A stretch of DNA of 64,000 bases from Straminergon stramineum (Eukaryota > Streptophyta > Bryopsida > Hypnales > Calliergonaceae). Shown piece by piece: positions 1 through 64,000 of the stretch (its first letter is position 1; each line of letters begins with the position of its first letter). A model generated the notes under the pieces. That model made no database searches. It saw only the letters and a program-made list of their open reading frames with translations, and had not been told where the DNA came from. The position numbers and the translations under genes are program-made. The stretch lies in assembly GCA_963920665.1 (NCBI GenBank), contig OY987273.1:15874501-15938500 (forward strand), given 5' to 3'.

Positions 1-343
1 TAAAAGGTAAAACATATTCCATACACCGCACCACTAATTTTGAAAACCCGTGCAATGTTATAAGTTTAGCTAGCCTATATGGTTGTTGTACATTTCGTAT
101 ATAATCAAACTAAAGTTGTAAACCATGAGCAACAATTGGTAAAAAGAGAATGATGGCTAACATATGATTATAATTGTCTTTACAATCCCAAATTGGCTTA
201 GACAAATATCAAAAATGGATATGATTTGATCCTAGATCATAACTAGAGTTAAATCTAATCAAAACTCCAAAAAAACACTAAATATATTCTAAACCCTAAT
301 CCCTAGTGCAACACTATTTTTCATTCCATATTGCACTAGGAAT
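1..343. repeat. host repeat flanking the giant hAT element on the left
   Basis: AT-rich sequence with no coding content. Its last 60 bases (about 283-343, containing a CTAAACCCTAA-type stretch and a TTGCACTAGGAAT end) resemble 18,737-18,795 on the far side of the giant hAT element, and the sequence that continues from this flank begins at 18,607. It is therefore one half of a dispersed host repeat split by the hAT insertion. The last eight bases, CTAGGAAT (336-343), are the left target-site duplication. Confidence 0.7.
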
Positions 344-482
344 CAGGGTTGACGAAAGTGAGTGTCCCAGGCAAAATCACGTCCAAAAATCGGACATTCG
401 GACCCTGCGGACCCTACGTCTCTAGTGGGTAAAAAACACCGTTTGCAAATTTACCCAGGGTAAATGCGGACAGGCGGACAGC
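344..482. repeat. left terminus of element 1 with CGGAC motifs
   Basis: The terminal inverted repeat CAGGGTTGAC is followed by a GTGAGTGTC stretch, a GGGTAAAAA / TTTACCCAGGGTAA pair and five CGGAC motifs between about 390 and 475. The same ingredients occur in the right terminus (18,255-18,598) and in the terminus of element 2 (49,283-49,720). In maize Ac, a hAT element, transposase binds short subterminal motifs; by analogy these CGGAC motifs are candidate binding sites for the BED-finger transposase. That role is inference. Confidence 0.75.
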
Positions 483-955
483 TAGTGGCTAGTTATTTAA
501 TACAAAGCTTCAACTCCTTCAAGTAAACTTTGATTCCTTGAATGCTTTTTACAATAACATATGGAGTTATGGACTATCCTTTGTAGTGTAATCAACCAAA
601 GAAATTGTACACTATAATTGCAATTATGAATTATCAAGGGAAAGGATTAAAGAAAAAATTCAAAATTCTCTTCACCTTGAAAATTACCAAATCTATGATT
701 CTATGACAATCATGAAGTCAAAATTGTTGCATTATATATGTATCTTGCAATGTATCATGCTTCATACAAAGAAAGAAGAACACAGTCAATTTTGGGGGGA
801 CTTCTTCTTGGTTTTGCAATTCAAAAAAAAATAATCATATTTTCAACATCAATAAGCAAACTCCAACTGCAATGGAAGCTTCAAACAATCAATTGCCATT
901 ACATGCTCAATGTATCATAAGCACCTAAACACCTAAGCCTACATCTCTTGAATCT
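483..955. other. AT-rich spacer downstream of the transposase gene
   Basis: No coding content, RNA gene or repeat recognised. It lies between the element end and the 3' end of the minus-strand transposase and would include the transposase 3' untranslated region. Confidence 0.5.
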
Positions 956-3900
956 CTAAGGCTTGTAATCACTATCTCCTTTTACCTCAACCCTACTACT
1001 GTCACATCTAGTTCCCCATCCGTTGTCTTCATCGCTAGATGTCTCTTCCATGTCATTTGATGAAGATTGTACAATTTTCACTCCTTTTTGTACTTGTGTA
1101 GATGTGAATGATCTCATTGATCTACCGGTCTTCTTCTCCATTTTGGCTCTTAATATAGCCATACCAATGCTTTCCTTAAGGCTAGGGATTGTTTTCATTT
1201 TTCTCTTTAACCCCACTTGATAGATATCAAGTGGGGTTTTACCCACATTCGGTCTCTTGCTTGGAGAAGTAGCAAAGGGTTGCATTATCCTTTTTTTACG
1301 AGCATTAATGGAGTCTTCACCCTTTGATATCTCTACTTTTGGCGCTCCTTGAATAATTAATTGCATTGCATTCAAAGACTGCGATGTGTGGCCTAATGAT
1401 TTCAAGGAATGGCATTGTGGATGGCCCCGATGTTGAATAAACATTGAAGCCAATGTCTCAACCTTATCATCATCATCGGTACATGATAAAATGGTTCGAC
1501 TTGGATTGCCTCCGGAGCTCATTTCTTTCATAGGAGACAAATGTCTTTTACCAAGCTGTGATTTCCTTGAACCATCCAATGTCGTGGCATCGCTTTTAAA
1601 TAGTGCACGTGGAGAAGTGCTATGTGGTGGTTTAGGAGAATCTTCCATGAGGTGCATTTTGCCAACACCATTGTTGACAAAAATTGGACTGCCTAACTCC
1701 ATCGAATGTGCTTCAACATTGTCTTGTACTTCGTGTGGTTTGGCATTTCCAATAATTTGTTCAACACATTTCTTGCTTGCCGATACCACTATTGACACAA
1801 CAATTGCATTGGACACATTCATTTCAACGTTCACCTCACATCCTCCTTTGTCTTCATGTTGGTCATTTTTTTCTACCGCCATTATCGGGGATGGAGCATC
1901 GGAAATGGGAATCACTTCATCCTTTTCAAGACTCCCATCATTCACAACCGTTGTCCTATTGGTCGCCCTTATCTCTACATACATATCCTCTATGTTTGGT
2001 AGAAGATTTTTGCTACTCATGAATCCGGTTCCATCCACAAATCTAGCCATCGAAGGTACATCATCATCAAGCCCACAATCATCCTCATTTGATCGAAACT
2101 CATACATGTCTTCATCCGCGACTCCGAAGTCTTCATTGTTTTGATTAGGAGTCTCAAACATTTCTTCGTCAGAATTGTGCATATCATAATTCACAACATC
2201 TCTATCATCAGATACAGATTCATCATCCTTGTCTTCCGAGATAGGCCCTTCCGAATCTTCAGACTCCACGTTGTCATGGTACCACTTCTTTTCATCCTTC
2301 TCCTTCAATGCAGCTATGACTTTGGAATTGGTATATACATACACCAAATCGGCTGCTCTCTATGGCCTCAACTTGTTTCGGGATTCGTTGTGAACAAAAG
2401 AGTAGCTACTCCAATTTCGTTCACATGAAGATGATGACACCGGTTGGGCCAAAATCCTCTTTGCAATTGGAGCAATGAGCTTGCCACATGCACCTTCAAA
2501 ATCCCACCAAGCATATGCCGACAATTTCTGCTCAGCTGGATCCAACATGTTGTGGAACGGAGGATCTCAATGTCGAAATGCTACAAATTCCTTCACTACG
2601 TCAAGATAAGTTCTTGGTTGACATATTTTCCTGATAATGCACTTGCATGCATCTATTGCATCTTGATCGTCAACTAGTTCTTTATCGTGAAGAAAGTAAG
2701 GGTTCAAAAGAGCTCCTGCATAATGTAGATCGGTCTCTACCATTTCTGGTCGCTTACCAAACGCCTTTTCGATAGGAATGGCTAAGTCCAAGGACAAACC
2801 AAAGGGCTCTTCTCATAAAGAGAAGACATGCTTCTCTAAATTCCTCATGATGTGCAACACCTTGCCCATGCATGGTGTCTTCGCATCCAAATAACGTAGA
2901 CCAAACACCACAAGAGCCATCAATTCTCGGAAATTAGTGGCACGGGCCCAAAAATGCTCATCTAAAATTGTCTTCTTCACCTCCCGAGACTCCGTACGAG
3001 ATTTTGCGTTCTTCGTGTCTTGTAACTTGAGGATGTATTCTACCCATTGTGGATCCACCACACTTTGTTGCAATCCAGCCTTGACCTTCAACAAACGAGA
3101 AATCATGAAGAAATTGGAGGCAAATCTTGTTTTCACTGACATCAATAAGCTAGTCTTCGTTTCGTGCTTTTGAAATATAGCTAGCGGCATATGCCGCAAT
3201 CAGAAGAACTTCACAACGGTTTGGGCCTTTTCTACTAGCTCCTTCAGCCATTCTTGCTTCCCCCAATCTTGAAGCAACAAATTCAAGGCGTGCACCACAC
3301 AACCTTGAAAGAAAATGTGCGGATATTTACTCGACACCATATTCCATGCTGCCGGATTTACAGGAGCGTTGTCTGCAGTCACTTGCACAACATTTGTGGG
3401 GCCTACTTGTTCTATAAACTTTTCCAAGATAGAGGCCATAAAAGAAGCATTCTTTTCAATTCCACTTGTATCCATCGATCCCAAAAATTGCTCACCCGCA
3501 GAAGATACAAGCATGGCATTTATCAATGGTTGATTGGTAACCGAGCTCCATCCATCAATAGACAATGTTGCTCCAAACTTCCAAATGCTATCTTTGGTCC
3601 TACTATGAAGCTTTGTCTTGATGTTGGTCTTCGCTTGGTCAAGCAATTTATGGCGTAAATCATGATACGATGGTGGAGCATAGGGCCCACGGTACTCGTC
3701 TATTTTTTTCACTACTTCTTTAAATGCCGGATTTCGAGCTACGGCAAATGGTATGTTTGCCGCATACAAGAAATTGGCCCACACTGCATTCAAATTGCGT
3801 TTTCTTGCGGAATCAAAGCCATCCACTAGACTACTTTGTCTTTGAGGTCTACTACCTAATGCCCTTGGAGTGTCATGATCACTAGATGTTTTTGTAGTTC

Positions 3901-4264
3901 GGTTTACTTCAAACCCTACACCAACAAATTCTTCCACTGCTACGCATGAGTTGTCTTGAGTAGAACGTGCCATATCCCTCTCATTTGAAAAATCCCTCCC
4001 CACCATACGCATGCTACCAACATCTACATTGTCAATGGTCAGTCTCTGCGGAAATGCCCCATTAGATCGAAGAAATAGGATTCGAACATCGGGCGTCAAT
4101 TGCGAACAAAGACTCACTCCTGTATCACGAACACCTGATGGGCCTTCATATCCTAAATGGCTCAACATACGGCTTATCTTCTTGGCAAACACCGAGTTGC
4201 AAGCCTTGCACTTTACCTTACCGATTGATGGGGTACCATACCAACCAAACCAATCCTTGCTCAT
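956..4264 (-). pseudogene. hAT transposase (BED finger, DUF659, hAT dimerisation) with long acidic C-terminal extension
   Basis: One reading frame runs without frameshift from ATG at 4,264 (MSKDWFGW) to a stop at 956-958, interrupted by four in-frame stops: TGA at 3,200-3,202, 2,813-2,815 and 2,567-2,569, and TAG at 2,360-2,362. The N-terminus has a BED-like finger (CKAC, then SHLGY). The centre has the DUF659 signature (SIDGWSSVTNQPLINAML, TADNAP, FFQGCVVHALNLLLQDW), and around 2,540-2,370 is the hAT C-terminal dimerisation region (AYAWWDFEG, SSSSCERNWS, NKLRP). These domains carry out cut-and-paste transposition in hAT elements. After the dimerisation domain the frame continues for roughly 450 residues, acidic at first and then basic, which is unusual for this family. 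A further upstream in-frame codon exists at about 4,333, but the BED region argues for 4,264. Three stops are TGA, as expected from CGA or TGG decay. It is the mobilisation gene of element 1 and is now inactive. Confidence 0.9.
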
Positions 4265-4559
4265 AGTGGCAAGGCACAAATTTTCATTTCGTATATTGGA
4301 ATCAAATTCAAAATGTGAAGACCAAATGAACAATGTCCAAATATAATAAAAAATGAGTGCACAAAGCCTTGAAAATCAAGGCCCTCCCGTCCACTGAACT
4401 ATACATTACCAAGTAAGGGACACAAAAATTGCAGCTCCTAGCCCTTGGAAATCTTAGCGTTTAGTTTTCAAGAGTGCTCTCAAATGACTTCTTTCCTACA
4501 GCTATAGTCTCCCAAACTTGCCTGACCGTTGGAGACCATTTTTGAATCCACAGAACATA
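4265..4559. promoter_or_regulatory. 5' region of the transposase gene
   Basis: AT-rich leader between the transposase start and the CGGAC cluster at 4,560. An AT-rich ATATAATAAAAAA stretch lies at about 4,339-4,352, but no clear TATA box position could be fixed. It probably holds the promoter and 5' untranslated region by analogy with the other three genes of the element. Confidence 0.35.
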
Positions 4560-4830
4560 CTATCTGCCGTCGCCAGTTTCCGCAGCGGACAGGCAGTCAG
4601 GCAGACGGACGGTCCAGCGGTCGGGCGGTCGGTTTAGTCGGGCGGATGGACAGTCCAACAGATGGACAATGCAGACAAGCGGATGGAGTGACGCGAAGAC
4701 AGGCGGACGAGCGAACGAATATTGCGAACGGGTGGACGGGAGGTCGGGCAGATGGGAGGTCAAGCGGACAGTGCATTTAGGGCGGACGGGTGGTTTAGGG
4801 CGGATGGGCAGGGTAGGTCGTGTTCAATTG
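4560..4830. promoter_or_regulatory. CGGAC-rich cluster upstream of the transposase gene
   Basis: A GC-rich island in AT-rich surroundings with five CGGAC motifs on the plus strand plus many one-base variants (CGGATGG, TGGACGG, CGGGCGG). It starts about 300 bp upstream of the transposase ATG. Equivalent clusters precede the other three genes of the element. Promoter or transposase-binding function is inferred from position only. Confidence 0.6.
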
Positions 4831-5234
4831 TTCAAATGTTCAATGCTTCAAGAGATGTGGGATAAAATAGGGATTTATGGATGGAATGAGCCAATGAGGA
4901 GATTTTAGAAAATTATGGTTTTGTCAAAGGGTCTTATAATTTAAAATTTCTAGATGAGCATGAAAAAAACATACTTCACAAAAAGTTGTCCTTCTTAAAT
5001 CACCATAGCATGAACTTAAAAGAAAGCAAAACAAATGATTAATTCAAAGATAGATATATATTGATATTTCATATTTGGATATATAAAGAACTTTAAAACA
5101 AATCAAAATTCATCATGAGTACAATGAATTACTAGTAGTACTCAACCCTTATAACATTCAAGCCACACTCACTGGTATACTTCTAAATTATTAAACATTT
5201 AAACATAATAAAATAAGGAAAGCCTCTCTTATAT
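4831..5234. other. AT-rich spacer between transposase and RING gene
   Basis: No gene, repeat or RNA recognised. It would contain the 3' untranslated region of the minus-strand RING gene. Confidence 0.5.
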
Positions 5235-8200
5235 TTAAGAACCACTACCCTCTCCTAAATCGTGAGATGGCCCCTCCTTAGCCAAAAGTCTTGCACTCAT
5301 TCGTCGAGTATTTGACCTAGGACTATAGACAACACCTCCTCCGGATCTAACCTCCATGTCCACCGTTGTAAACTGCCATTTGGTTTCTGGAGAGTGGTCA
5401 TCGTCATCGTCATCCTCTCTCTTCCGTTTTGAGCTTTGCTTTGGAGACAAATCTACTTCTTCAACCTTCAAGGCCCTCAACGTAGCATCCACTCGATCTA
5501 CAAACACATTGACCTCTTCGTCATCAACTTCGATGGGTAACCCTATTAGTCGAAAATTGGCCAATAGAAACCCCCTCCATTCAGCTATAATGTCACCTAT
5601 CCTCTTGTCAAATGCCCCAACTACCTCCACAATTGAATGCTCAGTAGTTGTTTCCCCATCTATTTCAACAAGAGCACGAGCTTTAGCAGCTTCTTCCAAC
5701 TTTGACAAGAAAAGGGCCCTACCAATCAAAGTGTGATTATAAGCCCCATATTGCTCATTGAACTCTTGAGCATGCTCCACCTCTACCCAAGTTTTTTTGG
5801 GCCCTTTTCGCACTTCTTTGTTGGGAAACCGAAAAAACTTCTTGTGTTGCACACTCCAATGGCCCCCCATGTTGCGACAAAACAATTCACCAGCCTCGCC
5901 ATCTTAATTTCCCGAGGCCCGCAACTCCACCTCTCTGTTAACGGTCATCCACATGAAAGGATCCACTGGCTCTCCAGACTCCTTATACAATCCATGTCGA
6001 CAATCAATTGAATCCCACGTGAGAGGTCGCCCCCAATGCGAGAAATTTTGGAACTGGTATGGCCCTTGATCAAGAGGAAGGATCCATCGGTTGTATTTGT
6101 GGCCGGGGGGCATATCTTCCAAGATCCCAAGCATTTCATAGAACCGAGGGCTCAGAGGAGAACGACACTCGACACAAACTGAACGAATGAGTGATGCTTT
6201 CACGATGCATGTTACGTGAAAAGTGTGGCAACATTGGCCCATGGTTAGGGCTCCTTCAGGGCCAAAAGGACCTTGGCAAAGGCTACAATGACTCTTCAAG
6301 ATTCCTGGGGCTAGATCACAAGCATGCACTACTATCTTCTCTTTCTCCTTGATGTGCGCTGAAAGCGTGTTGTAAGGAAATACCCTTCCTCTATTTCCAA
6401 GGCCCAATCAATGTGTGCAACATTGTCCTTCTTTGCGTGGTTCAACCGCTCAAACATGTCATCCATGTCCCCCCAACATGTAATTTCGGTGGAACCCCTT
6501 GGATGTTCATCAAACACTTTCTTGAACCAAAGCAAAGAGGTCTCCACAGCATTGCATTCTTCATTCAACTTCATTGCTAATTTCATAAGCCCTTTCATTG
6601 CTCAAGATACTACAGAGGGTTTGTCTTGGAGTTTCTGTACCCATGCCAACCATTGAGACTCTAATCCGCTCTTCGGCATGCATTCCTCCATGCCCATGAT
6701 TTTTTGAAATCGGTCCAACTCCACCTCAACAAAGATTTTCTCTTGAATTGCTTCATCTAATTTCAACTGTAGCTCCTCCACCTCACTGCCTTTCATTTCC
6801 GTCGAAGCATCCTGCAATGTACAGGAAACATTAGGAATGATGGTTCGTACTGCTTCTTCACATTTCTTGTCATTCCCAACCTCATCCAAATTCAAGATGA
6901 TGGACGTCTCCACCGCTTTTGCCTTCTCAAAAGGAAGAGAGAGTTGATCGCTTTCTTGACTTTCTTGCACAAATGGAACGATCACAGAGTCCATGGTAGG
7001 CCTACCCCTCTTCAACTCTTGTACTTCGAGCTCCAATTCTTCGATGCACTTTCTTTGAACCACCTTGTTACAACATTCCTGCTCCATGTTTTTCTACGAC
7101 AGCTGCAGCTTCATTTCCAAGTCTTCACACTTCATCTTCAGCCGATGAATGTCTTCCTCTAAGGCCATCAAACTTTTTAAGTTCATCATGCCACCTTCAA
7201 GAATTGGTGCCACTTTCTCGGTGAAATTGCAAAAAGCCAAGGCATCAGTCAACAATTCAAGTGCCATTTTTGAAAATTCCTCTGCCACATCCCTAAACCA
7301 AGGAGTAATTTCAGCTACCATTTGAGCTGAAGTTCTCAATCTGTATGCAGTTTGTGAAATAGTACCCCAGCCACCTTTTCCTCCGGGCTGACTAGAACTG
7401 CGTGCCTCATTTTTGGGATTAGAATGAAGATGTTGTTCTGCTAGTACTTACCAATGACTACAACATTCTAACAACTTTTCCAATTGATTGGCGATGGGTA
7501 TGGAACAAAGAATCTCCAACTGCGCCGAGCTTAAAGTTCCCAAATGTGGATGCCCTCCAGTTCTTGCGCTTAATATTTGTCTTGGGCTCAACCTTCGACT
7601 TGGGCTTATGTTTTGATGAGGACTCAACATTCAAATTGGGCTCAATGTTTGGCTTCGCCTTGGTGTCGTTGGCAGCTGAGAAATTGGAGTTGCATATTCA
7701 ACCAAGCTCTCAAGAGCTTTACTATCTATGTAACCCTGAATTCTAGCATTGGTCCTTGCAAGTTGTTCCTCATTGACCTCTCCATCTGGCGAAAAAGGTG
7801 ACCCACGTTCTTCTACTAGTGTTTCCTTGTTTGCAGCCATGTCTAGACCGCCCAAGGTTGTTTCATTCGTTGTAGTTTCCTTGCTTGGAGCCATGCTTTG
7901 TTCACCCAATGTTATCACATTCGGTGTGGATGTGAAGCACGTTGGAGGAGTTACAAAAACCTCTCCGTTGACACCTCCCGAGTAGACATTGCTCACTTTC
8001 ATGCAAGGTTGTGCCACTTCTGCGGGCCTTAATTGTACTGCATCACCTAAAACCTCGGAGACCTTTGTTGTACACATTGTAGTATTTTTTCATACTTTTG
8101 GGGTCTCCATTTGTTTACTTGGTTTTGCCTGAGAATCGTACAAATCAGGAATGTCTTTTTGATTGGGTTGTAGTAAAAGTGGAGAATCCACCTTGGATGA

Positions 8201-8624
8201 ATAAGTGCTCCAATCTACCTTGCGGTTTAAAATGAGTTCTGCATACACTATGGACGCATCACTGTAATTTATGCATCCCTTACTCCTTGGCTTGTCCCCA
8301 AATAGCGTCCGCCACACCTCCTCCGATCGATGCACAAAATGCTTATTGTTGCAATTACGTGGCTTACAACAAAACCATGTGTATGCACCATGTGGCAATC
8401 CTGAGGCCACAACTTGTCAATGTGGTACATTTTAACATACTTCTTGCATGTTTTGAAGGTCCAATATTCCCCTTCCTCCTCCTCCCAACCGCTCTCCGCT
8501 TTGATGTTCGGGTCATCTAGAATCTCATAGTGAAGCCCATGAGGGGCCCCTTCGCTTTAGTCCCTCTCTTTTTTTCACCTCCTGAAGTCTTCCCGTTGTT
8601 GGTAGGAACACCTTGATTCGCCAT
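5235..8624 (-). pseudogene. cargo gene: N-terminal Cys/His domain, coiled coil and RING-H2 finger
   Basis: Decayed gene read from ATG at 8,624 (MANQGVPTN) to a stop at 5,235. Frame changes occur near 8,520, 8,410 and 6,400; premature stops lie at 8,090 (TGA), 7,631 (TGA), 7,448 (TAA), 7,094 (TAG), 6,602 (TGA) and 5,904. The N-terminal domain (TCKKYVKMYHIDKLWP, NKHFVHRSEEVW, YAELILNRKVDW) matches the start of the neighbouring gene at 12,080 (TCKKYVKMTHLSKLWP, SEHFVCRYEEI, SAEIVLHKEVDW). The middle is predicted coiled coil (about 7,340-6,600). At about 6,287-6,165 is a RING-H2 arrangement: CSLC, then CCHTFHVTC, then CVEC. A nuclear-like basic/acidic segment (KRKREDDDDDD) is near the C-terminus. 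RING-H2 proteins are commonly ubiquitin ligases; that activity is inferred. Preceded by a CGGAC cluster at 8,830-9,290. No exact family was recognised for the N-terminal domain. Confidence 0.75.
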
Positions 8625-8829
8625 GATAGATGATTTGAATTTTTGAGTCCTTTGAAAAATAGTACCACGACGCGTGAATATTGTGAGATGTGTGTAAATA
8701 AGTAACAGCGTAAATCAGCAATAGTAACAAAAGCTCAAGGACCCCCACTCTCCACCCTGTAGGAGCAACTGACACATAAAGCAGCAGTAGCACATCCAAC
8801 CTGGCTCCAAAGGAGAGTAGAAGTGAGAG

Positions 8830-9290
8830 CAAATGAAGAGGCCGTCCCCCCATATACCCGTCCGCCACCAAACCTAAAAAACGTCCGCCCCGAATCGAAC
8901 CTGGACCTACTGTCCGCCGCGGCGGACGCGGGGCGACCGATGGGATTGGCAGATAGGCACTAGTCCGCCTGCTTCGGTGGCGGATGGGCAACTGTCCATC
9001 TGCTTTGGACTACGAGCGGACCTCCGATCCGCTAATCGGAACCGCGAGCCGCTCCTGGACCATCCCGTCCGCTCAGGCCGTCCGCCATCCCCAACCGCCC
9101 CCGCACCTGGCCGTCCGCTTAGGCCGTCCGCATGAATGATGGACTTGGCCATCCGCTCACGCTGTCCGCCATCGTCGACCAACCCCGCACTTGGCCGTCC
9201 GCTCAGGTCGTTCCCCATTGCCGACCAACAACACCTGACATTGTTCACCTCGCTTTGGACCCCACCTGACGGCAGTCCGCCGGCAGTCCT
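8830..9290. promoter_or_regulatory. GTCCG-rich cluster upstream of the RING cargo gene
   Basis: GC-rich block with about eleven GTCCG and two CGGAC motifs, often as CCGTCCGC. It begins about 200 bp upstream of the ATG at 8,624. It looks like the divergent partner of the cluster at 11,090-11,650, with the two left genes and two right genes pointing away from each other. Any reading frames through it are compositional. Confidence 0.6.
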
Positions 9291-11089
9291 AAAGCATTGA
9301 ATTCTGAGAAGGATAGATTCATGTACAAAAAATACTCTTGAATGCTAGAAGTATCCAATGTAGTATTAATGTAAGAAAAGGTAATTCCAAATATTCCTTC
9401 CCACATTTAAACATGCTCTCTAAAGTCCAAACCCTATACTCTAAACCCTAAACCCTGACCCTCCAAAAAAAATCAAAATTATACAACCCTCAATTCTAAA
9501 TATTGAATTTATAACATTGCACAAATTTTCAAAATTATTGATGCGATGTGTGAAATATGTTTTACCTATAAGACTATGATTCCTTTGCAGTTTGGAATGC
9601 AATCATGACAATAAAATGTAGATGTAGACCTTTCTTACTTTGTCATGTACTCATGTGAGTACGTTACTCATGTAGGTTTCAATTTTTCTTAAGATTGAGC
9701 ACCTCAATTATCACTTTATTATGAGCCATTAAATAAATGTGGAATATTCAATTATAACTTGGAGTGTGTCTTCAATTTTCATTGTCGAATGTATTCATAG
9801 TTTAGAACACCAATATGAAATTATGAATATACTAAAAGAAATTATATTATCTCGTTATTCTATTATAACATTTATCGAATGTATGGGATGGTGCTAAAAT
9901 GATTCAAGCATTTTAATGTAATGTGAAATGTTGTGGACAAGATTAAAGTAAGCATTTATACAACAAAATGAATTGAAAATTCATATCATATATACTTTGA
10001 CACTTATACCTATGTATACTTATGTGCATCCTAAATTGTAAACTGATCATTTTTTATCACAACCCCAAAATATTAGAGCTTAGGTAATGTACAATGTGAT
10101 TGACCTTCCAATATGATGAGTTTTCAATTACAAGAAATTAGAAATGGTCATACTTCAATGATTACAAGTGTGTTTCATCTCAAAACTTCTTTGCAAATGA
10201 TTATATAGAAAGGTTCATAATATCATATCTTTTAAATTATAAATTTACAATATTGATTGAATTGCTTATGTTAGTTTTGTAGTTATGTAGGCCTAGGATT
10301 TTCTAAAATTTGGAACCCCTAAAGCCTTCATGCTTTTTTTCCCATCAAATATCACTCAAAACTGCCATTTCGAATGCAAAGAGACAAAAATCTTAAAAAT
10401 TGATTTTTGGGCATATTTAACCATAGGAATTTGTACTAGACTAGTATAAAAAGTAATTGAGTTATCTTGTCATCTTGAAAACTTTGAGTACATACATTGC
10501 GCATGGTATTTGCATTTAAAGTAAGCCCAAGAAATCTTTTCTTCCATCTTGATATACTAGATTGTTGGGCTTCTCATTTTCTTCATTTTAGATTTTTTAC
10601 ACTAATGAATTTCATTTTAGAATATCTCGTGTTGAAAAATTTAACTCTTGAGTGAAGAACCTTGAACCAAAAATTTAGAAATAAATCATTTAATTGAAAT
10701 CACATATCACAAGACTCTCATATAAGAGTGTAGCCGTGTAGGGCCTTTGGGAGTTTAGGGATTGATTATTTTCCTTGAAAGGCATGAAAAAGAATAATAA
10801 ATATTATAAATTGGACCACGAAGGCTTTTGTTACAATCTTAACATCGAATTTCTTTTGCTATTAGTCAAAAAGTATTGTTGACATCACAAACTTGTACAA
10901 AAGCACCAATGTAAAACAAAATTTCTTTACACACTTATTTGAACTCTTGATTTACAAGTCAAATGATTTTTCAAACAAGAGACTTTGGGATGTCACTTTT
11001 GATGGTTGTATCAATTTAAAACCTCATGACATAACATATTAAAAATAATTTCTCTACTTTTCTTAATTCACCATATAATGCAAGCTCTC
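9291..11089. other. central AT-rich spacer of element 1
   Basis: No gene found. A block at about 10,312-10,390 (ACCCCTAAAG, then CACTCAAAACTGCCATTTC) closely matches the left end of the TTAA-flanked element at 16,858 and resembles 13,637-13,725. This makes it part of an AT-rich repeat that recurs upstream of the right-hand GC clusters. Confidence 0.55.
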
Positions 11090-11650
11090 CCACTAAACCG
11101 TCCGTCCACCCATCTCCACATAGTTCAAAACACCTCTTCCGCCCATCCGCCCGTTCACCAATTCAGAAATTGAAAAACTCCTCCTTCCCTCCCTCCCTCC
11201 CTCCCTCCCTCCCTCCCTGCTCTCCCCTACCCTCCCATGCCTCTCTTCGTCCGCCCATCCGCCCAAGTAAGGATTCCGAAATTGAAAAACACCTCCCTCC
11301 ACGGTCCCGCCCACCTCTCCCCTCTAACCTTCCTCTCCGTCCGCCCAAGTAACAATTTTGAAATTGAAAAACACCTCCCTCCCGCAGTCCCACCCACCTC
11401 TGCCCTCTCACCTTCCTCTCCATCTGCCCGCCCGTCCGCAGTGCCCGTCTGCGCGTCCGCAGTCGTCGTCCGCATTTTCCGTCCGCCTGTCCGGAGTCCT
11501 TCTGCATTTCCCGTCCGCGTCCGCGCTGCTCCATTCGCTGCTTGTCGGTGATCGTGCGATCCAGCGGACCGCAATTTTGGACCGCCCAATCTGCCCGTCC
11601 ACCTTCGTGCCGTCCAATGTGGACGGCAGCGTCCACATACCCTAAAGCGC
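11090..11650. promoter_or_regulatory. GTCCG-rich cluster upstream of the Gly/Ser/Tyr-rich cargo gene
   Basis: GC-rich, strongly C-biased block with about ten GTCCG motifs, a repeated ATT(C/T)(C/T)GAAATTGAAAAAC-like segment near 11,160, 11,276 and 11,356, and a (CCCT)n microsatellite at about 11,184-11,218. The gene start follows 430 bp later. The promoter role is inferred from position. Confidence 0.6.
11184..11218 (+). repeat. (CCCT)n microsatellite
   Basis: About eight near-perfect CCCT units inside the GC-rich cluster. Confidence 0.9.
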
Positions 11651-12079
11651 CGACCACATAAATGGCGACGGGGATAGCTCATTTCTTCACAATCGTTTCC
11701 CTTCCGGAGTGGGTGATCCAGTGCCTTCGGGAATCTACGCCCCTTCCGGCTTGGTGCGTGAATGATTGTGTTTGTATTAACTTATTTTATCACATATTGG
11801 TTTTAGTGATTAGGGGGCTGCCCCAACTTATAAGTGTTTAATTTTATGAACTTCATTTGAGTGTTCTTAATTACTTGAACCGTATTTGAGTTCATTGAGT
11901 TGTCAGAAACTCAAGGTGTTCAATTTTATGGTTGATTTGGTTGTCAGTAAAAGTAGGTGGAATTTGTTTTAATCCAAAGTCTTACTTTTCATTTGGTACA
12001 TTTAGCCAAAGCAGGTGGAAATTGGATTTAAACTTTGTAATCCTTTCGATTCTTTATTAATTGAGGTTTGGAGATTATC

Positions 12080-13225
12080 ATGTCGCGTGAAAGTCGTGGA
12101 AGAAGTAAGAAGGGGAAATCCCAAGAGATCAATTGGAGAGATTTGGAAGACGTAACCTGCGTTGCGGAGAAGGGATGGGAAAAGGAGCCCAAGAAAATAT
12201 GGGATTGCACAACATGCAAGAAGTACGTCAAAATGACACACCTCTCCAAACTATGGCCACATGATCGCGCAGAGGTGCAAGTTCGTCATTGGGAGGGACA
12301 AATGTCCACATGTAAGAGCGAACACTTTGTTTGCCGCTACGAGGAGATAATATCTGCATCAGGTTTACCAAGCTCCAAACCAAACGTCATGAACTATTCG
12401 AATATGGCTATGATTTCGGCGGAGATAGTACTCCATAAAGAAGTAGATTGGCGCACGGTTGCAAGGCGCAATGTCAGGAATTTAACTCGCGAGGAAGCCA
12501 TAATTCCTACTAATTGGGTTGGACCAAGCGATTGCATGCCGGAGTGGTCCAATCAAGGCTATGGAGGACTTCCTTCGCTCGTCTTGAAGGATGCTGAAGA
12601 TGATTGGTCAGATGAAGATGATGATGATCCAGCACCCGTGACATTTGGTGAGAGATATGAACATCGAGAAGATCGGGAAGACATTGAGTACCAACAACAA
12701 ATACAAGAGGCCATACGTCGAAGCATGGAAGACCAGGGTCGGCAACATGATGGGTCCTACTACCGTGACTATAATGCACGTGGATCACGAGATGGGACAG
12801 GTGGTTCAGATTATGGTAATGCCCCCCAAGTTGGTTCTCAAAGTATAGGAGGAAGCCATGGACTGACACACTATGGTCAGTATGGTGGTTCTAGCCAAGG
12901 AGGCTCTCAATACTACTCTGGATCAGGAGGCTCTCAATACTACTCTAGATCGGGAGGCTCTCAATACTACTCTAGATCGACTACACATGGTTCATATGGG
13001 CATCAGGGAGGCCCTTATTATGGCGGATCAAGTGAAAGAAGGTCCTAAGAGAGTGCTCCAATTCCTCCTCCAACCTTTGGAGGTCCTTCTTATGGAAATG
13101 AATATGGACAAGGAGGTGCATCAAGTGGATATGGTTACAACTATAGGGGTGGACCATATATTGGGGTACATCCTTCAAGCCCAAATGACAACAAGGATTC
13201 CGATTCCGATTCCAATTCAGAGTAA
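12080..13225 (+). pseudogene. cargo gene: N-terminal Cys/His domain fused to a Gly/Ser/Tyr-rich tail
   Basis: Single open frame of 381 codons plus terminal stop, from ATG at 12,080 (MSRESRGRSKKGK) to TAA at 13,223-13,225, with only one internal stop (TAA at 13,046-13,048, probably from CAA). The first 140 residues hold a Cys/His-rich domain (CTTCKKYVKM, KLWPHDRAEVQVRHW, STCKSEHFVCRYEE) ending in a SAEIVLHKEVDWRTV motif. The same domain is in the genes at 5,235-8,624 and 58,861-62,662. An acidic stretch (DDWSDEDDDD), a charged helix (QQQIQEAIRRSMED) and then a low-complexity Gly/Ser/Tyr/Gln tail follow, including three GGSQYYS(R/G)S repeats at about 12,900-12,975. Such tails are often disordered and condensate-forming; that is inference. 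It is the best-preserved gene of element 1. No named family was recognised. Confidence 0.7.
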
Positions 13226-14280
13226 AGTAGTTAAGTAGAGTATAGTATTCTAGTCATCTTATGTTTGTTTTATTGTATGGTTCACTCATTGTAATGTACA
13301 TAGACGGTAGAGTGTGGCAAATATAGCACAATGTTCTTGATGAGTTGTAATCACATTTTTGTGATTTTGATAGAAATACATTGTATTTTTATATTTTAAT
13401 AAAGCGATATTTATGTCACATAATTTGTAGGATTTAATACCATTGATGTATGACTAAGGGTTAATGGGTATTTGTGAAAATGGAAAATGTATTGGACCTC
13501 TTTCTATAATTTTCTCATTTCAATCATTCAATGTGAATAGGTGAATTGCAAATGCAAAGGATGTCCCAAATATACAATAGAGGTTTGTAGAATAGTGAGA
13601 ACTACCATTTTAGTTTCATTTGCTATTAGAAATTGAACCCTAAACGCTAGAAGTCCGAAGGCTTTTTTCCATCGAAGACCATTTAGTAATTTAGAATTGC
13701 CATTTCCATTACAAAGAACTAGAAAATGTAGGAACAATGTTTTTGGCATGTCAGATTGTACGATTTTGTACTATAGCAATTTATGAATGTGTAGAAGTAA
13801 TTTCAAAAACTTAACCCACATAGATTGTAAGATATTTGGCTATTTGCATTCAAGGTGACTGAAACAAATGATTGTGCTATTTGCTTGACTAGATTTTTGG
13901 CTTCTAATTATTGAAACAATAAATATTTCCACTTGTGAGTACGATTTTATAATTTTGTATGTTGAAGACTTGAAGAATTTAGATGAGAGCATGAGAATGT
14001 AGGAAGAAAAATTCCCCCAAAAGATGTTTAGTTTTTATTCATAAGAGAATTGATAAGTTGAGTATATTCAAGATAGATACTAGAACATTAATAATTTTAA
14101 GATAGAATTATGTAAACATGAGAATCACAACGGTGAGAGTATTTCAAACAAGCAAACGTCACCGGCTATTCCTCTATAATTTTTTTTCATTTCCATGATA
14201 GATGATTTACTTGATTCTTACTTCGGTTTGAAACTGAAATGTTGAATATGATACCTATGTTTGACTTAGAGATGTTCAAG
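13226..14280. repeat. 3' region and AT-rich spacer shared with element 2
   Basis: From about 13,440 to 14,280 this spacer is homologous to the reverse complement of 53,041-53,869, for example around the shared AATCATTCAATGTGAATAGG at about 13,520. It also carries the CCCTAAA / CCATC...GCCATTTCC module seen at 10,312 and 16,858. No coding content. Confidence 0.75.
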
Positions 14281-14760
14281 AGAAATTAAAATCTCTGATC
14301 GTGCAATTCATCTCTTCCATCCGCCTCGTTTCATTCGTCTGCCGTCGCCGAATGGGCTACCGCATCCATGCCATCCACACCGTCCGATCCTGCAGACAGC
14401 CTACCATCCGTTCGATCAGACAAGGTCGCAGCATCCACGACAAGCCGGCCGTTGGATCTGGCGGACGCTGATCGTCTTGCTAATCGGACGGCTGGCTCGG
14501 GGCAGACGGAAGACCGTCCCTAGAATCGGACGGCCATCTCGAGGCGGTCAGAGTGCAGCCAAACGATTGGACGGCAACGACGACGCGGATGATCGGACGG
14601 CCTCGATGAGGCGGATGGCAGGCCGTCCGCACGATCCGACGGTTGCGACGAGGCGGATGGAAGGTCGTCCGCACGATCGGACGGCCACGAGGAGGTGGAC
14701 GGGGACGAGCCATCCGCCCCGTATAAGAGGGGCGGACGGCCCGTCCGCAATCACTTTTGC
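14281..14760 (+). promoter_or_regulatory. CGGAC/GTCCG cluster and TATA-type promoter of the kinase-like gene
   Basis: Six CGGAC and four GTCCG motifs, frequently as ATCGGACGGCC. A TATA box (GTATAAGAGG, about 14,720-14,729) lies within it, some 200 bp before the ATG. The same TATA region, the CGGAC sites and the downstream leader (CACTTTTGCCTTGCCCCTTG) recur upstream of the kinase copy in element 2 at 52,690-52,724. The conservation of box and leader between copies supports a real promoter. Confidence 0.75.
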
Positions 14761-14930
14761 CTTGCCCCTTGCGTTTTGCAAGTGTGGAGTGGAGAGCTTG
14801 GTGGTTCATCCTCCATTGGTTCCTCTCCTCAGGAAGGCAGAAGTCTTATTTGGGGGCCCCACTATTGCCATTTTTTGTAGCGAACTTTGAAGTTTTAGTT
14901 ACAAATTTCGGGTATTAAAAATTTATCACG

Positions 14931-16412
14931 ATGCCAAGATCAAAAAAGGCGGCGAAGGGAAAACAAGTGGTACAAGAGGTGGAAAGTAAGGAAATTCCAT
15001 CTGATGCATGCAAAGCATTCATGACCGAATGCATTGCAAAATTCTATGAATTGGAAACCATTGTGTCTCTTGACACAAAATATGTAAGATATGGAGAAGA
15101 GTGTCCATCCAAATTCAAGGCAGACATGACGCAGAGAATATTGGATGCCTGATACGTTCCGCAATGGCAACATGAGATAGAGAAGAGGGGTTTCAACAAA
15201 TGTTTGGAGAATAAGGTGCATGATGCATTGTGGAACACTGATGTGGTTCTCGGAAAATATGGGAAACAACATCGTGCAAATGATGAAGCCTTTGAGTAAG
15301 TCATTCTCAAAGCTCAATTGTTTATTGGGCGTTGCGCCCCATTTGCGAAGAGGCGTAATAGACGAGGGTCTTCGGGTTGGTGGACTAGCGATGAGGGTCT
15401 TGCTCAATTGGATATGGATAGACGTCATCTTATAGCGCTTCCGGACATCGCACGGGTGATTCCCCAAGATGGCTTAATCATGAAGGGAGGATATGCAACG
15501 ATTCGCAGGGTGGGAATTGAAGGATGTCCAAGGAGAGCTCCATCTTGGGAGTTCGCAGCAAAGATATCCAACCACCACGGTACGCAGCCTCAGCTTGCAA
15601 AGTTGGAACATCAAAATGAATCAATGGCAGTGAGGATTCCACATTCAAGAGTCATACAGTTTGTTGTAGTTCATGCAAGAACAAATGAAGGGTACTCGTA
15701 TTGGTGGAATGGCGGAACACTTCGACAAATGTTGAACCTGGATAACGATTATCCAGACAACATATTTGTTCGGTTACAGTATTCGAATCCAATAGAGTCC
15801 AATGTGACTAAAGCTTTTCATCTCGCTCGGTTTCGGAAGAAGCGCACCGAGCTTGCTTGGGCATTGGTGCATATCATGAATGTGGTACATGTGTCTGGAC
15901 ATCTATACAATGATATTTCTCCAGACAACATCATGTTTCATTTTCTTGATGATGAATCACGTGTTTTCATTGGCATTTGCGATTGGGGCATGACTACTGT
16001 AGCTACCGAACTGATGAAATCCTTGTAAACGTTCACATCTGCAAGTGAAATGAACGAAGCTTTAACAAGGAGGTGGTGAATGGATCCAAGCATTGCATAT
16101 TTGCATAGAAGAGATGCAAATGTGGAAATCATTCCACATTTATCACGTGCATCGGAGGAATATGCGATTGGTAAAATAGCTCAAAGGATCAATAAACAAT
16201 GCATGTCAGAGAACTACAACAAATTGCAACGGGAAACAAATGCAATGGCCATGTTTAGCCACCACCAATCGGGAATTGTGTTTCACCAATACTTGGACCG
16301 GCTTTGTCAAAGAGGTGATGGTTATCGGGGTGGTTTGGCCCACATCATCAATCAGTTCACTGGCCAATTCAATTGGCCTATGCCGGATGAACACTTCCGA
16401 CATTCATATTAG
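14931..16412 (+). pseudogene. cargo protein-kinase-like gene, copy A
   Basis: One frame of 493 codons from ATG at 14,931 (MPRSKKAAKGK) to TAG at 16,410-16,412, with four in-frame stops (TGA 15,150, TAA 15,297, TAA 16,026, TGA 16,077) and no frameshift. Kinase landmarks appear in order: a glycine-loop-like GGYATIRRVGI (about residue 184), an FAAK lysine (about 207), a catalytic-loop NDISPDNIMFHF (Asp about 328, Asn retained), a metal-binding DWG in GICDWGM (about 351), then EEYAIGKIAQRI. His-Arg of the usual HRD is replaced by Tyr-Asn. The 180-residue N-terminus (Lys-rich, then ALWNTDVVLGKYGKQH) is not recognised. Copy B in element 2 has normal codons at three of the four stops (Q, Y and W) and also lacks the fourth (L there). 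The catalytic-loop spacing recalls divergent kinases of the FunK1 type, but assignment is tentative. The substrate is unknown. Confidence 0.8.
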
Positions 16413-16857
16413 TAATATAGTGCAAGAGTGCACTATATAGAGTTTTATAAATATTTGATAAATGTAGAACTTCGGATTTATGCATGTAGATTGCTTAGTA
16501 TATATGCACCCCTAGAGTATGTCAATATATGTGAAATTGGACATACATTTTGAATTTTTCCATGTATTTGAATTGTTTTTGAATGAGTATCAATTTTTGA
16601 CAAATCAAAAATATCTCTTGTTTGAGTGCAAAGTGAAATATTTCTTCTTGAATGTATATGGTTATTTAGTTGGCAAGCTTGTATGACAAATTGCATGATG
16701 TATGATGTGTGGGTGCAAAAGTTTCTGAGCCCGTTCTATTTCATTTGGAATAAGTCTTGGAAGAAGACCATTTCATTTACGATATGGAATTACTTGGACC
16801 TTCTTAGAAGTTGTGTTCCAAAAATTTCATTGATATTTGAATTATGATGATGACCTG
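16413..16857 (+). repeat. 3' untranslated region and downstream spacer of kinase copy A
   Basis: Closely matches the reverse complement of 50,640-51,086 downstream of copy B, so it is part of the transposon, not the host. No coding content. Confidence 0.75.
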
Positions 16858-17787
16858 TTAACCCCTAAAGGACCAAGGCCATTTTTCTGTCAAAAACCAC
16901 TCAAAACTGCCATTTCTGCTGCGTTCACCTATAAAATCCCCAAAAAATAGTTTAAAAAATCTAACCGTTGGATCTTGTACTTTATTTGTCTCAGAACATG
17001 TGGTAAAAATTTCATGAATTTTGACCGCACAGATTGAGAGATATTAGCATTCAAAGTTGGAAAAAGAAGTTTTTTTGAACACTGGCCTGCAATTTCAGAT
17101 GACTTTGACCACCTTTTGTTGAAATTTTTTGCACTATGGACTGTGAATTTAAAATTTTCTGTGTTGAAAAATTGAGTTGATGTTCTAGGAAAAAAATTTC
17201 TAAAGAAAAACTCTTGATTTTCATTCTCTAAAAAATTGTTAAGTAGAAGTAGGTCCAAGATTACATGAAAAACTAAATCATTAATAGCTCTAAGATGGGA
17301 TTGAAAGTCAATAATCCCAATGGTGAGATTGTTTTAGCAAACAAATTTAACTTTGTCAAACAATTGTTTTTGAAAAATTGTGAAAATTGCATTCAGAAAT
17401 GAATCCTATAAGTTATTTTTTCAAGAAGATGCTCATATTGCCCGAAAAACAATATTGTTCATAACTTTCACATTACTAATCCAAATGGAATGAATCAAAG
17501 CTTCACATGTAGACAAAAATATAATCTATAAGAAAAAAGAAATTTTCAATTAGATTTCAATTTTTTGTGGATTTATTTTTCTGCCCGGTGACATGAAAAT
17601 TATGTTTAAGATGGCATAACTTTTGCTCCCGGGCACCAATTGAAATAAAAATGATATTCCCACGAAGCTAATCAGTTTTTCTATCTTATGAGAAAGTTTC
17701 AAAAAGTTTGACTAAAAATTGAAGTCATAGGAACTTGCTAGAAATCCATTTTGTCCCCCGAGGGAACAATGGTCCTTTAGGGGTTAA
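16858..17787. mobile_element. TTAA-flanked inverted-repeat element nested in element 1
   Basis: 930 bp from TTAACCCCTAAAGGACC to GGTCCTTTAGGGGTTAA: perfect inverted ends inside TTAA. The equivalent site in element 2 (about 50,640) runs from the kinase 3' region into ATTGTGG with no insertion, leaving only an AACCCCTG remnant or chance match. No coding content. TTAA targets and CCC(C)TA ends are the hallmark of piggyBac, but no transposase is present to confirm the family. Confidence 0.75.
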
Positions 17788-18254
17788 AGCAATTGTGGTT
17801 TTATTGTTTTAGTGTGTATACTTATAATGAATCAACTATGAAGAGACGTAATTAGTAAATTCATCACAAATGAGAGTGATTCAATTTTAGTGTTTTTTCA
17901 AAAAGGTTTAGGACTTTACAGCACTTAAGCTCTAAATGAATGGGTTACAAAATGTATGTGTGTCCAATATTTTCCTAAACCTGAAATCGTAATTAATTTG
18001 TTATTTTGAGTACCGGTTCTTTGTATATTTATTAAAAAAATCCTTTGAAATTCTATTGTAGCACTCAAAAATGAATTACAAAAATAAATGACTTTTCTCT
18101 TTACAAATTTGTAAAGTGCAATGTTCTTTTCGTTCATTGCTAAGGACTCTTAGAAATGAGCATGAATTGTACCAAATTTCAAAAATAAAATCGCAATAGA
18201 AATTCTCTTAGATTAAAAAAATAAAGATAGAGACTAAATTCGGGGAGTCTTAAG
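17788..18254. other. AT-rich spacer before the right terminus
   Basis: The first 60 bases match the reverse complement of about 50,575-50,640 in element 2. The remainder shows no gene or repeat that I can support. Confidence 0.5.
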
Positions 18255-18598
18255 CGGTCAGACGGGTTGGCGGACAGGCTCCAAAGATCGCGGACGAGGT
18301 CGCGGACGGGCAGACGGGATGGTGGATGGGCCGCAGAAATCGTGGACGGGGTCGCGGACGAGGTCGGGGATGGGCGGATGGGCCGCAGAAACCGCGAATG
18401 GTGTTGGGGACAGGGTCGGGGACGGGCGGACGGGCCGCAGAAACCGCGGACGACGGTGCGGACGGGTTCACAGATGGGGAATTACCCCAGGGTAAAAACC
18501 CGATTTTGCGAATGTCACAGGACATCCGGGGGGGTCGCGAACGCGGATGCCGGACATGCGGACGCTGGCAGCTGCATCAGGACGCCCTGTCAACCCTA
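18255..18598. repeat. right terminus of element 1 with nine CGGAC motifs
   Basis: GC-rich terminal region with nine CGGAC motifs all on the plus strand, a GGGCCGCAGAAACCGCG unit repeated with variation, then a TTACCCCAGGGTAAAAACCC segment and the terminal GTCAACCCTA. Its reverse complement aligns with the terminus of element 2 at 49,283-49,420. Confidence 0.8.
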
Positions 18599-19790
18599 CT
18601 AAGAATGCCTGCCTACAATTTCATAAAGTCAACTATGAAGGTCTCAAATTGCCTCAAACAAATATTGAAAGGAAAACAGATCTTGACTTTCTGAAATTGA
18701 GATTACTACAAACACCAAGGAAAACATAAAATCTTCTCTAAACCCTAAACTTTAGTACAACACTACTCTTTATTTTGCTCTACATTATAAAATGCTTGCC
18801 TAAATTTTTAGAAAGTCAACTATAAAAGTCTCCATAATCCCAGATTGACAAAAATTGAAGGAAGAAGAGATAATTACTTACTAAATTTGAGATTCCATAC
18901 TCACTTCCATTTGATTGCTTAATATTTTGCCTTCATTCCATTCAAATAGTGATTGAGTCTAGAATAACTCAAACTTGGATTCATAGAAATCTCTCACTTT
19001 AAGGCAAGAGTAGCCTAATTGGAATATCTAGAACGAACAAGGTTTTGGACAATTTTCTTACGATGTGATTCAGGTCTTCTAGTGATGAAAGCAAAACTCT
19101 AATTTTAAGACATTAGATCCAAGTACATTGACAATATTGCATCTAATGTTGGGGTGCTTGCATGTTGCATCCCATTTGCCTTCATACCATGCATCCACAT
19201 TATGCAACCAAATAAAAAACTTTAGAGAGGGAGCATTATGATATCAGCCATCAACTAAATGTCCTTATAGACATTGCAAACTAGGACAGAAAGGGTATAG
19301 AAATTGCCAAGCCATGCTCACAATTATGTGCCACAAAGGTCTTTGTACCCTGATATGCATTTTCAAAAAATGTAGCCCATTTGAGCTTATATTACATGTT
19401 AAATAATTTTGAATCTTATTCATTTTGTTGATAAAAATGTAACAAAAAAATTCTTTGAGAAGATTATCCAACTTCAAGGGTAAGGCAACCACTACCAATT
19501 ATGACACCTAACTAATCCAATATGCCAAAGCCATGCACAATAAGTACACACTGATATTGAGAAAGCACATGACTTTAACATTAGAACTCATACCAATTTT
19601 AGTTCATCTACCAATAAAACTTTGAACCCTCATAACAATTGCATCATGTATCCAAATAATCTATTTTTTAGTGCATTTGAACCCTCTTTGCTTTGCTAAG
19701 AACACCTAACCCTTCCAATATGCTCAACACTTAAAGCATGGTTACAATTCAAAGAAATCTCACAACAAAAAAGTTCCAAAAAAAACTCAC
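18599..19790. repeat. host repeat flanking element 1 on the right, with an empty-site paralogue
   Basis: Starts with CTAAGAAT, the right target duplication. About 18,737-18,834 is a tandem-like second copy of the disrupted host repeat that runs uninterrupted through the position where the hAT sits (TTGCTCTACATTATAAAATG corresponds to the left flank plus right flank). Related sequence recurs near 24,480-24,600. The rest holds only decayed sequence, possibly including further exons of the phosphatase relic to its right. Confidence 0.65.
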
Positions 19791-20050
19791 CCATAGTTAT
19801 TAACAATGTAGTAGGGCACATTGGACAAGATGGTCACATCAATGTCCAACACCATTAGGTCCATGCCATTGTCCCTAGCATTGATGGTATTCAAATATGT
19901 TTGAGTAGCTTCCACTACCATTGCAAAGTCCATCAAGTACTAGCCAAAATTGACATAAGTTGCAAGGAACCTTTTGCATTCTTGTAGCATGAGGTAGCTC
20001 TATAGATTTTTCTATCACCTCCACATTCAAAGCAAAGCTAGTACAAGCAT
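19791..20050 (-). pseudogene. class B-like plant acid phosphatase (HAD superfamily), one relic exon
   Basis: Minus-strand translation gives ECKRFLATYVNFG, then a stop, YLMDFAMVVEATQTYLNTI and LDIDVTILSNVPYYIVNNYG. This aligns with the plant acid phosphatase / vegetative storage protein pattern, where a DxDxT nucleophile motif is followed by LSNLPYY and GYG. The exon ends with a good donor (GG|GTGAGT, intron starting at 19,790). One frameshift near 20,000 and one in-frame stop show it is dead. Upstream FALNVEV matches the conserved stretch before the motif. Possible later exons between 19,260 and 19,500 (ALPLKLDNLLKEF) are too weak to call. Confidence 0.6.
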
Positions 20051-21176
20051 TTAGCTTCGGGGCCTTATCTAATTGTTTTAGGATAATGGGAGGAAAATAA
20101 TTTTATGCAAATAGTGATTTGAAATCAACTTCTAAATGACATGTGGATTTTCATTAGAGAATTTCTAAAGAGATTTTCAAATGTCTATATTTGGTCTTTC
20201 TAATTATTTGGCCAGCAATCCCAATAGAGGTTGCAATTCCAAATAAATTAATCTTAAAGTAGTTGTAGAATAATATTGTAGCATTTATAAACTTTTCATA
20301 TAGATTTTACTTTAGAAAGCCATTAGGTTTGAGTTTCTCATGTTCCAAACATTGATTTTATCCATGATTTCAAGAAGTAGATTTCTAGTCATTTGTTGGG
20401 GACAACAAGCATGGAGAGAAAATATTGTAGAATTATAGCAATTGAAGGTGCTCACATTGGTATTGGTATTGTTGTTTTGTATTAAATCTTTCATTTGAAG
20501 TGCATTCATTTTGAAGTGGTTGTTGGGAGCAAATTTCTTGGGCTAAGATGTTTAATTTATTAATCCAAGGCCTATATAACTACTTTGCAAATTGAGTGAC
20601 AATACTATGTATTCAAAATTACAATCGAATCCCTTGCATCCTTATATCCCCTTGTCCCACATATGAAGTACAAATATGGATACATTTGGCAAATTTGTAT
20701 TCACCCATATTATTTGCAACTATGAGTTCCTTATGTATATTATGGCTCAAATTATTATATAAATAAAAACAAGACTATATTGGAATTGTAAAGAAAGAGT
20801 GCTCAAATTTTTGGAATTTGAAATGGCATGGGACATGGAACATGTTGCAGTTGCATATTATTGACAATCTAACACTATATACCTAAAATTTGAGCATTGT
20901 TGTCTATCTATATTACTATGAAAAGGCGTACACATTTGCCTATACAAGTCCTAAACCACTTGCCCAACATCACAACAAAGGTGACCACTAGCAAGAAGTG
21001 AATGATTTCAATGATGGCCATAACCACCATCAACACTATAACTTCAATCGAGGATAGGTACACCCCTAAGTCATCTACTCTAAAATAAAATTTTCCAAAG
21101 CCATATCTACTCCCATATTTTTCACATTCCAACACCATTAAATGTTTAGTACAAATCCTTGTTTCAAAAGTTAATT
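20051..21176. other. AT-rich intergenic sequence
   Basis: No gene, RNA or repeat that I can support. Confidence 0.4.
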
Positions 21177-22225
21177 CACTACAAGAAAAAACAATGTCCA
21201 AACCAACATGAAATGAACTGATATATGTTGGTTATTTCTATTGGTTAGGACATCTTGATTTGGACTATTATCAACACTACTATGTCACTACATTGATTTC
21301 ATTTTGTGATTTGGTCAAATTTTTATTTTAAAAAAATCCACCATATAGACTACCACATAAGCAAAAATCGCCATGCAGGCAAGGTTGCTACATATATTGA
21401 CAAACTCACTACATGATAAGACTATAAAATTAAATTATAAAATTTTTATTTATTTTTATTTTTAATTTAGAAAATTTAACACTATATTAAAAGTAGTTCA
21501 AGATATACTTGACAATTGAATTTTGAGTGTAATTGACCTTGGTATTAGAAGAGATGAGAAGACCATGTCTTTATACAAGTGGGGTGGTAAGAGGTGGAAC
21601 AAACCACATGGGATATGTTTGATTTAGATGAGCAAGAGCTCAACTACTCATAGTTAAGTAAAAACTACTAAACATAATTTAAGTAGAATTTCAAACCTCA
21701 TTTAAGCATATTTGAATAACTTTTTTCCAAAAAGACTTGAACCTTTGAAAAGGTTGGAAATAAAACCAAATTTCACTTCCAAAAATCAATTTGACATTTC
21801 AAGCCTCCAATCAAAAGAGATGGACAAATTTCAAAGAGGAAATTTTAAATTATCAAAGAAAATGTCCCTTCCAACCCCTCTCTAAAATTTTTCCATCACT
21901 TTTGATTGGAGGCTCAAAATGTTGAACAAATTTTTAGAGTTGAAATTTGGTTTGATTTCCCACCTTTTCTTAGTTCAAAGTTTTTGAAAAAATTTATTCT
22001 AATATGCCTAAATGAGGTCTAAAATTCTATGTAGAGTGTATTTAATAGACTACCAAATGAACTAAGAAAATTTTGTTTTTGCTTGAAATCAATACATTTT
22101 TGTTGATTGCTTATTTTGTCAAGAAATGTAGTGTTGGGCCGTTGATCAATACACAAAATTCCATTTTTTTCACAATCAACACAAATCAATTTAGCTTACG
22201 TTGATTAGGGCTCCTTTTTGTAGTG
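21177..22225. mobile_element. non-autonomous CACTA element
   Basis: 1,049 bp beginning CACTACAAGAAAAAACAATG and ending CTCCTTTTTGTAGTG, with a 3-bp duplication ATT on each side (21,174-21,176 and 22,226-22,228). CACTACAAGAAAA is the classical En/Spm-type terminus. Interior AT-rich, with no transposase. Confidence 0.85.
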
Positions 22226-23046
22226 ATTTTGTCAAGAGAATGAAAGATCTCTATGCATTGCATACTAATTCCATTCTCTATCTACAATATCAAGTGATTT
22301 GTTTGATACAAAGGGCAATTTCAAAGTTTTTACAATGATTGTTAGATTTTCTAAAATGAAAAATCATTGAGTTTAAGAGAATTAATGGTTTCAACATACA
22401 AGTGCTAGAAATCATTCACATCCACGTTATCAATTTGGCATCTCCATTGTAGAGAGCAATTGATAGACTCATGTTGATAAATAACTAATTGAGATCCTAC
22501 TAATGACCTAAAATGTTACTTCCTTCAAATACTAGAAATAATTACTTTCGTTCCGAAGCAAAAAAGTTCTCCACCTATAAGATTCATCTCCAATATCCCA
22601 AACAAACCAAAGCTTTTACTAGCATAAAGTGCAAATCTAGAAGGACATTGTAGGTCACACATTGAAGCAACAAGCTTGAGATTAAAGAATTCAACACCTT
22701 GATAAATGCAATAATGAATTTTAGTTTGTTCCTACTCCATTTTTTCAATGTTGACTTCACAATATAATATTCTAAACCTAGTCAAGAACCTCCTACTTAA
22801 CCTTAAGAAAAATTAAAGTATCTAAGAGAATGTACTTATAAGAGGATGAGGTGACCACACTTCCTTAATTTATAGTAAGGATGATTTTTCCTTTGAACCT
22901 CTTGCCTCCACTCTTGAGAGTTTTACAAGAGTTTTAAGGACCCATGTTTCACAAGTTTAGAATGTTATGTATATTCCAAATAACAAAAATGAGAAGGAAG
23001 AAGTAGCACTTACATGGTTGTAGTGTAGCATGCTAAATATATTCAA
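22226..23046. other. AT-rich intergenic sequence
   Basis: No gene or supported repeat seen. Confidence 0.4.
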
Positions 23047-23208
23047 CACTAGAATAAATTTGTGTTTGCATCAACAAAATCTATATGACATGTTTGGTGA
23101 AGCAAACACATAATCTGGGTTGAAAAATGCAAAAAAATGTAGATTTTTATTGTCTCAACGAACACATTATGTAGATTTTGTTGACACAAACGTAGATTTA
23201 TTCTAGTG
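23047..23208. mobile_element. CACTA-like miniature fold-back element
   Basis: 162 bp with inverted arms starting CACTAGAATAAAT and ending ATTTATTCTAGTG; the arms share TTGTGTTTGCATCAACAAAA-like sequence. Flanks CAA and CGA are a possible 3-bp duplication with one change. Confidence 0.7.
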
Positions 23209-26063
23209 CGAGTTAAACAAAGTCCAAGCTATCTCTTTGAAGTTGATTGGACACTTGTACCCTCAAAGACAACACATATGCAATGAAATAATTTAAGTTT
23301 ATTATCTAATCCCTAGTAGCATATCATGATGGTTTGAATATTAAACATTTTGCTTCCATATGTTTCTTCCAACCTAAATTCTTGGTCTCTAATACGCATA
23401 TAAGCAATAATGCAAAAAATATATAATATTAAAAGCAAAAAATGCTTACATATCCAAGCAATATGATCCATGAATTAATATATCTACCAAGGGCCAACAA
23501 TGAATCTCTTGAATTTCCTTTGCCAACCTCTAGGCCTCACCACCCATGCCATAGCTGAAGGACTTGCGCAAGGAAGAAGAGGATAGCACATCCTAGGTCG
23601 AGGTTGTACTTACTTCCATCTAAAGATCCTTCTCTAGTTTCTCCCACCATCTTAACACTCAAACTATAATAGCTATACTTTTAGGACCCTAATTGAGTAA
23701 AACTATGGTTGAGCTTGAGGAAGAGTTTCATCCATCGTCAACACTATCACCAATTCTTAAGAAGAATAGTCTCATTATTGGACACCATTTGAATGTCAAT
23801 TTGTCAACCATTTATCATAGAATACAATTAATGAATGTAAGGGAGGGGTTCTATTCTCCACTTAAGTGAACTTTGAACCTTTCCCTACAATAATTTAGAG
23901 ACTTAAAATATTCTAATTTGGGCACATTTAGTTTGTATTTAGCTATAAAACAATTGCAACTAAACAATATCAAGTATGACACAATAAGGACAATTCAAAG
24001 CTCACTAGTATGGTCAATGGAGCTTCTAATTTAGACTTTCACATTTTGATGCATCAAATTGGTTGAGGATTGATAATGGAGATGTGTACATTTCAAAAGT
24101 GTCATGATGAACATTTAATTACAAGTTAGTTTCTATTCCACATACACAATATCCAAATGGTCTACCACAATAAAGACAAAAAAATACAATGACAATAATA
24201 GAACCTATACAATGCCAAGGTAAACATTATTTATTTATTTCTAAAAGCCAAAAGATTCTAAAAAATCCAAAAAAAATCCAATAGCGAACTAGCAACCAAT
24301 TCCTTGCAAGAGAATCCCCATAAGTAGAGTTTTGAGACAAATTTGTATCAAAATCTAAAATTCACATAATTAATATCACACATTAGTAGAAACTCATTCA
24401 AAATAAATCTAAATAGCTTTAAAAAAAACAAAAAATAAAAAATAATTACAAGAATCTTGCTATAGTTAACTTACATGCCAAAACTTGTTTGAAGCCCTAA
24501 ACCCTAGATTTCCATTCCAACCACAAAGGTCTCCATAATCCCAAATTGTCTTAGAGACAAATATTGAAAGGAGAAGGAATCACAACTTATTGAAATTATA
24601 ACAAATACCAAGAAACAACAAATCCAATTTGTAAAAAACAACCATGTGCAAAAAAACCTTATTAGGTGCTATTGTTAGGATTTTGTCTAAAGCAACAAAA
24701 GCGTAACACAATGTGGTTGAGGAAGATGGAAACCCTACAACTTATTGCATTGCACATATCTCGAACACTTTGATCTCTATAACTTTGATGCCATTGCTTG
24801 ATTTTGAATGCAAATTTCAAAAATTTAAATATAAATGGTTTTTTTGTATTCAAGGCATTGCAAATCAGTTGGGATTGATGGAGCTTGCCATAATTTTATA
24901 GTGTCAACCAAATTGTGATGTTTATGAAGCCATCAAGACCTATAACCTAATACTGTGTATTTTGATGTTATTTAAATAGAACATTGAAACCTTAATAAAA
25001 CAAATAGCAATGTACCTTCCAATGAGTGTAGTGCATGGGCTACTTTATGTGATGTATCTTGCTATGTGGATAGAGCTTGGTGAATTTGGGTGCATCAGTG
25101 ATATAAGGAGACTTTCAAAAGATTGTAATTGAATCAAAACTACAAACCCTTGGGAGGTAAATATAGGATATAGATGTTGTGCTGTACTTGTTCTTGAAAG
25201 AAAAATGAGAAAGCAAAAAGTCAAGAGCACAAATAAGTAAGAAATGTACAAATATTGCATTTCTACAAAATTGTTAAAAGAACATAAATGCGCACTTTGA
25301 GCGCACCAAAGGAAAGAAAAGGTAGGAAAGAAATGAAACAATGAAATCTAAAGTTTGTGTGTGAACTTGAATGATAGCAAGAGGGAAGGGAATATCATTG
25401 AAAACTATGTTGTAATCAACACAAATTTTCTATTTTTTGGCAGAAAATACAAAAGCACATTAGCTAAATTTTGTTGATAGAAACATTGTTTTGTACTCAT
25501 GTATTGAAAAAAGAGAAGGAAGAAAAAGAATGGCAATGGTAGGTGCAACAAACCAAAAGAAGAATTTCCGAGGAGCTCACACAAGGAAGATGGTCTAGGT
25601 TGAGGATGGGTAGTTACAAATGAAAACAATTACATTTTCATCTATAAGGAGAGATTAATAAGGATTTGACAAGAAATTGATTAGAAGATGTTACAAGCAT
25701 AAGAATTAACAATAGTTGAGTGTAAAAAATTGAATGTAGTTACTTGGGACAATTTTTTGTCAAAATTTTGTCATTTTATACATTCTTTACTTGTAGAGAA
25801 ATGATGTAAGGACATCATAATTTGAAAGAGTGGAGTAATGAATTATGTGATTGGATATAATTCATCTATTAGATTTTGAAGCCTAATCTTGGTTTGAAGC
25901 CATCATGTACAAGAAAAGTTATATCCTTGGTTTTTACAAAGTCATAACTTGAAGCCAACAAATTGAACCCATTACTTAAAACGTTTTTATTCATTATTTT
26001 TAAACATATTCTTTGATATGTTTTAGGACACTAACATTGCTAATTTTTTGTGTGCAAGTTCTT
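23209..26063. other. AT-rich intergenic sequence
   Basis: No gene found. A stretch at about 24,480-24,620 resembles the host repeat that flanks element 1. Confidence 0.4.
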
Positions 26064-26078
26064 TGTGTGTGTGTGTGT

Positions 26079-26152
<74 letters not shown>

Positions 26153-26208
26153 TTCTTTTTTTCTTTTTTTTCCTTTTTTTCTTTCTTTTTTTTTTTTTTT
26201 TTTTTTTT
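26064..26208 (+). repeat. compound microsatellite (GT)n(CT)n(AT)n with poly-T
   Basis: GT run to about 26,082, CT run to 26,132, AT run to about 26,152, then T-rich sequence. Translations through it are compositional artefacts. Confidence 0.95.
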
Positions 26209-28926
26209 GGACATGAATTCTAAGTATACTTATGTATTCTTTGCTAAATGTCTATTGCTACTTCAAAGGAAAAATATAGGGATAAATACTTCTATTATCA
26301 TACTATTTTAAAAGCTTATTTTTTATATGTGTATATACTATGCTAGCATATGTTCACATAAGTTGATTTTTCCGGATTAGGGACGAATTAACCAAGCTAT
26401 AGTTCCATCATCATTCATTTTTCTGAATGGGCTAAACTCAAGGACGATAGTTGATCAAACCTTGATCCTCTGCATGCTCCTTATATGGTGGTCAGAAACA
26501 CCACGTTGTATCTTTTCACTCATCCATATTAATATTCTATATTTGACGGTTAGTTGGGGCTTGTGCCTTACCTACTAGTTTAAAGCCGATTATCAAGGTT
26601 GTCCACAAGCTGCGTGAATGCACCTAGGCCGCCTTGCCTCCATGTCCCGCTAGGGCTATGTGGTTTTTTGAAATATTACATAGGAGTCATTGTGCCTTTG
26701 GCATTCTAGCTGTTTACTTCCTGTTTTACTGGAACTTCGGGTGTGTTGGCTTTACAAGGTCATATTTCGAGATTAGCATTTCAGATTTGCGTTTGCTAAA
26801 CATGGTGCTTGGTTCCCAAAATAGCGGTCAACAGGTGTTGTTTAAATCCGTGACAAAACTATGGTTTGTTTTGGATTTGCTTACACGTTTTAACGTTGGT
26901 TGTGAGTAGGATTGAAATTATTTTCTTGTGATTTTACGATAACAAGTAGTAGTATTCTGAAGACACCTCATACACGTTAATTGGCACACTAATTGTTTGC
27001 TGGTTTACATGGGTATAGGTGAGGACTACCACCTCTCGGGAATTTTTTCAGAAACTCTTATTTCACTCTACAAGCAATTGAAGATACTAGTTGTTGGCAA
27101 CGTTTTGTGTTTAAATCCCATTTCGAGTTCTACTCAAAAATTCATTTATACACATCTCTACTTAGTTTACTTCTGTTGATTGTAGGTCACTGGAGATCCA
27201 TCTGGTTTCAAGGGTACTGGTATTTCGACCTTGGTTACACTAGTCAAGCTCTTCCTTATCGGTTGACTTACTAGCTGGATGATTATTCTCCTGGGTTATT
27301 TTATAAAAATATTGGCACGATGGGTTTTTTTCCTTATTTTTTTGTTGAAACCATATCGTTTCAATATAATTACACATGTAACTTGTTTCTCAGTTATTGA
27401 TGTACTTTAATTCTTTTTTTATGACCACCTGGAATAGATCATTGTTCTTTGATCTCCAGTTTTGGTGTCATATTACAAACCTGTGCAAACGTCTATTGAT
27501 GTTTTTCACAACATATTCTCTTTTTAAGTTGATTTTTTACATCATAGTCTCTCTAAAAGTTCATATTTTTTGTTCTTAACAAAAATATTCTTTATCTATA
27601 ATACATAAGTACAAATTTTGAAAGGGAAATAGAATCTACTCTGACTCTATCAGGGAAGTACCGAAAAAACCATTTTTTCTAGCTTTCGTATTCTAGAGCT
27701 AGATCCTAGCTACTTTTTAGTATTACATGTGACATAGCTCACAAAAGTAAATTTGTGACAACTACAAAAAGTTAATAGAAAAATAACTTTTGGAGCTACC
27801 AGTTAGCAATATCCCATGTTGTAGTATGAGTTTTGTAGAAACTACAATTACAACCTCTATTGTTTACCTAACCACATTGAATGTCTTCAGGAGCAATTAC
27901 CATCCAAAATTAAGTGGTAATTGTAATAACAAGCAACCAAATTTGCCTAATTAAGGCAACTAATCAATCTGGCTTGCATGAAGATTTAGCAATCCCTAGC
28001 CATTTATTTTTGAAGGCCTATTATCAAACCAAAGAATGCATTGAATAACCTGATGGTAGTCTCTAGAGATCCACCTGACCGTTATTGTTCATTAATCTTA
28101 AACTAGTTGGCAACCACTAAGTTTGGCTGAATATTTACCAGTTTCATGATTTTTGATAACAATACGCAGTTGCTTATTGTTGCTCTAACTTACTTTAGCC
28201 TTGCTTAAACAAGCATTGAGTTTGATCTTTATGGTTTGAAAGTGTTAGAAATTCGTAGTTCAACGTGGTTAGAAGGTGTTGATTTGCTCCAAAATATTTT
28301 GAGCAATCATAATAGTTATAGAACTTGCTATGGGAGATATGGCTACATCACAACAATCATGTAACACCTAGGTTGACTGACTAAACTTTGTGGTAATGCC
28401 TTGCATGTATGGAATTTCTTGTTTTTACTTCGAGTGAAGGCAATAACACGTGTATTAGGGCTGCAAACACCTATTGCATCCTCACTAACGCACAACCTAT
28501 TGTGATGTTCTTGGGATGGGCACATGTGAGGCCCTATATCTCTCAGAGTTTTCACAAAAATGGAGACAAGGTGGCATACCAGACATTTCTTCTAGATAGA
28601 ATATGCTCTTAGAGACACATTGTGATATAGTCTCTTATTTTTGAATTCTGCTATATACTTGTGACTATTTGTAATTGTGATTTTATGTGCCTTGACACTT
28701 GCGTGAAATGTTGTATGTCTAAATTATATTTGGCTATGTTTACCTTTGTTTGGATCTTGTAAAAGAACAAACATTAGATGAAAATTAGCTTAGAACTATG
28801 AAGCTTTGTATTTCTTGAGATTTGAAAGTAAATGCTTGGAAATTAGTAGAATGATGCCTTAAAGCAAGGATGTTCCAGAAACGGATTTTTATTTTTTTAT
28901 TTTTAAAATTTAAATTTTTTTTAAAA

Positions 28927-28995
<69 letters not shown>

Positions 28996-30053
28996 TCATA
29001 TTTGTGCTATTTGAACGCTTTTGATTATAGTATTTTCTTAAAATTGATTAAATATTATAATACTAAAGTTTTTTATTTGATTGAGTGACATATAGATTCC
29101 AAAGTAGGAAATAGTTGAAGATATCCAGAAAAATGTTCTATGCCCTTTAAAACATTGTTTAAAAACAAATAAAACAAAAGTTTGTCCAATTCAACTTTTA
29201 TTTATGGCTATTGGGAGCACAATTGCATTAGCTTTTAGTAATTTTGAATTTCATATCCAATATTCATCCACTTTCATCCTAATTTCATCGAATTTTGTTC
29301 AAAATTTTACAGAAATTTGATCCTATTCTATACTAAATGATTCAATTTAGGAAGAAATCTCACACTATTCAAATTTTTGCACCACCTGAATTTATTTGTG
29401 TAACACCTACCAATGGCCTTCTAATTTCTCACTATATATATTAATTTTTTTTAATTTATCAATTATCTAATTAAAAAATTTCAAATATCATACATCAAGA
29501 GTCAATTAAATTAGATTTTGATCTTTAGAATAAATTTTTTCAATTAGTTTATCTTTGAATTCATTTTTAGGATGAATTTTGATTAATATTTTAGTTTTAC
29601 TTCCATTCCTTAAACAAATTTTGTACCTTAGGTCCAATTTATACTAGTTCTAAGGGTGAAGGACAAGAAATTTTGAAGGTTTTGATTGGTTGAAATTGTT
29701 AAGTCCTTGGAAAATGAGTTTATACTAGGAAATGAGAGGTCATGGGTCATTGAAAAATTCCAATGAAATGGATTTTACGTTTTTCCTACATAATAGAAAA
29801 GTCCTCAAATTTTGAGCCCCAAGAATTTGAGTTTGAAACTATAGAGTGAAATTCTAAGTATGTGTTATTTTTTAATATTTTAATAATAATTATTAGTATT
29901 ATTAGTATTATTAATTTTCCATTTCCTTACCCTTGGCAAATTATACCAATCCAAATGTCAAGACTTCCAAAGGATGATCTTTTCAGTAGCAAATGAGGGA
30001 TTTTTGAGGGGTTAATTTTATGGCCCCTTTGTTTTGGTGTTAACTAGGCTTCA
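26209..30053. other. intergenic sequence
   Basis: Between about 26,350 and 27,300 the base composition is more balanced than around it, but no reading frame or motif could be assigned. The remainder is AT-rich. It contains the ATT microsatellite at 28,928. Confidence 0.4.
28928..28995 (+). repeat. (ATT)n microsatellite
   Basis: About 22 uninterrupted ATT/TTA units. Confidence 0.95.
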
Positions 30054-30983
30054 TTAACCCTAAAACGCTAGATTGGTCACCATGGAAATCATCTTTTTTA
30101 CTATTGTATGAGTGAATTGCTTAAAAAAAATCAAGAGCATGCATTTGAGGTCAAATTGCTAAGCAATACCTCTCCTTTATATACAAAATTCCATGGATGA
30201 GCAATTGTCCTTCTATCGTATATAGAAGGATTCTTTGTCCACAATGACGTCATGGGGGTAACCTTAGAAAGACACTACAGACACTAAGTGTTTGATGAAT
30301 GACTTCACTCAATATTGTAGGATAGAAAAAATGTTTTTTCATCCAATTTATATATTTGGAGGGTACTTGAGTATATTTTCAATTTACAATATTGCAAAGT
30401 CCCTCATTATGGTATTAATGACTTTTCTAAAGAAGAAGATGTTTAAAAAACGGATTACCCTTGTAGTATATTTTGACCAATTCTTGCTATTTACTCTTGA
30501 TGTGAGTTTTCGCCATAAAAATCATATATTTTGAATTTGAGTCCAACTAATTAAATGAATCTTTTTAAGTGAAGTTTTTACTCCAATTGGAAATTTTGAA
30601 AAATTTATAAATTTTACATATTTTATAGCAATGTGAACTTAGGGCCTATAACCATGACTTGTTGACTTTCTAATTTTTGAGTGACATGGTAACTTTGGTT
30701 TGTACACTGTAATATACATTTATGGTGAAAATTTCAGATTTTTTGAGTATATTTTGTATTTGATACAGATTTTCTTCATTTTTTTCGTAAAAAATTCACA
30801 GTAATTTCAATTGTTTCCTAAAAGAATTGAAATTTTTATGACAAATATTGGGCATATGATTTTATCTCTGAAGAAAATAAATACAAATTTTTCATTCATA
30901 TCTAGTTGCAAAATGGCAGCTAACAGAGTTGTGAATAGGGAGGCTTGAAATCAGTGGTCATGGGCCCGTGCTTCTAGGGTTAA
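30054..30983. mobile_element. TTAA-flanked inverted-repeat element
   Basis: 930 bp starting TTAACCCTAAAACGC and ending GCTTCTAGGGTTAA. Termini match the elements at 16,858 and 49,741 in TTAACCC(C)TA; the interior is different and contains no transposase. It ends about 230 bp upstream of the start codon of the gene at 31,217 and so may supply part of its promoter region. Confidence 0.6.
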
Positions 30984-31216
30984 CTCCAGTAGTGGAACAA
31001 CTTTTCGGACAAAGCCTTACTGGTTTGCTGTTCTTGTTTGTATCGGTGTGAATTGATGAGATTGTGGTGAGTATTTGTTTTGTGGGAGTGAGAGCAAGAG
31101 GTGAAGGGTTCGAGGGTGGTGGTGAGACTTGTGGGAGCTGGTGAAGGTTAACTTACGGCAACGCCATTGAGCGTTTCGGTATTAGGAGGCGGAGGAAGCG
31201 GAAGAATCCGAGAGGG

Positions 31217-34200
31217 ATGGATGTGGATCCTCGCCTTTTTGAAAATGTGGTACGATTTTTGGGCGTTCCTTGCCTGTTTCTGCGCAAATGGAAACCAGGA
31301 TTTGCAGATTATGGATGTTGAAGGCTGTGTGCTGAGAGAGGTTATGTCTTTATTGAAGATAACTGATTTGATTAGACTTACCACATCAAGCCTGTACTAC
31401 TCGGCACAAAGAAATCTTATTCTTGAAGAGTTTTTCATTTGTCTAGTACTTTCTCGAATCACAAGTCCACTGTTTGATATGAGCCAACAACTCAATTATC
31501 ATCGCTGGATGCTGCGCGATATTTTTTAGTCAATAACTTCACAGTTGCATGACTGGAGATGACTTGGCAGTGTCCGACAATGCATTTGCTTCGGTACACC
31601 TGGGTTTCATGGGGTTGAACTTGCATTTTGATCGAATAGTATGCCAACTTTGCATTCTATTTATGAAAATTGCTTTATTTGGTGAAATAGTACCTGTCAA
31701 TTTTGGAATCTGCTGGCTGAGGACCCGAGACTAGCAAGAGATCCGTCTCGGGTTGATTGATTCGTATTGGTGGGATTAATATCTCTCTCTAATACCTTGT
31801 TTCGAGTTTGCTGGTTTGGTAGTAGTCAATGAACGCTTGCACTTGAGGAGGTTCTGAATTCCTGAGATGTGTTGTGGGATTGGGCAGAAGGTGAGCGACA
31901 ATGAGGTACGCAAGATCGTGTTGTCGTACCTCGTTCATAACTGCTTCAAAGAGACAGCAGAGACATTCATTGCCTGCTCTGACATGAAACGCACTGCTGA
32001 CTGTTCCGTCGATATCGACAAGAGGAAACGTGTGTTCCGATGCTAATTGCATGTCTTTGTCTGTTTAGATACTGCTATTGTTTATTTTTATCTCACGTGA
32101 TTTGTCATTGGAGTCCCAAGTCTTCTGGATGAACTCACATCTACTTGGAATTTTCAAGATAATTTTTAAAATCAATTAATTATCGTTAGCTAGATGTGCG
32201 GCAGATGTTGTTTTCACAAAGTCTACCGAAGTTTCTGTTACACTTGAGAGTTCACTTATTTAAATGTTGCAGCGCTGATACAATGATATTTTGCGTGAAC
32301 ACTGGCTTATTTGCAGTCATCAATACATGCAGGATATGCATTGGAAATTTGATAGATTCGCAATTTTTAATCTCGTATTATTCTTCATCTTTGTCAAAGA
32401 GATCCACCCGGCCTTTGTGAATGATTTGGCATTAAACAAGCACAGCTTAGAACTGCTAGAGAAGGCTCAGGCAGTTCGCCTCGAGTTACTTAGGTGGGTC
32501 CGTAGTGTCACACTAGCTCTTAACTCTTGGTAACTCCTATTCGTTCCATGATTCGCTTCACTATGCTTGCGGAAGTGCTGATCGGATTGTGACTAGGTGG
32601 TACATAAGATGTACTACCTGAGTCTTACGTACCATCTACACAATGTGTTCGTGGTTCTCCTTCCTTCGCATGTCTTACTCTGTACACCTATAATTTTCTT
32701 GTTCTTTACAGGGTTGTAAATATGTTAAATTGATTTTGGCGTGTGAAGCAGCAATCTACAATCATGTACTTGAAGGCAACGTCTTAAAAGCTATTGAGCT
32801 CACTGACCAACTTGCTGTGGATCTGCTGGCCTCGAACCCGGATGTTCATTTTGCACTTTTGACTCTTCACTTCGTCGAACTTGTTCGAGCCAAGGATTGG
32901 TACGCTATCAAACCATCCAGGAGTATAGTTTGAATATTTGTCTTGGGCTTTTCAATTCCTGGAAGTACAGATCCTGGTCATGAGATCTGTCTTGGAAAGG
33001 TTTGGATATACCTAGCGGACTGATCAGATGTGTGTGATATCACAGAAAGAAGAACACCTATGCTTATAATGTTTTTTTGTGTGGTAGTGGAGTCTTGGTA
33101 AGAGGCTGGCTTAAAGCAGTAGTTGAAGGGATTTTGTGAATGCAGTGCTAGTGCGTTAGAGTTTGCACAGGGAGAGCTCCGACCTTTTGGCAAACAGCAA
33201 GATCGATATCGGGAGAAGCTTCAGGTCCGTTCGTCTTGATCGTGACTGGGGACTTCATATTTTTGAATCATTTGTCTTGAGCACTATCGTGGGCAGTATC
33301 ATTTAATTAAAATCTTCATATTATGAAATCGTATGTGCTTGAAATTGTCCTGGGTAACGCATGGCCGATCTAAATGTTAGAGGGCCTCTAAACTCCAATT
33401 TGGTATTATCAAGCCTTGATAAGTTCTTCAGTCGATTTCTTGTGGTCATCGGCTGCCAAGTTGTCTATGTGCGGATTAACATAGACAATCAGATTCCTGA
33501 CTGATGTATGTAACGTATTTGAAGCTGTGCACAGGATTGTATGGCGTTGCTTGCTTATGAGGAGCCTGAGAAGTCGCCTTTATTCCAATATTTGACCGAT
33601 GATTATCGCCAGACTGTTGCAGACGAGTTGAACAGTGCTGTTCTTGGTATGCTTCTAGTGAATTCTAGTAAAGATCTGACAGAGGTAGTTGCGAAGAATT
33701 ACATCTTGCTTTGCATGTTTATTTGCGTAGCAGTATAGTTTCGTAAGGTTATTTATCTTCATCCTTTTCATCACTTTTTATCTCTTGAGCCTGCGCATTC
33801 CTTTTCGTACGCGTTGCAAAAGGACAATGAAGAGATTTCGTGAAAAGGATTGGAAATTCTGGTACAGTTATTAAATCATGTCCTGCTGCGACTCTGCAGT
33901 CTTAAGTTCCGTGTGTACCATGAACTTTATAACGCGGCATGAACTGTTTTCAGTACTGTTTGCACACAGTTGTCTATTCTGTCTTGGTCCTCGTTTGCCA
34001 AATGAGTTTTTGGGTCCTACATCTCATGTGTATCGTGGTGGTACAGCACATGCCAATCTACCAAGCTATACATCAATGGAGAGATTGCTGCAACACACCA
34101 CTCTTGTAAGGCAGCGGCTTAATCAAGAACTTGGGAAGGTAGTACTCGAATCCTGAATTAGAATTGATGTCAGCCTCACCCCAAGGAGTTGTGGAATTGT

Positions 34201-34583
34201 ATTTTCCTGGAATTTCTCAAATTTTTGGAAAAATTTATGTCTTTTGGAGATCCAGTAATAATGTCCATTCAGGGGCTGATATAATCCGTTGTGCATGTTT
34301 GTCCATATGGAGGATGTAATCAGCACTGCTGGCTGGATGTGTGAAGCATGGGTGGGGATATAGCGTGTCACTTTGCGTAGAGAACATGCATGATCAGCAG
34401 TGTATTTTGATTCGTTAATTTCGCCTTGAGTCCATCATTCTGACCTTGTTTGTGCAATGCCTAAAGTGTATGTTTAGCTAGCTTGAAATTTGACATCTCC
34501 AGGCTTTTGGCAATTTAAACTGTCAATTCGTTTTGCAGGATGGACCTCCAACCTTCACATTGAAGGCGTTCTTGAAAAGTTAA
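31217..34583 (+). CDS. LisH-CTLH-CRA protein (RanBPM-like), seven exons, intact
   Basis: Exons 31,217-31,249, 31,888-32,029, 32,752-32,899, 33,146-33,224, 33,535-33,646, 34,047-34,138 and 34,539-34,583 total 651 nt, encoding 216 residues. Every junction is GT-AG and phases agree. The protein starts MDVDPRLFENV; a LisH motif (VRKIVLSYLVHNCFKETAETF) is at about residues 18-38. CTLH follows (YNHVLEGNVLKAIELTDQ, FALLTLHFVELVRA), then the CRA region (ALEFAQGELRPFGK, MALLAYEEPEKSPLF) and a C-terminal TFTLKAFLKS. Length and order match the short plant LisH/RanBPM-domain proteins, related to CTLH/GID ubiquitin-ligase scaffold subunits; the complex role here is inferred. No disruption is seen, so it is probably a functional host gene. 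Introns are 250-720 bp. It lies about 14.7 kb from the nearer giant hAT copy. Confidence 0.93.
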
Positions 34584-36104
34584 ATAGGTCAGGTTTCTGA
34601 ATCAACCCTGCATTTATGCTTCCAGTTCGCAACAGCTTTCATAGTTTATGTGCAAGCATGTAACCAGATTTCTGTCCTATTTGATTGAATTGTACTGGAA
34701 AGTCGTGTGATACAGCGTCCTTTCCCAGGATCTCACTAAACTGCACCAAGGTACTTTGCCAAAAATGATCCGATTTATGAACCAATAAGGGCATCCTTCC
34801 ACCGTTAACCCTGAAAAGATGGGCGGTTGGCCGTGTGAATTTCGTGGGGTCGGAGCCTATGACAGTGGACTTAGAGTCAACGGTAGATTATATTGTTGCT
34901 ATTCGGGGAATGGGATTGTGATTGGTTCTGGAGGATTGTGCTTCGATTCTATTGAGGAATCTCATCAATGACGAGGCTTGGTGCTTTGGATTTCAATTAT
35001 TCACATTGAAAACAAATTTCTAGTGAGTTCTTGTCTATCCAGTTTTTGATTCTATGAAGGAATCTGTAACCACAATCAGTAGTGTACGGCAGGGGCACCT
35101 GCCAGAGGTCTCTTAGAGATTTGTAGCAAGGATGATTCTGTGTCTAACCTAGCGACTGTCGAGTTGCCTTAAAAGGCTTGACAGTTACCCTTGTCCAACT
35201 GACAATTTTCACTTGTCTAATGGTTTGCCGCCACGTAGGAAATCACGCAATCCTCCTTTTAACTGCCCCTTCCGCCACTGGGGACAAGAACTGTCGAGAG
35301 GAGAGGGTTGTACCGTAGCATCTTCACAGAGACGTCTATGACTTCGCATTCCAAGTTTCGGGGCTCTGCAGTGCCTTGACACACTCCAGAGATGTCTTCA
35401 CTTCACCTAAATTTGGAAACCCTCTTCAACTGCACTTGAGACCAAATCTTCCAACCTTCTATCCTGAAATCTGTATGTCAATCCCAGTCACATGGATGTT
35501 CACACGTGCAGTGGGGTATAAGAATCTTACAACTGGCCTATTTGAGCCATTCAATTTTTTTTACAATGCAGAGTATAAGGGAGGCAATGCCTTTCCAACC
35601 ACTTAAGTGGTTACACCTATCTGCAACCTATCTCCAGGGTGAGTTTCTTGGGGAGGAAATTTTTCAGTGTGCAGAAATAGAGTTGGGAAGGTTACCATAA
35701 TTTTCCAGATTTTTAATTTTCAAAACATAATTACTAGGAATTTTTGAGTGGAAGATTTTGTTCCTCTCACTTTGGTCATGCAGACCTTTGTGTTTCCCAC
35801 AAAGGCTGGTTGCAAAACCCCCAAGGATTGAGAGTGTTGTAAAACAATAATAGTGTGGCACAACTACATGGGAAATTGTATTGTAATTAATCATTGTCTT
35901 CTCTTCTAGTGTAGGAAGTGATCATTCTACATTGCCAAAAGGGGGTGGTGATTAGGAATGGGTTGCCTTCCTTGAGTGGTATATTTTAGTAAGCATAATT
36001 ATCATTGCATCCTTATGCAATCCAAACCAAGCATACCAATTTTCAGTTTTTATAAACCAAAATTCTATTTATGGTGAATTTCTCAAGTTAATTTTCAAGG
36101 TTTT
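34584..36104. other. 3' region of the LisH-CTLH-CRA gene and intergenic sequence
   Basis: The first few hundred bases presumably include the 3' untranslated region. No other gene could be supported; short frames around 35,376-35,700 lack recognisable domains. Confidence 0.4.
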
Positions 36105-36573
36105 ATGAATATTTTAATTGAAAACAATTGGAGATGAATTTTTACATTTGGTTGTTGAGATATGTAGGGAACATCCATATGCACATTTTTCATATGAAAA
36201 AACACCCCTTTAAGTAACCAAAATGTATCTGAGGTTGAATTTAATGTAATCCTTCTTATAATGGAACTTTAAAGAAGTGAATATCTTTATAATTTAACTA
36301 AATTTTTCCAAAGTAATTGTACCATCATACTCAAATGTAAAAAATTAGTCATAGAATATAGGTCAACTAAAAAAATGTAGTTAAATTATAGAGATATTCA
36401 TTTCTTTAAAGTTTGGTCATAAGAAGCATTAAATTAAATTCAACCTCGAGTATATTTTTTTTAATTAAAGGGGTGCTTTTTAATATGAAAGATGTGCGTA
36501 TGGATGTTCCCTACATATCTACACAATCGAATTAAAAAAATTCATCACCGATTGTTTTCAATAAAATATTATA
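36105..36573. mobile_element. long fold-back (hairpin) element
   Basis: Left arm about 36,105-36,299 and right arm about 36,378-36,573 are inverted copies of roughly 195 nt with scattered mismatches (shared blocks include ATATGTAGGGAACATCCATA and TATAATTTAACTA), separated by about 78 nt. A transcript would form a long hairpin. No terminal duplication was fixed. Confidence 0.8.
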
Positions 36574-37099
36574 TAAAATAATGAAAACAAACAAACAAAC
36601 TAGGTTGCCTTGTGGAGTCATGTCAGTCTTGCTGTGGCCCTTGAAGGCCGTATGTTTCAAAAATAAAAAAAACAATGAAAATTGAATTTAAAAAATTCAC
36701 CAAAAATGGAGTTTGGTTTTTTGAAACTAAAAATTCATATGCTTGATTTAATTACATAAGAATTGAATGTTAAATATGCAAGACAAAATATGCCAATTTC
36801 ATTCAATATTGTACAAGATTCTTTGAATGGAATAGAAAAATTGTTTATAAGATTACTGTATCTTGATGTACAATAAGGTCTAGTTCACTTCCAAATTTTC
36901 TTCACGAGAAGTCTTCACTAGAGAGATCCTAAACTTTAGGGAGCTATATCATGTTCAAAAATGACCTGATTTCCAAACTACAAGTTGTGTTGGAATCTTA
37001 GTGAAGACTAGTCATCATAAGATATATTTACATGTAAACTTCAAAATCTTACAACATTTCAGATTTTTGTGTACATTTACCGACCATCTAGTGCTACCA
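36574..37099. other. AT-rich intergenic sequence
   Basis: Nothing recognised. Confidence 0.4.
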
Positions 37100-38390
37100 C
37101 CCCTTCTTGAAATCATTGCTTGCATTTGATAGAGCATAATTGCAATCAATTTTTATAGTTGTTCTAGAGAACTTCATCCCATACTGCTTGAATGGTATGC
37201 ATCATTTTTTGCTTGTTGTTTCGTTTCTTGCAATGGCATAACAAGTCTTTCATGATTTTTCACAAGTTCTCTATGTGATTCAAGTTGGGAAAATTTGGAA
37301 GCTAATATGTTTTTCCATCCCATGAGCTTGCCTCTTGTGTTTAGGAAGTTTGCTACGATTCATATAAGTGCCATCTTCCATAACTATGAGTTGCTATGGT
37401 ATATCATGCATGAAGTAGAACCTGGATATAGTGGAACCTCTAAAGTAATAGGGCCTTACCTTTTTGCTAATATTACAAAGGGAGGTTAATTGATTTAGAG
37501 AGGATTTATACATTTAAGACTTTGAACAGAGGATGTTGCCGAAGCTTTACAAGTAGTACAATCTCTATCCACAATTGTTATGACTAAGAAGTTTGTTCAA
37601 AAGCCTATTTTATTTTATTTTTTGCCCTTAGAAAGTTTTCATTCTTTGCTACCACATATTATATTCCATAAGCTAGGACCATTATGTTAGGGAAATTTAT
37701 TGGCTTACAAAGTATTGACTTAGAGAGGTTCTATTGTAGAGTGCCTTTATAAAGATGCTAGACGAAATCTAGTGTAGTTCGCTTATCTTGAGGTATGAAA
37801 ACTAGAGGACTTTGGTCTAATCCAATGAACACCCTTCATATCATTACTAATGTTCTTCTTGATTTGAAAGTAGACACAATTAAATGGTCTACAAATTCTT
37901 AATGGATTTTTCCCCAAACTTGAATCTATTCTAATTGATAGTCTTTGCCAAGTTCAAATGAAGATTTATCTATCCAAATGACATTTTTCGAATCTTGAGC
38001 TACCCCAAGCCTATATTTGTTAGCAAAAGCCAACCTTTGAATTCTATAGGTGACAATAAGATAGGGTTTTCTAGGAGCTATGTAATTTCCGAATCAAAGC
38101 AGATGGTATTCCAATGAACTTGAAATGTTTCTACAAGCATTGCTATAGTGAGCTAGGAATCTTGATTGATGAGTCAACTTAGGTCTTTTAGTGCATGATT
38201 AGAGAATTTTGTAGGTTGAGGTTTTGTTTTTTGAATAGTTTTGCAGCCATACACCCTCCATTTAGTCAAGACAATCTAAACAATGGACCGGGGCATTTCC
38301 ATTAATTTGGCAATGTGTTTGGATTTGATTCCACTTTCTTGCATTCCTATAATTAGAGCCCTCTCATAGTCACTCAATGTTAGGTGTGTA
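37100..38390 (-). pseudogene. decayed Tc1/mariner-type transposase
   Basis: On the minus strand the N-terminal helix-turn-helix reads LSDYERALIIGMQESGIKSK and HIAKLMEMPRSIV (about 38,380-38,280). A central VIWIDKSSFELGKDYQ (about 37,990-37,945) corresponds to the first catalytic Asp region, and LPNFPNLNHIENL followed by KIMKDLL and VWDEVL (about 37,295-37,140) matches the conserved SPDLNPIENLW stretch of the family. Many stops and frameshifts interrupt it, so it is an old relic. Terminal inverted repeats were not found. Confidence 0.75.
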
Positions 38391-39225
38391 TTGTATTTTG
38401 TTGAGGGACAATGTCACTCATATAAATGGAACTAAAAAATTTGCTCATAAGAATTATGCCACATTAACTATTTTTGGATTTGGGGGGAATTTTGGACTTT
38501 TCTTCAAAAGATCTCCAAATGAATACTACCTAAATTATGTAAAAGGAGAGCATAATAACATTGGAAATAGGAAGGAACATATTTCATAGAACATGACTAT
38601 TTATGAAAAACTCTAGGGACAAAACATATTTTAGCTATACTAAAATGTAGACTACATTTGAATTTTATATATTTGATAAAATCATCTAGAGATTTCTTAA
38701 TGAAAAGGAATACCACAAATGAGCTTTTCAAAGTTGTATATTGTATATGAGCAATGAACATTCATATTCTAACAAGTTTATATGATTAGGCAAAGGCATT
38801 CAATTGCTTTATGAAACAAAGGAATTTCAACACTTAAGTTCGGAATTAGAGATCCGAAGATCTTTTGATGTCATCCCTTCAACATCATACAAGGGTACAC
38901 ACAATGAAAATTCCAACATTTAACTTGCTTATTGATGTCATCCCCTCAACATTAAACAAGTACATAGACAATAACAATTCCAACACTTTACTTGGGAATT
39001 AGAGATTGGGAGGTCTTTTTGATGTCATTCCTCAAAATTACACAAATATATAGTCAATGACAATTGTATTGTAATATAATGTGGATTCACCACAATTTGT
39101 TCACTTAGATACATCAAAGAACAAGTGCCTTAGGAAACAAAGAAAACATTGCTTGCAATTCTAAAGGTAGGCACTCGACTTAACATCTATAATCTGGGTA
39201 TTACTAGCTAACTTGTACTAATAGG
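38391..39225. other. AT-rich intergenic sequence with a degenerate internal repeat
   Basis: At about 38,830-39,060 the phrases ATGTCATYCCYYCAACAT and TTCCAACAYTT recur two or three times, suggesting an old tandem duplication. No gene seen. Confidence 0.45.
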
Positions 39226-42200
39226 TGTCGCAAGACGGAAACATGGAACCTACCGGGTTAGTCTAAAATAAAACTATTATAGGATAGAATTTTTCAAAAG
39301 TTTAACTAGGCAAATGGAATTAGGAGCCACTTAGCTTAAACATTACATTAAAGCTGAGAAGATGATCCAGGTAGTCCGTAATCAAATCCAAGACGGATCC
39401 GGATTTTGGGAGCCCAAATAGCGACAATCTACATTCTAGAGTTCCAGTCTAGGAATTTAGGGAACTGTTACGATAAACGGTCTTCTACTGGGAACGGTCA
39501 ATAGGGTGACGGGTACTTACACACACACACACACACGGCCTTCATTTCTTCTCCCTCTTCCTTTCCCAGAAGTTTGCGCTTGTATAGTTGAATGAAAGAG
39601 TGGTGAGTTAGCATTTGTTTCAGGAATTGAAGATTGTACTTCCCCACCAAATCCGAACTTAGTTCCAGTTCTTGATGGTAGAGGGAGGTAGCCGTAAGCC
39701 CTTAGTTACTGCATGGATGGTCTGTCCTACCATTTTGGAAAGACAGAGTGACTGGTCGCAATTAGAAGATGACCTAAGCACCATTGGGTGTGTCAACTTA
39801 TTCCTTAGGCCATGGACAATGAAGCATGAGCGAATGATTTAGGAGTTCATCGTAGGAGCTTCAAATCAATACGAATTGACAATAAGGGGTTGACCCGGAA
39901 CCTAGACAGATGAGGTTTAGGCCAATGTATACGGATTCCCGAAGAAAGGATCCGGATTAGCTTCCCAAGTAGATAAGTTCATAGTCAGGAAGTTTAAGAA
40001 TCAGCCCCATGCTAAGGAGGGGTATGCCATTAGTGATTGTCTAGATGGGAGGTAGAAAAAAGTATTAGAATTCTTTATTCCGATCATGTATCCAAAAAAG
40101 CCTACCCAAGTTATGGTCACGATGGCCAACACCATCTTTGGTGCAAGAGAGGGTAGACAAGTCCACTAGAGGAAGATTATTGGAGTAGTAGTCTCCAAAC
40201 TCGCTGCCCATGTAGGAAAGGCTAAAACTAGCCTTATCGGTCCTTACCTATTCCACCTCTATTACTACGCAAAACTTTTGAGTAGTGCAGAGATGGTAGA
40301 GTACAACACTGGAACCATGATCTTATATTATGGCCTCACGGATGAAGTGGAGGCAGAGTAGCCAAAATTCAAAGAAGAAGAAGATCCGGAAGAAGAGGAG
40401 CAGTTGATAGATCGTAGATAAAATAAATCCACTAATCCAGCTTCACAAGAGAAACTTCCTGTTCTAGAGAAGGTTCTGGAGAAATAGACGGAAAGAATTT
40501 TTGGATTCTTCAAGACCGGATTCAATGGGGTATTGCAAGCATAGGAGTATCATGAAAACTTAACGGAAGTACTCAAGGTGATCAACAAGGAGTTGAAGGT
40601 CGAGCCAGAAGATGTGCTGGACATAGTGAAACAATTGCCGAATCCGAAGGAGCTGAGACGGAAGGAGGAGCGGATCGGGGATCTAGAGAAGGAGAGGAAT
40701 AATCTCCAATCCTGGTTAAATTGGGCAAAGGGAGAGCTCATTGCATCAAAACAGAGGGAGAAGGAAGCTCTACAATTCGTCAAGAACCTATTTGGTTTGG
40801 TGGATAGACCACCGAAGCTCATTGTCAAAACCTCCCTTATTCATGATCGGCTAATTAAAGAAGGGCATTTGACCGGATCCAAGGTATTCAGGATCCTGGT
40901 CGATTTCTCATCCTGGATGGAGACATTGTTGAAGGAGATGTGCCAACTCTGAGGGCGTATTGATCCGGAGTGGGTGATGGATTTTTCTCACTTTTCGGAA
41001 ATTCCTTTGGACACAAAACCCTCAGTTAAACTAACTTCATCACTTCTGCTTCTGCCAAGACCAGAAGGACTTGGGGAGACTCTTCGGCATTCAACAGAGT
41101 ACTTCTCAAGTCAATTGGAGAAGACCATTTGAGGGAGCATGAAGACAGTTCAAGAGTTGGCCAAGAAGACAAATGTAGCACAAGAGTTAGCATTACTAGA
41201 AGTTACCATCTCACTACTTATTCCAACTACCCGTCTTTCTGAAAAAGAAGCCTTTTAGACACCCAGATTGCTAATCCAAAGTGATCTAGTGGACTAGATG
41301 GGAAGCCTAAAGAATCCGGCTTGGACCCATCTAGAAAGCTTCGAGTACATGCAATAGCCTCAACCTAGGAGGAAATGACGACCATTGTGTTGGATGAGAC
41401 GTCTCCTGCAAAGGAGGAGGAAGTGAGGGAGATCCGTCACATCGAGAAGTTAGACGAAGAGGAGTACCAAACCTGGACGGAAATGAATTCCGAGGAAGAG
41501 GAAATGGAAGAGGAAGATTCACCTCCAAAGATCCAAACTCGGGCAACAATGAAGACAACTCTGGTGAAGTTGACTCTAGCTAGGGCATCTGTTCGCACAT
41601 GAACAAGTCAAGGCGGGAGCAATCAGAAGAAGGCGCGAAAGGCGAAGTAGTTAGGTTTCAGTTAGTTAGGATTTGAATTTTGAATCTAAATTGGGTTTCC
41701 AAGTGTGGGCCCAAGTTCCGGATTTTTAGAATCTGACTTTCTGAGTTTCTCAACAAGTCTGTGATTGGTTGTCTGGATTTCCAAGTAGCCTTTTTGCGTT
41801 TGGCTTTTTGAGTTTTTAAGGGAGCATAGGTCTGTTGTCCTTTCCTTCCATTCTAGCGCTCATAGTTGGTATCTTGTCATCCTTTCTTTAATCTGAGCTA
41901 CCAAGTAGACATTTAGGAATTGATCTGTCGTATATCTACCTTTTCTGTGTTTGTTTGTGAGAGTGTTGAAGTATAAGAGAGATTGAGGAGGAGGAAAGGA
42001 GGAATCTAGATCTGAGGTGATTTGATTTGATTTGGAGGGAACGTTTGTGACGTAGTTTAGGCTTGTGAATACGGTCTTGTGCGTGGTGCCTTTAAAACAC
42101 TAGAATAGAAATCTAACAAGGAGTGGTGTGGGTGCAAGTCTAGATTACCAAAGAGGGTTCTGTGCGAAGATAAGCAACTGCCAACGAAAAAATCCGCATC

Positions 42201-42751
42201 CTACTCTTCGAAAGGTCTACCAAACCCTAGGATCAATCTAGTGAACGACTAACAATCCCCCATCGGTTCTGGTTGTTGTTGATTTGTCATTGTAGTGGAA
42301 AGGACTTGTTACAGCTCTGAGTGACCTACCTTCTAGATTGGCTATCTAGAAAGTTGTGAGAGTGTTTCTTGGTCTGATCTAGTGCAACATTTGGTCTAAG
42401 TGTGTTTTATGTAGTTAGAAGGAGAGAAGAGAGTGTGAGGAATACGAGAGGTGAGTCCCTACCCCTCTAACAAGATCAAAGGTGGATCCTTTGAGGGTAA
42501 AACATAGGCATAGAAAACCAGAGTGTAAGAAGAAGACGGAACCAGATTTCGGAAAAGAGTGAATCTGGATTGGATTCCGAAAAAGTAAAGATCCGGAAAA
42601 GAGAGAAAGTAAGTGGAAGGAGTGCTTAAGTTGATAAAATGGATAATCTCGACTTGCAGCAAGAGTCTAGAATTCACTAGGACTATATTTCGAGTCATTT
42701 CATGATGTTCTGGTATTGTAAGGATACTTACGCTCCTCTATGCGTATGACA
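39226..42751 (+). mobile_element. TG...CA element with gag-like coiled-coil reading frame (copy X)
   Basis: 3,526 bp starting TGTCGCAAGACGG and ending GCGTATGACA, with 5-bp duplication ATAGG on both sides (39,221-39,225 and 42,752-42,756). A plus-strand reading frame with several stops runs from about 39,700 to 41,600. It includes PTQVMVTMANTIFGA and GPYLFHLYYYAKLL, a coiled coil (RKEERIGDLEKERNNLQSWL) and an acidic tail. Copies C, D and E at 55-64 kb share these (SRVTISLANTIFSAL, CPYLIHLYHSHQLL). No long direct repeats are present at the ends. It could be a solo long LTR containing a frame, or a self-standing element; the gag-like label rests on architecture only. Confidence 0.7.
39519..39536 (+). 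repeat. (AC)n microsatellite
   Basis: Nine AC units inside copy X. Confidence 0.9.
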
Positions 42752-42793
42752 ATAGGTGTATTATTAAAAAAAATTCAAGTTTAGAGGATCCAT

Positions 42794-42966
42794 CACTAGA
42801 AGAAAACCGTGGAGATTTCAATATAATCCACTTGATGTTTATGGTTTCTTTAATGAAGAAAATTCAAGTTCAACACAAAATTTGCATTAAACTTGATGTT
42901 TTTGTGTTTTAGAAAACTTAAACATCAAGTTGATTGTGTTGAAATCTCTATGATTTTCTTCTAGTA
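42794..42966. mobile_element. CACTA-like miniature element
   Basis: 173 bp with inverted arms CACTAGAAGAAAA / TTTTCTTCTAGTA and CAT on both sides (42,791-42,793; 42,967-42,969). The arms extend inward as a near-complete hairpin. Confidence 0.8.
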
Positions 42967-43100
42967 CATGTCAATTAACACATAAGTTTTATTTCTAAGT
43001 AACTTGCATATTGCAACCTTCCTAAAGAGATCCGTAAAGAGATTGCTTCTATGAGGATGTAGATTGGACTTGTCTAACAAGTCACATCCCTTCATAAGAA

Positions 43101-43305
43101 CACTAGAAGAAAATTGGGTTGATTTCAACATAATCAGCCTAACGCAAAATGTAGTTTTTTGCCCAAAAATGCAGAAACTGTGTTGGCCTCAACACAATTT
43201 TTTGAAAACTGCGTTGCGGCATAAGCAATTTCTATGTTTTTGGGCAAAAAATTGCATTTAGCGTCAGGCTGATTACGTTGAAATCGACCCAATTTTCTTC
43301 TAGTT
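43101..43305. mobile_element. CACTA-like miniature element
   Basis: 205 bp, arms CACTAGAAGAAAATTGGG / CCCAATTTTCTTCTAGT, with GAA duplicated on both sides (43,098-43,100; 43,306-43,308). The whole element folds back on itself. Confidence 0.82.
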
Positions 43306-46300
43306 GAAATAGCCTTGAAATAATATTGTCTAGAAGCATATGTCAAAGGAGCTCTTCAAATTTCAAACCATTCATCTTCGACCAAATACCAACAGAAGTG
43401 TTTGCTAGAAGCAATCCAATCAGATCCTAGAAGTATCTAATTTTGATATTATGTTGGGCATCTAGGATAGTGTCCTCAATTCACAAAGGACATGTAAGTA
43501 CAATGACCACCACCCTTTACAAAGACCCACCTCAGTACGTAGTAAATTGTAGACCACCTTCAACCACAAAACATACAACCTTCAATCATTGGGAGATCTC
43601 CCGATACATATTGTCAAATTGAATTTATCAAAATAGATGCATGCATATTGAATAAGGCACTTATTTTAAGAATTCAAGATTTTTCTTTTCCATTCCAATT
43701 ACAAAGAAAACTAGCAAGAAGAATTTACAATTTCAATGACATTGTCAACTAAAGAAACTACTCTCAAGAGCCTATAATGAAAGTGCAATTTGTTTACACT
43801 AATGCCCTAAGATTTGAGAATAGAAGGTCTAGCATTTCAATTTTGGTCTTTTCTTGTAAATGTAGATTGACAAAAGTATAGGTAGAAAGAGGTATCTTCA
43901 GATGCCTGGATAAAAATTGTCAGAGATGATTACTAGGCTTCAAATGTTCAATGTTGATTGAAAGAAAACTCCATCAATACAATTACAATAGTGGTGTAAG
44001 ACTAATTAAAAAACGGTTTGAAATGGTCTATTATGATATAAATATTTTGTATTATTACAAATGAATAAATGCCTAAGTTATCATTTAGTTGTTGATTAAA
44101 ATAAAATTTTACAAAATATTATGAAATGGTTGTCATTCCAAAATATAAGATAGATATGAAGTACTATTAAAAAAATGCATTTACAATAATTATAGAATGT
44201 TTGAGAATGTCATAATCAATGTACCCATTCCTATGTAGAATAATAGTATTAGATGTAGTATATTATTAAAGACTCCTTCAAAATTCATCATCTAGAGATC
44301 TCCAAATAAAACCTCCCATTCCAAATAAATAAGTCTAAACACATCCCTTTAGAATGTAAAACCCCAAACTGCCTAACGGATTCTCTAAGAGCTAACAATC
44401 AAGAAGTAGGTTGGCCTTGATATAATTTGGCACTACTTTGTTGGTCATGAGAACACCACCAAGCTAAGGCCACAAAGATGCATCAAAGAAGTCATCACTT
44501 TCATCACCAGACCAAGTCTCCAGGTGAATAGTGTTGTAAGTATTGTTCAACAAGTTCTTAATTGGACTATCATCAACCAAAACAACATTGTCTATAGAAT
44601 CAAATTCCTCCATTTCAACCAATGTTGACAAAACATCTTCTTTGGCATTTATGGCTTCCTATATGACAACTCAGTACCATACTTGTACAAAAGACACTTG
44701 ACCTCTCAAGGACCAAAAGTAATATGCGATAACATTGTTTGTAGCAATGGCTACATGTTCTTCCTTGAAACACTATTCTAGAATTTAATTTGTGCTTTAG
44801 AAAATAGCCAATCAAGGAAATCCATAAAACCCGGTATTTGTTTTACTGTAGAATTAGTTATGCGATAAATTTGGTGAAAAAGTATTTTGTTCAAATCCAA
44901 GACAATATCAGATTGCCATCAAGGTATCTGATGTCATACAATTGCCTTCATCAAACCAACCCATGCACATTTTGTTGACAATGGACAAAGCATCGAGTTA
45001 GAAGCAAAAAATTAATAGAAAGAAACCCCCAAATTATCTAGAATAAATAAAATGTCACCTCAAGCACCATTGACAACGTCCACATTTGTCCCCTTCCCTC
45101 TACATTTTCTCCCTTCTTCTTCTCAACGTTTGCTATGAAAATGGAAAGAACTCTTTCAGTAGAATCAATGACTTCTCTTAATGGTGCATCTTGTCTAATG
45201 AGCAATGTAGATTATGTAGTTGTACGAAAGCTAGAAAGCAAAGCATGATGCTGCATCAAAATGAAACAAAAGTTTACACATGAAGAGGTACATGCCCACT
45301 TTATTCATACATGGAAAAAGATACAACAAGTTAAATTATAAGATTGGCACTAATATTCTCAAACACCCATAATTCACTTAGAAGGATACACTTTAGACTT
45401 AATGGGTTAAGGTTTGCCATGGTATCATGTTGAATTATATCATACATATCTTCTAAAATAATTGGATTTGGAACCATCAAGGGATCTCTAGATGCATGAG
45501 GTTTTGTATCCAAATATAGCTTCTCTTCTCTCAAAAAAGGGGAGTTACTATGTTGTCTGGCATGGATTTCTCAATGCAAAGGCTCTTGCTCTAGTCCTAC
45601 ATCATTCACAAATGAAGATCTAAGAGGCTAGACATTAGTGCACCTACTATACAAGAAAGTAAAAGGGAAACCCCAAACCTATCAACATCATTCTAAAAAA
45701 CTCCATTGTGCATTTGAACATCTAACATCCACCTTGAAGAGTCAATAGCATCCCCTACAGTTTCTTGAATTTGATCAAACTCACTAACTAAATTCAACTT
45801 CAAACAATGCGTGACAATTTTCGTGTTGTCATTGGTTTGGTTGATTTCTTCCGATTTAGGGTGGCTTTTAGATCCTTTTCCACTTGGGATACCTTCCTCT
45901 TTTGCTTACTTATTTCCTCTATCAATTCTACAAATGGATCTCTAGTCTTCTATTTATGTGGAGTTGGATTCTTCAATTTCTTCAGTGGCTTTAGAGAAGG
46001 TGGAGATGTGATCTATGATGATTGCGCTTAGTACATTAGAACAAGACATTGCAACAACAATCTTCAACCAATTTGCTAGAGATCTTCAAATGCTTCTAGG
46101 TAATGCAAATACTCACCTCAAGAATGATATGCTAGCAAATAGTTTCCATTTGGTAGACTGTCCACCACACCGTCATCCACGGACTTAAGAGAGAAGTCCA
46201 TTGTGGAATTTGCCATTGTAGCTGAGCACAGGAAGTTCCCTGTGTTGAGGATTGCATTCTAACCGTACTCCAAGAAGGAATTAGTCAATGCTATGTAGGT

Positions 46301-46717
46301 CAAGCTTGCATTGTGAATTGGAGATGACAATATGTAGAGGGCTTGATACAAAGAGCCATTTATGGCATTTGCATCAAAGAAAAGTAGAGAAGAGTACATG
46401 CACAAATGTGTCTGAATACATGCTAAGTTCTCAACAAATGGAAGGCCAACTAGAATACTAGAATAGGTCGAATCAACCTAAAACGCCGTCAAAAGTGGTT
46501 GACAAAAATTTAAAACAACGACATTTCATGGTATAAAAGCTTTCCAGTTTCATTCTTTTCAAGAATATTTCTTACAAAATACAATATTATAGAATTCAAA
46601 AACTATGTACAAATCAAGTTGATGCAATCTAAATAGAATTCATAATGACTTAGGTCTGATCACAATGTAAAACCTCTTTAGCTATTCTAAACTAGAGATA
46701 CACCAGTCCAAGTCTAT
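43306..46717. other. AT-rich sequence, possibly the decayed remainder of a minus-strand gene
   Basis: Short minus-strand frames occur (for example 45,331-45,534), and the composition resembles old coding sequence downstream of the phosphatase relic at 46,718-47,423. No domain could be identified, so no gene is called. Confidence 0.35.
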
Positions 46718-47423
46718 CTAATACTCAAGGACGTTTGAACTACTTCCATAAGCATGTTGTACTATTGATGCTTTTGTTCGTCGCCCCATTTTCCCCAAGC
46801 TCTTCTCTCTAAACAACTTCAACCCTTGCTCATGTGCAGTATGAAGGTGCTTGAACCACAATAGAAGGATGTCTATGAGAAATGTATCCTTTGGTCCATT
46901 CCCCCTATTAGACCAGGTGTCAGGGAGAACTACATTCTTGGCCTTGTTCAAAATGTGCTTCTCCGAACTATTGTCCACCATAATGGTATTTTCAGATGTA
47001 AAATTCCCTTGTGAGCCATTGAATAATGTGCTTAGATTTTTTAGAAATAGCCACTTGCTTGTACTAGGCTCCTTGAAAATAATGATCATTGTAAAACCAT
47101 CCTTGCACTTCAACATTGTGCATGAGTCTTACCTAAGTACAAAGAAGGGCATTTCTAGACTAGCAAAGAGATGTTTACAATCACCTTTGGTATTCAACAT
47201 CGTCATTGAGCTCTACACTGAAATAGTGGCTATCATTGCTAACTCTCTGAGAAATTCTAAGAGATTCGACCTAACATAGACTTTTTTCTTCCCCACAACT
47301 ATAGAAACTATGGCAGAGTGCCCCTTCAAGGATTCTCCTATGTGACTATACTAGCCTTTGGACTTAATATCTTCATAGACACATAATATCCCATTGAGGT
47401 CTAGGACAACATTCAGCCATTTG
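46718..47423 (-). pseudogene. FCP1-like (NIF/HAD) phosphatase domain relic
   Basis: The minus strand reads WLNVVLDLNGILCVYED, then YVRSNLLEFLRELAMIA, SSMTMLNTK and, in a 132-residue open stretch at 46,718-47,116, KWLFLKNLSTLF and TIMVDNSSEKHILNKAKNVV. This order matches the FCP1-homology phosphatase fold: DLNG in place of the DxDGT/V nucleophile loop, the WSSM threonine/serine motif, then the (V/I)DDS-type aspartate motif before the P(P/D)xW end. Stops occur at about 47,343, 47,230 and 47,128, plus a frame change. Such proteins dephosphorylate RNA polymerase II tails or small-phosphatase targets; this copy is not functional. Confidence 0.65.
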
Positions 47424-48369
47424 TTAGCCCACATAGACCTCAACACATGTTTAACCTACTTCGATGTTCCTCCACAAAGACAATGAGAACTTCATCCCTA
47501 CTATCAAACAAACAAATGTGCATCTAGTTACTAAAATAAATTGGCACATTTTGGAGAAACAAAATGAAAGAGAAAGGATAAGTGGATGTACACACTCATC
47601 ACTATTGACGTTTCAAACAAAGAGAGACACCTACAATTGCATATAGAAGAACTATTAAGTAGATGGCAAATTACCTTCTCCGGAGATGATATAACTCGTG
47701 CCTTATCATCTTTACAAATCTCTAGAGCTAGATTTGGATTTTTGACTTGTATATGCACATCATTCGGAAAGGATAAGTCATCTTCCAAAAGAGTAGGTTC
47801 TTGTGACGGTGCAGTGTCTTGCTCTAGAGCCGCTATATCTAATTGTGTGTGTTAAATCTCAACCATGCGAACATCACTGAAAGATAGAGCAGGCTCATTT
47901 GTTGGAGATTTGGGAATGGGTGTGGAAGGCATAACATCGACATCAACTGAGCTTGCGATTGAAGAATTTATACAAAAATAATCCATAAGAATTTCATATA
48001 TAAATTCCTGAACTTATAGGCAATGGAATACAAAAAAAATCATTGTCAACCTAAACTGACATTGATCTAATTTGCCTATTGTGTTGATTGTTATTGTAAC
48101 TCTATGTTTGGTTTGACACTAATCACAAAAAAAATCAATAAAGAAGCAAAATACAACATTTAGAAATGATACCTACCTTCACAAATAGTTGTAGGATTGT
48201 TGCTTTTGATTCACCTTTGAATTCTATCACACATTAAGTACAAGGTTAGCAAATTACAAGATTGTGAAAATAGCAAAAGTGCGATTTTGGTCCAATTCTC
48301 ACATCAAAGCGTGCACAATCAAACAAATTCTACAATTTTGTGAAAATAAAACAACAATATATAGAATCA
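47424..48369. other. sequence upstream of the phosphatase relic
   Basis: A minus-strand open stretch at 47,531-47,788 (SFPNDVHIQVKNPNLALEIC) may be an N-terminal part of the same dead gene, but carries no recognised domain. Confidence 0.35.
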
Positions 48370-48622
48370 AAAACCAAAATAGCAAATCACACTATCACAC
48401 AATTACAGAATGCATGTTATATACACAATTACAAACAAAAACAAAAAATCACTCTATCATACAATCACAGAATGCTTGTTATGTATACAAGCATGCAATG
48501 CAAAACAATAAATCACACAATCACACAATCACACAATGCACGCTATGCACACAATCAGAAACCAAAACAGAAAATCACACTATCAAACAATCACAAGATG
48601 CACACTATGCACACAACCATGC
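48370..48622 (+). repeat. degenerate minisatellite of about 60 bp units
   Basis: Four units built on AAACCAAAA, AATCACACTATCA, ACAATCACA and ATGCACACTATGCACACAA, of unequal length. Frames through it are repeat-driven. Confidence 0.8.
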
Positions 48623-48625
48623 AAT

Positions 48626-48659
48626 CACTAGAAGAAACCAGCATTGGTTTCTTCTAGTG
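48626..48659. mobile_element. 34-bp minimal CACTA-like element
   Basis: Two inverted arms CACTAGAAGAAACC and GGTTTCTTCTAGTG separated by six bases, with AAT duplicated on both sides (48,623-48,625; 48,660-48,662). Same ends as the elements at 42,794 and 43,101. Confidence 0.75.
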
Positions 48660-49282
48660 AATGCACACTCTATACCCTAAACCTCCTCCACCACGCACAT
48701 AAACATAAAATATACACACTAGAATTTATAGGGTACAATACAGGGTGCAATGGAAACATACAACGAATACAAACATTAAAAAATACACATTGAAATTTGA
48801 GAATACCTCTTCTTCAGCAATGTACACCAATGTCAACAGCTCTTCTTCTTCAGCAATGTCGATAGGTCTTCTTCACTGGCCCCAACTCCGCCACCACTGT
48901 GCTCCCCTTCCATAGCTTCCTAAACCCTAAATACAATAGTGACCTCCCAAAAATCCTAAACCTCTTCCAATCACATTGTAGACCTCCTCAAAAAACTCCA
49001 CAACAAATAACTCTATGGCAAACAATAATCACAAAAGCAATTGTAGCAAATAATATTACTCCCTTGAAAAGCAACATCCATCTTTGTAAAGAATATCATA
49101 GCATGTTCACTCTAAACTAGTAAATCCTAAATCCATTTGAGGCGCAAACAACAAGCGCAAGTAAGCACACTCTTGGGATAGGAGGTAGAGGAGCGATAAT
49201 GTTGGAAGAAACGGAGAAATAGCTAGTCCAAGAAGAAACCCGAAATGCAAAAAATAGGGAAGATGGAAACCTTGGTCCTCAT
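48660..49282. other. host sequence flanking element 2
   Basis: No gene seen. GTCCTCAT (49,275-49,282) is the expected target duplication of element 2; its partner should lie beyond the window. Confidence 0.45.
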
Positions 49283-49720
49283 CAAGGTTGACAGGATGTT
49301 CGGATATAGCCGTGAGTGTCTAGAAGTCCGATGTCTGCGGACGCAACCCCCCAGGACGTCTTGTGACATTCAGTTTTGGGGTTTTTACCAAGGGGTAATT
49401 CTTTTACCCCGTCCTCATTGTCGTCCACCTGCCTGCCTGTCCGCGACATTGTCCACCATTTACGTAGCCCGTTCGTAGATCTTGAAGACCGTCCAATAGT
49501 CAATTAGGCTTTCCGCCTCCTTGGCCACGAATCCAACTAGCCATCCCCTTGAACGGTCGTCCGCCCAACTGCCGTGTCCATCCATAATGTTGTCCGCAAA
49601 TCTGGTCGGCCAGCCGCCAAACCATCCACGGGTCTTGTCGTCCATCTACGCCTCCGTGAGACCATCCATCGACTCGTTCGCAAGTCTACTTGGTTGTCCA
49701 TGAGGCCGTGCATTTCATGA
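49283..49720. repeat. terminus of element 2 with GTCCG motifs
   Basis: Terminal CAAGGTTGACAGG, then GTGAGTGTC, CAACCCCCCAGGACG, TTGTGACATTC and GGGGTTTTTACCAAGGGGTAA, each matching the reversed right end of element 1. GTCCG occurs four times and CGGAC once, with many one-base variants. Confidence 0.8.
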
Positions 49721-49740
49721 ATAATCGTGGAATTTTGTTT

Positions 49741-50380
49741 TTAACCCCTAAATGCCCAAGGCCTATTTGGACCTTCTTGAAATCTGTTCAAAATTGAACA
49801 AAAAGTCAACATTTTCATAAGTTAAACCAATTTATTTTGAATCGTAACTTACAAATTCAAACAAGACATATTAAACATCCTTTAGGAAAAAAAAATTACA
49901 ATATCCCTTACAAATTGAAAGATTATAATGTTTGATCATGAAGGTGTTAAACGTATGAAAATTTTTCAATTCTTTTTTTGCATGTCAACTCTAAAAAGTT
50001 GGTCACTAAAAACATATGAGGTTATAGGGCTTAGCATGCACAACCTATCAATTTATGGTTTTTCAAAATCTATTCTATGATTTTCTTAAATGAATTTCTA
50101 TTGTGATTTTTCCTCCAACATCTGGTGTATTTGAGGCTCATTTCCAAAAGCCCTCAACACTACAGGAGCTACAGATTGCAATGGGCATCCTTGCACAAAA
50201 TCTTGAATAGAAAAATCATAATCCTTCTTTTTCAAGATTGGCTTTTTGAACCTAAAAGTAGACTTCAAAAAGAGTTCTCCAAAAATTTAAACTACTAATA
50301 ATAGCAATTTGGTTGGGTTCTACTTAACTTCAAAGTTTTTGAAACACTAGAATTTGGTGCCTTGGGCATTTAGGGGTTAA
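49741..50380. mobile_element. TTAA-flanked inverted-repeat element nested in element 2
   Basis: 640 bp from TTAACCCCTAAATGCCCAAG to CTTGGGCATTTAGGGGTTAA, with perfect inverted ends. It sits about 200 bp nearer the transposon end than the 930-bp element of copy 1, so the two insertions are independent or relocated. No coding content. Confidence 0.75.
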
Positions 50381-51086
50381 TAAATACAATCATGTACTTA
50401 AGGGAAGTATTTTAAAAAAAGAAAGTGAAGGACAATTGAATCTCAAAATTACATGATGAAAGAAAGAAAGAAGAATGCTTGATTTTGAGGATTTCCAGTA
50501 AATAAGGCACAACTCCCCTTTTCAAATAAAATTTCTTTGTAAACTACTTAAAACCCCTTCATCGTCAAGAATTTAGGTCTCTTGACAGTTGATACATTAT
50601 AAGTATAAACACTAAAAAATAAAAACCACAATTGTTGCAGGGGTTTGTCACTACAATTCAAATATCAATGAAATCGTTTGGACACAACTTCGAAGAGGGT
50701 CCAAGTAATTTCATATTGTAAATGAAACCCTCTTTTTTCAAGGCTCTTTCCAAATAAAATTGGACAACGCTAAAATTTTACACCCATACATCATACAACT
50801 AACAATTCGTCACACACGCTTGCCAACTCAATATCCATCAACATTCAAGAAGAAATTTTGCACTTTGCATCAAACAAAAGATCTACTTTAGATGCCAAAA
50901 ATTGATATTCATTCATTATTTAGCAATTCAAATACATTGAACTATTCAAAATGTATGTCCAATTTCACATATATTGGCATACTCTAGAGGTGCCTACACA
51001 CTAAGCAATTTACACGCATAAATCTGAAGCTCTACATTTAACAAATATTTCTAAAGCTCTATATAGTGCTCTCTTGCACTCTATTA
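50381..51086 (-). repeat. 3' region of kinase copy B
   Basis: From about 50,575 to 51,086 it matches element 1 at 16,413-16,857 joined directly to 17,788-17,850, that is, without the 930-bp insertion. No gene. Confidence 0.7.
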
Positions 51087-52513
51087 CTAATATGAATGTC
51101 GGAAGTGTTCATCCAACATAGGCCAATTGAATTGCCTTGTGAACTTATTGATGATGTGGGCCAAACCACCCCATTAACCATCGCCTCTTTGGCAAAGTTG
51201 GTCCAAGTATTGGTGAAAGACAATTCCCAATTGGTGGTGGCTAAACATAGCCATTGCATTCGTTTTCCGTTGCAACTTTTTGTACTCCTCTAACATGCAT
51301 TGCTTGTTAATCCTTTGAGCAATTTTACCAATCGCGTATTCCTCCAATGCATGTGATAAATGTGGAATGATTTCCACATTTGCATCTCTTCTATGCAAAT
51401 ATGCAATGCTTGGATCCACCCACCACCTCCTTGTCAAAGCTTCATTCATGTCACTTGCAAATGTAAATTTATACAAGGATTTCATTGGTTTGGTAGCTAC
51501 AGTAGTCATGCCCCAATTGCAAATTCCAATATACACACGTGATTCATCATCAAGAAAATGGAACATGATGTTGTTTGGAGAAATATCATTGTGTAGATGT
51601 CCAGCAATATGGTAAGCCTTAATCACATCTGACTCCGTTAGATTGGAATAGTGGTACCGAACATGTATGTTGTTTGGATAATCGTTATCCATGTTCAACA
51701 TCTGTCGAAGTGTTTTGCCGTTCTACCAATATGAATATCCTTCATTCGTTCTTCCATGAACTACAACAAATTGTATAATTCTAGAATGTAGAATCCTCAC
51801 TACCATTGATTCATTTTGGTGTTCCATCTTTGCAAGTTGAGGGGCGTGGTGTGATGGTTGGATATCTTTGACATGAACTCCCACAACAGAGCTATCCCTA
51901 GACATCCTTCGATTCAAACCCTCCGAATTGTTACATACCCGCCCCTCATGATTACACCATCTTGGGGAATCACCCATGCTGTGTCTAGAAGCGCTATGAG
52001 ATGGCGTCTACCCCTATCCAATTTAGCAAGTCCCTGATTGCTAGTCCACCAACCCAATGACCCTCGCATATTCTACCTCTTTGCAAATGGAGAGCACCGG
52101 CCAATAAACAACTGAGCTTTGAGAATGACTTGCTCAAAGGCTTCATCATTTGCATGGTGTTGCTTGCCATATTTGACTAGAACTACATCAACATTCTACA
52201 ATGCATTATGCACCTTGTTCTCCAAACATTTGTTGAAGCCCATCTTCTCTGTTTTATGGTGCCATTGCGGAACGTTCAAGGCATCCAACATTCTCTACGT
52301 CATGTCTGCTTTGAATTTTTGTGGGCACTGCTCTTGATATCTTACATATTTTGTGTCAAGGGACACAGTGGTTTATGCCTCATAAAATGTGGCGATGCAT
52401 TCAATCATGAATGCTTTGCATGCATCCAAAGGAATTTCCTTAGTTGCCACCGTGTTTGGTACCCTTTTTTGTACCACTTGCTTTCCCTTTGCTGCCTTCT
52501 TTGTTCTAGGCAT
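51087..52513 (-). pseudogene. cargo protein-kinase-like gene, copy B
   Basis: Minus-strand homologue of 14,931-16,412, from ATG at 52,513 (MPRTKKAAKGK) to TAG at 51,087. It keeps NDISPNNIMFHF and YLHRRDANVEII, but the metal-binding Asp is Asn (GICNWGM), and about 72 nt (the LARFRKKRTELAW... helix before the catalytic loop) are deleted. Several stops are C-to-T type (for example CAG to TAG in the N-terminal part) and a frameshift lies near 51,850. The N-terminus has a seven-residue insertion relative to copy A (KRVPNTV region). At three of the four stops of copy A this copy shows the expected codon (Gln, Tyr, Trp). Non-functional. Confidence 0.8.
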
Positions 52514-53030
52514 CATGATCAATTTTTTGTCACAATGATTTGTAATTCAAAATTACACCACTACTACAAAAAATAACAAAAAGGGGGCTCCAAAATAAGA
52601 CTTCCGCCTTCTTGAGGAGAGGAGCCAATGGAGGATAAACCACCAAGCTCTCCGCTCCATGCTTGCAAAACACAAGGGGCAAGGCAAAAGTGAATGCGGA
52701 CAGGCTATCTGCCTCTCTTATAGGGAGCGGACGGCTAGTCCATATTCGCCTCATCGGACATCTGCCATTTAGTGGATAGTTTGTTGTCCCCTTGATCGAA
52801 TGACCCCGATGGGGCATACAATCGTCCATCTGCCCCATCTTTACCGTCCAATTATGCGGATGGAAGATCGTCTGCTTGATTGGATGGGCATGACCGCGTC
52901 CGCGTCATCCCGACCGTCGGAACGGGTGGACACTAGTCAACCGCCTCATTGGACAGTCGCGATGATGCGATTGCTATTAGGCCCGTCTAATCAGGCGAAT
53001 GGTCTCCCGACCACAGGATCGAATAGCTAG
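52514..53030 (-). promoter_or_regulatory. leader, TATA box and CGGAC cluster of kinase copy B
   Basis: The reversed sequence carries CCCTATAAGAG at about 52,714-52,724 and the same leader as copy A (CACTTTTGCCTTGCCCCTTG). CGGAC occurs at about 52,697 and 52,728; most other sites have decayed to TGGA or CGGAT variants. Confidence 0.7.
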
Positions 53031-53040
53031 GACAACATGG

Positions 53041-53869
53041 AATAAAATTCAATAAGTTATGATTTATAAACCATATTTTCTTGGGGTGCAATGTAAGCAT
53101 CATAATGAAAAAAAATCATTTCTAGGATTCGTTTTTTAATATAATTTGGACTCTTTTTGGAAAAGAATTGTTACCTCAAGTTAAGTTAGTTTGCTAGAAC
53201 AATCTCACGGTTGGGATTATTGATTTTAGATTTTTCAATTCAATCTTAGAGTTACTAATGCTTTAGTTTTTCCTTCAATGTTGAATCTACTATTCTACTT
53301 CAACTTCACAATTTTTTTACAAATAAAATTTAAATATTTAGTTGCTAAATTTCTCCTCTTGCATTCTCAATTAAATTCTTGAACATGTAAAATTACAGTA
53401 AAATTGTAAAAACAAAATCAAAATACATGAGTGCAAAAATTTATTCATCCATAAATTAGAAGCCAAAAATCTAGTCTAGCAAGGTGTAAGGAAATTGTTC
53501 TCTTCACTTTAAATACAAATATCTTACAATCTATCAACTCAAATTTTTTGAAATTTCTTCAACACATTCTTATATAGGTAAAGTAAAAGATCCTACAATA
53601 AGACATTAAACATGCCCAAAAAATTACTTTTACATTTTTGGGCTCTTTGCATTTGAATGGTCTTTGATGGAAAAATTCCTTGGGACTTGAGAGGTTTAGG
53701 ATTCAATTTCCAATGGCAAATGGAACTAATATGGCAATTTCACAAACCTATATTGCATATATAGGACATCCTTTCCATTCGTAATTCACCTATTCACATT
53801 GAATGATTTAAATGAAAAAATTAGGTTTTTGAATTATAATGCATTTTTCATATTCTCAAACGTACACAA
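53041..53869 (-). repeat. AT-rich spacer shared with element 1
   Basis: Homologous to 13,440-14,280 reversed. It stops abruptly at 53,869, where an LTR-like unit begins. Confidence 0.75.
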
Positions 53870-55186
53870 TGTCACGGCCCTAGTAACACCTTACAGCTCC
53901 AACCAGACTTCAAGAGCCCTTCACAACCTTCAGGGCTCAGCACGCTCCAATACTGATATTACTTAGACCCAACTAACTAACACTGCACATGCCACACAGT
54001 CACAGCATTAGTTCCCATTTCCAATTCACATTGTTAAGTCCTAGTGCCCGGGACTTCTAGTATACACCCCACTCGTGGCACTTGGCATGTTACTTGGTGA
54101 TATGGGGCAGATACTTCCATCTTACTGTGCTAAGACTCATGGTAGCGCTACTCACCACGGTCCAAAACGCCCTTGGTTGTCACCCCACTTCATACTAGGC
54201 TTGTTGTGCATTTGTTACTTTCACACCAACACTAATCGGGACTCACAACTCGGGACACATGACCAAAGGCCTATCAAGGAGTGGAACTCCAACCAACCGG
54301 TGCCCCAGGACACACACACAAATGTCCCAAGAAACCTTGAAGCCGGTGGTGAAGTTACATCACCAACTATGAGTCACCGGGACTCACCATGGCTCCAAGA
54401 GGGAGTGAAGAGGGAGACCAACCCCTCCTATAGTACTCTCTATAGTCTTCGGTAGTGCCCCCCCCCTTGTGGATCAGAGGGACTTCCCAAACCCCCTTGG
54501 GTTTTGGAAGACCACCCATTTCCAACTGAAATCCCCAAGTTCCTACTCCGTTTGAACTCCCGAACTTTCAAATAGCGTGACTTTATTGTCAAGGCTTCAA
54601 ATCCCACATGTGAGCCCATTTAGGATATCTATGCAACGAATTGATGTCGATGGACTTCTCACTTGTCCCATTTGGACAAGTTCTCACAAAGTTATGGCCC
54701 TCCAAAGATTCGGGTTCACCGGAAGTGGCATCACGCCTTCACCACGGCCCTTCTCTTGGCCATAACTTTAGGCTCATGGCTTGGAACCTTGTAATGCTTG
54801 GCATTCTAGGTTCCTTGTCTTTGTAAGTTTCCAATGATATGCTACATGCCATGTTTGGTTGAGTGATTCCTTAAGAACCCCTCCCACCTAGGCTTTGAGT
54901 GTCCTGGAGCCACCGGGACACCCCCAACTTTGAACATCCATAACTTGTAGTCTACAAGTCCAAATCTCGTGTTCTTTGGACGGTTAGAAGCTTATTCTCA
55001 AGAGCTTTCCAAGCATGTATGCCATGATACAATTCCCTTTGTAACTAAGGCGCTATTGTGCCCTATTTGCTCGGGAGTCTCTCATTTTTCCCTTCTTAGC
55101 CTATTGCAAGGCTTGAGAAGTCACCTCCAAGGTCCCCCTTGCTCACTAAAGCACTTGGGGCACCCCAACAAGATAGGGGCATGACA
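53870..55186 (+). mobile_element. LTR-like unit, probable solo LTR
   Basis: 1,317 bp beginning TGTCACGGCCCTAG and ending GATAGGGGCATGACA: TG...CA with inverted TGTCA(C/T)G ends, the usual LTR form. It interrupts the spacer of element 2. A partial inverted copy lies at 58,416-58,860. No target duplication could be shown because the right flank is another insertion. No coding domains. Confidence 0.6.
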
Positions 55187-58100
55187 GTGACTCTAAAGAT
55201 CGAACCCACCAGATTCTGTGAAGTATTTAGCTTTATTAAGCGAGTAAGCATTCCTAACCTCTAAACTTTCCTTCTGGTCCTAGATCTAAAACCGGAAACC
55301 AAACAACCACTAGATAATCTAGGATTGGAATCCTTCCTTTTGGTTTCCTAAATATCTAATAAATGAAATTTAATCCAATCCCAGGACCACACCTCTTTCG
55401 GTCCTGATAGTCCTTTGGACCAATTTGTTTCGAATTGCTCGTATGTCTCCTCACCTCTATTCTGGTTTGATCCCTCACAACAACTCGGACAACAATCCAG
55501 TTTGTAGGTCACACAGAGATCCCCCGTACAATCCTTCCATATTACAACAACCTTGATGCTCGGTCCTACCCGTGCAAAGCTAGGTGGTCACAAATGTACT
55601 TGTTTGTCCAACACTTACAAGAGCTATTCTGTTTACCAATTAAGGTGGTGAAACCTCACAGGAGATCGAACACTCAACGGGATTTCCTACCTAGGAGTTC
55701 TAGCGCGACTAAGGATACCCTCCCTATCCACCTAGCCTAACAACGACTTTCTCACCCGAAACTCAAAACTCTAGATCTACTAAGGCACTGAAGTCTACTT
55801 CCAACACTTCCACAACTTGCTCTCATGCACTAAGGATCAGAAACACATACACCAAGGGAAGAAATATATTCACCAATCCATCCTACACCTCCCTAACTCC
55901 ACACTATGCAACCCTACCATGCTTGGGAGAGACACACACAACATAAGAGCGCATACAAAGGTACAAGAAGTTTGCAAAAAGAAGACTCTTAGTACCCTTT
56001 GCAGGGACTGACTTAAATACAACCTAAAAGTAGAAACAGGCATAAAAGCCTGCAAAAGTTCCATCGCAATTTAGGCCGGACTTTCGGTCCTACCTACTAC
56101 TAACTGGATCGGAACAAGATCCGAATCTGTTCCTACCTTTCCCAATATTTACACTCCTATATACTTGTCCAAGATCCAATGGTGACGCTTTAGGTTTCCG
56201 ACTCCATCTGCTTGAAGATCTCGTTCAAGTTTCGGTTTCATCCCCCCTTTTGAGGGTTAGGAACCGGGTCACCTTCTGCTAATCCGAGGGACGAATCCAA
56301 ATTGATGGCGGTTCTAGGCGTGCTGGCCGGAGTCGCCTTCTGCTTCAATCTCTTAGACTTGGGGGTGATGTCCTTCCTGTCCCCTACTACCGCATCCAAA
56401 AACGAATCCGGTAGTGAGAGATCCGAGAGTTGAATCCCCCGAGAGCAAGTAGCTCTCAATACTAACTGGCTACTCTCTTCCATCTAGTTAGCCGCTTTCC
56501 GTGCCTCCTTCATTGCCACTTCCACCTGTTCGTCAAAGTCCGTGAGAATCCTGACCATCCAGGATCCTAATGGCTTCTTCTCATCTTGCACCTTCTCATC
56601 AAACAGCTTAGCCTTGGCAGCGGCCATTCCGGTCTCCCCGATTGTGGCCTTCACCTACTCAACCATTTTCTGAGCCTCCTTCGCCATTGAACGAGCGGTT
56701 GCAAAGTTCTCCTTGAGTACAAGGAGTTCCGCCTTCACTCGATCCACCTCCTCCTACAGCCTCCGGATCTTCGCTTCCTGTTTCCGGGTCTCGACCAGAT
56801 CAGAGATGCAACTCGCCACCTTCTCCGGTAGCTCTCTATTTGGTGGCACTCCCACTAACTTTCCGATTGCGAGTAGGATTCTTCTCTTCAGTTTCCAATC
56901 TGCTCTCACATCGCATAAGATTTTGACGAGAGGATTAAACGGATCATCGGGATCCGATTCCTCTAACACAGTCTTTTCAACCTCCAGTCTCTCGTTCGGG
57001 GCCGAGGTATCACGACTGGGTGGCATCCCTTGCTTGTGAGGTGAGGTCATCTTTTATCGCTTGATCAACGGCATTATCGGCTCGTCCTCCTCTGACTCGC
57101 TGTCCTCCTGGATCAGAACCAGATTCGACTTTGTCATTCATTTTCGATTCTCCATACTTCAAGAGGACTTCTTGAGCCCTCCACACCTTCTCCTCTCCAA
57201 TGCTTAGGAGCTGATGGGAATGGTAGAGATGGATGAGGTAGGGACACACGGGAGTGGCCCTATTCTTTCCAACTCTACCTACGAGCTGGGTGACCAGATT
57301 GGAAATGATCCGGGCCTAGTCGACTCCTCGGTCTCCTCTTAGGGCGCTGAAGATGGTATTTGCGAGAGAGATTGTCACCCTCGATGGTTTTTCCAAGTGC
57401 AAGATCGGGATGAGGAATTGTAGAAGTCGGCAGTGGCAATCATCAATGCAGTCCTCTATGGCGTAGCCGTCCTTCGAGTCGGCGGTGGCAATCATCAACG
57501 TAGTCCTCTATGGCGTAGTCGTCCTTCGAGTCGACGGCACCCTGGAATTTGTCCTGGATGAACTCGTCTTTCTGGTTCCCCATTCCCAATCCTCCTAACC
57601 GGAAACTATACACTACTGTCTAGACCTCCTCCGTCTAGAGATGCGGAACTACTCTCATGGTGTTGTCGAACTCGTTGGATAGCTTGCCCAAGAGTTCCTT
57701 CACCATCAACTCTTCCTTGAAGCCCCAAGGTTTTTCTACAAACCCTAAGAAATCCATGGAATTTAAATCTTCCATGAGTTGGGACTTTGCTAGTTCGGTA
57801 GGGGGAATGAACGGAATCACCTTCCGGAGCTTCACCTCCACTGAGGACGTACTAGCCTGTCCGCCTCTACTTCTCCAGAGTTGTGGCATAGACACGGATA
57901 CGTGCTCGGAACCCCTTTCCAATTCTACCTCACCCTCTCCTAGCTGCACATCCCGTTCCTCACTTTCTCTCTCCGATCTCAACTAGAATCTAAAATTATG
58001 ATAGTAACACTCAACCCTCGAAAAAGATACTCTCACACAAATCTTACACAGACGGCTGAGTCACAAACGAGAGCAGAGATCTCAGAGCGTTGGAGAGCGA

Positions 58101-58415
58101 TGAGACAGGCGAAAGTGCAAAAGAGTTTCAACTAGGCAGGCTAGCCCTTATATAGTGATTGGACCCTTGTCACCCCATCATGACCTATTCCGGATCCAGT
58201 CCTCCTGATATCTGGTTCATCTCCGATCTGGTCAGACTTATGTTCTCATCCGTTCTCTTGCAAGGATTGGAATCGAGTTGATCCATCCACTATCTTATTT
58301 TCCTTCTCTATTTTAGCTTCCAACGGTTCTTTAGCTAGATCTAGAAACCTACTTTTGGATTTCTGGTTAGTTTTCCTAGGCAACCCTAAAAAAACTAAAA
58401 TTTAACGTCACGACA
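55187..58415 (-). mobile_element. TG...CA gag-like element, copy C, 3' truncated
   Basis: The sense strand is minus. The 5' end TGTCGTGACG is at 58,415; a TATATAAG box is at about 58,148-58,155; the frame starts near 57,982. Domains: KVIPFIPPTELAKSQ, KELLGKLSNEFDNTM, SRVTISLANTIFSAL, CPYLIHLYHSHQLLS, VEKTVLEESDPDDPF, then coiled coil and a basic tail ending near 56,238. A reversed AATAAA lies at about 55,233. Several stops (mostly TAG replacing Trp or Gln) and frame changes. The 3' end ends at GTGACTCTAAAG and lacks about 70 bases that copy D has beyond it. It fills the gap between the LTR-like unit and its inverted partial copy. Confidence 0.7.
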
Positions 58416-58860
58416 GTGTGTCCCGGGGTATCAGTTGGTTGGAATCCCACTCCTTGCTAGGCCTTTGGTCATGTGTCCCGAGTTGTGAGTCCCGATTAGT
58501 GTTGGTGTGAGAGTAGCAAATGCACAACAAGCTTAGTATGAAGTGGGGTGACAACCAAGGGTGGTTAAGACCATGGTGAGTAGTGCCACCATGAGTCCTA
58601 GCACAGTAAGATGGAAGTTCCGCCCCATGTCACCAAGTGACATGCCAAGTGCCACGAGTGGGGTGTGTGCTAGAAGTCCCGGGCACTAGGACTTAACAAT
58701 GTGAGTTGGAAATGGGAACTAATGCTGTGAGTGCGTGGCATGTGCAATGTTAGTTAGTTGGGCCTAAGTGATACCGGTATTAGAGCGTGGTAAGCCTTGA
58801 AAGCTGTGAAGGGCTCTTGAAGTCTGGTTGGAGTTGTAAGATGTTACTAGGGCCGCGATA
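58416..58860 (-). mobile_element. inverted partial copy of the LTR-like unit
   Basis: Matches the reverse complement of 53,870-54,315 (for example CACTAGGACTTAACAATGTG). Its outer end is at 58,860; its inner side is cut exactly where copy C begins, so copy C inserted into it and the remainder was lost. Confidence 0.75.
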
Positions 58861-61800
58861 GCCGTGCAGACTCAAAACGATTTGCAGATTGTAGTTCACA
58901 CAATTCTTCGTGTAGCACTCCAAAATTTCTTCTCGTGTAGCTTCCGAAGTGAACCAAACTCTTTCAATGTGCTACCATATTCAAGAGTTAGTGCCGGTTC
59001 ATCCAATTGCGAGGCACATTGTATAGTAGTGTTGTAATATTCTTTTTATTTCTCAAATATCAATAGATTGAGGCCTTCCCTCTCATTTTGCACACATGCA
59101 TGTTTCGCATTGCAGGATTTTTAATTTTTGCTCATATAGAGCACACTCATCCATTTTGTGTACTGTCGCAACACAGGATAAGTAAATTCCCTTTTATGCT
59201 GACAAAAATCACTCTAGAGCATAACTAAGTGACTCTAAAGATTGAACCTACGAGATTCTGTGAAGTATTTAGCTTTATTATGCTAGTAAGCTCTCCTAAC
59301 CTCAAAAACTTCCTTTCCAGTCCTAGATCTTCGACCGTAAAATCACCAACCACCAAGAGGATCAGGACCAAATCACTTCCTATCCGATTCTTTAAACCTC
59401 CGGTTAACCCAATTTTCCCAATTTCCAGGATCTGAACAATTCTGATCCTGGTACTTCTCTGAACCAATCCGCTCTGGATTGTCCCTGTATCTACTCGATT
59501 CCCTTCCGGTTTAATTTTGCCTCTGTTGGACCATCAGAGGGTTCGCCACTTAGATTTGTAAGTGGTAGGCCCACCACTCCTTCTAAGGATTATAGTGGTT
59601 GAAGGTCCATTGTTTTCTCCCTCCCACTCCTAACTAACTTGGATCCAATTTGGTCCCTCACAACAATCCCGACAGCAATCCGGATTGCAGGTCATATAGG
59701 GCCCCCCCGTACGATCCGCTCATACTACAATGACTTTGCTACCAGATCCTACCCGTGCAAAACTTGGTGGTTATAAGTGTAGTCGTCCGTTCCAACAGTT
59801 ATCAAAACTTATACGTTTACCAACAAAGGCGGTGAGACTTCTCAAGAGATCAGATACTCAACCGGATTTCCCACCCGGGAGTTCTAGCGCGACTAAGGAT
59901 ACCCTCCCTATCCGCCTAGCCTAACAATGGTTTTTTCACCCGGATCTAAAAGCTCTAACTCTGCTGAGGCATTGAAATCCACTCCCAACACTCACAAGAA
60001 CCCACTCACATACACTAAGGATCGGAATCTTACGCAACAAAGGGAGAAATCTATCCACCACTCAGTCCTACACCTTTCTAACTCAATGTCATGCAATCTT
60101 GCCACATAGGGGGAGAAATACACAACAACATGGCGCATTCAAAGGTACAACAGAATTGCATAAGAAGACTCCCAGCATCCCTCGCGGGTGCTAACTTATA
60201 TACAAGTCAAAAAGGTACAATTTGAGCGGCAAAATCCGCAAAAGTTTTGCCGCAATCTAAGCCAAAATTTTCTTTCCTACCTAGCCCTACTCCTAACTGG
60301 ATCAGATCCTGATCCGATTCCGTTCCTACTATTTACACGTCACCTACCCGAGATCCAATGGTGGCACTACCCGCTCCCAGATCCATGTCCTTGAAAATCT
60401 CGTTGAGATTCTGGTTCCGCTCCCCGTCCTATGGATCAGGAACCTGTTCACGTTTGGGGGTTGAATCCAAGTCGATGGCGGTTCTAGGCGTGCAGGTCTG
60501 AGTCGCCTTCCGCTCCAATATCTTCGACTTTGGGGTGGTATCCTTCCCCTCTTGTGCTGCCGCATCCAAGAACGAATTCGGTAGCGAGAGATCCGAGAGT
60601 TGGATCCCTCGGGAGCAAGTAGCTCCCAACACTAACCGACTACTTTCCTCCATACGGTCAGATGCTGTCCAAGCCTCTCTCGTCGTGGCTTCTACTTGCT
60701 CGGTGAAGTCACTGAGAATCCAGATCATTCGGGTTCGAAACAGCTTCTTCTCCTCATACATCTTCTCATCGAATAGTTTTGCCTTCGTGACGATCGATCC
60801 GGTCTCCCCAAACGTAGCCTTCACCCGCTCCGCTATCCTGTGAAACTCCTCTGCCATCGTGCGAGCAACTGCAACATTTTCCTTTAGCATGAGGAGCTCA
60901 GCCTTCACACGATCCACCTCCTCTTGAAGCTTGTGGATCTCCTCTTTCTATATCCGGATCTCGACCGGATCAAAGATGCAGCTTGACACCTCCTCCGGTA
61001 GATCCAGATCTGGCAGCGCTCCAACCAACTTCCTGATCGTAACCAGGATTCTTCTCTTCAGCTCCCAATCCGATCTGACATCACATAGAATCTTCACGAG
61101 AGAAGTGAACGGATCATTGGGATCCGCTTCCTCTGATACGGTCTTCTCAACTTCTGGTCCCTCTTTCGGGGCTATTGTATCTCGTGTCGGTGGCGTCCCT
61201 CGTTTGTTGGGGGAGGTAGTCTTCTGACGCTTGATCAGCGGCATCGGTGCCTCATCTTCTTCAGACTCCGAATCCTCTCCTAATTCAGAACTGGATTCGT
61301 TCTCCTCATCCGAGCCCGATTCCCCATATCTCAGGACTACTTCCTAATCCTTCCACACCCTATTTGATCCTACCTCACGTTCTCTCCACTAGCCGCACGT
61401 CCTGTTCCTTTCTTTCACTCTCCGATCTCAACCGGAAACCAAACTAAGATACTCTCACTCCAACTCTCGCTGAAAACACTTAAACACAAAGACTGACACG
61501 GAAAGCAAAAACTGACAGACGCAAGGAGCTTGAGAGCAATGAAAACGACAAATGTAAAAGAGGTGCGACTGGCCAAGCCATCCCTTATATACTTGATGGA
61601 TCCCCTGCCACCTCAGCTTGACCTAATTTGGATCCAATTCCTTCCTGATATCCGATTCATACCTTATCCGGTCAGAGATCTGCTCCTATCCGTCTTTCTT
61701 TGAAAACCGGATTGAGTAGATCTTTCCACTATCTCATTCTCCTCCTCTATTTTTGCTCCTTATGGTTCCTTTACCAAATCCGGATACCCATATCTAGCTT

Positions 61801-62662
61801 TCTGGTTACTATTACTAGGTAAAACCAAAAAAACTAGAGTTTCACGTTGCCACATGTACGCATCCCTCCTCCTTCTTTCGATAATAATCTCTACTTTTTT
61901 TCAAAGTCACTAAGTAGTTCACATTGTCAGAAATGGCGTTTGTTACCTCCTTTAGCTTCTCCCTCAACCCATGCACAATGGTGGCACTTGATGGAATAGA
62001 AAGGTTGTTGTTTTTGATTTTAAGAAGTTCCTCTGCTTTCGTACTTGCTTCACGCAAAACTACTATTGCAGTATCTATTTTAGCAACCAACACATCTACA
62101 TCATCTTCGGAATCACTACCACTTCCTTTTCATCCACTTCTTGTATACCTTGTTTGTAGAGGTTTAGCAATGATTCAGGCTCCTCAACCTTTTCTTTCCC
62201 CTTCTGTTGAACTTCCGCCTCCAAGGCTATTCTTTGCTCCTCCATGACAACATCTTCATCGTTGCTCGTGAAACAATACCCATCATATTCATGGGTGTGC
62301 TCATTTGAGCTAGAATTAGGGAACCACACTACCTCTTCATCAAGAACAACTAACTTTCCTAGCTTCACAGGTGCCAACATCTTCTTGACATCAATTGGTG
62401 CTTCTTCATTCATAATTGATGCTTGATTAGGATGGTCTCCAACAAGGAGCTCCTTCAAGGTTGACCAATCCACATGCTTCTTCAATACAAGTTCAGCGTA
62501 TACGATTTGGACGAGGTAGAAACAAAAATTGTCGTTTTGATAAGGCTTGGGCTCCAAACATAGCTTCATTCACACATGTAAGCATCTTTGGATGAAGGAC
62601 TCATTCTTGTAGTATCCAAGATTTGACTTGTTTTTCTCCAAGTGAATCTTGTAACGCCATAG
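58861..62662 (-). pseudogene. cargo gene with Cys/His domain and coiled coil, split by two insertions
   Basis: Minus-strand pieces 62,662-61,855 and 59,163-58,861. The first begins inside the Cys/His domain (LWRYKIHLEKNKSN, KNESFIQRCLHV, VQIVYAELVLKKHVDWSTL), aligned with the genes at 12,080 and 8,624. An acidic middle and coiled coil (REKLKEVTNAISDNVNYL) follow. Deleting the element at 59,164-61,854 and one TGTAC copy restores a continuous frame (KKEEGC joined to VHKMDECALYEQ, then CETCMC). The N-terminal part is cut off by the element at 62,663 and the C-terminal part by 58,860. Premature stops at about 62,567 and 62,094. Its position equals that of the Gly/Ser/Tyr-rich gene in element 1, but the C-terminus is unrelated. 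Confidence 0.7.
59164..61854 (-). mobile_element. TG...CA gag-like element, copy D, internally deleted
   Basis: 2,691 bp with TGTAC duplicated at 59,159-59,163 and 61,855-61,859. Ends are inverted: TGTCGCAACACAGG on the left and, reversed, TGTGGCAACGTGAAAC on the right. The sense strand is minus: TATATAAG at about 61,584-61,591; AATAAA reversed near 59,274. The frame lacks the central region found in copies C and E but keeps PLIKRQKTTSPNKRG, VEKTVSEEADPNDPF, coiled coil (ELLMLKENVAVARTM) and the tail ending near 60,429. Confidence 0.8.
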
Positions 62663-64000
62663 TGTGGCGATGTGAAACTTTAATTTTTTTGGCTTACCTA
62701 GTAAAACTAACCAGAAACCCAGAAGTAGGTATCTGGATCTAGCTAAGGAACCATAGATAGCTAAAATAGAGAAGGAAAATGAAATAGTGGAGGGATTTAC
62801 TTGAATCCGGTCCTAGTAGAAGAATGGATGAGAACGGATGTCCAACTGGATAGGGAATGGACCGGATATCGTGGAGGAACCCGATCCGGAGTAGGTCATG
62901 ATGAGGTGACAGGGGTCCAATGACTATATAAGGGCTAGCCTACCCAATTGAACCTCTTCTACATTTTTCGCTTGTCTTAGCGCTCTCCATGCTCTAAGCT
63001 CCCTACTCTCATCAAAGACTTAGCTTTCCGTGTTGGGTCTGCGTGAGAGTGTTTTTATTCGAGAGTTGTGTTGTTATTGTCTTGATTTTCGGTTGAGATC
63101 GGAGAGAGAAAGTAAGGAACAAGACGTGCAGCTAGGAGAGAGTGAGGTAGAATTAGAAAAGGGTTCTGAGTGCGCATCCATGTCGATGCTGCAGCTTAGG
63201 AGAAGTAGAGGCAGACACGCTAGTATGTCCTCGATGGAGGTGAAGCTTTGGAAGGTGATTCCGGTTATTCCCTCTACCGAACTAGCCTAGTTCCAACTCA
63301 TGGAGGATTTGACTTCCATGGGTTGCTTGGGGTTTGCAGAAAAACACTAAGGCTTCAAAGAGGAAGTTATGGTGAGGGAACGAGTTCCAGGGTGCTGTCA
63401 ACCCAAAGGATGGCTACACTGTAGAGGATTGCATAGATGAGCGCCACTATTGACTTCTGCAATTCCTCGTCCCGATCTTGCACCCGGAAAAACCATCGAG
63501 GGTGACAATCTCCTTTGCAAATACCATCTTCAACGCCTTGAGAGGAGACCGGAGAGTCGACTAGGCCCGGATCATTTCCGATCTGGTCACCCAACTCGTA
63601 GGTAGAGTTGGAAAGAATAGGGCCACTCTCGTGTGTCCCTACCTCATCCATCTCTACCATTCCCATCAGCTCCTAAGCGTTGGAGAGGAGAAGGTGTGGA
63701 GGGCTCAGGAAGTCCTCTTGAAGTATGGAGAATTGGAAACGAATGACAAAGTTTAATCTGGTTCCGATTCTAGGGAGGATAGTGAGTCAAAGGAGGACGA
63801 GCCGGTGATGCCATTGATCAAGCAACAAAAGATGACACCTCACAAGCGAGGGACGCCACCCAATTATGATACCTTGGCCTTGAACAAGAGACCGAAGGTT
63901 GAGAAGACCGTGTTAGAGGAATCGGATCCCGATGATCTGTTCAATCCTCTTGTCAAAATCTTATGCGACGTGAGAGCGGATTGGGAACTAAAGAGAAGGA
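62663..64000 (+). mobile_element. TG...CA gag-like element, copy E, continues beyond the window
   Basis: Starts TGTGGCGATGTGAAAC, like copy D. A TATATAAG box is at about 62,925; the reading frame is on plus from about 63,090: VQLGESEVELEKGSE, KVIPVIPSTELA, then SRVTISFANTIFNAL, CPYLIHLYHSHQLLS and, at the window edge, VEKTVLEESDPDDLF. Stops at about 63,289 and later. Inserted into the Cys/His domain of the cargo gene; the left flank CATAG should recur at its far end. Confidence 0.75.

Follow-up and report, generated by a model that had tools for sequence, protein, structure and literature searches.

Plant hATs are usually regarded as one-gene elements: those of the Ac/Tam3 type have short terminal repeats, make 8-bp duplications and usually hold a single gene within a few kilobases. 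The locus considered here is a stretch of 64,000 nucleotides from the moss Straminergon stramineum (the window; C11:15874501-15938500 of the 326-Mb, 59-contig assembly that was searched). An initial annotation described it as containing an 18-kb hAT transposon with three cargo genes besides its transposase. Is this a single mobile element, and if so, do the additional genes belong to it, and what might they do?

Ends, duplications and copies of the element

The element spans positions 344-18598 (18,255 bp), with hAT termini and an 8-bp duplication (Table 1). The extent first proposed for it, 336..18606, proved exact, and the inverted termini and one-mismatch duplication reported with it were seen again. 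The clear inverted part of the termini is short (9 of 10 bp), and the two duplication copies, CTAGGAAT and CTAAGAAT, match at 7 of 8 bp. Inward of the inverted 10 bp, the ends are alike in their GCGGAC-rich character and form no long inverted repeat. The further proposal, that joining the flanks restores a host repeat, was examined by alignment. Once joined, the flanks match about 18693-18900 over the full junction with a score of 156, while the highest score among 200 shuffles was 70; the alignment is gapped and is weaker evidence than the duplications. As controls, the left flank alone scores 75, while the right flank alone scores 120 over a stretch that overlaps the target, making this second value uninformative. 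A 62-nt inverted repeat (85% complementary) has one arm outside the element (5-66) and the other inside it (9506-9567).

Table 1. Features of the window, with the duplications that flank other copies. Array remarks give GCGGAC counts in copy C8a.
Feature	Position	Strand	Remark
Left target-site duplication copy	336..343	.	CTAGGAAT
Left end: terminus CAGGGTTGAC (344-353) and subterminal CGGAC motifs	344..485	+	matches at 40 scored places
hAT transposase, about 1,100 codons, dead here	956..4264	-	DUF659 in window ORF 3200-4375
GCGGAC-rich array before transposase gene	4560..4805	.	8 vs 0.45 expected
RING-H2 gene, broken here; N-terminal C-x7-H...C-x3-H module and coiled-coil-like middle	5235..8624	-
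GCGGAC-rich array before RING gene	8820..9300	.	13 vs 0.73 expected
GCGGAC-rich array before GSY gene	11095..11645	.	14 vs 1.03 expected
GSY gene: C-x7-H...C-x3-H module and Gly/Ser/Tyr-rich tail	12080..13225	+	frame ends early here
GCGGAC-rich array before kinase gene	14300..14760	.	8 vs 0.78 expected
Protein-kinase-like gene, 493 codons	14931..16412	+	4 stops here
Right end, with terminus GTCAACCCTA (18589-18598) and a GCGGAC-rich array	18240..18598	+	3 vs 0.30 expected
Right target-site duplication copy	18599..18606	.	CTAAGAAT
A', remnant of an older, related element, comprising right end CAAGGTTGAC and a kinase (51090-52513)	49283..53823	-
C6a duplication			AATATACT twice
C8a duplication			CTTGTGAA twice
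C2a duplication			CGTTGACC / CGTTGACT
C1c duplication			ACCAGAGG / ACCATAGG
C11a duplication			GGTAAATG / GGTGAATG
C7a duplication			ACTTTATAC twice, readable as 8 or 9 bp
C10a duplication			GTTTGGAG twice, spanning nested insertion

Taken by themselves, short inverted termini and a mismatched duplication could belong to a chance composite, in which a hAT transposase and unrelated neighbours happen to lie between fortuitous ends. Copies elsewhere in the genome bear directly on this possibility. The first 601 bp of the left end matched 329 candidate places genome-wide, and the best 40 of these, the window included, were scored; all are 93-100% identical. We read 11 copies, namely the window and those at the 10 left ends that ranked highest among the other 39 (a non-random sample), fetching 20 kb downstream for each non-window copy and slightly more for five. 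The transposase, RING, GSY and kinase regions are colinear in 10 of these 11 copies at about 90-94% identity, which falls to 80-91% in the last kilobase of the element; in copy C1b, the assembly has a gap about 5 kb into the element. Both ends and an 8-bp duplication with at most one mismatch are present in eight of the 11 (the window, C6a, C8a, C2a, C1c, C11a, C7a and C10a), with the ends spaced 17.9-35.8 kb apart. These two-ended copies have the short terminal inverted repeats CAGGGTTGAC / GTCAACCCT[AG]. Recurring ends, duplications and a colinear gene set refute a chance composite, to which we assign next to no probability. The same copies, ends and duplications, together with the protein domains, bear out the original description, a hAT of 18 kb that has three genes in addition to its transposase, and show a multi-copy family. 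We regard its identity as a giant four-gene hAT element as practically certain.

The remaining copies are less complete. The right ends of C1a and C1d were not found within the 24 kb read. C1a and C1b have an identical left flank, TGTGTGGT, and are therefore probably a single insertion duplicated along with its surroundings; 81% of the length of the C1a kinase is present in the stretch read. In C10a, a nested insertion splits the kinase, and a full-length kinase region reappears beyond it. In the stretch read from C10:1923657 onward, this second region, a family A kinase, begins anew past a 200-N gap though the kinase had already been half read, which could mean that the region was duplicated or that the assembly was mis-joined there. 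Four further left ends (on C3, C9, C5 and C4) were probed by short stretches. The kinase is present at the C3 end, and only element positions 9,131-10,156 were seen at the C9 end. On C5, the element can be followed to position 7,545 within a stretch with a 200-N gap, and a farther stretch is free of element DNA; on C4, it reaches 4,321 and gives way to unrelated DNA, the farther stretch including 173 N. In all, the kinase was seen in 11 of 15 copies, the other four being C1b, C9, C5 and C4. The outcomes that the initial annotation named as refuting it were not encountered in the sequence covered: no transposase-only copy between two termini was demonstrated among the 15, of which these same four are incompletely covered. 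Contig C11, with 5.4% of the assembled sequence, holds 13 of the 40 left ends that were scored (binomial p 9e-8), an enrichment possibly biased by a query taken from C11 and by the scoring of the best 40 only.

Four genes and their decay

The transposase of copy C8a matches DUF659 (1.6e-37) and Dimer_Tnp_hAT (1.9e-8) in a profile search, both above the Pfam cut-off. It contains the motifs SIDGWSS, VTADNAP and SSSSCEQNW, which may carry the D-D-E catalytic residues of hAT transposases. Its main frame of 784 amino acids is open in this copy only, of the 11 read, and has four stops in the window. No intron is apparent in the genes of the element: each can be read as one long frame in one or more copies, excepting single stops in the transposase.

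The RING gene has accumulated five stops and five frameshifts in the window. Its frame is open in one of 10 copies, C1d (1,063 amino acids), where it stops about 67 residues short of the would-be end of the window frame and perhaps lacks its tail. The eight C3H2C3 ligands of the RING are invariant in all 11 aligned sequences. The zf-RING_11 profile scores 27.4 in the window ORF, just above its cut-off of 27, and 24.8 in C1d, below it; profile matches in the PDB are to RING E3 ligases. At E<=0.001, 16 homologues with 32-52% identity were found among the 7,998 best candidates scored. The GSY gene is open in four of 10 copies (367 amino acids in C11a) and has 34 homologues at the same threshold (36-69% identity). 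In the window, its frame is cut short at 13048 by inserted sequence that contains a stop, and the column alignment itself counts no stop.

A C-x7-H...C-x3-H (CHCH) zinc module lies at the N-terminus of both proteins, in all 16 GSY sequences and in 10 of 11 RING sequences; the RING homologue P0087 does not have the pattern. Neither a sequence search nor a limited fold comparison matched the module to any PDB entry. For both the GSY homologue P0055 and the RING homologue P0086, the reported source is a contig 17,649 bases long. This is probably one and the same contig, in which case the two genes would also be linked in another organism. Elsewhere in the window, positions 62447-62677, within 60432-62677 on the minus strand, weakly resemble RING-type homologues in their N-terminal module (28-31%), and a charged or coiled-coil-like frame adjoins them. 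No RING pattern occurs in window positions 56000-64000. The 60432-62677 stretch is perhaps another diverged family.

The kinase frame of 493 amino acids is open in one of 10 copies, C11a, in which the glycine of the DWG motif is lost. Lys211, Glu230, Asp328, Asn333 and Asp351, corresponding to the catalytic Lys, the Glu, the HxD...N and the D of DFG, are invariant in 19 of 19 sequences, an alignment chosen from 46 matches plus the query and including the query. The Pkinase profile scores 24 for this family (family A), below its cut-off of 31.7, and 33.2, above the cut-off, for a second family described below. The 46 homologues at E<=0.001 have 32-92% identity, and the only named eukaryotes among them are represented by two proteins of the moss Ceratodon purpureus. 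One of these, P0037 (KC19_VG055000), is an annotated kinase gene representing 126 sequences and, judging by its tag, perhaps lies on the V sex chromosome. Its relation to a transposon gene calls for caution in annotation, as P0037 may be transposon coding sequence annotated as a gene. Another relative, P0008, is labelled Bacilli bacterium and is probably plant DNA in a bacterial bin. Scans with the kinase and GSY alignments found no relative in GTDB genome contigs, nor did a scan of IMG/VR with the kinase alignment or a plasmid search with one transposase piece. A prokaryotic or viral origin is thus unsupported. Outside the element, the frame at window positions 46721-47128 (minus strand) encodes a phosphatase domain of the NLI-interacting-factor-like type (PF03031, E 1.7e-05).

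None of the copies read is intact for all four genes. The gene set of the initial annotation stands, since all four genes are present, with the amendment that the window copy is dead. Most noncoding changes among the copies are singletons (465 of 617 over 5,680 sites), so the recent copies look like a burst. Within it, the ratio of nonsynonymous to synonymous singletons (observed/expected) is 2.50/2.60 for the kinase, 2.38/2.44 for RING, 2.22/2.35 for the transposase and 1.95/2.75 for GSY. Coding changes within the burst are near neutral, which counts against the explanation favoured below; the GSY value is lower than expected. For shared changes, the ratio is below expectation in the kinase (1.83), RING (1.79) and transposase (1.71), and above it in GSY (3.17). 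Decay is concentrated at CpG, with 87 of 124 CpG positions changed compared to 9.5% of other positions, which suggests that the element copies are methylated.

Related families and the standing of the extra genes

Many plant transposons contain captured gene pieces. The near-neutral changes within the burst would suit kinase and RING genes that were captured from the host, as in Pack-type elements, and are carried as passengers with no role in the life of the transposon. Two related lineages allow this idea to be weighed over longer times. The first, A', is an older subfamily with a remnant in the window (Table 1). Its broken kinase is about 75% identical to family A at the amino acid level and has gained seven stops; no GSY, RING or transposase parts of A' were found within the window. 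Comparison of the A' kinase with the family A majority gives pN 0.075, pS 0.323 and dN/dS 0.19 (one pair, one gene), and flanking noncoding pieces longer than 140 bp are 68-74% identical. Because of this low dN/dS, we conclude from this one pair that the kinase was under purifying selection between the two subfamilies while the lineage moved, and that copies decay afterwards.

The second, family B, is the element that interrupts copy C10a (left terminus CAGGGTTGTC). From its left end, it carries a transposase (minus strand), a RING gene (minus) and a kinase (plus), the order and orientation of family A. The proteins are deeply diverged: the transposase is 31% identical to that of family A (E 4e-56), the RING protein 25-29% (best E 1e-20) and the kinase, with its HNDLTPSN, DWG and APE motifs, 26-27% (best E 3e-32). 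In the RING protein, the module takes the variant form C-x7-H-x23-C-x3-E, with glutamate replacing the last histidine of family A. The frames are broken in this copy. No match to GSY was found in it. Its right end is hidden by a 200-N gap. C1b holds another partial transposase, 31-45% identical to pieces of family B.

These comparisons leave little room for passengers. The genes are full-length and intronless, with open frames in some copies; their order is kept in family B; the kinase was constrained between subfamilies; and each gene is preceded by its own array (Table 1). We therefore consider it improbable that the kinase and RING genes are mere captives. We are confident that they are constitutive accessory genes, part of the normal gene set of the element. 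The initial annotation was right to count three extra genes, but "cargo" is a poor word for them, because RING and kinase keep their order beside the transposase in a family as diverged as B.

GCGGAC arrays and a candidate regulatory role

GCGGAC-rich arrays precede all four genes, and the motif also occurs at the ends of C8a, on either strand (four in the left; three in the right vs 0.30 expected). The counts were matched by none of 1,000 first-order simulations for five arrays and by three of 1,000 for the right end, figures that are descriptive since the array limits were set after inspection. The rest of the element has two GCGGAC in the 14,450 bp compared. In family B, arrays lie at the left end, before the transposase, and between RING and kinase; these share the CGGAC core and have other flanks.

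Extra genes and motif arrays have been described together in another group of plant DNA transposons. VANDAL elements of Arabidopsis, which are MULEs, encode VANC anti-silencing proteins and have noncoding tandem arrays of family-specific motifs (PMC10398659). The likeness extends to the additional genes, the noncoding tandem arrays (here of GCGGAC) and the family specificity of the motifs. In contrast, the moss element has hAT domains and no MULE transposase, its array binding is predicted, and the portion of the VANDAL/VANC account we drew on mentions no RING or kinase gene. A second precedent is fungal: TET+ hAT7 and IS3EU elements carry accessory regulatory enzymes, with TET/JBP genes, and conserve gene order in some families, IS3EU has an alpha-kinase gene, and hAT7 makes 7-bp duplications (PMC12730594). 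The moss element resembles hAT7 as a hAT with accessory, putatively regulatory genes, and differs from these fungal elements in its RING-H2 and Pkinase-type genes, its 8-bp duplications and its plant host. No TET/JBP dioxygenase domain was detected in the 10 window ORFs or five copy proteins scanned.

Other comparisons are more distant. The element is like Ac/Tam3 in its hAT transposase, short terminal repeats and 8-bp duplications, but unlike them in its 18 kb, its three further genes and its internal arrays. Fungal Starships are large multi-gene elements with a tyrosine-recombinase captain and variable cargo. The resemblance to them drawn earlier is fair as to size and the presence of several genes, but VANDAL/VANC, TET+ hAT7 and IS3EU are nearer precedents. 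The moss element is a hAT whose few genes are in part common to two families. We reject a Starship identity, as the ORFs scanned have no tyrosine-recombinase domain and the element has instead a hAT transposase and 8-bp duplications.

How might such a gene set work? In the mechanism we infer, the transposase would cut and paste the element. The CHCH module would bind the CpG-containing GCGGAC arrays and so bring the RING and GSY proteins to the ends and promoters. There, RING may ubiquitinate, and the kinase phosphorylate, targets that could be the transposase or host factors for silencing or transcription. The expected outcome would be promoters and ends that are kept active, a hAT counterpart of VANC-type anti-silencing. 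That the accessory genes have such an anti-silencing or promoter-licensing role is possible, though somewhat short of an even chance. For the explanation as a whole (the element, its gene set, selection and the anti-silencing mechanism), our rough probability is 0.55.

Its main rival assigns the same proteins to transposition itself. The CHCH proteins would pair the distant ends by way of the arrays, much as TnpA serves CACTA elements, and RING and the kinase would tune the level or timing of the transposase. Arrays do lie at both ends, besides those before genes, and subterminal repeats are important for the hAT nuclease Kat1 (PMC4763223). Nevertheless, arrays before all four genes point to expression control too, and we hold a transpositional role to be rather unlikely.

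The anti-silencing explanation extends to a broader and more tentative proposal, in which we have somewhat less trust than in the anti-silencing role by itself. Mosses may host an old clade of giant, self-regulating hATs in which transposase, zinc-module RING E3 ligase and protein kinase form a fixed kit, to which some families add a low-complexity zinc-module protein. This kit would bind the GCGGAC-type arrays that the element itself has at its ends and promoters, and lift host silencing through ubiquitin and phosphate signalling, with arrays and module co-evolving in each family. Among the matches listed in a search of the CC-licensed PMC literature, there was no plant giant hAT, moss hAT or Ceratodon transposon of this kind. 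Multi-gene hATs with regulatory genes have already been described in fungi.

Taken together, these observations suggest that this plant transposon brings along regulatory genes of its own. If RING and the kinase are lasting members of the lineage, the transposon may engage the ubiquitin and phosphorylation pathways of its host. The arrays and the C-x7-H...C-x3-H module provide a concrete target for testing how a transposon escapes silencing.
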